A stretch of 64,000 nt of DNA from Halocafeteria seosinensis (lineage: Eukaryota; Sar; Bigyra; Bicosoecida), in assembly GCA_001687465.1 (NCBI GenBank), contig LVLI01000175.1, positions 1-64,000 of the forward strand, given 5' to 3'. The notes beneath the pieces are model-generated. The model saw nothing but the letters and a program-made list of their open reading frames with translations, was not told where the DNA came from and did not search any database. A program made the position numbers and the translations under genes. Positions 1 to 64,000 of this stretch are shown here, one piece after another (positions within the stretch are counted from its first letter, which is position 1; each line of letters opens with the position of its first letter).

Positions 1-2
1 TT

Positions 3-116
3 ACACTTGCGCAATCCACGAAATTCGCGTGGACCTTGGAAAAAGAAATAGAAACGAAGTTGTGGAATGAGGATCTTGCTGAGGGAGCGGAATCCTCAGC
101 GGATCAAGTCTCCTGA
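3..116 (+). CDS. Possible 3' end of a gene entering from the left edge
   Basis: A stop-free frame enters at the window edge and closes with TGA at 114-116. It encodes 37 residues with a charged composition (for example KFAWTLEKEIETKLW) that looks like an amphipathic helix followed by an acidic tail. Nothing identifies the protein, and a 37-codon open stretch can arise by chance. The call rests only on composition and on the gene-dense setting. It could equally be non-coding. Confidence 0.22.
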   Translation, partial: TLAQSTKFAWTLEKEIETKLWNEDLAEGAESSADQVS

Positions 117-1117
117 ACCTCAACTTCTTAATAGTGGCAGAAGTTCGCATATGTCATCATGCTTCCTGTTACAACTTGGTATCAACAGATGATACAATCT
201 AGTTTATTCCTGATGATTTGGCTTGTGAGAGTATTTCACTAGATGACCTGCGACGAATTTCGGATTACATGAAAAGCCGGTGCCAAAAACTCTCTCCGTA
301 GAAGGAGTGTTTCATGTTTGGTTTACGTCAGAGCAATAGTTCAGACTATTAGTAGCTGGCAATCCATTTTTGAGCGATTTCGAAAAATTGGGCTGGGTTC
401 AGTTTGTTAGTTCCGTTTCCATGCGGGATGAAGCAAAGTTGCCGGGTGGTGACCGTCGATAGGTTTGATACGCGGACAAGAATGACCAAGATAAGTTGCG
501 GAAATTCCGAAGCTCACAATTTTTAGGGGCGAAAACTGTGGGATTGGCTTCTTTGCCCGAATAAATGCTCCATGTCTTAAGTATGACTCAGTACCATTGG
601 TATGAGTGACATCCATCCGCTTTGGGCTTTGTGAATCACGGTTTGTGACCAGGATTCCCAGGAAACAACCTACATCTCGATAACGAATGCGAAAACCTCT
701 TGAACACAAGGTACAATTCGTTGTTCCACGTCAATGCAGTGCTCGTGCACAGAACAAGTTTTCGCTTTGTCAACCCCTGATCGCCTGATCTCAGGAATCG
801 AGTTGTCCAATGTACGTTGCTCGACAAGACACTCACTGTTGATGAATAAAATAATCAGACCTACTTGAGTGTACCGTACGCTATGTATCTAGGCCATCAT
901 CAAATATTGCTTCTGTTTCCTGAGTGAAACTTTACTCGCAGCACCTGGCTCAGCTGAGTTGTATGAAGGCAGGCCTCAATCAATAAAGTACAATGTCATG
1001 AGGCGTATGTATTGTCGTTAGTACAAATACAAATACCCAAAGTCAAAGGGAAGCCAATAATTGATTGTATATAAGCGTACAGTGTAGACAATAGATAGAG
1101 GTGGTAGTGGAGTAACA
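117..1117. other. Intergenic region, no convincing gene
   Basis: About 1 kb upstream of RER1. Short open frames occur on both strands, the longest being 100 codons at 407-709 on the minus strand, but none has a recognisable domain, splice-supported extension or biased composition. Around 220-300 the plus strand reads like decayed coding sequence (a run containing SLDDLRRISDYMKS) that is soon closed by stops. It may be a gene relic. Part of the stretch should hold the RER1 promoter. Confidence 0.5.
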
Positions 1118-1844
1118 ATGATGGAGGATGCAGATTTCAAAGAAAGCGTTAAAGCTTCTTTATTGAGGTATAATGACAGCGTTTCGTCTGACCAGGGGTA
1201 GGCCATTATACGTTCTTGTGGTGTGTGCTTGCAGGAAATACCAACATATTTTAGATCAGACGACAATATATCGAACGCCGCGATGGCTCTGTTTGTTGGG
1301 GTTACTGGCATTATTCGCCTACCGAATCTATGCCCTGGAAGGCTTCTTTATTGTCGCCTACGGCCTAGGCATCTACCTACTGAACAATTTCCTTGGGTTC
1401 TTGAGTCCCCAGGTATGACAGATCTCGTCGTTTGTTTGTGCTCCTTGCACTGATATCAGCGTATGTGGTAGATACAGACCGATCCGGAAACAGCAGGGCC
1501 CATTCTACCAACAAGAAACAGTGAAGAATACCGCCCCTTTCAAAGACAGATTCCAGAGTTTAGCTTCTGGTTGAGGGGCATGAAAGCCATACTCGTGTGC
1601 ATGTGCATGACGCTCTTTAGCGTTTTTGATATTCCTGTCTTTTGGCCAGTACTCGTCGCATATTTCCTGGTGCTCTTTGGATTCACCATGAAGAAACAGA
1701 TTGCGCATATGATCCGATACAGGTGAGTGTGCATTATTTGTCGTTTTGGGGAGCCACAGCATGGTTCATCTACCGATTATACCGTCCTTATTCATCCGCA
1801 GATACCTTCCTTTTGATTGGGGCAAGAAAAAATATATGGGGTAA
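1118..1844 (+). CDS. RER1: RER1, Golgi-to-ER retrieval receptor
   Basis: RER1 is a four-span membrane protein of the early Golgi. It returns escaped ER membrane proteins and unassembled subunits to the ER in COPI vesicles. Exons are 1118-1167, 1235-1412, 1478-1722 and 1802-1844, with GT-AG introns of 67, 65 and 79 bp. The joined frame gives 171 aa. Family hallmarks are visible in order: KYQHILDQTT, the first hydrophobic pair with AYGLGIYLLNNFLGFLSPQ, a TDPE linker, the RPFQRQIPEFSFW block, the second hydrophobic pair with FDIPVFWPVLVAY, and MKKQIAHMI before the C-terminal FDWGKKKY. The human protein is 196 aa, so this one is slightly short at the N-terminus. It is convergent with the GRASP gene, 117 bp away. 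Splice sites were placed from frame continuity and the family pattern. Confidence 0.93.
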
Positions 1845-1961
1845 CCCCCTCCGAAGACCCTTTTAGCGGATATTCGATGATCTTCCTTTGGCTATTGGGG
1901 TTTAAATGTACACTGAATGACGGAATATAAAGCTAGATCGGTACCTTATTGTCAGTGTGCG

Positions 1962-3674
1962 CTATTTCGAATGAGGAGCAGCAATAGGAGTCGCAGGTTT
2001 GTCAGGAGTGGAACTCCTATCGGGAGAGGGCGAAGCCAGCTGCTGCTCTTCCTCTGCCTCATCTTCAGATCCCACGGATTCTTCTTCCAATCCCACCAAC
2101 CACTCTCCAACAGAGCGGAACCAGCCTTTCTTAGAGGAATTTTGTGCTTCTTTCTTTGGTTCCGCCTTTCCCGTTGCCTCTGAGTCTTCCTGAGGAACAG
2201 TTTGCTTTTCTGTCGATCGTTCTGAGAATGTAACACTCTTTACCGGCTTTTTTCTCTTTTCTTGTTGCTCATGCGAATATTGCTCCGTGTCTCCGGAAGT
2301 CTTTCCCTCCTCTTTTACTTTCGTTGTCCACGTATTCTGAGAAGTTTGCTCTTCCCCAGTCAAGGAAGTTTCTGGTCTCCTTCCGTTGTTAATGGCCCGA
2401 GCTTCTAACCCTTCCCGGGGCAACTGTAATTCAACGCCTTTGTGTAATTTTGATATGTTATTTGAAGTGATAAATCGATCTAGCCATTCGTTTATACCAA
2501 GAGTATCGCGGTTCGGCAAGTGATGAAGCTTTCCCTGGGCCACTTGACACCCAAGGCCAGTTTGACCAGGCATCCATTCTCGTGTTGTAATAAATAAACT
2601 TTGTTCCCTAACAGCATCTCTTGATCTCGAATAAATGTAGAGAGTGACAGGTTCACCAGCTTTTTGGAATATATAGTCTCTGCAAAGGCGAAACCATTCA
2701 TAATCGACGTCATCAACCCAGCAGTTGCAACGAGCAGACATACGAAAATTCATCAACGCTTGAAAAACTAGCTTCCCGTGCTCCTAATATATAGTCATCT
2801 CCAGGAACAAGGCCAGCCATATCAGCAGGGCTCCCGTCCACGACGTGTGTCAAATGAAGCACACTCTCCGTATCTTCTTCGAAGTCACTGAACCGAACAT
2901 ACATGCCCAGTGTACCGACGCCACACCATTCGTGTGGTACCATTTCTACCGCTGCAAGACGAAGGAGACATTCCAATACCAAGCATTTTTGTATTTTGCA
3001 TTTATAGCATACTAAGAACATACCTCTGGTGCACTGGGTCTTGGTATTATAAACATCGAGTCTAACAGGATAGCCACAGTTATTCTTCAGTTCCTTCGCA
3101 AGCAGTTCATCGAATTGGGTCTGCATGACCACGAATCGCTATCTCAATATGCAAATATATCATACGAAATTCTTCTCCCTCGTTTGGGTACACATACCAA
3201 GTCCTTTCCATTTATCCTAACGACAACGTCCAAGAATGAAACGAGTTGGTGGTTTCCCGGCACATTGCTGTGCTGCGGTTCTTGAATTTCGTCTCTTGAG
3301 GATGAGGTCTCACCGTTTCCTTCTTCTTGTTGTGGCTGGTCTTGCTGCCCTTGATTAGGGTCTTCTTTAGCCCTGGTAGTATCATTTCCTTGTTGCGTAT
3401 ACGAAGCTCCTGGTGGAAACGATTTCAACAACTGTTTCTGAGCCAATGGTAGCTCACTAGATATGTGCTCCCGTAACCATGGGCGCAGACCGTGGTATCC
3501 CAAAGCGAGTAATCTTCCCTCTGTGCAGGGGCTGTTGGGTTGCACTGAAAGCACTCTATATCCTACAGGTAATGAAGGAGAAGGGACCAAGTTCGCCGGG
3601 TCCATCACAGTCTTTTGAAGCTCATCTACCTCTTGATCTTGTCCGCGGAGAAAGGTTCCAGTTGTATCCACCAT
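1962..3674 (-). CDS. GORASP: GRASP (Golgi reassembly stacking protein) with an insertion in PDZ1
   Basis: GRASP proteins tether Golgi cisternae through two N-terminal PDZ-like domains and act in unconventional secretion. Exons on the minus strand are 3674-3198, 3138-3024 (or starting at 3120), 2951-2744 and 2679-1962, giving about 500 aa. PDZ1 begins with GYRVLSVQPNSP and resumes with SFLDVVVRINGKDL. Between them lie roughly 100 residues rich in Gln, Glu and Ser that normal GRASPs lack. PDZ2 carries the typical WCGVGTLGMYVRF, SPADMAGLVPGDDYILGA and TGLGCQVAQG blocks. The tail is Ser/Pro/Lys-rich, as expected for the regulatory region. The usual Gly-2 myristoylation site is absent at the chosen start, so an extra 5' exon may be missing (an ATATAG acceptor lies just upstream of the ATG). 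Confidence 0.85.
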
Positions 3675-3949
3675 TTCTATATGGAATGCTTGTATCTCTG
3701 TCTGACCCTACAAACTTGCATATCAACCATATACGCCAAAAGAGCTCGACAAAGAGGGGAGCCTCTCAAGTGTGCGAAATGATTGCTTTATCTCGGGGAT
3801 GAGGAAGCATATCTCAAGTAAGTAAGCTATAGTATACAGAAAGAGTATTGAATTCAAATGTAATCTGACTTTTTAAATGAAGAGACCTCTGTTCTCCTTT
3901 TTTGTGATCTGTGCATTGAGCGGGCAATAGCAGAAAACAGAGGAGGAAG
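3675..3949. promoter_or_regulatory. Divergent promoter region between GRASP and TRAPPC13
   Basis: A 275-bp spacer separates two genes transcribed in opposite directions, so it must hold both 5' ends. I see no TATA box at a convincing distance from either start and no repeated operator-like element. It could also contain an upstream GRASP exon, which is not resolved. Confidence 0.4.
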
Positions 3950-5612
3950 ATGAGCTTTGCGAGCCCACATCCTCTCTCCATGAAGGGTATGTCGATTCAC
4001 ATCCTGCTTGCAATTAACCGTGTTCACTCAAGAATCGATGCAGTTATGCGGCTTTGTCAGCCGCAACAGACGAACGCCGTGGACTCGGTCCATACCTGCA
4101 GCTTGGCCGCAGGAGCACTCTTGGCAGGAGACAGTCTGGCCACATTAGCTCTACCACCAGATTTCGGGTACGATATTATACGCAGCAAGTTTTTGTTCAA
4201 GTAATGCACCTTACTCAGGAACTTTGAATTACCTCTCCTGCTGATGCAGCAAAATATGTGCCGGTCAAACGCTGACTTGCTATGTGGCCGTCAAGAACTT
4301 CTCAGCGTATCCGATTCCGAAACTGTGGATAACAGGAGAATTGGAGCAGGTGGATACGCAGAAGCGATTTCCTCTCGTTGATCGACGGGTAATTGATGGA
4401 CAGGCGGATAACATAAAACAAAACGAATCTCAGCGATTTGATGAAAGAGGATCGAGAGTAGTGGATATGCTGCATCCAGGAGAACATACCAATTTCATTA
4501 TCAGCCACTTATTGAAAGGAACTGGGGCGCATTGGTGTGTATTGTTGTTGTTGCAATGGATAATGCATGAACATAAAATTTTGTATGTGGTTAACTTGAT
4601 TGTGCTTTCCAGTTTACGGATCAACGCAAGGTACACAGAATTGGACGGAGGTCCCTCGCTCGTATATAAGCGGTCGTACCGCTTCAACGTTCAAAACGCA
4701 TTCAATATTGATTACTCTGTAGAGCAAACCATGACCAATGTAAGAACTGTCGACTGCTTCCTTTGATGTAGGCTCTGGTTGTTTATCAATACCCGTAGTG
4801 CAGAGCGATCCACACTCAACAGCCGCCAATATCGATGTCGTACTGGAAAATCAAACAGATTTTAACATGTGCATAAATGACATCGCAATGAAATGTGCAC
4901 CATTGTGTCGTGTTTCCGAAGACAACGATAGCGAGGAAGAGCAGACGGAATACCAGTTGCAAACATATGTGCTATCATCACGTAAGCGACTGTTGAAACC
5001 TGGGGCAACAATTCGCAAATCCTATTTTGCGCAACGAAAACTTGTATTACCCCATGAAAATTCGAATCCAAACGATGAAACACAAGCGTTCCAGTTAGCT
5101 CCACTTGATACTACGGAAGTGGGTAAGTCAGGAACTTGAATTGCATGTACCTCCGTTTATGTGCTTACGGTGGGCTTTCATGTTCAGGTCAAATTAATGT
5201 CGAATGGTCAACAAATCTCGGTGAAAAGGGAATGTGGACTTCTCCTTTGATCAAGTCGGACAAATTAATACCCGGAAACTGCCACTTGTGTGTTTCTTGT
5301 CCATCCTTTGTCGGCCCCGATAAAACTTGTGAAATTCAAGGGAGCCTGACTAACACAAGCCGGAGCCATCAAACACAATCGAGGTTTTTGGTCGAGATCC
5401 ATTCGTCGTCCGATGATGTCATGCTGGCAGGACCAGTTACGTTCCGCACTCCGTTCATGGTTGTGTGTGAAGTTGTTGAGTTCTCTTTGGCTGCGGTTAT
5501 CCTTAGTCCTGGAAGTCACACATTACGAGTAGACGTTTATGGAGAAAATATCCAAGGCGCCGTGGACCGAGGGCACCGTTTAGAGAGTAAGGAAATACCG
5601 CTCCCAAGCTGA
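3950..5612 (+). CDS. TRAPPC13: TRAPPC13, TRAPP complex subunit 13
   Basis: TRAPPC13 is a subunit of TRAPP complexes, which tether vesicles and activate Rab GTPases at the Golgi. Exons are 3950-3986, 4044-4167, 4250-4534, 4613-4739, 4804-5122 and 5188-5612. Introns are 57-82 bp and the product is 438 aa, close to the human length. Matches in family order: the N-terminal HPLSMKVMRL block, LALPPDFG followed by KICAGQTLTCYVAVKNFS (the LPQNFG..LGETF motif), the beta-rich middle with YKRSYRFNVQNAF (FRKFFKFQV in human), ANIDVVLENQT, and VEWSTNLGEKG (WKTNLGERG in human). Tiny exon 1 was chosen because it restores the conserved VMRL junction in phase 1. The gene is convergent with TMTC, with one base between the stop codons. 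Confidence 0.88.
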
Positions 5613-5613
5613 A

Positions 5614-8600
5614 TTAGAACCAAATTAGGGTCATTTGGCATCGTCCATGAAAGACTTTCAACCTGCTTTTGGCCGCTGCGCCTACGGCCCTACCGTGTTG
5701 GCCCGCCCAGTTCTGTACCGTGTGGTATACTTTTGCATCCGTCAAAGCGCTTAACATTTCGGAATAAATTTGCTTGGTGGCTTCGATTTCAGGTGTTGGT
5801 TTTTTTTCCGCCAATTCAATTGCCTTCCGAAGATATTTCACAGCTAACTCTGGATTCCCGTTGATAGCGGCAAGAGTTGCAGAATTTCCAAAGGCAGTAT
5901 GCCCCCCTGAGAAACGACAAAACAAAATCATTGTCCAAAGAACGTGTAATTTAAGCATCCTATTCTCACCATCGAACTGAATATCTCGGGCTTGCTCCAA
6001 CAATTCTTCTGCTATGACGATATTCCCATATCTCCTTGGCTCGGAGAGGATTCGCGTACACCTGAAGGAAGACCAGATTTGGACAGTACTTTCCGTGGAG
6101 CGATACTTAAGTGTCTTGTGCTTACGCTGCGTTTTGCGCCAAAGCGCCTCTCCAGGGGTGTTTCGGCTGAAGCATGTTCCCTGCTTGGGCATACAGTATT
6201 AGATACTCGGCCCGTTTGCTTTCCTCCTCGGTGGAAGCCCTGTCCCATAACAGCAACCCGAGGTTTCCCCAAAACTCATGCTTTTTGCCCATCTTGACTA
6301 TCTGAGGATACAAAACAAAATTCCTGAGACCTCTCAAACTTAAACTGGATGGGCTCTGCTTACAATTTCCAAATGTTTTAAAGATTTTTGGATACCATTT
6401 TCGAACTTGTCCGGAAATCTCCAGTATATTTGCGATAGCAGTATATGTGGTTCCGCAATTCCCTCCCTGTTAAGCCACCATAAAGATGGATTGGCTTTAC
6501 GGTAAACAAGGGAATAACCTTACCATTTGGTTGCCCTAAGCAACAGATCTTCTGCCTCTTTCAGTTTTGACTGGTACATATACTTAGCGCTGTACAGGAA
6601 TAGAATGGTCGGTGTGAGAGCAAAAACCAATGAGGCATGGGACTTACCCTAATCCATACATAGACATGAAGTTATCCTCCGGGTAGGTTTGCAAACTTGA
6701 CACCAATAGTGCTTCCTCCGTATACCATTCATTATTCCGCAACCACGTGCGCACAAAAAAATAAGTTAAGAGTGTCAATAGAATTGCTCTGCAAAGTAGA
6801 CTGGTGACCTGCTCTCTAACCAAACTTTGTTCTACGTTGCCATACTCTGCCTTGCAAAGCTCCCGCTTCGGCTTCGGCTGTGGTGGTAGAGTTTTACGAT
6901 GTCTCACTTGAGCTTTTGGGGTTTCAGCGAAACGCACTCTTGGGCCATGTGTAGCCTTCACTACGGGCTGCGTATCTATGACACCATTTTCTGTTCCCTC
7001 ATTTGTCGAATGGTTGTCTTGTATTTCAACCTCCTTTTCTTCGAGAATTACTTTTGTGGCCCATGAGCTATCCACCAAATAGCTGCTCAAGCTGTTACAG
7101 CTCTCTCGGATAATGTCTGGTAGGAGTATCACTGAAGCCATAGTAGGAATAAAAAGGGTACGTTCCGCTAGAACGAAGCCAACTTTGAGCAGAAGCTGTT
7201 CCAAGATTGCATAAGTACAGTAATTTTCACAGGAATGAACCGGACAAGGGTCCGTTACTTACGTGTGATGCCGGGAGATAGGACACTAAAATGAATCCCA
7301 AACAATAGAATATCCGGTCACGCTTGGAAATGACCTTATGAGTTCGATAGGTCAGGACACTGACCCGGGAGTTAATTGCTACCCGTATGAGTACGTATAG
7401 GCTCCACCACACCGCCAAGGTGAACATATTTCTGTAATCCCATGGAGACATTATTGCTTTAAGCGCATTGTGCTCATGCGAAAGGCGGACAGGAAAAAAC
7501 AGCATTGAGACTGCCAGCGCTTGTACGTAAGCCAAACTCATAAATCTCTGAAGAAATGTTGGTAGCTTGATGAGCGGGTTATGAACGTCTGGGGCAATCA
7601 GTTCATAACTGCGGTGTCATACAGAACATAGGCTCTACTACTGGATTTTTGTTACAACTTTACGCTTCAACGTACCCTCCGCTTAGAATTCGGATCCTGA
7701 TGATATAAGCTGTAATTGTTAGAGCGACCAGGCCAATGCAGTACGAGAAAGAAGTTCCCTTTAAAACATCCATTATTTGCTCGAAAAATCCCACGTTTCT
7801 AAGGGAGTTATTTGAACCCTGCGCATCGTTTCCATTCTCGTGACTTGGTTCCTTCTCCTTAGCATCTCTTGCAGGTGTTTCCGCGTAAACGACACTATTG
7901 AAGAGGATTTCACCAACCAATATCAACATCGGGGCAATAAGTGCGTTTTCTTTACAAAGGATGGAAAGCACGTATAGAACGATAATTCCTGTCATTGTCA
8001 GTAGCCTTCGAGGCCAGAAGCTTCTCCGTACCCTCCATTTCGTGAGCATGTTCTCTTTCGAGGACTCACTCACATCATCCATTCTTTCCCAGTCCTCCTC
8101 CGAAGGTGAAAGTACTATTACTTCCCTCAAACCAATATATATCGCTGTAAACACAAAGATACCACAAACTGTCTCAGCTCGGCTTGTCACGTTAGCTGTA
8201 ACTTCAGTATGCACTGGATGAAACGCGAAGCAGATTCCACTAATGATAATGCTGGTAAGTTCTGAGTGCAAAAGTCCGGCAACCAATACCACCATAAATG
8301 TGCATACCATATGGAAAAAGATATTTGTGCTGTGCCATATCCAAAATTTCGAAAACTCCCCTAACCATTTATTGAATTGAAATGTCAGTACAATCAGGGG
8401 ACGATAGGAGTGATGAGTCCACGTGAAGTTGGATCTGTCAAATATCTTATTTCCCCAGAAATCATGCGTAAATACATCCGAGAGAGGAGCGTTCAGAAAT
8501 ACATCTGGGTTCCCGACGACGGCAACTTTGTCATCGTACGTAAATTCAGCACTTAATGTATTCAGATACGGGAAAATACTGAGAAGGGAAATGATCCCAG

Positions 8601-8655
8601 CCCACAGTAGAATTCTTCTGTCCCTGCTACTCAAGTTCCCTACTATTTTCCCCAT
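5614..8655 (-). CDS. TMTC: TMTC-type O-mannosyltransferase with C-terminal TPRs
   Basis: TMTC proteins are polytopic ER enzymes of the GT-C fold that transfer O-linked mannose to luminal proteins such as cadherins. Eight exons on the minus strand: 8655-7676, 7608-7263, 7195-6648, 6589-6524, 6466-6364, 6301-6126, 6061-5970 and 5906-5614. Introns are 57-67 bp and the product is 867 aa. Residues 1-330 contain many membrane helices and the catalytic-loop signature EFTYDDKVAVVGNPDV, then THHSYRPL and FHPVHTEVTANVTSRAE. Exons 2 and 3 hold the DUF1736-type segment ending in LPASH, then VGFVLAERTLFIPTM. A basic, low-complexity insert follows (about residues 480-570). Exons 4-8 encode tetratricopeptide repeats such as QSKLKEAEDLLLRATKW and ELAVKYLRKAIELAEK. 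Which of the TMTC1-4 paralogues it matches best cannot be settled by eye. Confidence 0.9.
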
Positions 8656-9101
8656 GATTTTGCCCCGTACTCTTTTTATAAATAGATGCGTAGATCTAAG
8701 CTAAAATCTTACACCACATCCAATGCAACTCAATCTGTGTCAGCCACAGTCCAATGTGTCCAGTTGTCGTCAATTCTCGTTTGTTTACGGTAACCCTGAG
8801 CACAATTTTAGCCAAGCCATTGATACTACTACTTTATTTAGTGTATCAATTTATTGCATGGTTCACTTAGCCAGGCGTCCAGTCAACAAACACGTGCCTG
8901 GAGTTGGGCATAGACAGACAGGGAACTCCAATGAGCAGTTCATTGGCAGCTTCACAGGCCATGGCTAACGCATTGTGTTCAATAACACACATCTAAGTCT
9001 GTCTTGTCCCCTTTCTACCAGTATAGTGAGCTGTTCTCGTCTCAGTTACTCTCCTGTATTAGAAGAAGCTGTAGAATGACAAGGAGATAGAAATACTGGA
9101 C
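8656..9101. promoter_or_regulatory. Divergent promoter region between TMTC and the Cys-rich secreted protein gene
   Basis: A 446-bp spacer between two outward-facing genes. No open frame longer than about 80 codons, no repeat and no clear motif is seen, apart from AT-rich patches just upstream of the TMTC start. Confidence 0.4.
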
Positions 9102-9841
9102 ATGGCTGGCCAAATTAGGCTTCCTCTGTGGCTCGAGCTTACATTGTTAGCAACAATATGGGTTTATGGTCAAGCGGGTACGTTGTCCTTTAAGAATCAT
9201 TTCAAGGCTCTCAGGTTCTTATACAAAGCTTATTCCCTGCAGTAGAATGTGATGAGAATGCCTATCTCACTAGCGTCGACTACGAATATCGAGGTGTGAG
9301 AGCTCTAGGTGGAGCTGAAGGAGATGGCTACAACGGTGATTCCATGACTACGGAGGACCTCAGAAGGGCTCAAGATTTCACACAAGATGTCTTATTGAGA
9401 ACCGAGTATAAGTGTAAACAAGAGATCATTAAAATTGCTAGCGGAAACTTCGGACCGCCAAAAGCGTTCGAAGTCTTTGAGGCCGTTTGCAAAGGGGCAT
9501 GCCAGTCCTTTGCAGATCGCTATCAGCGAATAATCACAGCAGTTGATCCCCCCTGTGACTGTATTTCACTGCTGCAGCAGCAGAAGCATCAATTTTCCTG
9601 CTTCACTCCCACGGATTATCTATGCCGATTTAGCGGCCTCTGTTACAATTGGGAGGAATACCGGAATACAACCTGTGATGTCAACGCCTGCGGAAGATTC
9701 ATTGACGACGAAGGTGAGTGGCTCGCTGCTCGGAAAAAATGCGGACTAAGCTTTGCTCTTCCAAAGTTCAAAGTCGATATGGCCACTCTTACCCTTGCTC
9801 CCGTGGCTGTGTTGTTGCTCGGGCAACTCCGCGGCATGTAG
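9102..9841 (+). CDS. Secreted or surface-anchored Cys-rich protein, unknown family
   Basis: Two exons (9102-9177 and 9243-9841; 65-bp intron) encode 224 aa. The N-terminus is a clear signal peptide: a hydrophobic core LELTLLATIWVYGQA, with cleavage probably near residue 25. The mature part holds about 14 cysteines in an alternating pattern, including CDCISLLQQQ and several C-x3-C or C-x5-C spacings, which suggests a disulphide-bonded domain. The last 20 residues are hydrophobic (TLTLAPVAVLLLGQL), ending at the stop. This fits a GPI-anchor signal better than a full membrane helix with a cytoplasmic tail. I do not recognise the fold, so no function is claimed. It is convergent with the DUF1294 gene, leaving six bases between stop codons. 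The intron phase joins the signal peptide cleanly to the Cys-rich part. Confidence 0.72.
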
Positions 9842-9847
9842 ACAACC

Positions 9848-10501
9848 TCAACCTACAACCCAGAGGGCTACTGCCACCCATAGTGGGTTCAATATAGTCC
9901 AGGCTACAGCCCACTTTAGGTAACCAAATTTTGCAGACTGAGTACATGCAAGGACAGGGTAAGCATGTGGAGTTTCCGGGAGAAGAAACATAGGGAAATC
10001 TAGTTACCTTGTGTCGACAGAGTGCGATTCCAATCCATGACCCAATGACCCCTGAGAGCAACACATCAGCGGTATACACGGCATGGCGCACCAGCAATGC
10101 CGCTTGTTGCACGTACCAGTAGCAAAATGAATTGCCAAGAGCGATACTTCCTTTATCCGACGATACTCATTTCTTGCATAGCACTTATCCAAAGCGATCG
10201 CACAGAGTCCCCAGAGATTCATTAGAATGACATATACACCCAGCGTTAACTTCCACGTTAATGTGTCCTTCGTCGTAGCGTATACTATGCCGACGATGAT
10301 TGCTGCTAAGGGAAGTGTAAGCATCGCAATCCATGCTATTGTATAGCGCATGAAGCTCGCTTTCAGAGCACTCATTATGGCACCTCGTACTGCAGTTCTC
10401 CTCGAACTCCGTCCATTACGTCTCTGTTGGGAGCCTTTCGAAAAGTATGTGCCACTCGTTGATCCATTAGATGACCATGGGCTTCTTTTTTCCAAAGACA
10501 T
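9848..10501 (-). CDS. DUF1294-family small membrane protein
   Basis: DUF1294 proteins are small integral membrane proteins of unknown function, common in bacteria and occasional in algae. Exons 10501-10117, 10051-10008 and 9937-9848 (introns 65 and 70 bp) give 172 aa. The first ~45 residues are Arg/Ser/Gln-rich and could be a targeting or cytosolic segment. Two hydrophobic helices follow. The family signature is visible: YVILMNLWGLCAIALDKCYARN, then RRIKEVSLLAIHFATG, the short exon GVIGSWIGIALCRHK (the RHKT-type motif) and a last helix WAVAWTILNPLWVAVALW. The tiny 44-nt middle exon is needed to restore the RHK motif, which strongly supports the model. The basic N-terminal extension is absent from typical bacterial members. 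Confidence 0.78.
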
Positions 10502-10821
10502 ACTTCCACCATGTTGTGTCTCGCCGGTGAGCAGTAGGAAGTGTGTGTGTGCGGTTTTGGCGCGCGCGCTTTGAACTTTGAGCGTTCGGGGAATTGAATA
10601 GTTGAAGGCTATCTGGTGAGTGGTGCAGAAACAACTATCGGAATTTTGTTGTCAGATCTATGCTCTTGTGAGACACACCTTTTACTGATCGAGACATTGC
10701 TACGAAGCTAAATGTACCTGGCCCTTGTGAAAACTACCTAAATGTACCCGGCCCTGGTGGTAGCTGAACTGAGCTTGATTCTGCCATAACAACGGGACAC
10801 ATATGACAACACGGTAACAAA
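10502..10821. promoter_or_regulatory. Divergent promoter region, 320 bp
   Basis: This region separates the DUF1294 gene (minus) from the unknown gene at 10822 (plus). It contains a short GC-alternating patch (ggcgcgcgcgct near 10560) next to a tgtgtgtgtg run. A near-duplicate of about 20 bp, reading roughly ctaaatgtacctggccct and ctaaatgtacccggccct, occurs near 10708-10725 and 10738-10755. Its role is unknown. Confidence 0.4.
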
Positions 10822-11809
10822 ATGCATCGCGATAGACGCTCAAAGGTAGACGGCAAAGGCTTTCGCTTCCTCGATGATACAGAGGCATTCTTTTCACGGA
10901 CGTTCCCATACAGGAAAGAGGTCCCTCAGAAAGAACAACAGAGGTTCCATGATGAAGTCACACGGAACGTACTGACTGGTGCTGCAGTTTCAATGCTAGC
11001 TGAGAACGATGACTCATACCTGGAATCTAGAACTCCTCCAAGCGCTGCATTAAGGAAATTGTACAGCTCCAGAACCTCTATCGGGAGCTCTGGATCGAAA
11101 GGTACTAGTCGGCAGAGTAGACAGAAAATTGGGAGTGTTAGAAGGAGCAATGTGGAGGACAAAGACATAGTCGAGCCCACAATTCGTTTCAGAGTCAATC
11201 GAGAAGGCTTGGCGTTCGCCTTAGCGCCCGAAGATAGACCGACGAGTTTTGACACGGAGTTTTATGATTTCTTTGCCAGAGGCTATGCTCACGATTTATC
11301 GGACTTGTCTACATGCAATAGCTCTCTAGAAGTTTCGAAGCATCTCTTTCCAGAGAGCTTCGCCAATACACGGCACTCTGCCAAGTTGATACCTTCTGTC
11401 GTTGGACTTCAGATGGCAAAAAATAAAAAGAAGCAGAGTAAGATGATTGACAGCAACTATATGTGGTTGCGCCTTACTTGTCCTTGCTTCCCCCTCGACA
11501 GAGAATTGGTACGAAATCTCGGTGGAAGACGAGTTGGAGGAGCTAAACTCAGAAGAGCACAAACGAGCCGTTGCGAAGGACAACGAAGTGCTTGCGCATT
11601 ATCTGAAGAAAGTATGTATCCGCCCTTATAGTTTGCATATAAATTATCTTTTAAGGGACAATCATCCAATCTGAGTTATGCAGGAAGAAGCACTAAAACG
11701 GCGACTTAAACGAGCGGACGTTTCATTCTTGTATAAAAAGTCGTTAAAAGGTAAAGCATACGACTCCCAAGCAAAGATTCCACAATTGCTTCAACGAGCA
11801 CGTAGATAG
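10822..11809 (+). CDS. Hypothetical protein, about 283 aa, disordered with helical C-terminus
   Basis: Exons 10822-11437, 11502-11611 and 11684-11809 join in phase (introns 64 and 72 bp). The first 130 residues are basic and Ser/Arg-rich. A more ordered middle contains RFRVNREGLAFALAPEDRPTSF and a Tyr/Phe-rich stretch. The third part is acidic and helical (VEDELEELNSEEHKRAVAKD). The end is basic (KRRLKRADVSFLYKKSLKGK). No known domain was recognised. An alternative ending is possible: a GTAAAG donor at 11751 and a GTAG acceptor ending at 11804 would skip the TAG and extend the frame to 11909 with a Ser/Thr/Pro-rich tail ending DDPAYNHV. Both ends are open and unstructured, so I could not choose firmly. 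Confidence 0.6.
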
Positions 11810-12248
11810 ACGAGGCCAGCGATCACCCACCGACACAAAACACCCTGCTAAGAGTGTATCCGTGTTGCCACCGAACACTCAGGATGATCCGGCATACAAT
11901 CATGTATAAGAAAGTTGCAAACGATATGGAGTTCTTGTTCGTAACTATACACTTAAGTCAATTAAACCTTCGTGTCATCCCAGAAGAGTTAAAACCAACC
12001 CGACGAACGACAGCAGGAGAAAGTGCGCACTTTGAATGAAGTATGGATGCAAACTCAAACAGGTCGGTCACACTGGATATCGCGTTTTATTCAATCAAAG
12101 GGTATTACGTGGTCATGAAAACGCATGGTGAGCACAGTCGGTACTGGTTAACAAGTTACAAGCTTTCGAGAGGTACTCGATGCTGGATGCCTGATTGTCA
12201 ACAGTTGGGTGGACTACTCACAGCCGGTTGAGACAGCCCCGAGGGAGT
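11810..12248. other. Intergenic region between convergent genes
   Basis: This 439-bp stretch lies between the stop codons of two convergent genes. The first 100 bp may be coding if the alternative terminal exon of the upstream gene is used. The remainder has only short frames and no clear repeat or RNA structure. It must include the 3' untranslated ends of both neighbours. Confidence 0.45.
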
Positions 12249-15200
12249 TTACGAGATGGTATTTTCGCTGGATATGGCAGCCCGGCCTGTTGTGGTAGTC
12301 GAAGTTGCAGCGGTAGATTCGTCTTCCCAAGGGAAACGTCCCGGAAAGAGGCACAGAGATGGCGAACTTCCTGCCGGAGTTTGTGACTTCAGTACAGTAA
12401 CGGCATCATTTAAGCTGGTCGGATTTATCGGGGGTCGAACAGACAACGGGTCAGTGGCGCTAGTGGACCCACTTTGTTCTGTAGCCGGTGGTGCAGGAGC
12501 TGGAACGACTTTCTTCATGTTGATCTTGGTGATACTTTGCTCCTCTTTCGCCTGTCCAGCGACGGCAATCTTCGACGGGGTCTCAGCCGCCACAGTCTTA
12601 GTAGCGTTGGGCCTATCTTTCGGAATGCTAGTGGGCTGGGATGATGTCGGTACGGAGTTTTTAAGGGACTCGGATTGCGAACGTCCCGGTCTCCCGTTAC
12701 CTGATATCGACTGCTCATCTTCGTGTCCGGGATATTCCTTGTCCGTAGAGGTTCGTACTTTCACTGCCCTTTTAGAACGACGAATTTCTTGAGGTGGCTC
12801 CGGCGCTACGATTGCCTCTTTCGACTTTACACCCCTGTCGGCTTCTGCTTTCTTCGGATCGTTCGGGGACTTAGAGTCTCGCTTCTTTTGCTCGCCAAGT
12901 ACTGATTTAGGCTCTTTCTTCGCGTCGTTTGCTGCTTTGGATTCGCCATTCTTCGAGTCGTTGGCTGCTTTGGATTCGCCTTTCTTCGAGTCGTTTGCTG
13001 CTTTGGATTCGCCCTTCTTTGAGTCATTTGCTGATTTGGGTTCTCCCTTCTTTGAGTCATTTGTTGATTTGGCTTCTCCTTTCTTCGAGTCGTTTACGGA
13101 TCTAGAATCCCTTTTGTTCGAGTCGTTTGTTGATTTAGATTCTCCCTTTTTTGAGTCGCTCACTGACTTAGCATCGTCCTTCTTTGAGTCACTTGCTGCT
13201 TTGGGATCCTTTTTCCTCGGTTCATTGGCTGTCTTAGAATCTCCCTTTCTAGTGGTTGACCGAGGTTCCTTTTTTGGCGCGGAATCACTGGCTTCTTTGG
13301 TTTTATCAGGGGCCTTTCTTTTCCTGGTGGCTCGTTGGGACTGTGTTACCCCCTTGTCGTTCACAGATACTTCGCCACTACTCTCTGAAGCTTTTCCACT
13401 AGACACGGATGACACGCTTCTTATTGCCGAGCCTTCGTCGCCTTCCCCCTTCTCGACTTCTGCCGTTATTTTGGACGCTTTTATGGCTGCAGCACGCCGA
13501 TTTCCACCCTGTTGGCTTCTAGTGCTGTTCTGACCTTCACGATCCTTTTCAACTCCACCAACTCTTGCCGCCAGTCGTGATGCCCGGCCGCGGACAGTTG
13601 TCTGAGATTCAGTGCTCTCACCCTCAAGTATCGAACTCTCCGTTTTTGGAGCATCCTCTGCATTATTTGACGCTTGTACTTGTTTGTATATAGTCGAGTC
13701 AAACAAACTGTCTACGAAGGCTTCACCAGCCCGTTTTTGAGACCATAAAACGGCGGACTCACCTGCTGCAATGGGCTCATATTTATGTCGTCGACTACGA
13801 GAGGCTTTAGGTTTTGGTGGGGGCTTTGCGAGCGGAACCTCGTTTCCTTCCTCGGTTACTACTTTCTCAGTAACTTTTTTTGGGGTCTCTTCTTTATCTC
13901 GAGTACGTTTGGCAGCCCGTTTTCTACGGGAGTCCGAAGCCGGTGCTTCCTGTTCATCCGCGGGGACCTCCTCCTTCAGAGTATAGCGTCCCGTGCTCAA
14001 TTGCTGTTGCTGCTTATTGTAGGCGGCCCATTGGGATTTTCGTTTCTCATGAGCATTGGTAGTAACAGAGTAATTGCGACGGGTTGCCAGCTTTGCAGGG
14101 TCTGTGCCTTTTCTCCTTTCAGCACCCTTTCCTTGCTTCTTGTTAGCAGAGGGATCTGCCAGGTTTTCTTTGGCCTGCTTGGCATGCTTTTCTACCAACA
14201 ACCGTTGCTTCCGTTGCTGTGGATTTTCAAGCTCTGCTTTTATAACGGAAATATCCCTGTTGAATTTTCGTGCCCATTCTTTGATAAGGCTGTCAGGAAG
14301 GTCATCGTGCCCTAAGTCATCCGGAATTTGCTCCCTGTGTACTTAAGGGCATTGCAAATATCGTTTACAGGAAGAGCACTGTATGGGTTACATACCTCTC
14401 TTTTTGTGTCAAGGGTTTTAGTCTGTCATTTTTCTTTTGTTTCTTCTCCGATCCCGCAAATTTTTGTCGTATAAACTCCTCGTACTCTGGAGAACCAAAA
14501 GAAAGAGTAAACCAGACGCGCTGGAGAAGCATAAGGGGCAACACAGCATACCTGGATCGCGCACTCGAATGCGATAAACAAGGGGATCGACATTCTCAGG
14601 AAACCGCTTCGAGCCAGAAATGCCAAACTCCAATACGTAACGACCAGGCTTACAAAAGTATGGCACACCAAAATAGTGAATGCCTGTTTTGTTATAGGGT
14701 TTCTTAGATACAAACTCAGACAGTAAAGTAGAATCCAGGAGTTCGCCAGTATCTGAGTCCTCTGGGCGAGTTGGAGATTCCTCATCGAATTCTTCATAGA
14801 TATAACAATAGGCCTTCTCCGACCGCAAGAAGCCGGAGTCTCTAAACGAGGATTTATCCACGGAGTTGGAGGCTACAGACTGTACTGTTGTACTCTCTTG
14901 AACAGAAGTTGCCGCCGAATTGGGAGCTTCAACATCTTCAGTGGTCGTTGTTGTTGTGGGCGCAACCGTCGGTTGCGCGACACTTCCCGTGCTTCCAGCT
15001 GTTGCCTCCGCTTCAGAAGAGGTGGTAGCTGCAGACGTGGTTTCTGCGATCTCAGTTGTGCTAGCCGTAGTACTCTTCATGTCATCACCTACGTTAGAAA
15101 CATCTACATTCTTTGCTGCGTCTAAGCTAGCTTCACAGCTTGTTAACGAAGAAGTTACCGTAGATGCCCCAACAACTGTGGAAGCACAGTCCGTTAGGGA

Positions 15201-15740
15201 CCCTGATGATTCCGTACTGGCAGTGACCGGAGCCATTGGGTCATCACCTGCCTTCGTTGTTGTGGTTGACGCTGCTACTGTATCACTGCCCTCAGCGATG
15301 GGTTCTGAAGTACTTGCCCGTGATGTTGCCGGCTTTGACCCATTCTTACCACCCTTAGTCGAAGTGGTGGTGGTCTTTGACGAAGCCGTGGGTGTCGATG
15401 ATGATGACAATGCGCCGTCCCTAGTCTCAACGGTTAATTTGTACCATTTTATGCCATCAAACTTGAAAGCCATACCTGAGATTTGCCTGGCAGCCTTTAT
15501 CCATACTTCTTTCGAAGTGTCAGGAGGCCCCACGACCTGGGTTTTCTTCGAATCTTCTTTGTGAGGCAGCTGAATCGCTAATCGAGCTTCCGTGCCGTCA
15601 AGCAACTTGAATGGTTTACCCTTTGACGCTTCTTGCGACGTTGTACATTCTACAGGAGGCTTGGATTCCTCCTCTTCCTCCGTCGCTTTGGGCGATTTCG
15701 CAGGAGATTTCGACTTCGTTTTCTGTTTCTTGGGAGGCAT
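12249..15740 (-). CDS. Lysine-rich repeat protein, 1121 aa, probably nuclear
   Basis: Exons 15740-14552, 14486-14396 and 14334-12249 join in phase (introns 65 and 61 bp). The N-terminus is highly basic (MPPKKQKTKSKSPAKSPK), resembling a nuclear localisation signal. A small ordered segment follows (ISGMAFKFDGIKWYKLTVET, about residues 85-110), then some 180 residues of Ser/Thr/Ala low complexity. A second ordered block at about 320-400 contains YFGVPYFCKPGRYVLEFGISGS and looks beta-rich. It runs into a charged helical region spanning exons 2 and 3 (EYEEFIRQKFAG, then LPDSLIKEWARKFNRD). The rest is disordered and Lys/Ser/Glu-rich, with an 11-residue tandem repeat and scattered KRAAKRT/RKRKAP-type basic clusters. 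A chromatin role is a guess from composition only. No family was recognised. Confidence 0.7.
12915..13225 (-). repeat. 33-bp coding tandem repeat, about nine copies
   Basis: In the minus-strand frame the unit translates to DSKKGESKAAN with variants such as DSKKGEPKSAN, DSKKDDAKSVS and DSNKRDSRSVN. Unit length stays at exactly 33 bp across about nine copies, so the reading frame is kept. Copies at the low-coordinate end (12930-13040) are nearly identical, and those at the high end are more diverged. This is the pattern of recent expansion from one side. Confidence 0.85.
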
Positions 15741-16228
15741 ATTTGCTCAATACTTACCCACTCACACCGTCAACATAGAATAAAAACGAACAAGAGGACC
15801 GACTGGCCCATATACAAACAAGACTGTAGTGGGAGCAAGATGAATGAACAAGGATACGGTCGCTCGAAAAGTGCAAGGAAACATTGTCCTCTTCGGAGGG
15901 AAGAATGCTTCAAGAATCGACCAATACCCGTAGAGGGTAAGGAGACGGCGCTGCTTCGGTATGGTGCGAGCATACGTAATTTTGTACATGTTTGTTTTAC
16001 TTCTTAATCCTTGTGTTAGGCAAGGTCAAACTACCCACATCTGGTGTGGACTTTGCACTTTTTCCTCACAGTACGAGCGGACTGCAGAAACATTCCATGG
16101 TAGTTGAACGGCAAGCAACAAACGATGGAGCGTACAGTACAATTATGGTGCACGTTTAGCGCTATCTGTGCAATTAAAGTGCAAAAAAAAATGGTTAACT
16201 TGCTTCCGCGTATATCCCCGTGGTTGCG
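15741..16228. other. Intergenic region, 488 bp
   Basis: This lies between the start of the lysine-rich protein gene and the stop of NUP58, both on the minus strand. It must hold the promoter of the former and the 3' untranslated region of the latter. No supported gene or structured RNA is seen. Confidence 0.45.
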
Positions 16229-17618
16229 CTATTGTTGCAATGCTTTGGGGAGCTCTTGCAGGCGATATTTTTCTTCCTCACGAAGCTTTTCATCGGCTTC
16301 TTTAAACGGGTCATAGGTCGAGTCGCCCATATGTCTATATAATTCCAGCAATGATCTCTTCATCCTCTCTACGCTATCATGAGCAACAGAAACAGTATCC
16401 CCCGCGAGTTGCAGAACAGCAGCATGCTGCGTCCGTATGGTCTGCTTGATAACCTCGTACGGATCCTTCTGACGCGGACGGCGCCTGTTACCGAACTCTC
16501 TTTGCTCCAGTGACTGCAACGGACGATGTCGGCTTTCCGAATTAGCTACCGCTAACTGTAAACTGTTATTATTCGATCCCCGTTGTGACCGGGATCCGGA
16601 AAGCGAGCTCGTGTAGGAATTATACGGGACGGACGAATTTAGGAGCGACTTCGACCAAATATCAGATGCAAAATTGCCTACGTTAGACAGCCCAGATGAA
16701 TCGTAGCCCCCGTAAACTTGCTCGCTTTCCTCCAGTTCGGAAAGGAAGACATGCTCGAGATCTTCGAGCTGTTGTTCTAAAGCATGAAGCCATTCTTCTG
16801 AGCGGCGTACATATTCTGTGAAATAATTCGAGGGCAAGTCTAAAGGTTGAGGAGTACCCTGTGCTGCACAGTCCAATTTGTAGCGTGTCTGGAAGAATAA
16901 TGGCGGTTATCACAGCAAGTTAAAATGGAAAAATACAAGCTGACGCGTCAACTTACTCTCTCGACACACCGATAGTCTGACTTTACTCTTTGCTTAAGGT
17001 CTTCCAGCTTATGTTCGAAATTGTGCACTTCATTCTCTAGTTTTAGGTTCATATATCTCAATGATTTGTTCAATTGCCCACAGTCACCAATAAGGGTGGA
17101 CATATCCCGGGGTTCTGTGTTACCTTGCACGACTTCTGCAGCTTGTGACCGCTCCGTGACCTTGCTGCTCATCTTAGCCTCCTCTTGAATTGCCTTGCTG
17201 CACGTCAGTCAATAGAGTATTATAGATGCAAATAAAGTCATACGAGGTATGACAGTTTAGACATACTGCAAGGCCAAAACCTTGTCTTTGACGTCCTGCG
17301 GTAAGTCCTTGACTTTGGTTTCCTTGGTAATCCTGCGGTCGAAAACAAGCCAATTCCATATTGTAGCGGGCCCAAGTAGCAACAATAAGCAGCTTCTAGT
17401 GGGTCTAATTTTCTCTGAACTGTGCCCTCGCTCACAGACTCTCTACAATTCCACTAGGACGAACTGCGAAAACAAGACTGGACTTACTGCTGTTGTTGTT
17501 GTGGCTGCAGTGATTGCATCTGAGTTCCCGACTGCAGTATGCCTTGAGGCTGTCCAGTACTAAGGGCATTCTGATTGTTCGTTGCAGCGAAAAGACTGCC
17601 TTGTCCAAATAGACTCAT
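16229..17618 (-). CDS. NUP58: Nucleoporin NUP58/NUP45
   Basis: NUP58 is a central-channel nucleoporin. It pairs with NUP54 and NUP62 through coiled coils, and its FG repeats bind transport receptors. Exons 17618-17488, 17332-17267, 17197-16957 and 16888-16229 give 365 aa; introns are 155, 69 and 68 bp. The N-terminus starts MSLFGQGSLF and is Gln-rich, a short remnant of the FG region. The coiled-coil part matches the family: VKDLPQDVKDKVLALHKAIQ, EEAKMSSKV (human QEEISRMSSKA), then LPSNYFTEYVRRSEEW with LEQQLEDLEHVF (human APADYFRILVQQFE, YRQQIEELENHL), and IRTQHAAVLQLAGDTVSVAH. The protein is shorter than the human one (about 600 aa), mainly from loss of FG repeats. Exon 2 was chosen because it restores the LPxxV block. 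Confidence 0.82.
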
Positions 17619-17847
17619 TGTATCGGAGGACCAGCTCAACAAAGGCCAGACTGCTGTCTTTCTTGTTTATCTATCTATACATCCTGATACGTAGATAATC
17701 AACACATTTACCAACCAATCCGATGGTATAACCTTTCACTAAATAACTACAACCACAAGGAGTCTCCAGAATTTCACAGACAAGTCTGAGACAACCCTCA
17801 AAACTGTGGCGTATTCCACCAGCAGCTGATTACATTGTTGTTGTTAG

Positions 17848-19283
17848 ATGCACAAAACAAAGAGTAAACAGGGTGTCGCTTTAGTTGTACACTCTGCGGC
17901 TCAGTTGTACAAGGAGTCCCTGGTATCGGCAAGTCCCAAATGTTATTTGGCGAGCCAATGGCGACTTCTTGTCGAAAGAGAGAGAGAGGACAACGTTGAA
18001 CCTGCTTTCACGGAAGAATACCCTATTTTGTATCGACACGTCCGATGGAAGAGTGTACTTAGCATCCACGAGTGATGTAGAGACAAGAGACCGGGTACTT
18101 CTTGGCGAGCCTGCACGATGGAGGCGTAGTTGTTACACCGGGCCATATTGGACGAAGAGCCTTGTGTGAAACGATGTGTGACCGAACGAACCGAATTACT
18201 GTTGAACCCAAAGAATCCAGTAGAGAGGAAATTATACCATGAGCATCTAAATGGTATCGTTATGACCATCCATTGTGTGTAATAATTTTCTTGTAGATCA
18301 CAATGGGTTGGGAGAAATGCGCTGAACCACTTCTTTGCCACCATCTTGTCTTGGCGAGATCTACCAGCAAGATTTATCACACTCCTACCGTAGTCTGTCA
18401 GCCTGTCTCTACGGGTCCGTGCGTTTGTTTTGCACGCTACCTGGACAGGGTGAATTCAGATTATACAACGGTCACTAGAATTCCATCATGGCTTCTGAGG
18501 ACTTGGTGACCAGTCTGACTTCTAGCTCAAAGAGGATGGATGAAGTGTTGCAGTGCGTGAGGCCCACGATGGTGGAGACAAACAATTGTTATTGTTGCTC
18601 ATGATGGTATATTGGTATTCTGATGAACGATATTGAGATGACGATAGCACCTTGGATGAACTTGAAGCGGAAACCAAGGGCTACTTGTTCTACAACTTTG
18701 GGATCACAAAGGAACAGTTTTCTGTCTGGGATGCTACAAGCTTGTGTTATTGCTTCGCGAGTGGCTCAAATAGTAAATGATATCAGGAAGCATAGACTCA
18801 AAGGACGAATGAAGCGACAGTATTTTTCGTCATTCCAGCAGGTAGGGATAACAAAAGCAATTTGTTGCTTTTGCAGGCACAACTAGAAATGAACTAGCCA
18901 AAGAATTTGGTCATCTCCCCGATGCGGTCAGCCTAGCACCGAAAGTAATGGTGCAACCGGAGGTTTTGCAATACTCTTCAGTCGTTTCGAGGTTCCAATA
19001 TAGGGTTGGTCTACAATCAGTCAAGGAAGATGGTGTTCCTATGTCGAGTTGGGACAGTACCAGAGACTAAGGACGCTCACTATTGTAATAAATGGTTCAA
19101 ATAGCCACCAACGGAACCTATTTTCCCCATGCGTTCCGATGTGAACGACAGTCAACCGCAACGAATGTGCTCTTCATACTCCCTACTATGCAGTTAGACC
19201 CCCTCCAACACACACACACACAAATATGATACAGTAGGTCCTCAAGCCTTTTACAGCCGCTTGGCCTCTTCAACCAATGGGTA
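17848..19283 (+). pseudogene. Decayed P-loop NTPase-like sequence in an intergenic gap
   Basis: No intact gene is present in this 1.4 kb. The plus strand reads a clean Walker A motif, GVPGIGKS, at 17913-17936. A shifted frame then continues with VIWRANGDFLSKERE and NTLFCIDTSDGRVYLASTSD. Further coding-like pieces follow at 18640-18780 (LDELEAETKGYLFYNFGIT) and 18880-19010 (TRNELAKEFGHLPDAV), all interrupted by stops and frame changes. The Walker A context and the D-x-DGxVY-type strand recall ATPases of Crinkler or retrotransposon-hotspot type, but this assignment is tentative. The sequence is broken in several places and no functional product is expected. Confidence 0.4.
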
Positions 19284-20190
19284 TTAGGAAGCGTCAATCA
19301 TCCCCCTGGAATTCAAGCGCCTGAGGGTGTATTCCCGCACTGCACTTTGCATAAGATCATAAATCTGTTTACATCCTTCTACCGCGAGCTCCATGACCGT
19401 ATCGCAAATATGAACAGGGATTCTATAATTCAGTTGAAGCATAGAAATTTTCCCGGTAGTAGGAAGGTACGCTACAGGTATCTCCGGTCCATCCCCGCTG
19501 CTCTCTATGTAGTTCAAGTCTAAGATAGCCGTCTTCTCCAAGTACCCGGCAGAACATCCAACGACAAACTCTGACATAGCTATGCCAGCATCCAAGAGAG
19601 CTAGCGTCACAGCATTAATGGCAGTAGGTAACGCGCTTCCGTCAGCTTGAAGTATCTGGACCTGGATGTTAATCTCGGATTTAGGATATCGCCCCAGTTG
19701 AACAACTGATTCGAACACTTTTTGTATAGCCAATGCAGATTCGGCTAGCTTTCTATCTCCAGGAGTGCGTTGCTTGCGTTCCGTCGTTGCAAAGGGCGCA
19801 ATGCTGCGTGTTCCGGTACGAGTAATCAGTATATGCCAACCGAACACCCTTGGAGGGACTCCCACTTTGAGGTTACTACTCACCTATAGTCACAGCTTAC
19901 TATCGCTTTATCATATTGCGCTTTGGACCGATGTGCTACCTGTGGTACCAAGACAATGTACACGTGCCGTACATCCATGCAAAATGGAGCCTGAATATGA
20001 AGAGCCTATGTCGTACTTCTCGCGGACCTAGTACCACCGCCACCACTTTGGTGTTGCCTTGTTCCATATATCCCGATCCATCTACATTAGGGAGCATTCC
20101 CAATTTACAACTAATCCGACGAGCTTCCTCTGGGCGCCTACCGTCGACCCTAAGACCGGCCAATGAGATATACTCGATCCTCGACTGCAT
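19284..20190 (-). CDS. EXOSC4: RRP41/EXOSC4, exosome core subunit (RNase PH fold)
   Basis: RRP41 is one of the six RNase PH-like ring subunits of the RNA exosome, which degrades and trims RNA in nucleus and cytoplasm. In most eukaryotes the ring is catalytically inert and feeds RNA to RRP44. Exons 20190-20017, 19939-19884 and 19803-19284 (introns 77 and 80 bp) give 249 aa, typical length. Hallmarks: SRIEYISLAGLRVDGRRPEE, GYMEQGNTKVVAVVLGPRE, the small exon VAHRSKAQYDKAIVSCDY, then FATTERKQRTPGDRK, IQVQILQADGSALPTAINAVTLALLDAGIAM and a conserved C-terminal half. The start is the Met just before SRIEY. The 56-nt middle exon is required to bridge the two conserved parts. Confidence 0.93.
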
Positions 20191-20409
20191 CCATCCAGCA
20201 ACCATAGGTTGAACCCCTGCATCCAGCTTATGATCCAATACACTTACCATTGTATTGACTTTTCTCCGGTGAGTTGTTATGTTAGTGTTATACAAGTCAA
20301 TCAATCAAAAGTACATTTCTGCCAGTTATTTCTTTGGAGGCACTCTGTGTCTGTGCCTGTGTATGTAAACTCTGACACCCGTACAGCACCCGGTGCTGTT
20401 TCGTGTATA
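20191..20409. promoter_or_regulatory. Divergent promoter region between RRP41 and WDR89
   Basis: Only 219 bp separate the two start codons, so the two genes share a short bidirectional promoter region. Contains a tcaatcaatcaaaag run near 20300. No TATA element is placed convincingly for either gene. Confidence 0.4.
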
Positions 20410-21856
20410 ATGGCCGATGCCATGAGCAATACTGGTTCTACGACGGCTGCACAACAGACGTCTCGTCATTCTTCCTCCAGGGAATCGGGACAGAATGAGC
20501 TGTATATCGCGGACAAGGGCGTGAAATGTGCCTTTCCAAGTGGCACCTGTGAAGCAGATCAGGAATATGTATTACAATGGTATGCAAGACTGAAATGAGT
20601 AAATGCATGCCTTTATAACAAAGACGAGCAAATTTGTCGATGTTGCTGAAATGAATCCATGCAGTGTATGTAGTGATGAAGGGAATCGAATTGCCGTGGC
20701 GTTATCCACGAAATCTGTCAAGGTGTACGATGCTACCACTTTGGAAATTAATAGCCATGTAAGCTCCTTCGCGTCTTGGAAGCGACCAAGGGGAGTGGTT
20801 GTACTATGTGTGTTGCGATTGCAGCTGAAGGGGCACAAATCCACTATTAACGATATGGTTTTCCTCCCAAACAATGAAGACGTCCTCTTCACAGCTAGCT
20901 CAGATGGCTCCGTACGGGTATGGAACGTGGGGAAGGCGGAGTGTAATACTATCATTCAGATACCACGAAAATATTCGTTGACGAACGAAGAAGCAGATGA
21001 ACTGGATTCGTTGCCTCTCAAGAAGAAAGAACAGCGTATGGCAGCCCAGACGGCAGAAGCAACATGTCTCTCAGTGAACAAGGGAGGAGAGCTTCTTGCT
21101 GTGGGAGCCGGTAGTAGCATTTTGTTTTACGACATTCGCTTAATTGGTGAAGAGGTTATGTTGCCATTGGGGGCATATATTGAGTCTCATCAAACTCGCG
21201 TATCGCAACTTCGATTCCATCCTACGCTGCCGCAGTATTTAGTGTCTGGATCGGAGGACAATCTTATTAATGTTTTTGATGTTTCTCAACCAAGTGAAGA
21301 AGATGCATTAAACGGCGTCATTAATACTGGATCAGCAGTGCGTCGTTTTGGGTTTTTTGGTCCCCACGATGCTTTTATCTGGGTACAAACAAATTGCAAT
21401 TCGCTCAGTTTGTGGAATGTAGGATCGACACTTTGCATCGCTAATTACCGGTGGCTTCCACTGTCTTTGAGGGATAAAGGGTATAATGTTGATCATTTGG
21501 TGACATGCAGTTACATGGAGAATTCTCAGGCGCTAATACTAATTTGTGGGACGGACGAAGGAGAGATATACACGTTCAAAGTATTGCCCGCGGATATTGA
21601 ATTTCTGGGCCTTATGAGGAAGTCTCTCCATACCTCTGGCATTCGCTGCGGCTGTTGGGCGAAGCCAAATGGTTTCACCGAGGTGAACGGTTTTGAGATT
21701 CCGAATGGACCTCTATATACAGGCGCAGAGGATGGAACTTTGGTTCGTTGGGTACCAGGAGACGGCATCCACCCTTCTTCCCCCATGCTCAGAAAGGGTA
21801 AAGTACTAAACGGTGCCTTGCGAAGCAAAGAGAAACCTGAAACTAGGCCTTATTGA
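20410..21856 (+). CDS. WDR89: WDR89-like WD40-repeat protein
   Basis: This is a WD40 beta-propeller protein most like WDR89. The family has no firmly established function; it is usually treated as a scaffold. Exons 20410-20579, 20665-20758 and 20825-21856 give 431 aa. The second intron (20759-20824) has no stop and a length divisible by three, so the frame reads straight through it. The GT-AG borders and the propeller register (KVYDATTLEINSH joining LKGHKSTINDMVF) show it is an intron. WD repeats are visible as FTASSDGSVRVWNV, RFHPTLPQYLVSGSEDNLINVFDV (followed by the EEDAL seen in human WDR89), NSLSLWNVG and LYTGAEDGTLVRWVPG. The first 40 residues are Ser/Thr/Gln-rich. Exon 1 was chosen because it restores a C-V-C-S-DEGNRIAV strand in phase. 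Confidence 0.82.
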
Positions 21857-23426
21857 TAGTCTCAAGCACGATAAATGGCCATAATACCCTATTAGCACTT
21901 GCGGGGTCGTGCTTGACTCACGTGACTTGTTTGCTCATACGTTGTCCTGTTCCTCGTGGGGAAGCCCTCCGACTTCCGAGTAGTGGCAATGTGTCTGACA
22001 AATCGCTCGGATCGGCAAGACTATTTTTACGGCCAGAATTTATATTATATCGTTACCCGGCCTCATGTAATAGCCCATACTGTTTCTGATTTGCAGTTGC
22101 ACAGGGTCTCAGGTATTTCGATTCGTCCATGCAACTATTGGATTCCAGTGCTGTCGAGATAGCGCCACAAATAATACAAACTGTGCGTTTTTCGGTGACA
22201 TGGATGTTGTTGACGAACTAGATAACACATGCGCCCTGTCTTCGGCATCTATTTGTTGCTCTTGCTGGCCAGAGACTACCAGTTGGCACTCAACAGGGCG
22301 CAAAAAGTATGTACTTGAGTGCTAGTGTGAGTAATGTACGAATTCTCATTTAAAGCCTACTTGAATCCGCTTTGGATTCTATCAAACACGGAAATTCAAT
22401 TTTAACTGACCACATTTTAGAATTCTCCTCACGGTGCAGCAGTATATTACAACCGTTTGTAACACTCTCGTCCGGAGCGCAAACACATGGGGATCGCAAA
22501 AATCGATTCCTTGGATTTGACGTGCTTTGGAAACGATGCATGTTATGCGTTGCTTCCCATTTCCCTAGTAACTCTTCAGATATTGACATTCTTGGGCAAT
22601 GTCGAGACAGAACGTGTTGTACTGTATGTTGAAGCAGCCGGCGACTCGTCACAGTCGGAAGAAGGCTCGGAAACCATTTGAAAGAAATGGCGGGATTTTC
22701 AAACGGTTTGTCAGAAACATAAACAACATCCTAATTGCTTTGTGCGTCTAACGATTCATATACAACGGAAAGACGAGAAACAAGAAACCTTGTTAGCCGC
22801 TCGCTCTCAAACAAGGATGGCTCAATTCTAGCAAGACAATCGCCTATGCACACGTGTTGACACAGGTGAGCAACACCTTATCCATGAGCGTAGAGGGGCC
22901 TGTTACATGCAATGCGCCACTTATGGTTGTTGATAGCCTTCACACTTTGAGTCATGGACTATCCCAGATGGTCCAGCTGCAGAGCACATGGCCTTGCACA
23001 CTGCACTACAGCACCTAGCCGTAGGTTGTCGTCTGGGCGGTGTTCTCCGCTAGTTCTTGGTAGATTTAGATTTGCAAGTTGTATCGTAGCTGATTTGTGC
23101 ATCGAAGGATACTCATGCTATTGGAAGAGCCCGAAGGGAGAAACTTCAACACTTGACGACTCACACTTCGAAGAAGAAAATGGCTCAAGTTCCGCAAAAC
23201 AATCGCGTATGTATACCGGTAGTCAGCATGATTCTTCAATGTCTTCTCTCCTTCGTATTACATACGCATATAGCCTAAAAGTTTGAGAAACGAGTATAGC
23301 ATAATTATTCCCGGTTCATGTCCTAATGCTTATCTATTGAACTACGGTACGCTCATACTAGGCGATATGTTGCATTTTGGAAGGCTTTAAAATGCTGCTT
23401 CAACTTTTGGGCACATATGTGTTCGA
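21857..23426. other. Gene-poor stretch with decayed, partly duplicated sequence
   Basis: This 1.57-kb gap has no supported gene. Coding-like fragments in all plus-strand frames are repeatedly closed by stops. A weakly conserved segment appears twice, at about 22739-22865 and 23090-23225. Both copies translate to a CAS-(N/K)-D-(S/T) start, a basic middle, then MAQ and a D/N-N-R-(L/V)-C end. This suggests a tandem pair of gene remnants. Another fragment (22930-23030) reads LSHGLSQMVQLQSTW in one frame. No mobile-element ends or long terminal repeats were found. Confidence 0.4.
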
Positions 23427-23639
23427 ATGCAGTTTAGCGAATACAAAATGATCGAGATTAAGGAAGGAGGATGTGCGGCAGTATTTTGCGGAGCGTCATC
23501 GCTCCCTTTGGAGCAGGCTCAGCAGCGGGTTAACGAGGAAGCGAAAGCCGGCTGGCAAGTTGTGTTCCAGATCATTGAAATGCAGCGAGTTTGCCTATGT
23601 TACCCGCGCGAAGTCCTCATTATAACGCTTGGTCGCTAA
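23427..23639 (+). CDS. DUF4177-like small protein, bacterial-type family
   Basis: An intronless 70-aa frame flanked by degenerate sequence. The protein follows the pattern of bacterial DUF4177 proteins: an initial strand EYKMIEIKEGG, a variable loop (AVFCGASSLPLEQA), the helix-turn AQQRVNEEAKAGWQVVFQIIE (family consensus LNELGxEGWELV) and a final strand PREVLIITLGR. The function of the family is unknown. It is compact, with no signal or membrane segment. It lies convergent to the giant RhoGEF gene, 143 bp from its stop codon. Because the family is mainly bacterial, horizontal acquisition is possible; vertical inheritance cannot be excluded. Nothing in the flanks looks like a bacterial vector or contig join. 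Confidence 0.62.
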   Translation: MQFSEYKMIEIKEGGCAAVFCGASSLPLEQAQQRVNEEAKAGWQVVFQIIEMQRVCLCYPREVLIITLGR

Positions 23640-23782
23640 TGTTCATGGCATGCCGTGTCGCGTGATTGGATACTGCTCGGTAGCACTTAGCGAAAATCTC
23701 TTACCAGAGGTACAAGGACCTGGAATACACAGAAAGCAGTTTATTTATGTGCATCGTGGTGTTACACACTGGAAGAGCTTCC

Positions 23783-26700
23783 TCACTGATTCTTTGAGCG
23801 GATTGCTACCAGCGAAGCTGCCTCCCTGTTCGTAGCACCTTCTCCATTAATTTGTCGTGCCCATTTAGAGTATATATCTCTGATCTCTCCCATATGCTCA
23901 GAATCCATCACAGTGAGGTGGTCCTGAATATAGCACCAGATAAGGTATTCCACCTCCAAGTTGGTCGTCATATCACCGACGTAGTTCTTCAGCGTGCTCT
24001 CAAACGTGTAGGCTTCTCCAACAGCAAACGCGTGCCTAGACCGCTCTAGGATGGAATTCAATCGAAGCTCCTTTTCTATACTTTCAGTCAGTTTCTGTTC
24101 TTTATTTTGCAGATCAGAAAGGCGGTGCTTCTCCTCTTCCAAAGACTGAGCTAAGATATGTTTCTTTTCATTATGTTCGCCCACGGGTGAACCATCAGCG
24201 GAGGTATCATCGGCTAGCCTTTCATAGCGACCACCGTTCTCTACTTCCATGCGGGCTCTCTGTCTACCTCGCGCTTCCGCCTGTGCTACAAGATGATCAC
24301 ACTGGCTCGGATAAAAGAAGGACGACGGTTGGGAGTAGCTGTTGTCGACTGAGGTTTTTAAGCGGTTTTCTGCTCTGGCAGAAATGCGCTTATATTCACT
24401 GAACTTGTTCTGAACGTCTTTAAGATCAGACTTAAGCTGCTCCGTTTCTGAATGTACAGAATCCTCAAAATGTTCGGCTGCTCTGAGCTGTCTTCGTAGT
24501 TCTTCGAAGGCCATCTCCCGTTCCTCAAACCACTGCTTTGATCCAGACATTACCTCCGGAATGAGCACTTCCAAAGCTTGGGCTTTCGATATCCACTCTT
24601 GCTCGACTTGTGCAAGAAGATCCCTCTGGTCATGCAATTTTTCGTGTAGTTCGATCAGGGTAGCTGTCAAGGGCAAGTTCTGCTTTCGGTTCGACGCGTA
24701 TTTAGTCATTGAATTCTTCATCTCCGTAATGTGGGCCTTAAGTCTTCCCTCTCTCGAGTTCAACGAATCAAGCCTCAGTAAATATTCGTCGTACAACGAA
24801 CCATGAGCGCGCTGAGCAATATCATTAAGACGTCCCTCACTTCTATTCCCGACTTCTGTCAATATCTCGTCCAAAGTTAACAGAAAGTTCCGAACCTTTC
24901 TTGACCACTCTTTGGAGGTTGTTGAATGACCGATCACACTCTGTCTACTCTTAGCCGCCGCAGCTCGTAACAACTGAAGAGTCATATCGTCCGCAGCTTG
25001 CAAATAATCAAGATGGGTTAAGCACTGCTTTTGGAATAGAAGCGCCTGGAGTTTGGTAAGCTTTGCTATCGACTGAGAGTGTCTTCTCGGGATCTCGTCC
25101 TCAGTCCGAGCTTCGTTGTCGACACTGTTCTTGGTATACATAGGATCACCGTCTATTTGAAGTGTACCCTCGCTAGTTTCACGAACTAGGCCAGTAGACG
25201 GCGGATGAGACCCATTTTCCGTAGCAGCACCAGCCACATGGAGTACGTCTGTACCACAGGTTAAATCAATACTAGACATGTTTCGGGAATTGGCACCTAC
25301 ACTTTGAGTCAGAGCGCTCAAGTCTTCGAGGGTTTGATTCAGTTTCTGGTCGATAAGGTCATCTGTTATCCAGTGTGTCATGAAGTGACCTTTGGAAACA
25401 GTATCCTCATCGCGGACACCGAAAGCGTGTGTATCTGCTTCCGTCTTACCATAGTTTCCATGAGGCTCCTCAGTAGGACGTTCCACCTCATTCGAGGGAA
25501 AGGAGGCAATGGAACCGGGACGGCCTTCAATCGGTTTCATTGAAGGTTTCTCACCGTTTCCATATGAACGCTGCACCGATGAATACGTTTTCTCCTTAAG
25601 GTACACCTCAGCCGAGGACGCGGATTGGGGTTCCCAGGCAGTCTTATCGTTTGCAGCAGTAGACAGCCCATCATTTTCAGAAGATGCTTCGTCACATAGT
25701 TGCGCGTTAGGTACTGATGCGGAGGCAGAAACGTTTGTTACCCCGATATCCGCCTTAGCTGTGGAACTGCCAGGAACTATTCCCGCCATTGCTCTCGACT
25801 GACTGTGCACAGTAGGTTTCTCGTCTCTATCGTGCTTGTCGGACAAACTACTGGCGGTTGGCTCGAACAACTTCTTACGAATATTTATTAGAGAAAGAGT
25901 TTTCGCTTCAGATGACCTATTTTCCGGTGGGTAGACAGTACTCTTATCCTTAACATGCTGATTTTCAGTTGTACCGGCTATGGGTGCCGTCAAGGCGGAA
26001 GTGGATGCACCCTGAGGTATAGACGCCGCATCCGAAGATGCACGGTGACCTTGCTGTGCTTCGCAGCTATTACCCCTTCCATATCTGTCGAAGACATAGC
26101 CCCCACTTCCATTATTAGACTTAAACGACTGTAAAACGTTTGCTTGCCGGATTTTTTTCTTCTCAGCCTTATCCATATTTTGACGAGTCATCTTTTCGGC
26201 ATCAACACCAGTGGACGATGGTGCTGCAGATTTGAGATGTGGACCGTTGCTTCTAGAAGTTTGAACTTCTCCTGTTTCCACACGGGATTGCTGCCGCACT
26301 ATTGCACTATATAAATGTGTATCTACATCGGCATGCACGCCGTGGACTTCACCACCCACTGCTTCGAAGTTTGCAAACGTTGCACTTGTAACAGCTGGCC
26401 CGCCGCAATAGCTTACATGCACCCTAGCGGGCTTGGCCTTCGGTTGCAACGATTCGAATGACTGGAGAACCTCATGCATCCCTTCCGATCCCAAACTCAG
26501 TTGCTTCATTTCTTCCCGACACAACACTCTCCGCAGTGAATGGTCTATAAGAAAGCGAAAACATACGTACGAGGCACTGTCAAACCAATGAGAGTAAAAA
26601 CGACCGTCTTTCACTACTCCTGAGGTAGATTTCTGTTCTTGCCGAGTTAATTTCGACGTCAGATCACAGCCGGTAGCTACTTCCACCTCTCGTATGGTGC

Positions 26701-29700
26701 TCAAAGTATCCACATCTACGGGCGCTTTGATATGCTCACAAACCTCTGTTAACCAGCGGACGGTTTCAGGTTTGGCACGTTTGCACTCCCCTGACAAAAC
26801 CGCGCCCTTCAGCAAAGTTGCTAGCAAACTGTTAGAGGCATGGTACCACCAAAGCATGTTATCGGATAGGGACGTCGACTCGTAGCGGCGGAAAAAAGTA
26901 GTTAACAACTCTTGTGCCGACTGAAGGTGTCCATTGGCGGTGAGAACGAATGAAAGAAGGCGGACATCAAGCTCTCTGAACGACAGACCGCAATCAAACA
27001 TAAGCTCTTGAGCCTCCAACACGCGGGACCCAATGTCGCCTGTGGTATTGATTCTTCCCAAGTTCGAAATGCACTCGAAGGAAGGGTTCGCTAGCGAGTA
27101 AAGCAGCAGCGTTGCGCATTCCGCACTAGGCCTGGTATTGTCAGAATTTTCTGACCAGAAGCCGAACGCTTCCTGAGCGTTTCCGTTGAGAATCATTTGT
27201 AGAAGGTGCTCAGTTGACTCTAGCGAGCCGTTTTCAACTAGGATGTGAGGATCACTAGACATGTCTTTGACCATTGTCAAAATGTTTTCGGGTATAGAGG
27301 AGGCGGAATTGGGGTACATCCCTTTGAAGACTTGAAGAACCGGGCGAAATAAATCATCTGGCGACTGTTTGTCTCTTCCGAGCACTAATAGGTATGGCAT
27401 TGTTTTCGACGAGTATATATCGGTTTCCCACTCGTGTTCCCCCCTTTGCTTCCTGATAGAATTCCATACCCTCTCAAACAGTGAGGATTTATTTTCGGGG
27501 TCCATAATGCGTGCGCATGCAAGAGCTCCACTTAAGTCACAAATTTCGCTTTGAAGAGTCGCTTCCAAGGACGTGAACGCAATTTGTTGAATGTCTGCAA
27601 AGTGAAATTCTTCACTTTCGTAAGCTTCTGCCAGAAGCAATTTACCTGTAGCAAACCGTTGAAGCAACCTGCACTCTACATCAACAGCCGCGCTGGACAA
27701 GCGTAACCCTTGCATCGCATTTTCGTAACTACCAGCACTCCCCACAAGTTCAATCGACACAAAAAGGGCCCAAAAGAACAACGTACTGCAATTCAGAACG
27801 GTAGCCTGTTGAGAGGCCAAGTATTTGATACACTGAGATAGCACATCGTCGGCTGAATCCGGTTGCGGATTAAACCCTGCTGCTTCGGCATCCAACCGAA
27901 GAAGCAGCAGCCAATACAGCGCAACCTTGTCAGGTCTACCTTCAAGAGCATAAGTTGCCAGAAGTGTACAAAGTATTTTGCCGTCCGAAAGCAAATCCTT
28001 TAGTGTGTTCGACTCTGGTATCTGGATTTGTAGCTTCTTCAGCAAACCAACTACCCACCGGTGAGTAGTATGACCGCGACCTTCCCGGGAACAGGTTGCA
28101 ATATATCCCGCAACCAATGCCGTGGGAGGAAGGCGGTGCTGCTCAACATAGTGCTTCACCATGTCTTCTGTTACAGGTTTCCCGTCAAAAGCGTCGGGGA
28201 AATCGTCTAAATTGACGCCGACATCCGAATCCAAGGAATTTTCAGTCGCAAAGCTCTCGGTGGAGCCTCTTTTAAGAAGCTGACTGTACCTCCTAAGGGT
28301 GCCAGTGTCCATATCATCGCTGTTCCCATTTGACTCATTAGAACGTAGCCTAATTTTTTGGACTGCGCTCCTCAACGTGCCTACATCATCGCATGTTGCA
28401 GCAACTTCTGATACAGCCTTGTTGTGAGAAATTCTCGTAAGATTCTTGTACATGCAGTGCATGCCCTCTACTTTGCCTTTCAACGAAAATCTGGACAGCA
28501 AAGACCGATAAATGCCAGAAACGTTAGATCCCCCTCTAGAGGACTGCAGAAGCTCAAACATAGGGTTCGAGGATGAGTTGTCTTCCCGCAAAATGCCACA
28601 ATATATCCAGGCTACAACATTTGCAGTTGCGCGTTCCATTAACGACCATAGTTTATTCAGATGAACGCTCTGCTCTGCACTCTGCAGGAAAGCCTCAATG
28701 TCACCGTAAGACCACGTACCGGTTCTAGCCATACTGATGGTGCGATAAGTACGGCTGACGTGCACTGGGGCTGTGGGGATAGAATTTTCGATAAAGGATA
28801 GCACCCGTTCGGCCTCATCTTCCCTGCCTGCGTTAACAAAGGCTTGGGCCATTTTGCATCCAAGTTGACCCCTTAACCTAAACTGTTGAGCTGGTCTCTT
28901 TGTCAGAAATTTTAACAAACGTCTTAGATCACTCTGCACATAGGGGATGGCCGCATAACCGGACGATCCAATCTTAGCCAATTGCGTACAGGTTTGGCAT
29001 ATGTACTCCCAATCTTCCTTATCCATTCCATTATATATCTCCAAGACATTAGAAAACGTAGAAGCTACTGGTTGAATCTCAGAAGCAATGTATAGCGCCG
29101 TTATTTCAGCTAACAACTTTCGGTAGTCCCATCGACAACCGCAGTTCCACGCTGCATCCAGCAAAAAGGCGGAATCTTCCTCAAGTGCAGCTTCCAAAAC
29201 GATACCAGAAGAAACTTGTCCTTGTTTTCTGCGTCCAATACTTATATTATTCAAGTTCGGTGATGCCGTGAAGGAGCCAACAAGGAAATCTTGGACATGT
29301 TCTCTGAGCCTTTTCCTGCAATCAATTTCGTAACAATTACCTTGGTACATTACTTGCACCTGTGCTCCTGAAGACCGCTCGTTAAGAAAACGTTCGGCCA
29401 AACTCAGCGCACTCTTCTGAAGGACCTCGCCTTCCGAAGTGCTGGTCGCAATTAAACATGCATTCCAGAATGCATCTGTTCCAACGAGTAGCGAAAAAGC
29501 AGAGGAATGCTCCATCAGCGTCATCGCTTCCACGTGTCTACCCGCTCGAAGAAGGCCATCCAAAACGCAATACTGAAGCAATGACGCACCTTCTGTCTTT
29601 AATGGGGGCAAATGGTACATATCATCGGAACCGAAGCTCTTCAGGATATCGATATCGGAGTACAGAAGACAAGATTGGCTATGAGCTATCATCTGCAACG

Positions 29701-32700
29701 ACTGTGTCAACTCTGGAGCCTGCACAAACGCAGTAGACAGAGACAACAAAGTGCCACAGGAATCAAGAGACAGGCATTGAGACGCTGCATGCGCCAAATG
29801 GAGAAGTAATAACGCCTTCCAAACATTTGTTACCGCCAGGTCGCACTCTTGGCCGGATGATATCCTGTATGTTGTGAGATGGTCGGGAACATTGTCACGA
29901 CCGTGAAGCAACCAGCCTATGATCTCCGGAAGCTGTGAATCAGCTATTTGTGTCCCTTTGCTCAATTGTTCATGAGAAAGAAGTTCTTTCGCCCACAACA
30001 CTCGCGTTTTCCAGCCCTTTACTAACGAGTCTAAACCTGTTCGGGAGTCTGGCATTTCCATCGAGCTACAAGCGCAATAGAGAGCATCATGGAGAGCAAC
30101 CACAGCGAAAGGGTCGCCACAAGCGGCATAACATCGAAGTAGAATGAGAAAATACTCCAATCTTAATACTGACTTCTTCCGAATCATGCAAAGAATAATA
30201 TACTCCACCGCAAGAACAGCATTTTCAGGGATGTCGCAATTGGAAGCGGCAAGTATGAGCAGGAGAAATCGAAACTGGACAGTAACATCGCCATCAGGAT
30301 CATTGTTCTGCAGAGTACGTTGTTGAAAACATAATACTTGGTGAAGGTACCCATTCCGTGCCATTATCGTCATCATAGCTAGCTCTTGAGTAAAAAGATC
30401 TCCAAGGCGCACGTTATCACTTCCTACCTTCTTTTGGTATTCGTGACATATTCTCGTCGCTCTCCGAAATTGCCTACGTTTACCCACCGTGAGCATCATA
30501 ATAATCACTAAGAAACCAGCATCAGTGACCGTCGACCCGTCAAACATCGTAAGACTGGGACCTGTGTCTTTTATTGTAGTGACAGTAGACCGCCAGTAGT
30601 CCTCACAAGACCTTGCATCATTGATACGGTACCACATCTCTAGCTGAGGAACTTTCCATGTGGGAGAATCGGGCCGCACACTCGCAGTATTAGCAAGCAG
30701 TTGAAGGACCTCTGCACCCCGCTGTGCCACTTTGTCTTCCCTGTCTATCTCAAATATCAAGGCTTTGTCTGAGGATGCATCTCCAGCCTCCGTTGATTCC
30801 AAGCTGTCCTCGTCCACTCGTGGTAACGCTCCTCCCCGTTGTCCATGTTTGCCTCGACTCTTAATGACGCCATCAGAATGTAGCGTTTGGAATTTGCGAA
30901 TTGTGTCCGACGCAGATGCAATCGGACTAGCGTCAGGTTGTGACAGTCGCCTACTTTCTTCGGCGGCGCTCTGCGTCATCGTCTTTTTAGCTGTAGGCAC
31001 CAGTCTTGATTTCGACTTAACAACTTTTTTCTTTTTCCCAGTTTCTTTGCTTGTGCTTCCTGGCTTGGAGTTCGCAACACTCATCTCAGTCGCAACCTGC
31101 TGGGGCGTGTCCTGCTGAGCCTCCAATCGAGGAGCACCTTCATCACTGCCTTGCTGTGTCTCATTCTCTCGAAGCTGCTTATCGTCATTTTCCTTCGTGC
31201 TACCTTCTTCTTCGTCACAGACGTCATCATCTCCGAATAGTTGTAAGTCAATCATCAAACGTTCCAGTACGTGCTGTAGTTTTCTTAGCCGTTTCTTGAG
31301 ATACATGGCGCTTGTAATAGAAACGACCCATGACAGAACGGCATCTGATGCTTTGTTTGGGGACCGCAGATCCTGCACGAGTCGCTTCATTGATGCGTTA
31401 TCTTCAGTTTGATACAGAAAGTCGATGGGTAATTCTTGCGAACCGATCATGTTGCCATCCACAGCGAACTCGTATCGCCTACTTTCAGTAAAAACAGTGA
31501 ATTTGTTAGAGTCATCAGGGTTGATCTCCACCTTTGATACCTCTCCCAAATCAATCTTACCCTTGGGAGCCTCTCCCGTCTTCATATATTCATCCGAACC
31601 AAAATATAATAGACAGCCATTAACTGAGGGAACAGTTGGTTTCCACATTCTATTCGAGTCTTGTTTACCCTGCAACGAGACCAACCACCGTGCAGCTTCT
31701 TTCAGTGTTAGACCAGGAGTCAATCCAGGCACTGGGAAGGGGAATCCATTCAATCGCAGCTCCATATACCGCAGATTCCAGTGTTGAATGGTCTTTCCAC
31801 CCTTTTTGAGGACGTATCCGACCCGGACTCTGGTTGAGGATCTCTTCGGCGGAGTCATTGAGCATAGCGACGACAAGGTATGGCGATCAACAGGTTCGAG
31901 GGCCGCGTCAGACATTAGTTTCTGTACTAGGGTCAAAGAGCATTCACTCGTAAGCAGTCTAACATCAAAATCCGCAACGCCAAATGGACTCTTTTGTCCT
32001 CCCAAGTCTGATTTTGTTCTACCTAGCTTTCTTTGACTCCTCTTACTACTTGAGTCATCGGAATAAGACTTTCTAAAACTGCGAGAACGACCAATCATTC
32101 TATGAGGTGACTCACTGCCTTCTGTTCCGGCTTCAGCAGTTTCTGCAGGCTGAGATTGAGCAGAGGAAGCATCTGCAGCCAAGCTTCTCATTTTATCGCA
32201 CCACCTACTCAGTAGTGATCGATCTCGGGATCGCAGTACTAAGACGGTTTTCGTTAAACCCGGGGAAGGTTTAGGAGACGAGCCGCCTTTGCTAGCAACA
32301 GAAACAGAGCCTGAGTGTCGACTCCCATCATCGGATTCCGCCTCCGATGCACTGCCACCGATGTCCTCCTGTGTTTGCACAATGTCCAGCATGAGGCGCT
32401 GCATTAGAGGCGTAGTAAGCTTGGCCGGGAACCGAACAGCTAAAAGCTCCTTGTCCATACTAAAATTGATTTGCAATTCCTTGCATATCGGGATGATTCC
32501 CACTAGTATCCAGGTCTTTTCCTCTTCATTTGAGTTGTCAGTAGTTTTCTGTTTCTTTTTCGATCCAGTGCTGGCCCCAGAGGGTTCCTGGACGGGTTTC
32601 AGTACAAGCAAGACATCGGGACAAAGGAGAGCACGGACTAAGGAATCTTGCTCATTCATTTCGCTATCAGGATTCTTGATCGCTGATGGACGGTTGTCGT

Positions 32701-33557
32701 CTTCAATATCCACTCGCTGGTCACGCAACCGAAACTTGGAGTAAATGGACAGAGTATCTGCTGGGAGTGAAAATGCTCCATCGTCTACCACGTATCTTTC
32801 TTGGGATACCAAACTCACGTTCTCGCGCGAAGGTGTACATACGCATTGTTCCCAGTCCAACAGTAACCCTTTGCGTTCTTCAGAAACCCAGGCGTCCTTG
32901 ATTTGACTCTGAATTTCTCTCAGTGTTGTAATGACGCTGTCGACTTCCTCGTAGTCCGCAGGATCTCTGTCTGTTTCCATCAGAGATTTAGCATTTTCAC
33001 ACGCTTTGCAGAAGGCTTCCACATGGTCAAGAGGCAATCTCAATATATGACCCAGCGCTCCTTCTTCCGGAGAGTTTTCGTTCTCCGTAGGGGAACTGCG
33101 TCCATCGGCGCGCCCTTGGTTGTTCAGTATCTTTTTCACCTTCTGCCTAAATTTTTTGTCCTTCAGTAAGTGCTTGAATTGCCTCTGAAAATAATAGTGA
33201 GCGCTGACCCATTCTGTATATCTCATGCGAATACTCTCCAGTGAAGAACCGAGGATAGCCGGTATCTGTTCGATATCAATTTGCTTCGCTTCTTCGAACT
33301 CTGTTCGCAGCTTGATAAACAAGGAAACCAAGCTTTGGAGTCTCATATCCAGGGAAGTGAACACGTCGTGAGCTATGTTAAGCTCCTTGAGAGGCCTAAC
33401 ATAATGCTTAAGATACCGTTCAAGCTGTCGTGTATACGAGTTGTGGTAGCTCTGCAACGCTCAAAGAACGATATTCAATCACCGCCGACTACCCACATTC
33501 ATCATACAGACCGTAACCACTTACAATGAGCTCCTCGAGCGCGTCCTGATACCCCAT
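23783..33557 (-). CDS. Giant Dbl-type RhoGEF (DH-PH-PH) with helical repeats and coiled coil, about 3233 aa
   Basis: Two exons: 33557-33525 (MGYQDALEELI) and a single 9.7-kb exon 33451-23783, with a 73-bp intron. Residues ~1-210 look like a DH domain: ALEELISYHNSYTRQLERYL and YVRPLKEL match the CR1 pattern. A later ILRLPLDHVEAFCKA...DPADYEEVDSVITTL resembles the CR3 helix, and a low-complexity insert precedes it. A first PH-like domain (about 270-430) has LVRALLCPDVLLVLKP and a closing SLLSRWCDKMRSLA. A second PH domain (about 540-720) starts RVGYVLKKGGKTIQHWNLRYMEL and carries an insert. Residues ~950-2150 form a long alpha-helical region resembling TPR/PPR-like repeats. The C-terminal ~500 residues include long coiled coils. 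DH-PH proteins catalyse GDP/GTP exchange on Rho GTPases. Activity here is inferred, since the DH is divergent. Exon 1 was chosen because it completes helix 1 in phase. Confidence 0.7.
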
Positions 33558-33911
33558 CGTCCCCAACGTGGTCTTACATACACAACGCAGAAAGTGTTTG
33601 GTTGAAGCTGTACAACGGGGACGCTTTCCTCCCTCCGCAGATCTGTTATCGTGCCATACTGAAGGCAATTTCGGGAGCTATAATGTAGGACATAACCATC
33701 AAGTGATAGTAAATTAGACTTTATGAATCCCACTACATGGGGCCAAACTGCAGCTGGAAGACTTGCCAGTGGAAGTACTCAGATGAAACATTTGTTTGTA
33801 CGGTATACATTGCACTGAGTCATAGTCTAGATGGCTGTGGCACCGAAGGATTGAATCGGTCCTGATAAGGAAGATTTTGAGTCGGAGGAGCATCATTTTC
33901 TTCCCGAGAAA
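33558..33911. promoter_or_regulatory. Divergent promoter region of the two largest genes
   Basis: A 354-bp spacer drives a ~9.8-kb gene on one side and a ~4.1-kb gene on the other. It shows no strong TATA box, repeat or long open frame. An antisense frame at 33521-33733 overlaps the first RhoGEF exon and is considered spurious. Confidence 0.4.
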
Positions 33912-36900
33912 ATGGTGACGGGAATACTGTGGCGACATCCGCGGCTCTCGTGTGCCTTGTATAAACCAGGAACTCGCCATGTGTCAGCGGTACCTCCAAT
34001 TTCTGCCATCTACCAGTCCCCTGTGACGCATGCGAGTGCAACCGCAACCTCAGCGTCTCGCCAGCACAATGACAAGAAGCCTAAAGGAAGAATGCGGCGA
34101 TATGCAGTGCACAGGAAGGGAAACTTCTCGCCTTCATCGAATAGACCCCAAGTGGCAAGTTCACAGACGAACGCCTTTCCCGCGTATACGCAGGATTATG
34201 GGATTTCCGGGTCACCATCAACTGTATCATCGGCTGTCCATGCTGGGATTCAATTAGACAAGGAGTCTTTGATGCGGCTGTCCAATCGAGAAGCGTATCG
34301 GGTGCTGGAGGACCTTACCGCCAACAGAATACGGACCAAATTGGACGGTGACACGTACGAAGCAATGTGTGAGATCTGCTGCCGGTTGGCACAATCAGAT
34401 TCGAAGGGTGGTTTTACGATATCCTGGAGTGAATCACGTGAGAAAATACTTAGCATTCTTCACATAGCCGATAGCAACTTTGATCGCCAAACAGGGACAA
34501 TTATTCCTGTTCTGGCTGCAGCAAGTAGACTATGTGCGGAACGGGGAGATCTGCTAGCAGTCGTTCGAATATTCAACAGAGCCGGTCCCCAGGGAATATA
34601 CTTTTGTAACGTGCTCTTTCATGGGATTGCGAAGGCTATCAGACGATCCAAGGCCACGCTTGTTGGGCAAGATGTGGAAGAGCTGAGACGACTATGCAAG
34701 ATGCTACAGAAAGGAGACGTTGCTGAACGGAACTCAAATGGCTGGCCGATACGACTGTCGTTTCCGGCGGCTAAAGATTTACTTGGTGCTTTAGCTCAGA
34801 AGACGTCTACTGACCCTAGCTTGCTGGCTGGGCTCTGGATGGATTCCATTGCCCTGCTGGAACCTAAGTACGCTACCACGAGGACTTTGAACGAAGTTCT
34901 CAATTATTTGAAGACCTACTGCATTGAATCCAGACGAAAAGGAGCCCTTCTAAGTCATAACGGACCAGCATCTTCTGTATATCGTACGCTAGTGGCTCAA
35001 GGAGTTGAACCTGATGAAGTTACGTTCAATACTATGATGTCGATCGCCTCGAAAGAACAATCTATTACTTCTGCGTTGACATCTCTAGCTGCAGCGAAAG
35101 AGAAGGGATTCGGAGTATCTTCGCGAATGATCACAAGTTTAATGACTCTTTTCCTGCAAGAAGACGATTATATTCCGCTATTTAGGCTGTATCAAATAGC
35201 TGTGAGTTGTGGAGCATGGGACGATGGCCTCAATTTCAGATTTATTGCAGGTCCTTTGCGGCGGAATCGGATAGATGTGTCATTGTCCGCGCTTCGTGTC
35301 GCTTCGATTTGTTCCTATCTAAACACTTATGGGGAGCTTCCGCCTACGGTCGACCAAGAGCATATCCAGCTCAAAAGAGAAGAGCTAATCCAAGAAGTAG
35401 AAAAAAAGGAAAAACAAAAACGGTACGCCGAGTACCTAAGAGATCTCGGAAGCAAGTCCAAAGAGAACGACTACATCGACGAAATGATGGCGAGAGCGGA
35501 CGCTGAACTTGCGAAAGCTCACCGGCAAATGAAGGAATATATACCCTCCGTCGTGAAATGTGTAAAATCAGCAAAAGATGTGTCAGACAAATACACGGAT
35601 GATATCATAGCTCTTGTGGAAGAAGTGGCTCAGGACGACAGTCAAACTGGAGAAGCAGACACTGCTGAGTATCCCGTACGAGATGGTACCACTGCATTAT
35701 CATCATCCGATGCTACATTTCTTAATGAGCTTGACAGTATGCTGCAACATGCCCTATGCGCCCCAGTCACATTTGCTGGAGACACTGCATGCTGCAACGC
35801 ACTTCTTGATGCGTTTGGTCGGTTTTCGGTTCCCCAAAACCAATTCAACAAGCTGCTGCAGTGGATGGAAAAAGCTTCCATTCAGAAAGACCGATCGACC
35901 TTCAAGTATGTAATTCGATATTTCATCCGCCGTGGACAAGAATCGGTTGCCGTAGATTACCTTCAGCGAGCACATCAAGACGGCCATTGTGACAATGAGC
36001 TAGCGTCGACGACGTTAAATATCCTCTTCCGTCTAGGCAAAACGGTTTCCTGTTTAGATGTTCTCGGAAGGGCGATACCGCTGGACACAGAGGTCCGCCG
36101 CCGATATAGTGGCTGGCTATTGGCTAAGATTCTTCGCACTATTATTTCTGAGGAGACACATGAAGAGATGCCTTTTGAAATGCTCGATCGCACTTGCAAT
36201 ATCATCGCTAGTGATGCGGAGAAGGAGTTCGCTCAAAGTGGCATTATAGCGGTAAACAAAGAACTTGGGGAAAGTTTTACACGGTGCCTCTTGCACAGTG
36301 TTTTGAGGCGAGATGGATGTCTCTCATGTGAAATCTATGAGCGACTACAAGCTATTTATTCACGGCTTGGAATCAAAAACAAGCTTCAGTACTTTCGCCC
36401 ATATGTGACCGACGCTATCGTAGCTGACGTTCATAAAATTTGTAACTGCCACGTGATTGACACTCGAAGTGTAGAACATCTTGAACGATTGCTTCAGTTT
36501 TTTGCGGAATTTTCCCCGGGACAAGACGCTCAGTCTATAGAGAAACAAGTGTATATTTCGCAATCAGTTGACGTCCTGCAGCGTCTCCTTGATACGGGCG
36601 GGAAGTGCAGCGAGGTATTCAGCTCAAGCATTTCTGCCTCCACTACAGAGATTTTGAATAACTCGTTGAAATTGGCTGTAATTCATGATTTTCATGGAGT
36701 CCAGCCTAAGCAGAGGTTGCGATCTCTGATTAATTTTTCTGCAGGAGCTGTTCCGTCAACTGCTCCATACACTATTGCTGATGTTGTTTCGCCTCAGTTC
36801 TCGGAACTGGTTGATGTGACAGGGAAATGGTTAACAGCCCAACAGGGGCAGCAGCATGAGGGCGATTACAGTGACACTCTGTCCGAAATCCGGAAGAGCC

Positions 36901-37988
36901 TTGGCATAATCTGTACTTTTAAAGGAGAGGAGTGCCAAACCGAGGTACATTCCACGGTCGATATATCCCAAATGGCGCACAAGACCCAGAATGAGGCTAG
37001 TTTAGCTGAGTCCGACTGGTGTTATCACGTAGCCATTGCTAGGGCTCTCCGTGGGGGCCACATCTGGGAAGCAGGAAGATTGGCGGGTAAGCGGAGCCCG
37101 AGAGAGGTACATTCTAGTGTTGACGTATTGGGTAGGCTGGTGAGGCTCCACGTAGACGGTAATACTTCTGAAATGAATGGGGTTACTCTCGGTGAACTAG
37201 CATATGACGGATCTCGCAATGCAGTGTCTACTGCAAATATGTGTTTGGAGATCGCTGCATATAATAGAGCATATGACCTCTACTGGAATATTTTGGAAAG
37301 GATGGGACAGTGTGGGAGGACAAGTGTCTCCGAGAATGCTTTACACGGGCTGATGGTATCTGCAAGTGAGGGTAACATCCCGTTAAGGGCCGCAATGAAA
37401 GCATGTAGACTAAGCCTGGACTCGAAAAAGGGTTTAACTCCGGAATTCTCTTGGAATTTCAGTAACCTTCTGATGGCATGCTTCCGACAGCTTTATGAGT
37501 ATGGGATTCCCGAAATTTCGGTATCGGAGTCGCTACGAGGTGAAGACACGGTGCTAAACGACGTTGATCGTATGTTGGGTATGCCTCTTTCGGTGAGTGG
37601 AAATGGCATCCGAAATGTTTCACCTGTATCCAAAGATCCGGCTGAAGTGTATCGTTCCTTGAGTGTCGCTGACCGTTTGGACTTGTCAGAGAACCTGCTA
37701 TGGAAAATGGCGATATTACTCTATCATGTAAATAGTTGTGACTCTTCAGTGTGGGATAAATTACTACGCAGTGCGTGCAACTTGGCACCTCCCCAGCGTG
37801 TTTCCGAAGCGTTAGATACCCTCATGAAAGAGGGTTATCACCCGTCAGAACACTTACTGAAGCAAATGGAAATACTCTTTGTGCGTAACGGGCTCTACGA
37901 CGAGGCTTGTTTCGTCGACGCACAACGCACAGGGCGCATGGCTGACGAACGTAACCAACAAAAGGACCAAGTTTTGACCGATAACTAA
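33912..37988 (+). CDS. PPR-like organelle RNA-binding protein, 1358 aa
   Basis: A single 4.1-kb exon. The N-terminus (MVTGILWRHPRLSCALYKPGTRHV, given in part) is Arg/Ser/Ala-rich, lacks acidic residues and is predicted to be a mitochondrial or plastid transit peptide. From about residue 110 the chain is a series of 35-residue helical hairpins of pentatricopeptide type, for example VEPDEVTFNTMMSIASKEQS, SSRMITSLMTLFLQEDDYIP and CNALLDAFGRFSVPQNQFNK. A charged coiled-coil insert (about 495-560, with EVEKKEKQKRYAEYLRDL) and a second set of repeats up to about 800 follow. The last 500 residues are helical but less regular. PPR proteins bind single-stranded organelle RNA in a sequence-specific way. 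The target cannot be read here. No DYW or SMR domain is present. Confidence 0.78.
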   Translation: MVTGILWRHPRLSCALYKPGTRHVSAVPPISAIYQSPVTHASATATSASRQHNDKKPKGRMRRYAVHRKGNFSPSSNRPQVASSQTNAFPAYTQDYGISGSPSTVSSAVHAGIQLDKESLMRLSNREAYRVLEDLTANRIRTKLDGDTYEAMCEICCRLAQSDSKGGFTISWSESREKILSILHIADSNFDRQTGTIIPVLAAASRLCAERGDLLAVVRIFNRAGPQGIYFCNVLFHGIAKAIRRSKATLVGQDVEELRRLCKMLQKGDVAERNSNGWPIRLSFPAAKDLLGALAQKTSTDPSLLAGLWMDSIALLEPKYATTRTLNEVLNYLKTYCIESRRKGALLSHNGPASSVYRTLVAQGVEPDEVTFNTMMSIASKEQSITSALTSLAAAKEKGFGVSSRMITSLMTLFLQEDDYIPLFRLYQIAVSCGAWDDGLNFRFIAGPLRRNRIDVSLSALRVASICSYLNTYGELPPTVDQEHIQLKREELIQEVEKKEKQKRYAEYLRDLGSKSKENDYIDEMMARADAELAKAHRQMKEYIPSVVKCVKSAKDVSDKYTDDIIALVEEVAQDDSQTGEADTAEYPVRDGTTALSSSDATFLNELDSMLQHALCAPVTFAGDTACCNALLDAFGRFSVPQNQFNKLLQWMEKASIQKDRSTFKYVIRYFIRRGQESVAVDYLQRAHQDGHCDNELASTTLNILFRLGKTVSCLDVLGRAIPLDTEVRRRYSGWLLAKILRTIISEETHEEMPFEMLDRTCNIIASDAEKEFAQSGIIAVNKELGESFTRCLLHSVLRRDGCLSCEIYERLQAIYSRLGIKNKLQYFRPYVTDAIVADVHKICNCHVIDTRSVEHLERLLQFFAEFSPGQDAQSIEKQVYISQSVDVLQRLLDTGGKCSEVFSSSISASTTEILNNSLKLAVIHDFHGVQPKQRLRSLINFSAGAVPSTAPYTIADVVSPQFSELVDVTGKWLTAQQGQQHEGDYSDTLSEIRKSLGIICTFKGEECQTEVHSTVDISQMAHKTQNEASLAESDWCYHVAIARALRGGHIWEAGRLAGKRSPREVHSSVDVLGRLVRLHVDGNTSEMNGVTLGELAYDGSRNAVSTANMCLEIAAYNRAYDLYWNILERMGQCGRTSVSENALHGLMVSASEGNIPLRAAMKACRLSLDSKKGLTPEFSWNFSNLLMACFRQLYEYGIPEISVSESLRGEDTVLNDVDRMLGMPLSVSGNGIRNVSPVSKDPAEVYRSLSVADRLDLSENLLWKMAILLYHVNSCDSSVWDKLLRSACNLAPPQRVSEALDTLMKEGYHPSEHLLKQMEILFVRNGLYDEACFVDAQRTGRMADERNQQKDQVLTDN

Positions 37989-38064
37989 AGTGTATTGCTG
38001 ATAATATACCAATGAAACTGTCCTAGGATCTATGTAAACTTCAGGGTTTCGTTACGTTAATCTC

Positions 38065-38676
38065 TCAGTTCTTCGATATCGGCCGGATGGCAAAGCTTTT
38101 ATCAGAACCCGTTTCGCCTGTAATACATTCACATGAGCGCAAATTGTAACGTTCAATCTCTGGATGCATTCGATCATTTATTTTCAACTTATACGTACGA
38201 GCTTCTACTTGCTGTTGATGCGTGGCGTCGTATCCTCTATCGTTATAAGCCGGAGCCGGAGCGCCCTGTTGCATCAGATAACCATTTCCACATATACAAG
38301 AATCGAGGCAGACCACCATTTTCTTACCTCTAATTGATCCCATGAAAAGTCTGTCGACAATAATCTCCTTTCCCCTGTTTGCATATAGCGCCTTTTCCGG
38401 TAATCATGGATGTCCATGTAATCCCAATGGGCTAAGTATCGGTCGTTCTGCACCCCGTTAGGCACTACATATTCCGGATTTAAGGGTTACAGCTACAAGA
38501 AAAGTGATTTGGCATACCTGCTCCATCCTCTGCTTGGTTTCTTGCCATCGTTTTTCGTCCATATAAGGCTGAATAACACCATGAGCGATGCGCTCTAGGA
38601 CAAACGCCCCTCCGGCGTACAAGAAAAACTTGACTGGACCCGGAGGACGGTTTAATGTCTTCCAAAATTCAGACAT
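38065..38676 (-). CDS. Small single-span protein, 159 aa, unknown
   Basis: Exons 38676-38518, 38447-38328 and 38265-38065 join in phase 0 (introns 70 and 62 bp). Residues 12-35 (PGPVKFFLYAGGAFVLERIAHG) contain one short hydrophobic helix followed by a charged amphipathic region (YMDEKRWQETKQRMEQ). The layout resembles small mitochondrial inner-membrane proteins such as accessory respiratory subunits, but no family was recognised. The remainder is polar, Tyr/Arg/Asp-rich (DYMDIHDYRKRRYMQ), with no cofactor motif. The start was taken at the Met before SEFWKTL; an in-frame upstream Met at 38712 adds 12 hydrophobic residues and could act as a signal. It is convergent with the PPR gene (76 bp). 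Confidence 0.6.
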
Positions 38677-39336
38677 CTTTTCTACTAACAAAAGAATGTA
38701 CAACCTAAGCAAGTCACACGGCTTGCACTATCATCCACGACGAAATGGGGCCTTATGCGGTCCCGTTTGCTGGATGAACTCGAAACACAGCAAACAAAAG
38801 TTGGAGTTTCTATCAAGAACATTACAACCCCGTCAAAAGCAGGCAGTTTTCACTCTTGCTTTGTTAAAAAAAATTTGTATATACATTTAATTTGAACGAG
38901 TTGATTGTTTATTGATATTAATAAAATGGGCTTACCTTGCTAGTCCGGACAAGCTCTACAAAATTGCCTCAGATGAGATGAGCTCTACCAACTGTGAAAA
39001 GTGTATGTAGTTGAGTAACTCCCTCTCTCCTTTGGGACTTGTTTTGCATGGTTAGGGGAAGTTTTCTTCCCCATATCCGTCGGTATACTGTTTGTGGGTT
39101 CGCTGTCACATATGTGTGTGTGTTTCGCTTGTGTGTGCGAGATGCTACGAGTTGTGTAGTCGCGACTTAAAGCAAACCGAATAAAAGACAGAGAACAACA
39201 GTAAAGAAATAAGCTTGAGAGGTGAGAAAGAAGTAAACATCTTCATAGCGAACGATTGGGGTTGAATTGTGGTGCAGTCGTCTTCTGCGAGGATGTTCCA
39301 AAAGCTGGCGCTACATTGACATGCTGTCACGGACCA
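38677..39336. other. Intergenic region, 660 bp
   Basis: AT-rich (notably 38870-38930), with a short run of alternating tg at 39112-39124. Contains the likely promoter of the 38065-38676 gene and the 3' end of the next minus-strand gene. No supported coding region. Confidence 0.45.
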
Positions 39337-39888
39337 TTAAGGGCACATACCGTAGATAGTGGCTGCATTTTGAGCCACTTCGTCTCTGCAGTCATCTGTC
39401 AGGCCCTTGACCACTATGCCGCCTCTTCCAGTGGCGTTATTGGCTTGGTCGAATTCGATCAACATGCACAGCAATACTGGTGTTCCACTGGGATCCATGA
39501 ATCCTAGGTATCCAAAACTCTCGTTTGTAGTAAGCACCCCAGAATCACTGTAATTCCAAATGGATATAGTGATATACTTTCAAACGCTTGGAGTATATGT
39601 AGCCTCACATCAGTTCTCCTCCCATACACTCGTATGCCACATCGTTCCCCCAGCAGCGTCCAATGTACCCGTCGTTGTAAGGACAGTTATCAGCACTAAC
39701 GAACTGTGAAAACGCCCGGGAGCGGTATATAGTCCATTGTTTCCTGAATCAATAAAACAAATGGCCCATTCTATGTGGGTTTCGACGCCGATCGATGGAA
39801 GCACTCACTGTAAATCTCCGATACCGTAGGTCGTCGGTACCGACAGAGCCGCAAACGCCAAGAAGAGTGTAAAGTACTTCGTAACCAT
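39337..39888 (-). CDS. Small secreted protein, 125 aa, unknown family
   Basis: Exons 39888-39809, 39695-39609 and 39547-39337 (introns 113 and 61 bp) join in phase. The N-terminus MVTKYFTLFLAFAALSVPTTYG is a textbook signal peptide with likely cleavage after Gly 22. The mature ~103 residues contain six cysteines: ADNCPYNDGYIGRCWGNDVAYEC in the first half (quoted in part), then one in PVLLCMLIEF, one in LTDDCRDEV and a final one in the terminal MCP. There is no membrane segment, so it should be exported. I do not recognise the fold. The first intron acceptor was chosen after TTAG because the alternative CACAG acceptor puts the Cys-rich exon out of frame. Highly compact size and spacing suggest a small disulphide-stabilised effector or matrix protein; function is unknown. 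Confidence 0.62.
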
Positions 39889-40570
39889 CTTTGGGCCCTA
39901 TTTTCACGATTTAGTGTTCTATACGGATCAAACACCGTTAGAAAGAAGCATACCTTACAATGCCGTTTAATGCTAGCATACCGTCAGCACCCTGATCCTG
40001 GGAACACCTTGAAGAACAGCACGTCCCAGGTGCAGGGCACTTCACTTCACACTGGTTAAGTGGAGCAGCGAGGCATTGGCAATTTGGCATGGAATAGAGA
40101 GATCTTATTCATTCTCAAGTATGGGATTGTAGTGGTTCTAGCACTGCAATGTCTAAAGTGTGTACGTAAACTTCAGCTACCGGGCACTGCAGTGAGCAGT
40201 GCGGCACAATACAGAGAAGCAAACCGACGGAAAAAATATGCAAGCGTCACGCTTGTGCCCATCTTTGCCATTTTTTTTTCAGTATTCCAGTCCAAACCAT
40301 GATGCAAATGCCATCCTTCACAAACCCACCACGAGGTTCACAAACCCTCTTGATGCGGAAAAGACGGGAAGGGAGTCCCCAGCACAAAAAGGGTGGGGGT
40401 AACTAAACCCCCCCTTGGCTCCCCAGGGAAGTGGTAACAGGGGGATGGCCTTGGCAAATTGCTTCCTTAAGCTTATTACCCTTTTTATCCAGTATGTATT
40501 GATACCAAGGAAACGCTGCAGCGCGTATTTGTTGGGTCCATCGGATATTTTTACATTCACCTAAGCAACA
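39889..40570. promoter_or_regulatory. Divergent promoter region between the secreted protein gene and RPL10A
   Basis: A 682-bp spacer. Contains a homopolymer C run near 40400 (aaacccccccttgg) and a T run near 40270. Short open frames on both strands overlap each other and lack domains. The high-expression promoter of a ribosomal protein gene is expected near 40500-40570. Confidence 0.4.
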
Positions 40571-41667
40571 ATGAGGTAAGTCACTCCCACGCAAGCCTGA
40601 AGCTGTTGAGCGAAGAGGCCTTCCGGTCTGGCACTATTTGATGGATTTTGTGGCTATTCGCTGCTTGCTAGCGGTATATGTGGACCTATATTCGACATAT
40701 CGGTATAAAACAAGTCAAATGGGTGCCTTGAGGGAAGTGAAAGCTCGTAGGAAAACAGCCTGTAGCTGGGAAGCACTTCTCAAAGGGACGACTGACTGAC
40801 ACGGAGTGGGCTTGTATGCCGTGCATTAGTCCATCAGTCCTTTATATGTCACGTTGATACCTTTTAGGTGATGAATTCTTACAATGACTTCTCTTTTGCT
40901 TTGCAGTAAGCTTTCTCACGAACTTTTGGATCAGAGCATCCAGAAAATCTTGGCCTTCTCCAGAGGGGAAGACATTGAATACAATGGAGAGACCAAAAAA
41001 GGAAAAAAGCGTAATTTCCTTGAAACCATAGAGCTGCAGATCAGTCTCAAAAACTACGATCCTACCAAAGACAAACGTTTTAACGGAAGCGTGCGCTTGC
41101 CATTCATTCCTCGTCCGTCGATGAAGGTGTGTGTCCTTGGTAACGAGGACCACTGTCAAGATGCCAGAAATCTGGGTGTTGACTGCATGTCTGTGGATGA
41201 CCTCAAGAAGCTGAACAAGGTGTGTAAAAGCAAAATTCTTAAGCCAGTTTTATTTGCAGCGACTTCAATATTTTACATTGGTCCGCTCCTTACAGAACAA
41301 AAAGCTCGTAAAGAAGCTAGCGAAGAAGTACGATGCGTTCTTGGCCTCCCACACCCTCATCAAACAGATCCCACGTCTTCTTGGACCGGGTTTGAACCGT
41401 GCCGGAAAGTTCCCCACTCTTATTGCTGCCACCGATAAGGTCCAAGACAAGGTCGAAGAAGTCCGAAGCACTGTCAAGTTCCAGATGAAGAAAGTCTTGT
41501 GTCTGAACGCCGCTGTTGGTAACGCCAACTTAACCGAGGATCAGTTGAAGCAAAATGTCGTCCTTGGAGTTAACTTCCTGGTATCTCTTTTGAAGAAGAA
41601 CTGGCAAAACGTGAAAGCGCTTTACTTGAAATCCACCATGGGACCATCGTTCCAGATCTACTATTAG
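40571..41667 (+). CDS. RPL10A: 60S ribosomal protein L10a (uL1)
   Basis: uL1 forms the mobile L1 stalk of the large subunit, which guides deacylated tRNA out through the E site. Exons 40571-40575 (only ATGAG), 40907-41219 and 41296-41667; introns are 331 and 76 bp and the product is 229 aa. The protein reads [17 protein letters not shown], then [71 protein letters not shown] and [24 protein letters not shown] at the end. All are close to the human sequence. Exon 1 encodes just Met plus two bases of Ser 2. This minimal first exon is common in ribosomal protein genes and was needed to start the frame correctly. A short charged insert near residue 20-30 ([15 protein letters not shown]) differs from the human form. 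Confidence 0.96.
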
Positions 41668-42777
41668 ATTTCTTTTGGATGACCATCCTACTTTACCATC
41701 TGAAATGATGGGAGTGTTGAAAGCTTACTCTTTAGCGCTGCAGCCAATGTAAGAGAATCCTATCTCCGACATTTACCAAGGGAAAATATACAATACAGAA
41801 TCAACATTAGGCTAGATTAACGAGCATGTGGCCATACAGAGCACATTGTGTGTACGAGTCTAGGGGGGCGCCGACGTTTAGGCAACGAACGAGAGAGCTT
41901 CATGATAGTGTTTCCTCAACAATTCATAATTTTCTATGAACTCCGTTAATTTTCGCGAGAGAATGTCAAGATACGCAGAAGATAGATCGCTTCTTCTACA
42001 GGATCGAATATAGTTCACCCAACAACCCCTAATGCGTACTTAACCGTACAGCAACAACAAAGGTGTGGGGGAAAGCTTAGTTAGTTAGTTACAGCTTAAG
42101 AGAAGGGTATTTCTTAGTGAAATCATTGTCAGCCCGGAATTCCGTGTTCCACCGTGCAACTTTATCCCGTTCGCCGACGGCGTTCGGTCTTCGCCCCCGC
42201 TGGGGCAACAGTAGTAGTTACTAAGTAGTGAGCGTAGGTTCAGCTCCTTGGCGATCACAAGTCAACCGCAGATCGGAATTTGTAATATGCGAATTGATCA
42301 CTAAATATGTACTCATATATGGTCAGTTGCGAGTATATAAACACTCCGAGGAGTGTGACGACGATCCTGATGGGCGCCTCCCCGAGTGGATCAGCGTTTG
42401 GTTGGCCAGTAAGGTGACGACGCTAAGGGAATATCAGGAATTGGTGTTTGCTCTCAGTATCCAATGGAGAAATTCTCTATTGCATCTGCGGAATTAGGAA
42501 TCAAGTGAACGACAGGCTTTCTTGCAACTGTCGACGGTGGATGCGTTCACGGCCGCGAAAATCAGGCCTTCGCACAAACGTTGAGGATACATCTACACTT
42601 TGGACACGATTAATATCGAGGGCATAACAGCGTTCATCGTTCGTTATTTCAGTGTAGAGCAGGCCTGGAATAGACTGATGTCTGATCCGAGAAGGTCTCA
42701 GCAGGCTGAGTTGAAGGTGTTAGCTAAGTCACATGTGACTTAAAGGGCACTCGCATCCTTTCCTCACGTACTACACA
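41668..42777. other. Intergenic region, 1.1 kb, possible gene relic
   Basis: This lies between the stop codons of RPL10A and the phosphatase gene. A plus-strand frame at 42228-42497 (89 codons, containing PDGRLPEWISVWLASKVTTL) and following fragments up to 42740 have protein-like composition but are broken by stops. No domain was recognised. A short inverted-repeat-like GC patch (gccgacggcgttcggtcttcgcccccgc) lies near 42174-42201. No tRNA or other RNA gene could be built from it. Confidence 0.4.
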
Positions 42778-43826
42778 CTACGTGTTGCTCACATCAATAT
42801 CTGCTGTTTCCAGATCCTTACCATTGCTGTCTAATAAGGCCTGTGCTCGATCGAGTATGCGTTCTTGAGGTGGCTGAATATTAATCAGGGGACGGTGTTT
42901 CTTCATCTCTTCGAACGCGTCCCTCCAGTTCACTTGAACTCCTTGTATCACCATCATGAGCGCCGCTAAGGACGATGAACGTCCATGCCCGTTGGCGCAA
43001 TGAATATAGAAAATGTTATCCTCTCGCATGTTGCACAGTCTTTGTGCGAGATTTGTCAACTGCTTTGGTGGAGGCATGGTGCAGTCTAGAGCAGTAAGCA
43101 GGAAGTATTCACGACCTTTCACCACCTCTTTATCTTGTCCAAACTCTGCAGTAAGATCAACAACGACCGTTGCTTCTTGTGGAAACTCTTGCGGATATTT
43201 CATGCAATAGCGTCCGACATAGATGTTTGGACTAATCTGTGGACACAATGTGGCGGCGATGAGAGTCCGTCGGTAAGTTCCTACGGTAGAAATATCCATA
43301 CGCATCGAAAGCCATACCTTGTCATAAGGATTCTCCTTAAGAATGAACTTATGCCTTGTCCACCATATCGCTCTCATAGGGAATAAGTACGGAAGGAGTA
43401 CAATTTTCCGCCACATCGGAATGTGACCGTCATGGCTGCTCTTGCCAAATAACCAAGACCCACTGCGCATTGTAGCCCGGACAGATTAACAAAGAGATAT
43501 AGGTCATCTGCGAAAATGCGACAGGAAGATGGTGCGACTACTTACTCATTCAAAGTGTATACGTATGTTATAACGGCGTAAACGATGATCGGCCACAGTA
43601 GTATCCAAGCCACATGGCCTTTAGAGTTGCCATCAGAGACAGTTCCACCGATGATACCCGCCATAAGCGCTAGCAATATGACTGCGACAGTCCCATATAT
43701 GATAACCATACGTATATTCCCCATCTTTGCTGTTGCTCGAAACAAAGGAAGCCCGGTAAGCGCGAGGATTGTCTCCAGATAAGGAAAGTTCCATGTGCAG
43801 TCAATGGAAATGTGCCACGACACAAT
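42778..43826 (-). CDS. Membrane-anchored dual-specificity phosphatase
   Basis: Three exons: 43826-43546, 43462-43318 and 43236-42778, with introns of 83 and 81 bp. The second intron is in frame and stop-free. The catalytic domain in exon 3 carries IHCANGHGRSS, the H-C-x5-R signature, with LRSS-type context and an upstream general-acid-loop candidate DCTMPPPKQ. DSPs of this size remove phosphate from proteins or phosphoinositides/PGP. Exon 1 encodes three or four hydrophobic helices with WNFPYLETILALTGLP, weakly like Jagunal-family ER proteins. The splice AATGA/GTAAGT to GCGCAG/TGGG joins it in phase to the phosphatase, and only about 70 bp would separate two independent genes. The true start lies upstream of 43826 and was not resolved. 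A two-gene reading is possible. Confidence 0.65.
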
Positions 43827-44237
43827 CTATGGGTGAAAAATAAACATTAAGACCCACAGACAGACAAACCTCCAATACAAACAATGGTACCACCACTATA
43901 TCCACCACGAAGTTCCCAGTACATGTAGCGAGATGGCAATTCAACTTGCGATTATCGTCATGACTTCTTCATGATAAGACACTACCCACGTGGTGCGGCA
44001 TAAAGAAAGAAATAAGTAGGTGCTTTAGAAGAGCTAACTTCTCAACGCCATTGGGAGAATACCACACACACACACCGCATCGTTGGAAGGAATGTGAAGC
44101 AGTGTGCCGCGTGTTATACGGTATAACACCCCAGATCATTGTTCCGGAGGTATGGTCATTTACCACAACGGACAACAAATACATGACCAGCTGACCTGTA
44201 TCTATTCTAAAGAAGCTGTGGTATATGGAAACAAATA
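43827..44237. other. Spacer with unresolved 5' end of the phosphatase gene
   Basis: About 400 bp upstream of both the phosphatase (minus) and 5-oxoprolinase (plus). It must contain the first exon(s) of the former, but no start-donor combination is decisive. One candidate ATG at 43924 (MYWELRGG) has a phase-compatible GT 42 bases on. Contains a (ca)n run of about six units near 44066. Confidence 0.35.
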
Positions 44238-47200
44238 ATGAGCGCATCTCTCCAAGGCCGAGGCTTTCGGTTCTCCATCGATCGTGGAGGGACGTTCACG
44301 GATGTTTACGCGGATATACCCGTAAAAGACTCCTCTCCGAACAATGATGATGGTGTGCAGTATAAGCACAGAGTAATGAAGCTCCTCTCTGTTGACCCCG
44401 ACAACTATGAAGATGCTCCTCGAGAAGCCATTCGCAGGATTCTCGAGCAGGAGACGGGAGAACGGATTCCCAAGGACATGCCAATTCCAACCAAGGACAT
44501 TGAGCGCATTCGAATGGGAACTACTGTCGCGACGAATGCTCTTTTGGAACGTAAAGGGGAACGATGCGCTTTTCTTGTAACCAGCGGATTCGCCGATATC
44601 TTGCACATTGGAAATCAATCGCGCCCAGAGATCTTTGACCTCGAAATTAAAATTCCCGGCCTTCTTTACGAAGAAGTCGTAGAGGTTGACGAACGGGTTA
44701 TGCTAATGGATGCCCCTCATGCTGAAGACGACGTGGCGCAGGTATCCGAGAAGGAAGGCGATTCCACGCTTGGGGAGAGGCAAACTAGAGGAGTGACGAA
44801 TCAACGGGTTCTGGTAAGGAAGTCTCCCGACAGAAACGTTGTGGAACAGCAACTAAAGGCATTGTTAAATAAAGGAATTCGCAGTATTGCGGTTGCATTC
44901 ATGCATTCTTACACGTATCCGGAGCATGAAATGCTCGTGGGACAAATTGCCAGAGAGCTTGGTTTCAAACAAATATCCTTGTCTCATGAAGTAATGCCAA
45001 TGGTGAAAATAGTTCCTCGGGGCTTTACATCGTGTGCCGATGCATATTTGAGCCCGGTAATACGAGATTATATTGATTCCTTCTGCTCAGGTTTCGATGA
45101 CAGCATTGGCAACGTAGACCTTTCGTTCATGCAATCAGACGGTGGCCTTGCCCCTGTAACAAAATTCTCGGGACACAAAGCCATACTGTCTGGTCCGGCC
45201 GCAGGTGTTGTGGGATACGCGGAGACTACTCAGCAAATTGCACAGGACGCAATACGTGCTTCCAAGGAGGGATGGTTTTCACCCTCTCATCTTCCACCTC
45301 TAAAGGGAGGGGCAGCCTCGGAAAATATTTCTGACTGTGTATCGGTGGTTGGCTTCGATATGGGCGGAACTTCGACGGATGTATCTCGATTCGATGGTAA
45401 GTGTGCCGTTCTTCCTTGGGCTATAAGGTTCCAGAAAACACAACGTTTACTGCTCAATATGCAGGATCGTTCGAGCACGTGTTTGAGACGAATACCGCAG
45501 GTGTTACTATACAGGCTCCACAGCTAGATATTAACACTGTTGCAGCAGGAGGCGGTTCACGACTTTTCTTTCGTTCGGGGATGTTTGTTGTTGGACCGGA
45601 AAGTGCTGGCGCTCATCCGGGTCCTGTGTGCTATCGGAAAGGAGGACATCTAGCAGTCACCGATGCCAATTTACAGCTCGGTAGAATTCAGCCGCAACAC
45701 TTCCCAAAAATTTTTGGTCCCCGAGAGAATGAAGCTCTTGATGCTGAAGCTACACAAAAAGCGTTTGAGCGGCTGACTGAGGAAGTTAACAAGGAAGAAA
45801 ATGCTGATCTATCAGCAGACTACCCGAAGCATCGGAACGTTGACGATGTTGCATTCGGTTTTATTCAAGTAGCCAATGAAGCTATGTGTCGCCCAATTCG
45901 TGCGCTCACGCAGATGAAGGGGTACGATATATCCAAGCACTGTTTGGCTTGTTTTGGTGGAGCGGGAGGACAGCATGCATGTGCAATGGCAAAGTCATTG
46001 GGAGTCCGCAGTGTTGTCGTCCATCGGTATAGCGGAATACTTTCTGCTTATGGTCTTGCTCTTGCTGACGTCGTGAACGAGGAACAATCCCCATGTCACG
46101 CCATATTTGCAACACCAGCAGAGGAGGGATCCAAAGAACCCACTGAACGCGTTTCTTCTCAAACTCTGGATGAAATTGTCCCCAAACTCGTTGGAATATC
46201 CGAGTCTGCCATCAACAATATGAAGTCAAATTCTTTCGTGTCGGAAAGTATCGACTTGGAATTATTTCTAAACTTGCGATACTCAGGTACTGACAATGCT
46301 GTAAGTAAAACCTATTTGCAATTTCATAGTTAAGGCTCGCTAGCCCTCTTATACACCATTTTCTGCGATTGCAGATGATGACCAAGATACAATTCGGGAA
46401 TTCCAGAGAGCGTGTATCTGCTGTACAAGTTGAAAATGAAGATTTCTATAAGCAGTTGCGGCAACGCTTACCGAGTTGTGTAGATGTTTTTTCTACCCAA
46501 TACAAGCGGGAATATGGGTTTTCGCTACCAGACCGCAGTATCGAGGTGGATGATGTCCGCGTCCGAGTGATAGGTCGAAGCCCTATTAGGACCGCCTTAG
46601 AACTTGCACAATCTAACCCTGTGGCTTCTGAGCGACCAGCCCCATTGGAGTGTCAGAATGTATATTTTGAAGGGCAGAGGGTAAAAACCGCAGTCTATTC
46701 GATGCAGCACTTGCAACGAGGACACACAGTATCTGGCCCAGCCATTCTTATTGACAAAACTTCTACCACTGTGGTAGAGCCGCATTGCACAGCGTATGTG
46801 TTGGATGGCTGTGATATTTTCATTGCTATTGCGGATGACAGTGCAACTGCTGAATCTGAGCGAGCGGGCGGCGAAATACATTGCGATCCCATTCAACTGT
46901 CAATATTTGGCCATCGGTTCATGAGCATTGCGGAGCAGATGGGTAGAACTCTACAACGGACGTCAATTTCCGTTAACATTAAGGAGAGATTAGATTTTTC
47001 ATGCGCTATCTTTGGTCCCGATGGTGGCCTTGTGGCGAACGCTCCTCACATTCCTGTCCATCTTGGTGCCATGCAGGAAGCGATTAGATACCAAATGAAG
47101 CATTGGAACAACGCAGAAGACCCGCTCAAGCCTGGCGATGTTCTTGTTTCCAATCATCCCCAACTAGCTGGTGGAAGCCACCTTCCAGACATAACAGTGA

Positions 47201-48847
47201 TGACTCCAGTATTCCATGGTGATCGAATCGTCTTCTTCGTTGCCTCGCGAGGTCACCATGCAGACATCGGAGGAATCGCTCCTGGGTCAATGCCTCCTCT
47301 GTCAAAGTATCTGGTGGAAGAGGGAGCTTCTATTGTCGCATTCAAGCTTGTGCGTAATAACAAGTTCGAAGAGAATGGTATAACGGATCTGTTAATGGCA
47401 CCGGGGAAGTCAGGCGTCCCCGGTTGCGCAGGTTGCCGAAATTTAAAAGATGTCTTGTCAGACTTAAAAGCCCAGGTTGCGGCAAACGAGCAAGGGGTGA
47501 AATTGATGCACTCTCTCATTGGAGAGTACAGTCTCAGAGTCGTCCATGCATACATGAACTTCATCCAGGTAAGTCCAGCGGTAATAAATGGTGATCTTCC
47601 TTAATGAAAGAGCTATGGGTATAATAAATTGATGGCGCAGGAGAATGCTGAAACAGCTGTACGTGATATGTTGAAGAAATTCTCCACAGATCGTGGATTG
47701 TTGGAGAAAGACAAAGTTGTCGCCCATGACCTCATGGATGATGGTAGCGACATCAATCTAACAATTCACATTGATAGGAATGACGGATCAGCCACTTTCG
47801 ATTTTGAAGGCACCAGCGCGGAGGTTTATGGCAATACAAACGCGCCACCGGCGGTCACCTACAGTGCCATAATCTACTCGCTTCGATGTTTAGTCGGTAT
47901 GTATGCAGCTTGTTGCTGCACTAAGACAGTATTGTACCATCGAGTTTGGATAGTCGTGCAGGAATGGATATCCCTTTGAACGAAGGCTGTCTTAAGCCTG
48001 TGACTGTGAATATTCCGGAGTCATGTATCCTTAATCCCTCGGCTGAGGCAGCAGTGGTGGGAGGAAATGTCCTTACTTCTCAACGTGTGGTGGACGTAGT
48101 ACTGAAAGCGTTTAAAGCCGCTGCTGCATCGCAAGGTTGTATGAATAATCTCACATTTGGGAACGACAGGATGGGCTACTACGAAACAATCGCTGGAGGT
48201 ACGTAGAGTGTTGCTAATGCATTGAGGAATAAATTCATGATACGTATTTCTTGTCACAGGCGCGGGCGCTGGACCTAGCTGGAGCGGTAGGAGCGGTATG
48301 TCGACAACGGCATAGGAGGCCTTCACTGCCGTTTGAATTGTTACATTTTTTGCCTTGTTCTGCAGGAGTGCATACGCATATGACCAACACCCGCATTACA
48401 GATCCAGAGATATTCGAACAGAGGTACCCGGTGTTGCTTCATCAGTTTAGGCTGAGACAAGGGAGCGGCGGAAAAGGCTTATATACAGGTGGAGACGGCG
48501 TAGTTCGGGAAATTGAATTCCGTGCTCCACTCATAGTCAGCATTTTGAGTGAACGACGCGTTCTCGCTCCCTATGGTCTAGAAGGAGGCGAAGATGGCAA
48601 ACGTGGCAAAAATTATTTGACTCTGTGTTCCTCGCAGCGAACAATTAGCCTAGGAGGAAAGAACACAGTACGAGTGCAATGTGGCGATAGGTTACTATTG
48701 TTCACACCTGGCGGCGGAGGGTTTGGTTCTGAAGGCACCGCCCATGCAGATATGAACCTCCAAACAGAGACAGAGGTAGAATACCCTCAAAGGAGACATG
48801 GTGGTGGATCTCTGGCTAAGTTTAAGGCCACACAAGAAAGTGCATAG
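44238..48847 (+). CDS. OPLAH: 5-oxoprolinase (ATP-hydrolysing)
   Basis: Cytosolic enzyme that opens 5-oxoproline to glutamate with ATP, closing the gamma-glutamyl (glutathione) cycle. Seven exons: 44238-45396, 45465-46300, 46375-47568, 47641-47896, 47962-48198, 48260-48295 and 48366-48847. Introns are 61-74 bp and the product is 1399 aa (human 1288). The HyuA-like half has [89 protein letters not shown] and [10 protein letters not shown]. The HyuB-like half has [74 protein letters not shown] and GGGGFG near the end. The 36-nt exon 6 is needed to restore [13 protein letters not shown]. An acidic insert of about 50 residues follows [10 protein letters not shown]. All catalytic and nucleotide motifs are intact. 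Confidence 0.96.
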
Positions 48848-49170
48848 TCAATTCAATTACATTTTCGACCGTAGGTATAAGGTGTGGCTCTTTGAGGGCT
48901 TATCAGTCCGCATGTGGCGGTAGGCTCTGTTAGGACCGGAAACAATGTAATCATGCATTGAACGGGATATTCAAATGGTACTTAGTCAAGTGCTTACCGT
49001 AGTAGGCAACGTTCACGCGGTTTATGCTCCTGCCCAATCCTTCCGGGTAGCGCAGTGTTGTGCTGTGCTCTTCCCTGTTAACATCTCTTGCATGTCCATG
49101 CAACCCAGCACTGCATGTCACGTAGAACACTTAAGATGGATTTCTTCCTCATTGAAATGCTCTCCACAAC
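48848..49170. other. Intergenic region between convergent genes, 323 bp
   Basis: This lies between the stop of 5-oxoprolinase and the stop of the minus-strand hypothetical gene. Only short frames are present. It should contain both 3' untranslated regions. No hairpin or repeat stands out. Confidence 0.45.
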
Positions 49171-49770
49171 CTACCTGTAGTTTCGGCAAGTTCTCCTGTG
49201 AGATTCCGCTAAGGCCTTCTGTAGAATTGACTGTCCATCTCGACAAGGCTGTTGCTCGCGCTGAGTGCGTTCGAACTTTGTAGTGACGTCCGCGCCTCTA
49301 CGTGTAGAGCATGTGCTGCCAGACAAAACGCTCCCATTTCGAGACGACCTGCCGCTAAAACGAGATCCTGAATCTGCGTCAGTGACTTCCCTTTTCTGAT
49401 AATTTGCGCTGACATTTTTCAATCTTTGCTTTCTGGCTGTTTCACGCAACTGATGATTCCATGCCTTTGTGGCATAGTTGTGTTCCCGAATTGACTGCGG
49501 ACACTTTCGAGCTATTGTACCTGCCCGAGCGACCATGAGAGGTTCATTGGCCTGGTTCGGGTACCGTAGATATCTTTCCGGGTAGTCTGTCGTAAAGTCA
49601 TACGGGATTCCTCGGTCAAACGCAAGCGTATGCGGTCTTCCTTTCGGGTGGGTACGTCGATAGGCCTCGGCTGAATGAAAATGTGGTAAAATGTGGTCCG
49701 TTGTCTTCCTGTAGCCGGGACTCCGGTTCCTTGTATCTCCTTGTGGAGGAGTTGCAGACGTGAATGACAT
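49171..49770 (-). CDS. Hypothetical basic protein, 199 aa
   Basis: Single exon starting at the Met of MSFTSATPPQGD; an upstream in-frame Met exists at 49815. The chain is basic and rich in Arg, Tyr, His and Asn. It has an ordered-looking middle with FDRGIPYDFTTDYPERYLRYP and NYATKAWNHQLRETARKQRL, then a Ser/Arg/Gly-rich tail. No signal peptide, membrane helix or catalytic motif was found. Repeated Tyr-Pro/Arg-Tyr patches occur in many microtubule-lumen proteins, but that comparison is too weak for an assignment. It is convergent with 5-oxoprolinase and lies downstream of LAS1 on the same strand. Confidence 0.5.
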   Translation of the reverse strand: MSFTSATPPQGDTRNRSPGYRKTTDHILPHFHSAEAYRRTHPKGRPHTLAFDRGIPYDFTTDYPERYLRYPNQANEPLMVARAGTIARKCPQSIREHNYATKAWNHQLRETARKQRLKNVSANYQKREVTDADSGSRFSGRSSRNGSVLSGSTCSTRRGADVTTKFERTQREQQPCRDGQSILQKALAESHRRTCRNYR

Positions 49771-50079
49771 CTTGTACAATATAGAAATCACAAATAAACC
49801 TTTCCCTACATGCACTGCCCTCTGTTATCACCACTATGTGAATGATGCAACTACCTAGCACGAGAATAACCCAATCCAAAGGAGTTGAAACACTGTCTTC
49901 GTACGAGATGCAACGGGTATCCAGACCATCAACGGTCACATCTCCGGGAATTTGACTCCGGCAGAGTCATCAGCTCGCATTTAATAGTCAAAGATGCGGG
50001 TTATTATTTGTTTCGATATGTCATTTAAGTAAGTATTCATGAAATGCAAGATTTTCTTGTTCATTGACGGGAGCTAGGG
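49771..50079. other. Intergenic region, 309 bp
   Basis: Between the start of the hypothetical gene and the stop of LAS1, both on the minus strand. No supported gene. Expected to hold the promoter of the former and the polyadenylation region of the latter. Confidence 0.45.
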
Positions 50080-52062
50080 TCAAAAGTCTTCCAGGAAACC
50101 AGGCAATTGAAATGATGCCATGCTGCCTACAGGAAGTATTAACAAATTCTGTCGGGCGGGATCCAACTGTTTCCAACGAGGTTTCCCTTTGTGCACTCTA
50201 TTGCTACAAGTCGAATGGTTGCTTGGCAGCTGACCATCCGGATCTAGCTGTTTCCATGGAGGCTTTCCCTCTGGCGTACAGCTATTGCTAGAAGCATCGG
50301 CTCGACTGCCTTGAACTCGAGTGGGCTCGGTTGGCGCTGATTCCTCAGTAGCAGATTCTGAGTTCGAGTTAGCACTAGCGGAAGCACCTTGACCAATTCC
50401 TTGTAACCATTTTTCCATCTCCTCTAGCGACGAGGACGTTGAAGGCCCAGCGGACTGTAAACCTGTTCCCTTTCCGTCGCCAAACACAGAGGTAGCAAGC
50501 GAAACTACGGACTCCTCTCCAGATTCGCAAATGCACTCTGTTTTGCTGTTTGCTGTTGTATCGGTAGTATGATGAAGCGAGTCATCTCGGAAGATAGCAT
50601 TCCACTGGTCTATAGAAATCCAATTTGTAGCTCCATCTACAAAACACACTAGTGGTTCGATGTATTGTACACCAGAATTTATACAATGGTGAGAGTTAAA
50701 TTCGAATGCCTCTTTGTGAGACACATTCTCATTCATGAATTCTTGTTCCCGAGAGTTCCATGACTTTTTACCCAGCAAGTTAGTCGTCTTGTGAGGGTTG
50801 TTCACTCGAGGAATACATGCGTAGGCGGGGTTCCATAGCGACATCCATTGCCTAGATAGAAGAAAGTGCAGCCAGCGCCTCAAGAAATAGAACCTTCTTG
50901 TAGAGGAGAAGTAAGACGTCATAGTACTGCAGAAGTACTTCTCTTGATGCTTGAATTTCTCATGCATGGTATCGAACAGACGCCATTCGTGAGCAAAACG
51001 TTCCAATATTCCCCTAAGAAGGTTTGGGATAAACGATGGAATTCTGCTTTGAATATCGTAAATAACAGCAAGCCAACATCGCAGCAGTTGGGTGAAACCA
51101 GTGCTATCTGCACTTATCTTCAGTAGAGTGGTCGAAGGTACGAGAGGACTATCAAATGTCCAACAGGGAGGCACTGACGGAGAAGAAAGCGTAGTTCCAA
51201 GGTCATCCGGTTTTTGAGGACGTCCGTCCAAAAGCATCGGGATCAGGACTCCACCGATTACCGTGTCTGGGCAATAACTCAAGCGGTCATACATCTTGTC
51301 CAGCAGCTGGCGTTCATCTGAGGCGGAAGCGAAAGGCGAGATAGAGTTACTAATGCTCTTTACTAGCTCTTCTATTTTCGATCCATCAGCATCACTTAGG
51401 ACTTTCAATCTTATGGTTGCAAGATCGCTCAAAATATCAGCCAGTATTTTTGACTGAGATATGTTCTCGAGCCGTCGGTATTGCGGTATCCAATAGTTGG
51501 TGAATAGCCAGTCAATAGCCCAAGAACGAGCATACAGTAGTGTTTCTATGGACGGCAACTGTGTGTGAGTTGCTTCATGTCGAAGATCCACAAGTACCCG
51601 TGGAATGCCCAGTTTCTTTGCAATTCCATTGACTGACATCGCTTTCGCTTTCGTTTGCAGGGGGTCAATTAGCCCATTGACCATCCGAACGATGGCCATA
51701 GAAGTAGCCAGACGGTCTTCCAAGACCGTTCTTGCTCTACTACCGCCCTGTTGCAGTTGCTGGGGGAAGTCATGATGTAGGCCACAAGACAATATATGAG
51801 CTGTGGAAGTCACCGCCACTGGAACTTTCCCTCGAGTTTCCCACGCCGCAATTCTATCCAATGCCCACTGTTTCGAATCCAGTTCTGCCGCACAAAGCGC
51901 CCGGTACACACTGCACCATTCTCCCCACGAGACCCATGGCACGTAGGGAGGCACATCCACGGCAGGTTCCTTCCGGTACGAGGCCGACGCTGACGCTGAC
52001 GCTGCCGACTGTGTCCCTCCGTCTCCTTCACGATGGCGTTTCCTGGAGCCTTTCTGGTTCAT
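50080..52062 (-). CDS. LAS1L: LAS1-like pre-rRNA endoribonuclease
   Basis: LAS1 is a HEPN-type nuclease that cuts the ITS2 spacer of pre-rRNA. It works with the polynucleotide kinase GRC3 in the nucleolus. Single exon, 660 aa. After a low-complexity Ser/Ala start, the conserved LAS1 domain (about 40-200) reads VSWGEWCSVYRALCA, AAWETRGKVPVAVTSTAHIL, MAIVRMVNGLIDPLQTKAKA, IAKKLGIPRVLVDLRHEATH and LPSIETLLYARSWAIDWL. The RHEATH motif is the R-x4-H active site of the HEPN fold. The central part is helical. The C-terminus ends with WKQLDP...LPVGSM, which recalls the short LAS1 C-terminal motif that engages GRC3. It also contains a 27-residue in-frame duplication around the GKPxWKQLDP element, at 50159-50300. 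Confidence 0.9.
   Translation of the reverse strand: MNQKGSRKRHREGDGGTQSAASASASASYRKEPAVDVPPYVPWVSWGEWCSVYRALCAAELDSKQWALDRIAAWETRGKVPVAVTSTAHILSCGLHHDFPQQLQQGGSRARTVLEDRLATSMAIVRMVNGLIDPLQTKAKAMSVNGIAKKLGIPRVLVDLRHEATHTQLPSIETLLYARSWAIDWLFTNYWIPQYRRLENISQSKILADILSDLATIRLKVLSDADGSKIEELVKSISNSISPFASASDERQLLDKMYDRLSYCPDTVIGGVLIPMLLDGRPQKPDDLGTTLSSPSVPPCWTFDSPLVPSTTLLKISADSTGFTQLLRCWLAVIYDIQSRIPSFIPNLLRGILERFAHEWRLFDTMHEKFKHQEKYFCSTMTSYFSSTRRFYFLRRWLHFLLSRQWMSLWNPAYACIPRVNNPHKTTNLLGKKSWNSREQEFMNENVSHKEAFEFNSHHCINSGVQYIEPLVCFVDGATNWISIDQWNAIFRDDSLHHTTDTTANSKTECICESGEESVVSLATSVFGDGKGTGLQSAGPSTSSSLEEMEKWLQGIGQGASASANSNSESATEESAPTEPTRVQGSRADASSNSCTPEGKPPWKQLDPDGQLPSNHSTCSNRVHKGKPRWKQLDPARQNLLILPVGSMASFQLPGFLEDF
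50150..50305 (-). repeat. 81-bp in-frame direct duplication in LAS1 C-terminus
   Basis: Two copies with an 81-bp offset (for example the ggatcc at 50159 and ggatct at 50240) encode GKPPWKQLDPDGQ and GKPRWKQLDPARQ. Similarity extends on both sides (ctattgctacaag versus ctattgctagaag). Because 81 is divisible by three, the duplication added 27 residues without a frame change. Confidence 0.7.
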
Positions 52063-52158
52063 TATCGTCTAAAGAACAGCATTGTTGTGCAAACTAGAGA
52101 GACAAGAAGCACGAAAGATATTTTTTTATCCTCACTCGTTGAGTGATAATAATACAGT

Positions 52159-52391
52159 GTAAGTGTCCTTTCTATCTAGTGGTGTTCAACGTTGGCCTCC
52201 TTTCAACATTGCAGTCTTGCCACAGGAAAATGGACTACGAGAGCCGAAATGACAGGAAAGAGGAAGGACAAGAACGCCCTACAGAAGGTGGACAGCCTCA
52301 AACGGAACGTGAACGAATGCATATGGAGCTAAAGGAGGAACTTTTACAGCTACCAGAAGCGCTCTTCAGAAAAGTGGTGCTGTTTTTGTGA
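52159..52391 (+). CDS. Possible small protein gene (53 aa) with a 5' UTR intron
   Basis: A 53-codon frame (52230-52391) begins MDYESRNDRKEEGQE and ends LPEALFRKVVLFL. It is highly charged then hydrophobic at the end. Just upstream, a GTAAGT donor at 52159 and a TTTCAACATTGCAG acceptor ending at 52214 define a 56-bp intron of typical size in the untranslated leader. This supports transcription in this direction. LAS1 starts only 168 bp away on the other strand. No family was recognised, and the frame is short enough to be fortuitous. It could also be part of a longer transcript. Confidence 0.3.
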
Positions 52392-52565
52392 GAGACCGCC
52401 CGCCAACACAAGCATACAACAAGAATTTATTAGTGGAAGGAGCCTCACTTACGTCGAGGGACGTTTACCCGTGGATGAGATGAGCGTGCAAAATAACGAA
52501 ATCGAATTCACAGGAAGGAAGTGAGGCGGTGGGTGGGGAATAGCACGTGATGTGTACTATTGACA
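52392..52565. other. Short spacer between convergent genes
   Basis: A 174-bp stretch between the small plus-strand frame and the SAYSD1 stop codon. It holds the 3' ends of both; nothing else is seen. Confidence 0.4.
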
Positions 52566-53169
52566 CTAATAGTTATGCCGTAGTTCTCTATCGAAGCGCT
52601 CTGCTGTTAATTGACCAGGTAGAGTTTCGAAGTTATCGTTGAATACTGAATAAGCACTTTTCTCTCCTTTCTTTCTGGTACCCAATTGTGTGCACATCTG
52701 AAGGGAGTGGAGGTCACAGAATTAAAGATGGCTGGCTTTTTCCATACGTATAACAGCTTTCACGTACCAAATACATTAAGGTGACCATGAACCAAATAAG
52801 CCAGAAGTCTCCCAAAAAATAGCAAACCACGAACCATAACGTCACTTTCAGCAAGAACTGTACACAGCAAAGGGTGAGTAGATGTATTCCCAAAGTGCAC
52901 TTCTCAACAACATACCATGGGAGCAAACAAAGCCTTTAGCCATCCTAGCACTGTTCGCTTCCATTCCTCACGCTCAGCCATGCGGTCTGAAATGCATAAA
53001 CGAAGTGGTGGTTGATGGTGATGCCGAGTAGATAAACCCCACAATTTTTCACCATCATAGACGCACTTATAAAGTCCTCATGTGCCTCGTCTCTATATCT
53101 TGCCGGCCGCTGTGCAGGAGGAGGTCTTCTGACAATTTCCCCATTGATAATTAGAGGCGCTCCCTGCAT
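52566..53169 (-). CDS. SAYSD1: SAYSD1 (SAYSvFN domain protein)
   Basis: SAYSD1 is a small ER membrane protein linked in animals to clearance of clogged Sec61 translocons, through binding of UFMylated ribosomes. Exons 53169-53067, 52986-52916, 52857-52768 and 52697-52566 (introns 80, 58 and 70 bp) give 131 aa. Exon 1 is polar (NGEIVRRPPPAQRPARY). Exon 2 ends REEWKRTVLGWLKALFAPM. Exon 3 is one hydrophobic block, FLLKVTLWFVVCYFLGDFWL continuing to VTLMYL, fitting a hairpin or two short helices. Exon 4 carries the diagnostic TRKKGEKSAYSVFN followed by LPGQLTAERFDREL. The human protein has EKKEGEKSAYSVFNPGCEAI and LTAEQLEREL in the same positions. The gene had to be assembled from four short exons, and none of its individual frames would be called alone. 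Function is taken from the animal family. Confidence 0.9.
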
Positions 53170-53453
53170 TGTGTTGTTTCTAGCTCAATCAATTCACTAG
53201 CTCGACAGGAGCAGCATGGAGAGTCCATCAAGCAACGCAGAGGCACGTCATACCCAGCCTCCGTATGGATCCAGTATTTTCAGATAGAATCCTCCAACAA
53301 GATGCACTAATACATGAGCATTTACTGTGGCATACAACCCAATCATTTTCAAACAGTGTTATTGTTTTGGTAAACTTCAATGTATCCTCGTCTGATTCGT
53401 GAGTCATGACAACTCGAGAACAACCTCTCGGCAACAATAGAGACAGAGAATCG

Positions 53454-54272
53454 CTAAAAATCCTGAAAGTGCCTCATTACGCGCTCAATAGATATTGATG
53501 CCGTATCCGATCGCAGCCGCAAGAATGCCATAATGGTCCAGCCTTTCACACGGGTAGGATTTTCTAATCGACCCTGTCTGAGGCCATCTGCTATCGATAT
53601 TTTGCCGTTCACTTTACGTGTATACAAAAAGGGATTACGCGAGTAGTAGTGATCAGAACGGCCGAGATGTTCAGATATGATTTCTTTCACCTTGTTCAAA
53701 GCGTCCAGGAAGTCGAATTCTTGCTCTAAGAACTCAGTCGCGCGATGGTCATGAGCACGGGTTTGCGCCTCGTTCCGTAGATGCGCCTCCACCATTTCCT
53801 CCACTTGTCTCCCAATTCTCCGCGCAATAGTGTCTTCCTCAACATCCGCTTGTGATTGAGGGCTCTCATACTCGGTGAGCTTCTTGTCCACCCACGAGTA
53901 GATTTCTCCCCGTAAGTTGTTGTTGGGAAACTGCGCTCCCGGATTCAGAAGTACGGAATTCGTTGCAGGTGATCTATTGGACTGTTGTAGCCAGCGATTG
54001 ATAGCTGATCTCTCATATGTGTACCCATCTCCAATGACGGTAGGTTCAGTCATGATGGTTTGTGTGATGGGACAAATGAACGACGGCGAGCACTCAGCTT
54101 CCACGTCCGCTCCGTGTCGACTTCGTAGCTTTTGAATCTTATCCTCTAGCCTCTCCCTGACACCTGTATTCACGGACGACGAACGAGGAGGAGGCCGGGT
54201 ACCTCCTCTCTGAGACGTAGACGCATTATTTCCCATCCCTTGTAGCAGGATGTTGGTGGTGGCGGATACCAC
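53454..54272 (-). CDS. U-box domain protein, probable E3 ubiquitin ligase (tandem copy 1)
   Basis: Single exon. The U-box (about residues 60-135) reads SPSFICPITQTIMTEPTVIG, DGYTYERSAINRWLQQSNRSP, then LRGEIYSWVDKK. U-boxes are RING-like folds that recruit E2 enzymes without zinc. The first frame Met is at 54272, but the second, at 54236, gives MGNNASTS, an N-myristoylation consensus (Gly 2, Ser 6). If used, the protein is 260 aa and membrane-tethered. A helical middle is Glu/Arg-rich. The last ~75 residues (RKVNGKISIADGLRQG...MAFLRLRSDTASISIERVMRH, in part) match the end of the neighbouring U-box gene and form an unnamed shared domain. The pair is tandem on the same strand, so it arose by gene duplication. 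Substrate is unknown. Confidence 0.8.
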   Translation of the reverse strand: MVSATTNILLQGMGNNASTSQRGGTRPPPRSSSVNTGVRERLEDKIQKLRSRHGADVEAECSPSFICPITQTIMTEPTVIGDGYTYERSAINRWLQQSNRSPATNSVLLNPGAQFPNNNLRGEIYSWVDKKLTEYESPQSQADVEEDTIARRIGRQVEEMVEAHLRNEAQTRAHDHRATEFLEQEFDFLDALNKVKEIISEHLGRSDHYYSRNPFLYTRKVNGKISIADGLRQGRLENPTRVKGWTIMAFLRLRSDTASISIERVMRHFQDF

Positions 54273-54790
54273 TCCAGAGCTCGGTTAACCATGCCACATC
54301 GCCATGAGCAGGATGGCTAGATCCTCTTGCTCACTGGGAGAGAAACCAACATTGCGGGATGCTAACAACACCATATTGCTATTCGTCAATGAAGCGCCAT
54401 GAAGGGCCTTTTGATGCTTGATAGGGCTTGAAGGGCAACTTCACAAAATGCTTCACACAGGGATTCACACCAGTCTACCAGCCATCTGCATGGAATCAAT
54501 GGCTCGTTTCAGCAGCTCATAGGTATATATGACGGGATCGTTTGTTATAGTGTGCATGTCAGGATTCAGTTAGCGTTGAGACGCTCGGAATCACTTGCGG
54601 CTACTTGTGAAGTTCCCATTCAAATCCTGGAGTAGTGATATATCGAACATGTGCGAAACAAGTGTCAACCAACAGCCATTTGGCTCAAGTTAATTACACC
54701 TAGAGCAACGAAACAAATATAGACTTCGACAATAACTATGACATGCAGTGGATATGAATCCAACTTGAAAGACTGAGCTCAGGAGATAGA
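54273..54790. other. Intergenic region between tandem U-box genes
   Basis: A 518-bp spacer holding the promoter of copy 1 and the 3' end of copy 2. I see no third, degenerate U-box copy in it. Short frames only. Confidence 0.45.
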
Positions 54791-55495
54791 CTAAGCAGAG
54801 GGAGTTACGTGACGCAGCATCGCCCTGATGGTGATTCCACGGGTGTCTGGACGTGCACGCAGGAATTGCAAGATTCTCCTTCCTTCTATCTGTTCACATT
54901 TAGGGTCCCCTTGAAGGAGTCCTTCCATTATAGAAATTTTGTTGGCCCACTTCCTTGAAATACGCATAGGATCTATAGCATATCGGTGAGACGTCCCACC
55001 GTACACTTGGTCAATCAAGGTCTTCACCGATGGGGCGGCAGTGTTAATATCAAAATACTGATTCTCAAAGTCATATACTCTATCTTCGAAGCGTCTGCTG
55101 TCATTGTGGGAACAGCCTTGACACTCCCACTGCAGTTGTAGAAGTTCTTCCTGCAGTCGCCGCACATGTACCTGTAACCCCGATCCTACGAAAGTTCCAC
55201 ATTGATATTCTTTCAGTCGTTGTTCTACCCATGTAAATATTTCTCCACGCAATGCGTGATTGTAGATTTTGTGTGTTGTGGGTAGCTGCTCACCAGTCAT
55301 CGGTGAAGTACGTGACGATGCCAGCCAACGCTCTATTTCCTCCTGCTGGTAGTTGTGACCATCTTCCAAGAGAACAGGATCAGACATTAACGTGAGAGAA
55401 ATCGGGCAAACGAACCTCTGATCGCATTCTTCATCAACGTTGCACCCTCTCTCTTTAAGTTCTTCTACCTTCCTATCCAAATTCTTGTTATCCAT
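54791..55495 (-). CDS. U-box domain protein, probable E3 ubiquitin ligase (tandem copy 2)
   Basis: Single exon, 234 aa. A short N-terminal coiled coil (LDRKVEELKERGCNVDEE) leads into the U-box at about residues 25-95: DQRFVCPISLTLMSDPVLLE, DGHNYQQEEIERWLASS, then LRGEIFTWVEQRLKEY. The middle is helical (VRRLQEELLQLQWECQG). The C-terminal ~75 residues contain RKWANKISIMEGLLQGDPK and ILQFLRARPDTRGITIRAMLRH, aligning with copy 1 (RKVNGKISIADGLRQG; MAFLRLRSDTASISIERVMRH). It lacks the myristoylation signal of copy 1, so the two proteins may act in different places. Identity between copies is moderate outside these blocks, indicating an old duplication. The role as an E3 is inferred from the U-box. 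Confidence 0.8.
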   Translation of the reverse strand: MDNKNLDRKVEELKERGCNVDEECDQRFVCPISLTLMSDPVLLEDGHNYQQEEIERWLASSRTSPMTGEQLPTTHKIYNHALRGEIFTWVEQRLKEYQCGTFVGSGLQVHVRRLQEELLQLQWECQGCSHNDSRRFEDRVYDFENQYFDINTAAPSVKTLIDQVYGGTSHRYAIDPMRISRKWANKISIMEGLLQGDPKCEQIEGRRILQFLRARPDTRGITIRAMLRHVTPSA

Positions 55496-55811
55496 GGCAA
55501 CAACGTGGTTCCTTTCACAATTACCAATAGTGGAGAAGTAAACACAATTCGCCCTTCCGACGCCACGAACAACGATATTCAGACAAACGAAAATGCAGTA
55601 AAACTATCCTTCTCTCTTGAGATACAGTATTCTAACCCCTACTGATGGTTCAAGTTGTGAAGCCACTTCCTCACATTGCTCCGGCACCCTCAGGGTCAGG
55701 GTGAGCGAAGGCAACCTCGATTCAATTCCATTCCAGATAGGATTGCGTCTAATTGAACAGCTATAATTTTCGTAAAGTGGGGCATGGTACATACAATTGA
55801 TCGATGTACAC
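55496..55811. other. Intergenic region, 316 bp
   Basis: Between the start of U-box copy 2 and the stop of the TYW fusion gene, all on the minus strand. A 73-codon frame at 55604-55825 overlaps the end of the TYW gene and has no domain, so it is not called. Expected to hold the copy 2 promoter. Confidence 0.45.
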
Positions 55812-58800
55812 TCAATACTGCGCATCGACTATATACCTCCCCGCGAGTTCTGGAGATTGGACAGGATCCACTTTCATTTCGTGGCCAAAACTCTCCGAGA
55901 GAACTTTTCGTACATAGAAATCATAATATTCATTGGGTAAAGTACTGAGAAGTTTGGAGGCTTCTTTACTCCGTTCTTCTGCTTCAGTAACCGGTAGCGG
56001 ATCTGCATTTCCATAGAGGTCCTTCGAATTGCGCAGCTCATCGGGTAAAATATTGTCTTTCCAGAATACATTGACAGCAATGCTCGTTCCAGATACACTT
56101 GTTACGCTATGGCACCACAAAGATGGGATAAATAATACATCTCCTTCTCTCATCAAAAACTCCACGGCATTCTTGCGGGCATAAGGTGCCAATGGAAACT
56201 GAGAAGTATCGATGAAATCCCAGTTCAATACCTTGGAGGAGGAGCCTTTCAGATACAAGCAGTCCGAAACAGAAGGGGGAAATAAGATAACCCTTTTCTT
56301 GCCGTGAAGCTGTACAAGCACATTGTCCATGACGTCATAGTGAGTCCACAGCGTCATACCCGGAGACGCAACACGGAAAACTGAGGAAAAATATGCGCCT
56401 GAAGGAACAAGCCACTTTAGTTTTTGAAACGGTAAACTTCGTGAGAGGTCGGGGAAGTCTTTCCAGAAGTGGGCCCTAGTTCTTCGAGGGTTGTCACCAA
56501 CTGCCCGTAGATAAATGCTTCCAGTATCTTGCTTAGTGTTCTCACATCGCTGCAGCAATTCCTGGAAAGTCATATTCTGAAAGCAGAAGTTCTTGTCAGT
56601 GAAGTCCATTCTAGCATTGGCCGAAACATGAGCGCTCACGCGGGTCTCCCCACTCTTGTCACCCCTTGCTAGCAAATTACAAGGACGAAATGCCTCCACA
56701 ATGTCACTACTGATTGCAGTCTGCAACAGAAGCGGCCTTCGCCTCGCCCATAGGACATACTGCACGGTGTGTTCGTTAAGTAAGTCGAGTGAGGGAGAGC
56801 AAAGAGATGTTGCCGAAGCAATGTCACCAGCTCTAAAGCCCGATGTCCGAGACAGATCGCTGCGCACAATTTCTTCAATCTGTTTTGTGGTTTGTTCAAG
56901 AGTTGACATTGCTGGGAAGCAATGAATGTCTGCCACACAATGTAAAATGTTTGGTGCATAGCTTTTCACCCTAACAATACTGTGGCATGATACTGTCCAT
57001 CGCTTTCCAAAGTTACTGGATAACCGTTGAATCTCATCACGCACATATTGACCCCATTTGTCCTTTCTGGCTTCTTTCTTATTAATATTTCCATGAACAT
57101 GCATCCAACCTCCCCGCTCTTTCATCACCTGAACTGCAACAGACCAAGCGTCTTCACTACTTGGCAGCAAACCGAGATTGACACGATCAGCCACGTTCGG
57201 TATTCTTGGGGCGAGCTCCTGGTTATCGCAAAGATATAGCGAGACTCTGTCTTCCACACCGTTCAAGCGCACGTTCTTTTCCAAGCAATTCATTGCAGCG
57301 GGATTGATATCACAAGCATGTACATGTGCTACCTTTGCATGAATAAGGTAAGGGATGGTAAAATAACCTATGCCCGCATACAGATCGACCACTGTTTCTC
57401 CTTCAGCTGGAAACGAAGCAACTCGTGCTTTCTCTGTGTCATTCCCCGTGCTGAACATTACTTTAGTAATATCAAGTGTGTATAGTATCCCATTTTCCTT
57501 GATCGTTACCCAAGGGTCATCTCCAAAGAGCAGTTCAACTCTTGAGTCCCGCGTACAACTTTGCGCGATTTCCGACCGCCGCGTAACTATTCGTGCGTTT
57601 GCAAGCTGTGCTAGGTCTTGCCAAATTCGTGGTACCAATTGGCTATCTCCAAGCTGTATCTTCGGTTGTTCCCAAAGAGGATCAACCAGTGAGTGCGGTG
57701 ATAACATCAAAGCGTCTGAACAAAACTCTAGTTTGTTTGGTATATCCGTTTCTAGCCGTATCGGAAGTCTATATTGTTGCATGAACTCCTTCAGATATAC
57801 TTGAACTCGTTCTAATAGCGATTGTCTCCGAGGCTGTTTATGTGTTTCGCCACATCGAGCGGTGCCGGCTTGGATAAGCAGCGGCGAAGTTGCAAGGTCT
57901 TCCAGGTGTTCTATTACAGTATCAAAATTTCCGTCGATTGACAATAGTTTTTGGCGATGTTGTGAAAGCGCGCCAGTAAGTTCACCCCGATACGGTACAC
58001 GTAAGAATTGGGAGCTTTGGAACCACGAAACAGCCGGAATACTTATTGGCTTCAATTTTTTAGGCTTTTTATCTGTATCGCTGCGATTGGATAAGTGCCT
58101 AAGCAGCGTAAGCGGGATACGAGTCAATTGTTCAATGAAGCCTTTTGCTGAGCAAAACATGTGGTCGCTTCTTCGAAGTGCTGCTAAAATCTTCTCAGAT
58201 TCCTGAGGACTGCATGCATGCATTTTCCTCTTCAGATCAAGGATACCAATGAATTTGAAGAGTTCGGAGCAATGCATTGCAGCTTGTTTCGGAACGATCA
58301 CCCACGATTCGGATGCTTCAGCTATGTTTCCGTTACTGGACTGAGTGCCAGGGTTGGTCGGGACGAGAGAGGTTGCTTCTTGTTGACCAGGCTTCTCAGC
58401 TATAGGGCAATACGAGTACAGAAGACTGCGAAACAGGGAAATTTCATCCCCCTTCTCCACCTCCGGTATGTCGCGCGATCTCTGGGTATCCAGTGCCTTT
58501 TCTCCTTGTGCAGAAATAGGGATCCACATCAAGATGTCAATGTCATCCGGCAAACCCGAGTCTGAATATCTTTTCCTCTGATCTTTTTTCTCCTTTCTTC
58601 GCAACGATTTCCCTGGAAGAGAATTCTTTAACGATTTGGACATATCTACGATCGGCAGTTGCGAAGCGATACTATTAAGCCTCAAGAAACTGTCATACGT
58701 TCGTTTATCCAAAAGTGTTCGAGCTCGACCATACCTGCGGATTTTCTCTGTTTGATCCAGAAGCCCATCTTTCGCCAAGATAACTTTCGCTGGTTCCGTA

Positions 58801-60899
58801 GCTTGTATCGGAACAACTAACCCTTTTCTGGATGCACAGAGTTCCAAACCAAGCTTCTCCGTGTTTTGTCGTGATTCGGCCAATCCTTCGCTAGCACTTA
58901 AGGATAAAAGCCGTCTACAACAGAAAGACTCTAGGTCTAAAGCTAAGGGAGGGCAGTAAAATGCCCCGAAAGAAAACGTCAAACCACCCCCACCAACTGT
59001 GACTAGCTGAAAGGATGAGTTACCACCACCATGACTGAAGGTGCTGCAACCGCTCCTGCTCAGATAGGAAAGCGCCCGTTTCGTCTCACTTTTCACCATT
59101 TCACTCTGGTTCGACGGGACAAAACTAATGCGTCTACATCGCCAACTGCCAACTTCCATTTTGTACGGGCCCTGTTCGGCAGAGTTCGCTGTTGTTCCCC
59201 CAAATATCAGTAGAGATCTCGGCTTCCCACCGCCAATCGGAATGATGTGATGGAAAAATCGAGGAGAAGGATTTGCATCCGTTAACGGTGGGGTGGACCA
59301 CGTTAAACTGGGTACGTGCAATTCAAAGAAGTCACCAAGAAGTCTGCCGGAAAGGTGCTTATCCGAAGCAATATTGCGATTTTGTGTGCCTCGTTCTCGT
59401 GAAATGTTATCAGGACGAGCAAATGTGTATCCTCCATGGACATATACACTATCATGTCCTGTGCACATTGCATGACCATAACGAGGACCAGGCATTACAC
59501 CGGAACAGTTTCTGGCCAAATTCGCGACTGAAAATGTGGATTGACCGTGCAAATTATTGAAGAATGTGATCTTCAGTAGGGAAGCAAAACAATGGTCGGT
59601 GTTTCTACCGCCAAAGAGAACGATTTCTTTCTCGCTGATCGGTACCATTTGATGACCCCAGCAGCACGGTAAATGGGTATCGGCTTCGTGTGGTTTGCTC
59701 ATAGGATGCCATTCATGAACGTAACCATTATCAAGCTTCTCAACAGTCAAACTCCACAGATCCCCGAGAGCATTTGAAGGAGAAGTCCGGCCTCCGTGTA
59801 TGACAAGTTGTTCCCCATCCGTGGCGGGAAGCACACACGCAGCATGTTTTATGCGAGCGGCAGGTAATTGATCTCTTGAGCGGCAAGCGCTATATGTCCA
59901 TTCTTCTTTGGAGGGGTCAAATATCACAACAGAGGTTAGTCTCTGCATATTCGATCCACCACATCCACCGTATAAAACTCCGATTTCCTTTCCATCGCGC
60001 AGCTTGAGGCGACTGAACGAGAGTCCCCAGCGAGCTAGATCACGTGGATCCACTTGGCATTGTCCTGGAGGCAGAGTTTTGTCTACCACATCTGTGTCCA
60101 TCAAATTTTCCCTTAAATTCCTTTCGAACAACGTGACTTTTCTCAAATTTTGGTTGAAGCGGTTATTCGCATACTCCACTAATAGCCGAAAGGATGCCCG
60201 TGGCACGATGTGGTTCCCATTCAACACGAGAGGAACTTGCATCGTATTAGCCGTCGATCGTACATGCACCATAAACTTCTTACCAATGACGATCCCCGAC
60301 TCCCTGAACCCAGATTGGTTCGCTATGTTCAACAGTCTCTTGGCTGAAGCTATATCCCTGCATTGAACGTGGAGAATAAACGGTTCCACTTTGAGAAGCA
60401 AACGACTGCAATCCGTTGAACATCCTTGCACCAATTCGATCACTTCGTCAGGAGATACTGTCCTATGTGCCGCAAGAAGCCACTGTCCACTACCCTTATA
60501 CGAATATTGCTTTCCAGAGTATTCCGCCGTACTCGTACTGGGGTGGTCTTCACAGTCTTCGCTGCCTTTTTCATTCGGGTCAGCGGCAGCAAGGCCTCCC
60601 TCTTCTTCCTCGTCTGTCAAGTTCCTACAGGACTGGTCAGATGGTCTGCCGTTCGTCGTAGAGGGCTGAGGGATATAAAATAAGGAAATACGGCCTGAGC
60701 AAGAACTCGTGCTGACATAGTCCGGAAGTGTATTCAGCCATTCCAGGAACCCTTTGATGGGCGCATCAAGGGCGCCTTTCGGAGATTTATCCACTAGGTT
60801 CTGAAGATCTCGTAGAATCTGAGTTTTGCAAGCATCAAAGGCTTCATGCTCCTGTGTATGGGCCAAACGCACCATGTCGGTGAGAGTCACACACACCAC
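55812..60899 (-). CDS. TYW2/3/5: Four-module wybutosine synthesis enzyme: TYW3-Kelch-TYW2-TYW5
   Basis: One 5.1-kb exon, 1695 aa. Wybutosine is the tricyclic base at position 37 of tRNA-Phe. Residues ~10-265 are TYW3, the N4-methyltransferase: KSPKGALDAPIKGFLEWLN and TSSCSGRIS (64-70), later SGFRESGI. Residues ~285-650 are Kelch repeats (VLYGGCGGSNMQRL, VIHGGRTSPSNALGDLWSL), as in plant TYW2/3 fusions and the C-terminal half of TYW4. Residues ~880-1330 are TYW2, which adds the aminocarboxypropyl group from SAM: VVDLYAGIGYFTIPYL (~1170), HACDINPAAMNCLEKNVRLNG, GGWMHVHGNINKKE. Residues ~1400-1690 are TYW5, the JmjC hydroxylase: TLWTHYDVMDNVLVQLHGKK with the HxD pair, YLYLKGSSSKVLNWDF-type segment, DVLFIPSLWCHSV with the distal His, VNVFWKD, LPNEYYDFYVRKV. 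All expected metal and SAM motifs are present. TYW1 and the TYW4 methyltransferase are not here. Confidence 0.93.
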   Translation of the reverse strand: MVCVTLTDMVRLAHTQEHEAFDACKTQILRDLQNLVDKSPKGALDAPIKGFLEWLNTLPDYVSTSSCSGRISLFYIPQPSTTNGRPSDQSCRNLTDEEEEGGLAAADPNEKGSEDCEDHPSTSTAEYSGKQYSYKGSGQWLLAAHRTVSPDEVIELVQGCSTDCSRLLLKVEPFILHVQCRDIASAKRLLNIANQSGFRESGIVIGKKFMVHVRSTANTMQVPLVLNGNHIVPRASFRLLVEYANNRFNQNLRKVTLFERNLRENLMDTDVVDKTLPPGQCQVDPRDLARWGLSFSRLKLRDGKEIGVLYGGCGGSNMQRLTSVVIFDPSKEEWTYSACRSRDQLPAARIKHAACVLPATDGEQLVIHGGRTSPSNALGDLWSLTVEKLDNGYVHEWHPMSKPHEADTHLPCCWGHQMVPISEKEIVLFGGRNTDHCFASLLKITFFNNLHGQSTFSVANLARNCSGVMPGPRYGHAMCTGHDSVYVHGGYTFARPDNISRERGTQNRNIASDKHLSGRLLGDFFELHVPSLTWSTPPLTDANPSPRFFHHIIPIGGGKPRSLLIFGGTTANSAEQGPYKMEVGSWRCRRISFVPSNQSEMVKSETKRALSYLSRSGCSTFSHGGGNSSFQLVTVGGGGLTFSFGAFYCPPLALDLESFCCRRLLSLSASEGLAESRQNTEKLGLELCASRKGLVVPIQATEPAKVILAKDGLLDQTEKIRRYGRARTLLDKRTYDSFLRLNSIASQLPIVDMSKSLKNSLPGKSLRRKEKKDQRKRYSDSGLPDDIDILMWIPISAQGEKALDTQRSRDIPEVEKGDEISLFRSLLYSYCPIAEKPGQQEATSLVPTNPGTQSSNGNIAEASESWVIVPKQAAMHCSELFKFIGILDLKRKMHACSPQESEKILAALRRSDHMFCSAKGFIEQLTRIPLTLLRHLSNRSDTDKKPKKLKPISIPAVSWFQSSQFLRVPYRGELTGALSQHRQKLLSIDGNFDTVIEHLEDLATSPLLIQAGTARCGETHKQPRRQSLLERVQVYLKEFMQQYRLPIRLETDIPNKLEFCSDALMLSPHSLVDPLWEQPKIQLGDSQLVPRIWQDLAQLANARIVTRRSEIAQSCTRDSRVELLFGDDPWVTIKENGILYTLDITKVMFSTGNDTEKARVASFPAEGETVVDLYAGIGYFTIPYLIHAKVAHVHACDINPAAMNCLEKNVRLNGVEDRVSLYLCDNQELAPRIPNVADRVNLGLLPSSEDAWSVAVQVMKERGGWMHVHGNINKKEARKDKWGQYVRDEIQRLSSNFGKRWTVSCHSIVRVKSYAPNILHCVADIHCFPAMSTLEQTTKQIEEIVRSDLSRTSGFRAGDIASATSLCSPSLDLLNEHTVQYVLWARRRPLLLQTAISSDIVEAFRPCNLLARGDKSGETRVSAHVSANARMDFTDKNFCFQNMTFQELLQRCENTKQDTGSIYLRAVGDNPRRTRAHFWKDFPDLSRSLPFQKLKWLVPSGAYFSSVFRVASPGMTLWTHYDVMDNVLVQLHGKKRVILFPPSVSDCLYLKGSSSKVLNWDFIDTSQFPLAPYARKNAVEFLMREGDVLFIPSLWCHSVTSVSGTSIAVNVFWKDNILPDELRNSKDLYGNADPLPVTEAEERSKEASKLLSTLPNEYYDFYVRKVLSESFGHEMKVDPVQSPELAGRYIVDAQY

Positions 60900-61735
60900 C
60901 AGTGCTTTTCAATCCGTAGGACTCCCGTTTGCCCGTATGAAGAAACCAAAGTAACAAAAAAAAGAAGAAAACACCAAGCTCCCAGCAACAAAGGATTGAT
61001 TATTCCAAGGTCAAATTGGGCTCTTGGCATACAACATCCTATAGTGAAGCATTTGTGAAGTTCAACTGGGTAGAATCAACACCCAGCAATTTGAACAGGA
61101 AGTTGAATACACACATCATCAACAACATGAGTATGAAGTGTCCTCAGTCCGAACTTTTCTCGTCTTCGGGATCCCTTCTCAAAAGAGGATGTCATGATTA
61201 AACACAAATAAGCCGTGAATTCAACACTGCCATACGACTTAAGTTGCACCCTTAACTACGGGAGAGTTACGACGAAAATGTGGACGAATGTCTTCGAGGC
61301 AGAGCGTCCCCGCCCGATACCTGTTACCAGGAAGTGGTGTTACTGTGTAAGTCTAGAATTGCACAATGCATACGACAGTTGTCGAACCAGGAAAGATGGT
61401 TGGTTTTCGTTCGTGTTGCATAGTTCCATTTTGTGTGTATTATTTGGTACAGTATCGCTTCTCTTCGCTTTCGCAGCGTTCAAAGGCATTTTTACAATAA
61501 CTACAGCCTCTCAACTGACCACATGTAGGCGCGTCATTGTCATGGGCCTCACAGCCTAAAGGATCGCCCCACTTCCAGCTTGGACTGAACAGACGAGCAC
61601 CAAGAGAAACAAAGTAAGAAAAATGCCAACGACAACGCTGTCGACGGTGTGCATACGCAGTCCAGGGTAATTGCCAGTTGTATGAAGTTCCGCTTGGCGC
61701 ATTTGTTAACAATATATGCAGGGTCGCTCAGGCTG
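60900..61735. other. Intergenic region, 836 bp, with a candidate Cys-rich exon pair
   Basis: Between the TYW fusion start and the kinase stop. Holds the TYW promoter. On the minus strand, a frame from about 61712 to a GTATGC donor, a 72-bp gap with a pyrimidine-rich TTCAG acceptor, and a second exon ending at 61440 would encode a peptide with six cysteines (C-x9-C-x5-C-x2-C-x6-C-x7-C). No start codon or upstream exon was resolved, so it is not called as a gene. A plus-strand frame at 61215-61559 has a hydrophobic stretch but no other support. Confidence 0.35.
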
Positions 61736-64000
61736 TTACATGAGCGGGTGGTAATCAAGTGGCCGCTCCAACGCTCGGGGCTCGTCCTCTTGGGGGAACT
61801 GGAAGAAGTTTAGGGTGTCCACCACTTCGTCCATGGATGGACGCTCTTCGGGGTTTTCATGCCAACAGCGTGTGATCAACTGGCGAAGACCAACTGGAAG
61901 CGCTTTGGGGAGATCTAATCTTTCACCATGTAATACCTTTTCCCTGATTTCTTCATTTTCCTGTAAGTAAGAGGAGTGATGAAAACGGTGCATTCTGGGT
62001 GTCGTTACTCCCCAAACAACTTACTACACCAGCCCATGGCTCTTCCCCACTGAATAGCTCGTATAGGAGTACCCCGAACGCGAACACATCCGATCGAGCA
62101 TCGTAACCTTGCTTCCTAATGGCTTCAGGAGCTAGCCATGCACTGGGACAAACCGTTTTCCCACTATCGTCGTTAGTGTCCAAAGTTTGAGCCAAATTAA
62201 AATCGGCAACACGGGCGTGCCACGTAGTTTCGTCTGCACAGATTAACAGATCTATCGAGGCTAGGTCGATCACAACGTATTCTTACGGGGTAGTGGCGTA
62301 CCTTCAATCAAGATGTTCCGGGCGGCAACGTCGTGGTGGATTATCTCGCAAGAGTGAAGATGGCGGATTCCCTCGGCAGCTTGGATAGCAATATGCAGAA
62401 TCGTTTTCGATTTAAGGGGCTCACTCCTCTTCGAGAGCAACTTGTTGACAGGACCCTGAGGACACAATTGAGTCACCAACGCTGGTTGCTCATCCTCGTC
62501 GGTAACGCCCAAAAATTTAACAATATTCGCTGAAGAAAACCACACGGAAGAGCATTACACCAGCGACTGTAAATCCGACAACCATAGGCAAAACTTACGA
62601 TGTTCGCAAGCTCGTGCCATTATTTCAGCTTCGCGAAGTATGCTCTTCAATGAAGCACTCCGAACCTGCGTCAAGCGAAATGATAGTGCAAGTACACACG
62701 AAAAAAACCCAAGCAGCCGCAACTTACCTCTTCCGACACTCCCAAACCAGTGGCATCGGTGGAATCTTCAGTCTGTAGCAGGATATCGACTGAAGGATTA
62801 CGAAACCAGTGGGTGGCACTACATAGTTGCCGCTTACGTACCACTCTAAACTTAATGGCCACCGATGTATCATCATTAAACAAACCCTTCCAGACCGTAG
62901 AAAAGTTGCCTCCGTCTAGAGGTTTCTGATATTTTACATTTCTCAACCGAGGGATGGCATCATTGTTAGAATCAGAAGCATCAGAGGGGAGCGATTCTTC
63001 TTGATGAAAACCAGTTTCCTCAAACACTTCACCAGTACCTTGTTGTTCCTTTCGAAGAGAGTCATTCTCCCTATATTCTACATTCCGCCCCGCCTCCGTT
63101 GGGGCCATGTTACTAGGATTCGTAATAGAGGTACTTGTTTCCTCTTTGGCAGCATAAGAGGGGTAGCCCCCGACTGAAACACTGTCATCGGTAGTTTGTA
63201 CGTAATTATTATCGGACAGTGCTGTGTGTTCAGAATTCGCCTTTCCAGTTTCCGTTCTAATGCTTGGAGCACTGGCTGTTGACGGGTGTATTGACTGAGA
63301 AATTCTCTGTTCCGTCGAGCTGCAGCCAGCTGTCTGCTCCTCTTGCTCAACAGCTGGGGTTCTAATATCCTCGCTTCCGCTTACGGTATCGCCGTCGTGC
63401 TCGTCTGGAAATAATGAGTTCAAAGGACACGAGTTCTCTTGAGCAGTATCGAAAACTGCTTCCGCCGTGGACTCTCGTGGAGCATACGACGTACCAGTTT
63501 GCATGGGCGATGTCTCTGAGACGCTATCAGGTTGGTTATGTGGCTGCTCCGAGGAAAGGATTTCAGTGCCATTGTTCTCTGATGCTGCATCACGGTCATG
63601 CGGGCTACCAGCGGATGTCCCTAATCCTTCGACGTCTTCACAACTACCTTCAGAAGATACATGTGGACTTCCTTTTGCCTGAGGATCTGCTTCCCTTATT
63701 ACTTCTTCTGTCTCGCATGGAGTCGAGGTACCTTCCTCTAGAGTCTCACGAGCGGATGGGTGATCAGTTTCACTACTTGTAGCTGTTCGTTCGTTCTGGT
63801 CATTCGTTTTGCTCGGTTGGCTTTTACTTGTATTTTGTTTCTTATCTTTTCCTTTCCCCTTTCCATTGCCTTTTTTCCCTTTTTTCTGGCGCCCGCCACT
63901 GGCGAAGAAACTAGCAACACCTCCGATTAGAGCAACACCTGCCCCCACCGCAGCATACGCTAGAGCATCATGCGACGACGATGATTTCTTTGGAGCAGGA
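61736..64000 (-). CDS. TKL-like protein kinase, N-terminus cut by the window end
   Basis: Six exons are visible: from the window edge to 62842, then 62772-62728, 62665-62599, 62529-62302, 62251-62025 and 61960-61736. Introns are 51-69 bp. A hydrophobic helix (DALAYAAVGAGVALIGGVASFF) lies near the N-terminus, followed by a Lys/Gly-rich stop-transfer segment and ~270 residues of Ser/Thr/Glu-rich disorder. The kinase domain starts YQKPLDGGNFSTVWKG (Gly loop) and VAIKF (ATP lysine). It continues ILREAEIMARACEHPNIVKF (helix C Glu), IIHHDVAARNIL (catalytic loop), ARVADFNLAQ, WLAPEAIRKQGYDARSDVFAFGVLLYEL and LITRCWHENPEERPSMDEVV. The catalytic Asp and Asn are kept, but HRD is HHD and DFG is DFN. A membrane-anchored signalling kinase of the TKL/LISK type is likely. 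Substrates are unknown. Confidence 0.85.

What the first reader, a model, noticed from the sequence alone, without database searches (positions are those of the whole stretch)
55812..60899. TYW3-Kelch-TYW2-TYW5 fusion: wybutosine maturation and hydroxylation in one protein
Seen in sequence: one uninterrupted frame holds TYW3 (TSSCSGR), Kelch repeats, TYW2 (DLYAGIGYFTIPYL) and a JmjC domain with the TYW5 signature WTHYDVMDN and the distal LWCHSV. Established: plants fuse TYW3, Kelch and TYW2, while TYW5 is a separate protein in animals. I know of no described protein joining all four. Inference: the intermediate base could pass between active sites, and the organism probably makes hydroxywybutosine.
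Basis: partly seen in the sequence, partly recalled or inferred. Interest (0 to 1): 0.9.

Follow-up and report, generated by a model that had tools for sequence, protein, structure and literature searches.

The report
Four-part tRNA-Phe base-37 modification enzyme
One gene of an unidentified eukaryote joins three enzymes that build the wybutosine base of phenylalanine tRNA, plus a Kelch domain, in a single protein; each part is known, but we found no description of all of them in one chain.

Summary
It carries, in order, TYW3, a Kelch propeller, TYW2 and a JmjC domain that is TYW5-like: human TYW5 is the best solved match (E 5.5e-62), far ahead of FIH (3.2e-11), and the TYW5 residues H160, D162 and H235 are conserved. 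No second TYW3, TYW2 or TYW5 gene was found in the 30.6 Mb draft genome; TRM5 and TYW1 are separate, and TYW1 starts 3.8 kb away on the same contig. The chain would thus cover three consecutive steps after TYW1: imG-14 to yW-86, yW-72, then hydroxylated yW-72. No TYW4 gene was found; the single LCM gene is LCMT1-like. So the predicted end product is undermodified hydroxywybutosine (OHyW*) rather than full hydroxywybutosine. Partial precedents exist: plants (TYW3+Kelch+TYW2) and trypanosomes/Aspergillus (TYW4+TYW5-like JmjC). The protein database was switched off, so how widespread the fusion is remains unknown. Verdict: real, a new variant of a known kind.

The parts
55812..60875 (-). Whole coding frame of the TYW3-Kelch-TYW2-TYW5 fusion, 1687 aa plus stop (ATG start; the frame extends to a GTG at 60899)
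60111..60827 (-). TYW3 domain (SAM-dependent N4 methylation, yW-86 to yW-72)
   Evidence: Pfam PF02676 E 2.4e-48; the one TYW3 match in the genome; archaeal TYW3 homologues in the PDB
59139..59978 (-). Kelch beta-propeller, possible counterpart of the TYW4 C-terminal part named in the plant fusion
   Evidence: Pfam PF24681 E 8.7e-29 and other Kelch models; nearest natural solved matches are LZTR1, a flagellar protein and KLHDC2; yeast TYW4 only at E 0.066
56913..57629 (-). TYW2 domain (aminocarboxypropyl transfer, imG-14 to yW-86)
   Evidence: Best PDB matches are archaeal TYW2 PH0793 and MJ1557; Taw2 model E 9.9e-36 against Trm5b 5.8e-24
56799..56912 (-). 38-codon linker between TYW2 and JmjC matches, no stop; contains an in-frame ATG at 56909
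55899..56798 (-). TYW5-like JmjC domain (Fe(II)/2-oxoglutarate hydroxylase)
   Evidence: Human TYW5 3al5 E 7.3e-61 over 300 aa in the whole protein, 5.5e-62 alone
56334..56342 (-). HYD: iron ligands H1512 and D1514, aligned with human TYW5 H160 and D162
   Evidence: alignment, positions; their role as iron ligands is recalled
56109..56111 (-). Distal iron ligand H1589, aligned with human TYW5 H235
   Evidence: alignment, positions; its role is recalled

Best explanation
A single multifunctional eukaryotic enzyme that performs three consecutive steps of wybutosine synthesis on G37 of tRNA-Phe: its TYW2 domain adds the aminocarboxypropyl group to imG-14, its TYW3 domain methylates N4 to give yW-72, and its C-terminal TYW5 domain hydroxylates yW-72 to undermodified hydroxywybutosine (OHyW*); the Kelch propeller probably helps to hold tRNA or the domains together. 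TRM5 and TYW1 act before it as separate proteins. Shown: one frame, four domain matches, conserved iron-site residues, no second copy found. Inferred: translation as one chain, all three activities, order of action. The stated confidence is for the three-activity single chain; that OHyW* is also the final product is a further inference, less certain (see the first rival).
For: Unbroken frame and domains. JmjC part: TYW5 best by a wide margin and iron-site residues kept. TYW2 part closer to TYW2/Taw2 than to Trm5. No second TYW3, TYW2 or TYW5 gene found in the genome, so if the pathway runs it probably uses this gene. TYW1 complete (flavodoxin, radical SAM, Wyosine_form), TRM5-like gene at C113, and a tRNA-Phe(GAA) gene with G at position 37. 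A TYW5-like extension on a wybutosine enzyme occurs in T. brucei, which makes OHyW (PMC4417183, passages). The one LCM locus found is LCMT1-like.
Against: No transcript or protein data. No NCBIfam model reaches its curated cut-off (for example Taw2 123.6 bits against 350), though the library is made for prokaryotes. The structure prediction of the JmjC part without an alignment was unusable (mean pLDDT 34). Absence of TYW4 rests on exon-by-exon searches of a draft assembly. One review attributes the step from yW-72 to OHyW* to 'the TYW4 and TYW5 enzymes' (PMC7694415, passages), which would make a genome without TYW4 a problem for it. The residue equivalent to human TYW2 E265 is D here (mapping by recalled human sequence). 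Codon-position GC is not even along the gene (third position 0.38 in the TYW2 stretch, 0.51 in the JmjC stretch).
Confidence: 0.8

Rival explanations
1. The organism does have TYW4 (missed as split exons or in an assembly gap), so the pathway ends at full hydroxywybutosine.
For: Searches are exon by exon without introns and the assembly has 605 contigs; TYW4 completes OHyW from the undermodified form (PMC4682802, passages).
Against: Three searches, two of them at E up to 10, found one LCM locus only; its 381-aa spliced product matches LCMT1 (222 bits) far better than yeast TYW4 (77.5 bits) and has no Kelch part.
Confidence: 0.3
2. The gene also or mainly yields a separate TYW5 from an internal start (ATG at 56909) or from cleavage of the precursor, so the working units are a plant-like TYW3-Kelch-TYW2 and a free TYW5.
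For: An in-frame ATG lies in the linker, just after the TYW2 match.
Against: No stop separates TYW2 from JmjC, so any message that starts at TYW3 and is not spliced or ended early must read into JmjC. Internal promoters were not searched for.
Confidence: 0.12
3. The JmjC part is not a TYW5 proper but the JmjC extension of TYW4-type fusions (as in T. brucei or A. oryzae) or another hydroxylase of the large Cupin_8/JmjC family, perhaps with another substrate.
For: T. brucei TYW4 carries a TYW5-like JmjC extension (PMC4417183, passages); Cupin_8 is broad, with 15 matches in this genome. No sequence of a TYW4-attached JmjC was on hand: yeast TYW4, the solved one, is an LCM and Kelch protein without it (recalled), so its absence from the matches is no test.
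Against: Human TYW5 matches at 5.5e-62 over 300 residues and the next molecule, FIH, at 3.2e-11, which speaks against an unrelated JmjC; the T. brucei extension is itself called TYW5-like and its owner makes OHyW, so this rival changes ancestry more than function.
Confidence: 0.1
4. Assembly artefact joining two genes.
For: Draft assembly of 605 contigs; no reads available; third-position GC differs between the TYW2 and JmjC stretches (0.38 and 0.51), though the N-terminal stretch (0.50) is like the JmjC one.
Against: No N in the span, exact frame continuity, and both parts belong to one pathway, as does the nearby TYW1.
Confidence: 0.03

Closest known systems
Plant TYW2/TYW3/Kelch fusion, Arabidopsis At4g04670 (listed as Tyw3+Tyw4c+Tyw2; PMC2956550, passages)
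   Same: Order TYW3, middle part named after the TYW4 C-terminus (a Kelch part, recalled), TYW2 in one chain
   Different: No TYW5-like JmjC domain is listed for it
Trypanosoma brucei TYW4 with TYW5-like JmjC extension (PMC4417183, passages; likened there to Aspergillus oryzae)
   Same: A TYW5-like JmjC fused to another wybutosine enzyme; the organism makes OHyW
   Different: Partner is TYW4, not TYW3-Kelch-TYW2; T. brucei TYW2 and TYW3 are listed as separate reading frames
Human TYW5 (C2orf60, PDB 3al5/3al6)
   Same: 300 aligned residues, E 7.3e-61, all three iron-site residues
   Different: Stand-alone protein; the crystal chain has 338 residues with its tag
Archaeal TYW2/Taw2 PH0793 and TYW3 family PH1069
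   Same: Catalytic domains match at 8.3e-30 (TYW2) and 3.1e-16 (TYW3)
   Different: Stand-alone proteins

Membership tests
TYW3 | Pfam TYW3 domain above cut-off with SSCSGR motif | tested here: met
   164.7 bits against 27; motif at residue 56; alignment with PH1069
TYW3 | Methylates yW-86 on tRNA | not testable with these tools
   needs enzyme assay
TYW2 | TRM5/TYW2 domain closer to TYW2 than to TRM5 | tested here: met
   Taw2 9.9e-36 against Trm5b 5.8e-24; top TYW2-part PDB matches PH0793, MJ1557; separate TRM5-like gene in the genome
TYW2 | Residues chosen for mutagenesis in human TYW2 (K225, Y242, F248, E265, D293; PMC3386263, section 14) | tested here: inconclusive
   K, Y, F and D are kept, E265 is D; mapping uses the human sequence as recalled, not from a call
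TYW2 and TYW3 (NCBIfam prokaryotic equivalogs) | Curated equivalog cut-off reached | tested here: not met
   Taw2 123.6 of 350 bits; Taw3 87 of 200 bits; the library is made for prokaryotes
TYW5 | JmjC domain nearest to TYW5 among solved structures and with the HxD...H iron site | tested here: met
TYW5 | Groups with free TYW5 rather than with TYW4-attached JmjC domains in a tree | not tested
TYW5 | Hydroxylates yW-72 in tRNA-Phe | not testable with these tools
   needs enzyme assay
Plant-type TYW3-Kelch-TYW2 fusion | Same domain order | tested here: met
   plant order from PMC2956550 (passages)
Plant-type TYW3-Kelch-TYW2 fusion | Ends after TYW2 | tested here: not met
   JmjC domain follows in frame
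TYW4 | LCM methyltransferase domain | tested here: not met
   no LCM match in the protein at E 0.001
TYW4 | Kelch part related to the TYW4 propeller | tested here: inconclusive
   yeast TYW4 only at E 0.066, behind LZTR1, KLHDC2 and others

The most novel reading that the evidence does not exclude
In this organism the wybutosine pathway after m1G37 is reduced to two linked genes, TYW1 and one TYW3-Kelch-TYW2-TYW5 protein, with TYW4 lost, so that the natural end product is OHyW* (hydroxylated yW-72 without methyl ester and methoxycarbonyl), made by one enzyme that holds the anticodon loop through three reactions.
Probability: 0.4. Interest if true: 0.65.

Novelty: new variant of a known kind. 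Interest (0 to 1): 0.5.

Why it matters
Gene fusion is strong evidence that TYW5 works directly with TYW2 and TYW3, and the protein offers a one-chain system to test whether successive tRNA modifications at one base are coupled. The combination with an apparently missing TYW4 makes a sharp, testable prediction (OHyW* as end product) and would separate the hydroxylation branch from the TYW4 steps.

Tried and rejected
By the full protein, genome contigs gave 9 pattern matches, none confirmed, and viral contigs none; by the JmjC part, viral contigs gave 5 matches, none confirmed; by the WTHYDVMDN DNA pattern, 0 in viral contigs and 0 in genome contigs. tblastn of the JmjC part found 21 plasmid records and 1 phage record, all below 60% identity and none with one place covering 80% of the query; of the five plasmid rows shown (25-39% identity) three are annotated as cupin-like. 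These collections are of viruses, prokaryotes, plasmids and phages, so they say nothing about how widespread the fusion is among eukaryotes.

Organism: not identified. The 18S Rfam search failed twice, a 16-base 18S pattern had 0 matches, and no light-harvesting (PF00504) match was found, which suggests a non-photosynthetic eukaryote. Window GC is 44-50%; the introns of the two genes that I spliced are 59-75 bases.

Rejected: chance frame; an unrelated JmjC; a second TYW2, TYW3 or TYW5 gene (one search also has a match below the cut-off on C390, 25.1 bits, not examined further). I also withdrew codon-position GC as support for one gene, since it is uneven. Retroposition suggested by the missing introns was dropped, because other long uninterrupted frames lie in the window (3224 aa and 1358 aa). 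The AlphaFold model of the JmjC part (pLDDT 34) was not used and no fold search was made. tRNA-Phe: 5 places matched the pattern with up to 2 mismatches (the backwards-pattern control gave 6, so the pattern alone means nothing); four of the five had loci, and ARAGORN finds a tRNA-Phe gene in one of those four.

Full report
What is there. The other five frames of the span hold 46 to 100 stops each, and the frame would arise by chance with a probability of about 3e-39 under the window's single-base composition.

Domains. In the numbering of the 1695-codon frame, Pfam finds TYW3 at 25-263 (2.4e-48), Kelch repeats at about 308-587 (8.7e-29 for the best model), the TRM5/TYW2 methyltransferase domain at 1133-1271 (3.2e-34) and Cupin_8/JmjC at 1385-1616 (1.4e-34). 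Against solved structures the TYW2 part matches best to archaeal TYW2 (PH0793, 8.3e-30; MJ1557, 5.4e-26), ahead of Trm5. NCBIfam gives the same order, Taw2 9.9e-36 before Trm5b 5.8e-24, but none of its listed models reaches its curated cut-off; the library is made for prokaryotes. The TYW3 part aligns with PH1069, including TSSCSGR.

The JmjC part is TYW5-like. Alone it matches human TYW5 at 5.5e-62 over 300 residues; the next molecule is FIH at 3.2e-11, out of 39 sequences at E up to 1. Residues H1512, D1514 and H1589 of the 1687-aa form align with human TYW5 H160, D162 and H235, taking off a 23-residue tag from the crystal chain (the tag length and that these are the published iron ligands are recalled; Kato et al. 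2011 is not held). What is not tested is whether this domain groups with free TYW5 or with the TYW5-like JmjC that other organisms carry on TYW4: no such sequence could be fetched, and yeast TYW4, the solved one, has no JmjC part (recalled). Between the TYW2 and JmjC matches lie 38 codons without a stop but with one ATG, so an internal start is possible, while a separate TYW2 product would need early termination, splicing or cleavage.

The Kelch part. Its nearest natural solved relatives are LZTR1, a flagellar protein and KLHDC2; yeast TYW4 appears only at E 0.066. That it derives from TYW4, as the listing of the plant protein implies, is therefore not shown here.

The rest of the pathway. The genome (G000, 30.6 Mb, 605 contigs) has one TYW3 match, in this gene; three TRM5/TYW2 matches, of which two are above the family's cut-off, this gene and a 502-aa TRM5-like frame on contig C113 with a TYW2_N_2 domain, and one is below it (C390, 25.1 bits; not examined); and no second copy of any part of the fusion, the next best of four matches to it being 29.2 bits. 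A complete TYW1 gene lies on the same contig at 64633-67666 (+), just past the window's end: spliced across nine short introns it gives 807 aa with flavodoxin, radical SAM and Wyosine_form domains. The two starts are 3758 bases apart; for one pair of genes placed at random this closeness has a probability of about 2.5e-4, before allowing for the fact that I noticed it afterwards. A gene that looks like a protein kinase by sight lies between them. One tRNA-Phe(GAA) gene with G at position 37 was found.

TYW4. LCM-domain searches found one locus only (at E 0.001, at E up to 10). Its spliced 381-aa product matches human LCMT1 at 222 bits and yeast TYW4 at 77.5 bits, and it ends without a Kelch part. 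A search of the genome with that protein at E up to 10 returned only its own exons, 7 of 7 matches. TYW4 is thus probably absent, with the reservation that searches go exon by exon in a draft assembly.

How it most likely works. After TRM5 and TYW1 have made imG-14, the TYW2 domain adds the aminocarboxypropyl group (yW-86), the TYW3 domain methylates N4 (yW-72; both steps as in PMC3386263, passages), and the TYW5 domain hydroxylates yW-72 (the substrate named in PMC4682802, passages). Without TYW4 the product stays at OHyW*, the undermodified hydroxywybutosine; TYW4 would be needed to add the methyl and methoxycarbonyl groups. The sources do not agree fully: PMC7694415 (passages) writes that OHyW* is made by the TYW4 and TYW5 enzymes, and PMC4417183 (passages) writes in its introduction that yW is further modified by TYW5, while its figure legend names yW-72 as the substrate. 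The modified base never leaves the tRNA, so coupling of the active sites would mean re-docking of one anticodon loop; nothing here tests that.

Compared with what is known. Arabidopsis At4g04670 is listed as Tyw3+Tyw4c+Tyw2 (PMC2956550, passages); wybutosine derivatives were not detected in that study. In Trypanosoma brucei an extension of TYW4 resembles TYW5, said to recall Aspergillus oryzae, and the organism makes OHyW (PMC4417183, passages). Nine literature searches listed no paper whose title or abstract start tells of a protein joining TYW2, TYW3 and TYW5; four of the listings were capped (20 of 46, 30 of 109, 15 of 7,044 and 10 of 92 papers). I saw passages of nine held papers and one section of one of them; the key papers on TYW5 and on wybutosine synthesis are not held. 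Whether sequence databases already contain many such proteins could not be tested. I expect that relatives of this organism share the architecture; that is a guess.

Verdict. It is a new variant of a known kind: two known fusion habits of the wybutosine pathway combined in one chain. On checking I lowered the main confidence from 0.83 to 0.8 and raised the JmjC-ancestry rival from 0.04 to 0.1, because yeast TYW4 was no valid control for it.

Noticed in passing
G000 contig C118:64633-67666 (+), just past the window end (locus L016:4633-7666): Complete TYW1 gene, 807 aa after splicing nine short introns, 3.8 kb start to start from the fusion gene: linked wybutosine genes in a eukaryote.
   Followed up: yes
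window about 61736-64000 and on to C118:64215 (-): Gene between the fusion and TYW1; later exons read like a protein kinase by sight (not tested with a profile), the long first exon has no Pfam match.
   Followed up: partly
C118 about 69424-70236 (-) (L016:9424-9900 and beyond): A second JmjC/Cupin_8 gene on the contig, resembling JMJD6 by sight (recalled), Pfam JmjC 7.5e-17.
   Followed up: partly
window 53454-54272 and 54791-55495 (-): Two neighbouring U-box frames next to the fusion gene.
   Followed up: no
window 50080-52062 (-): Las1-like frame, Pfam 3.3e-43.
   Followed up: no
window 23783-33457 (-): Single uninterrupted frame of 3224 aa, function not examined, in a genome where the two genes that I spliced have six and nine short introns.
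   Followed up: no
G000:C89 near 94778 (L032:1471-1546): tRNA-Phe(GAA) gene with an acceptor start TGCTGCC and T-arm GGATCGAAACC that look unusual beside the tRNA-Phe genes I recall; position 37 is G.
   Followed up: partly
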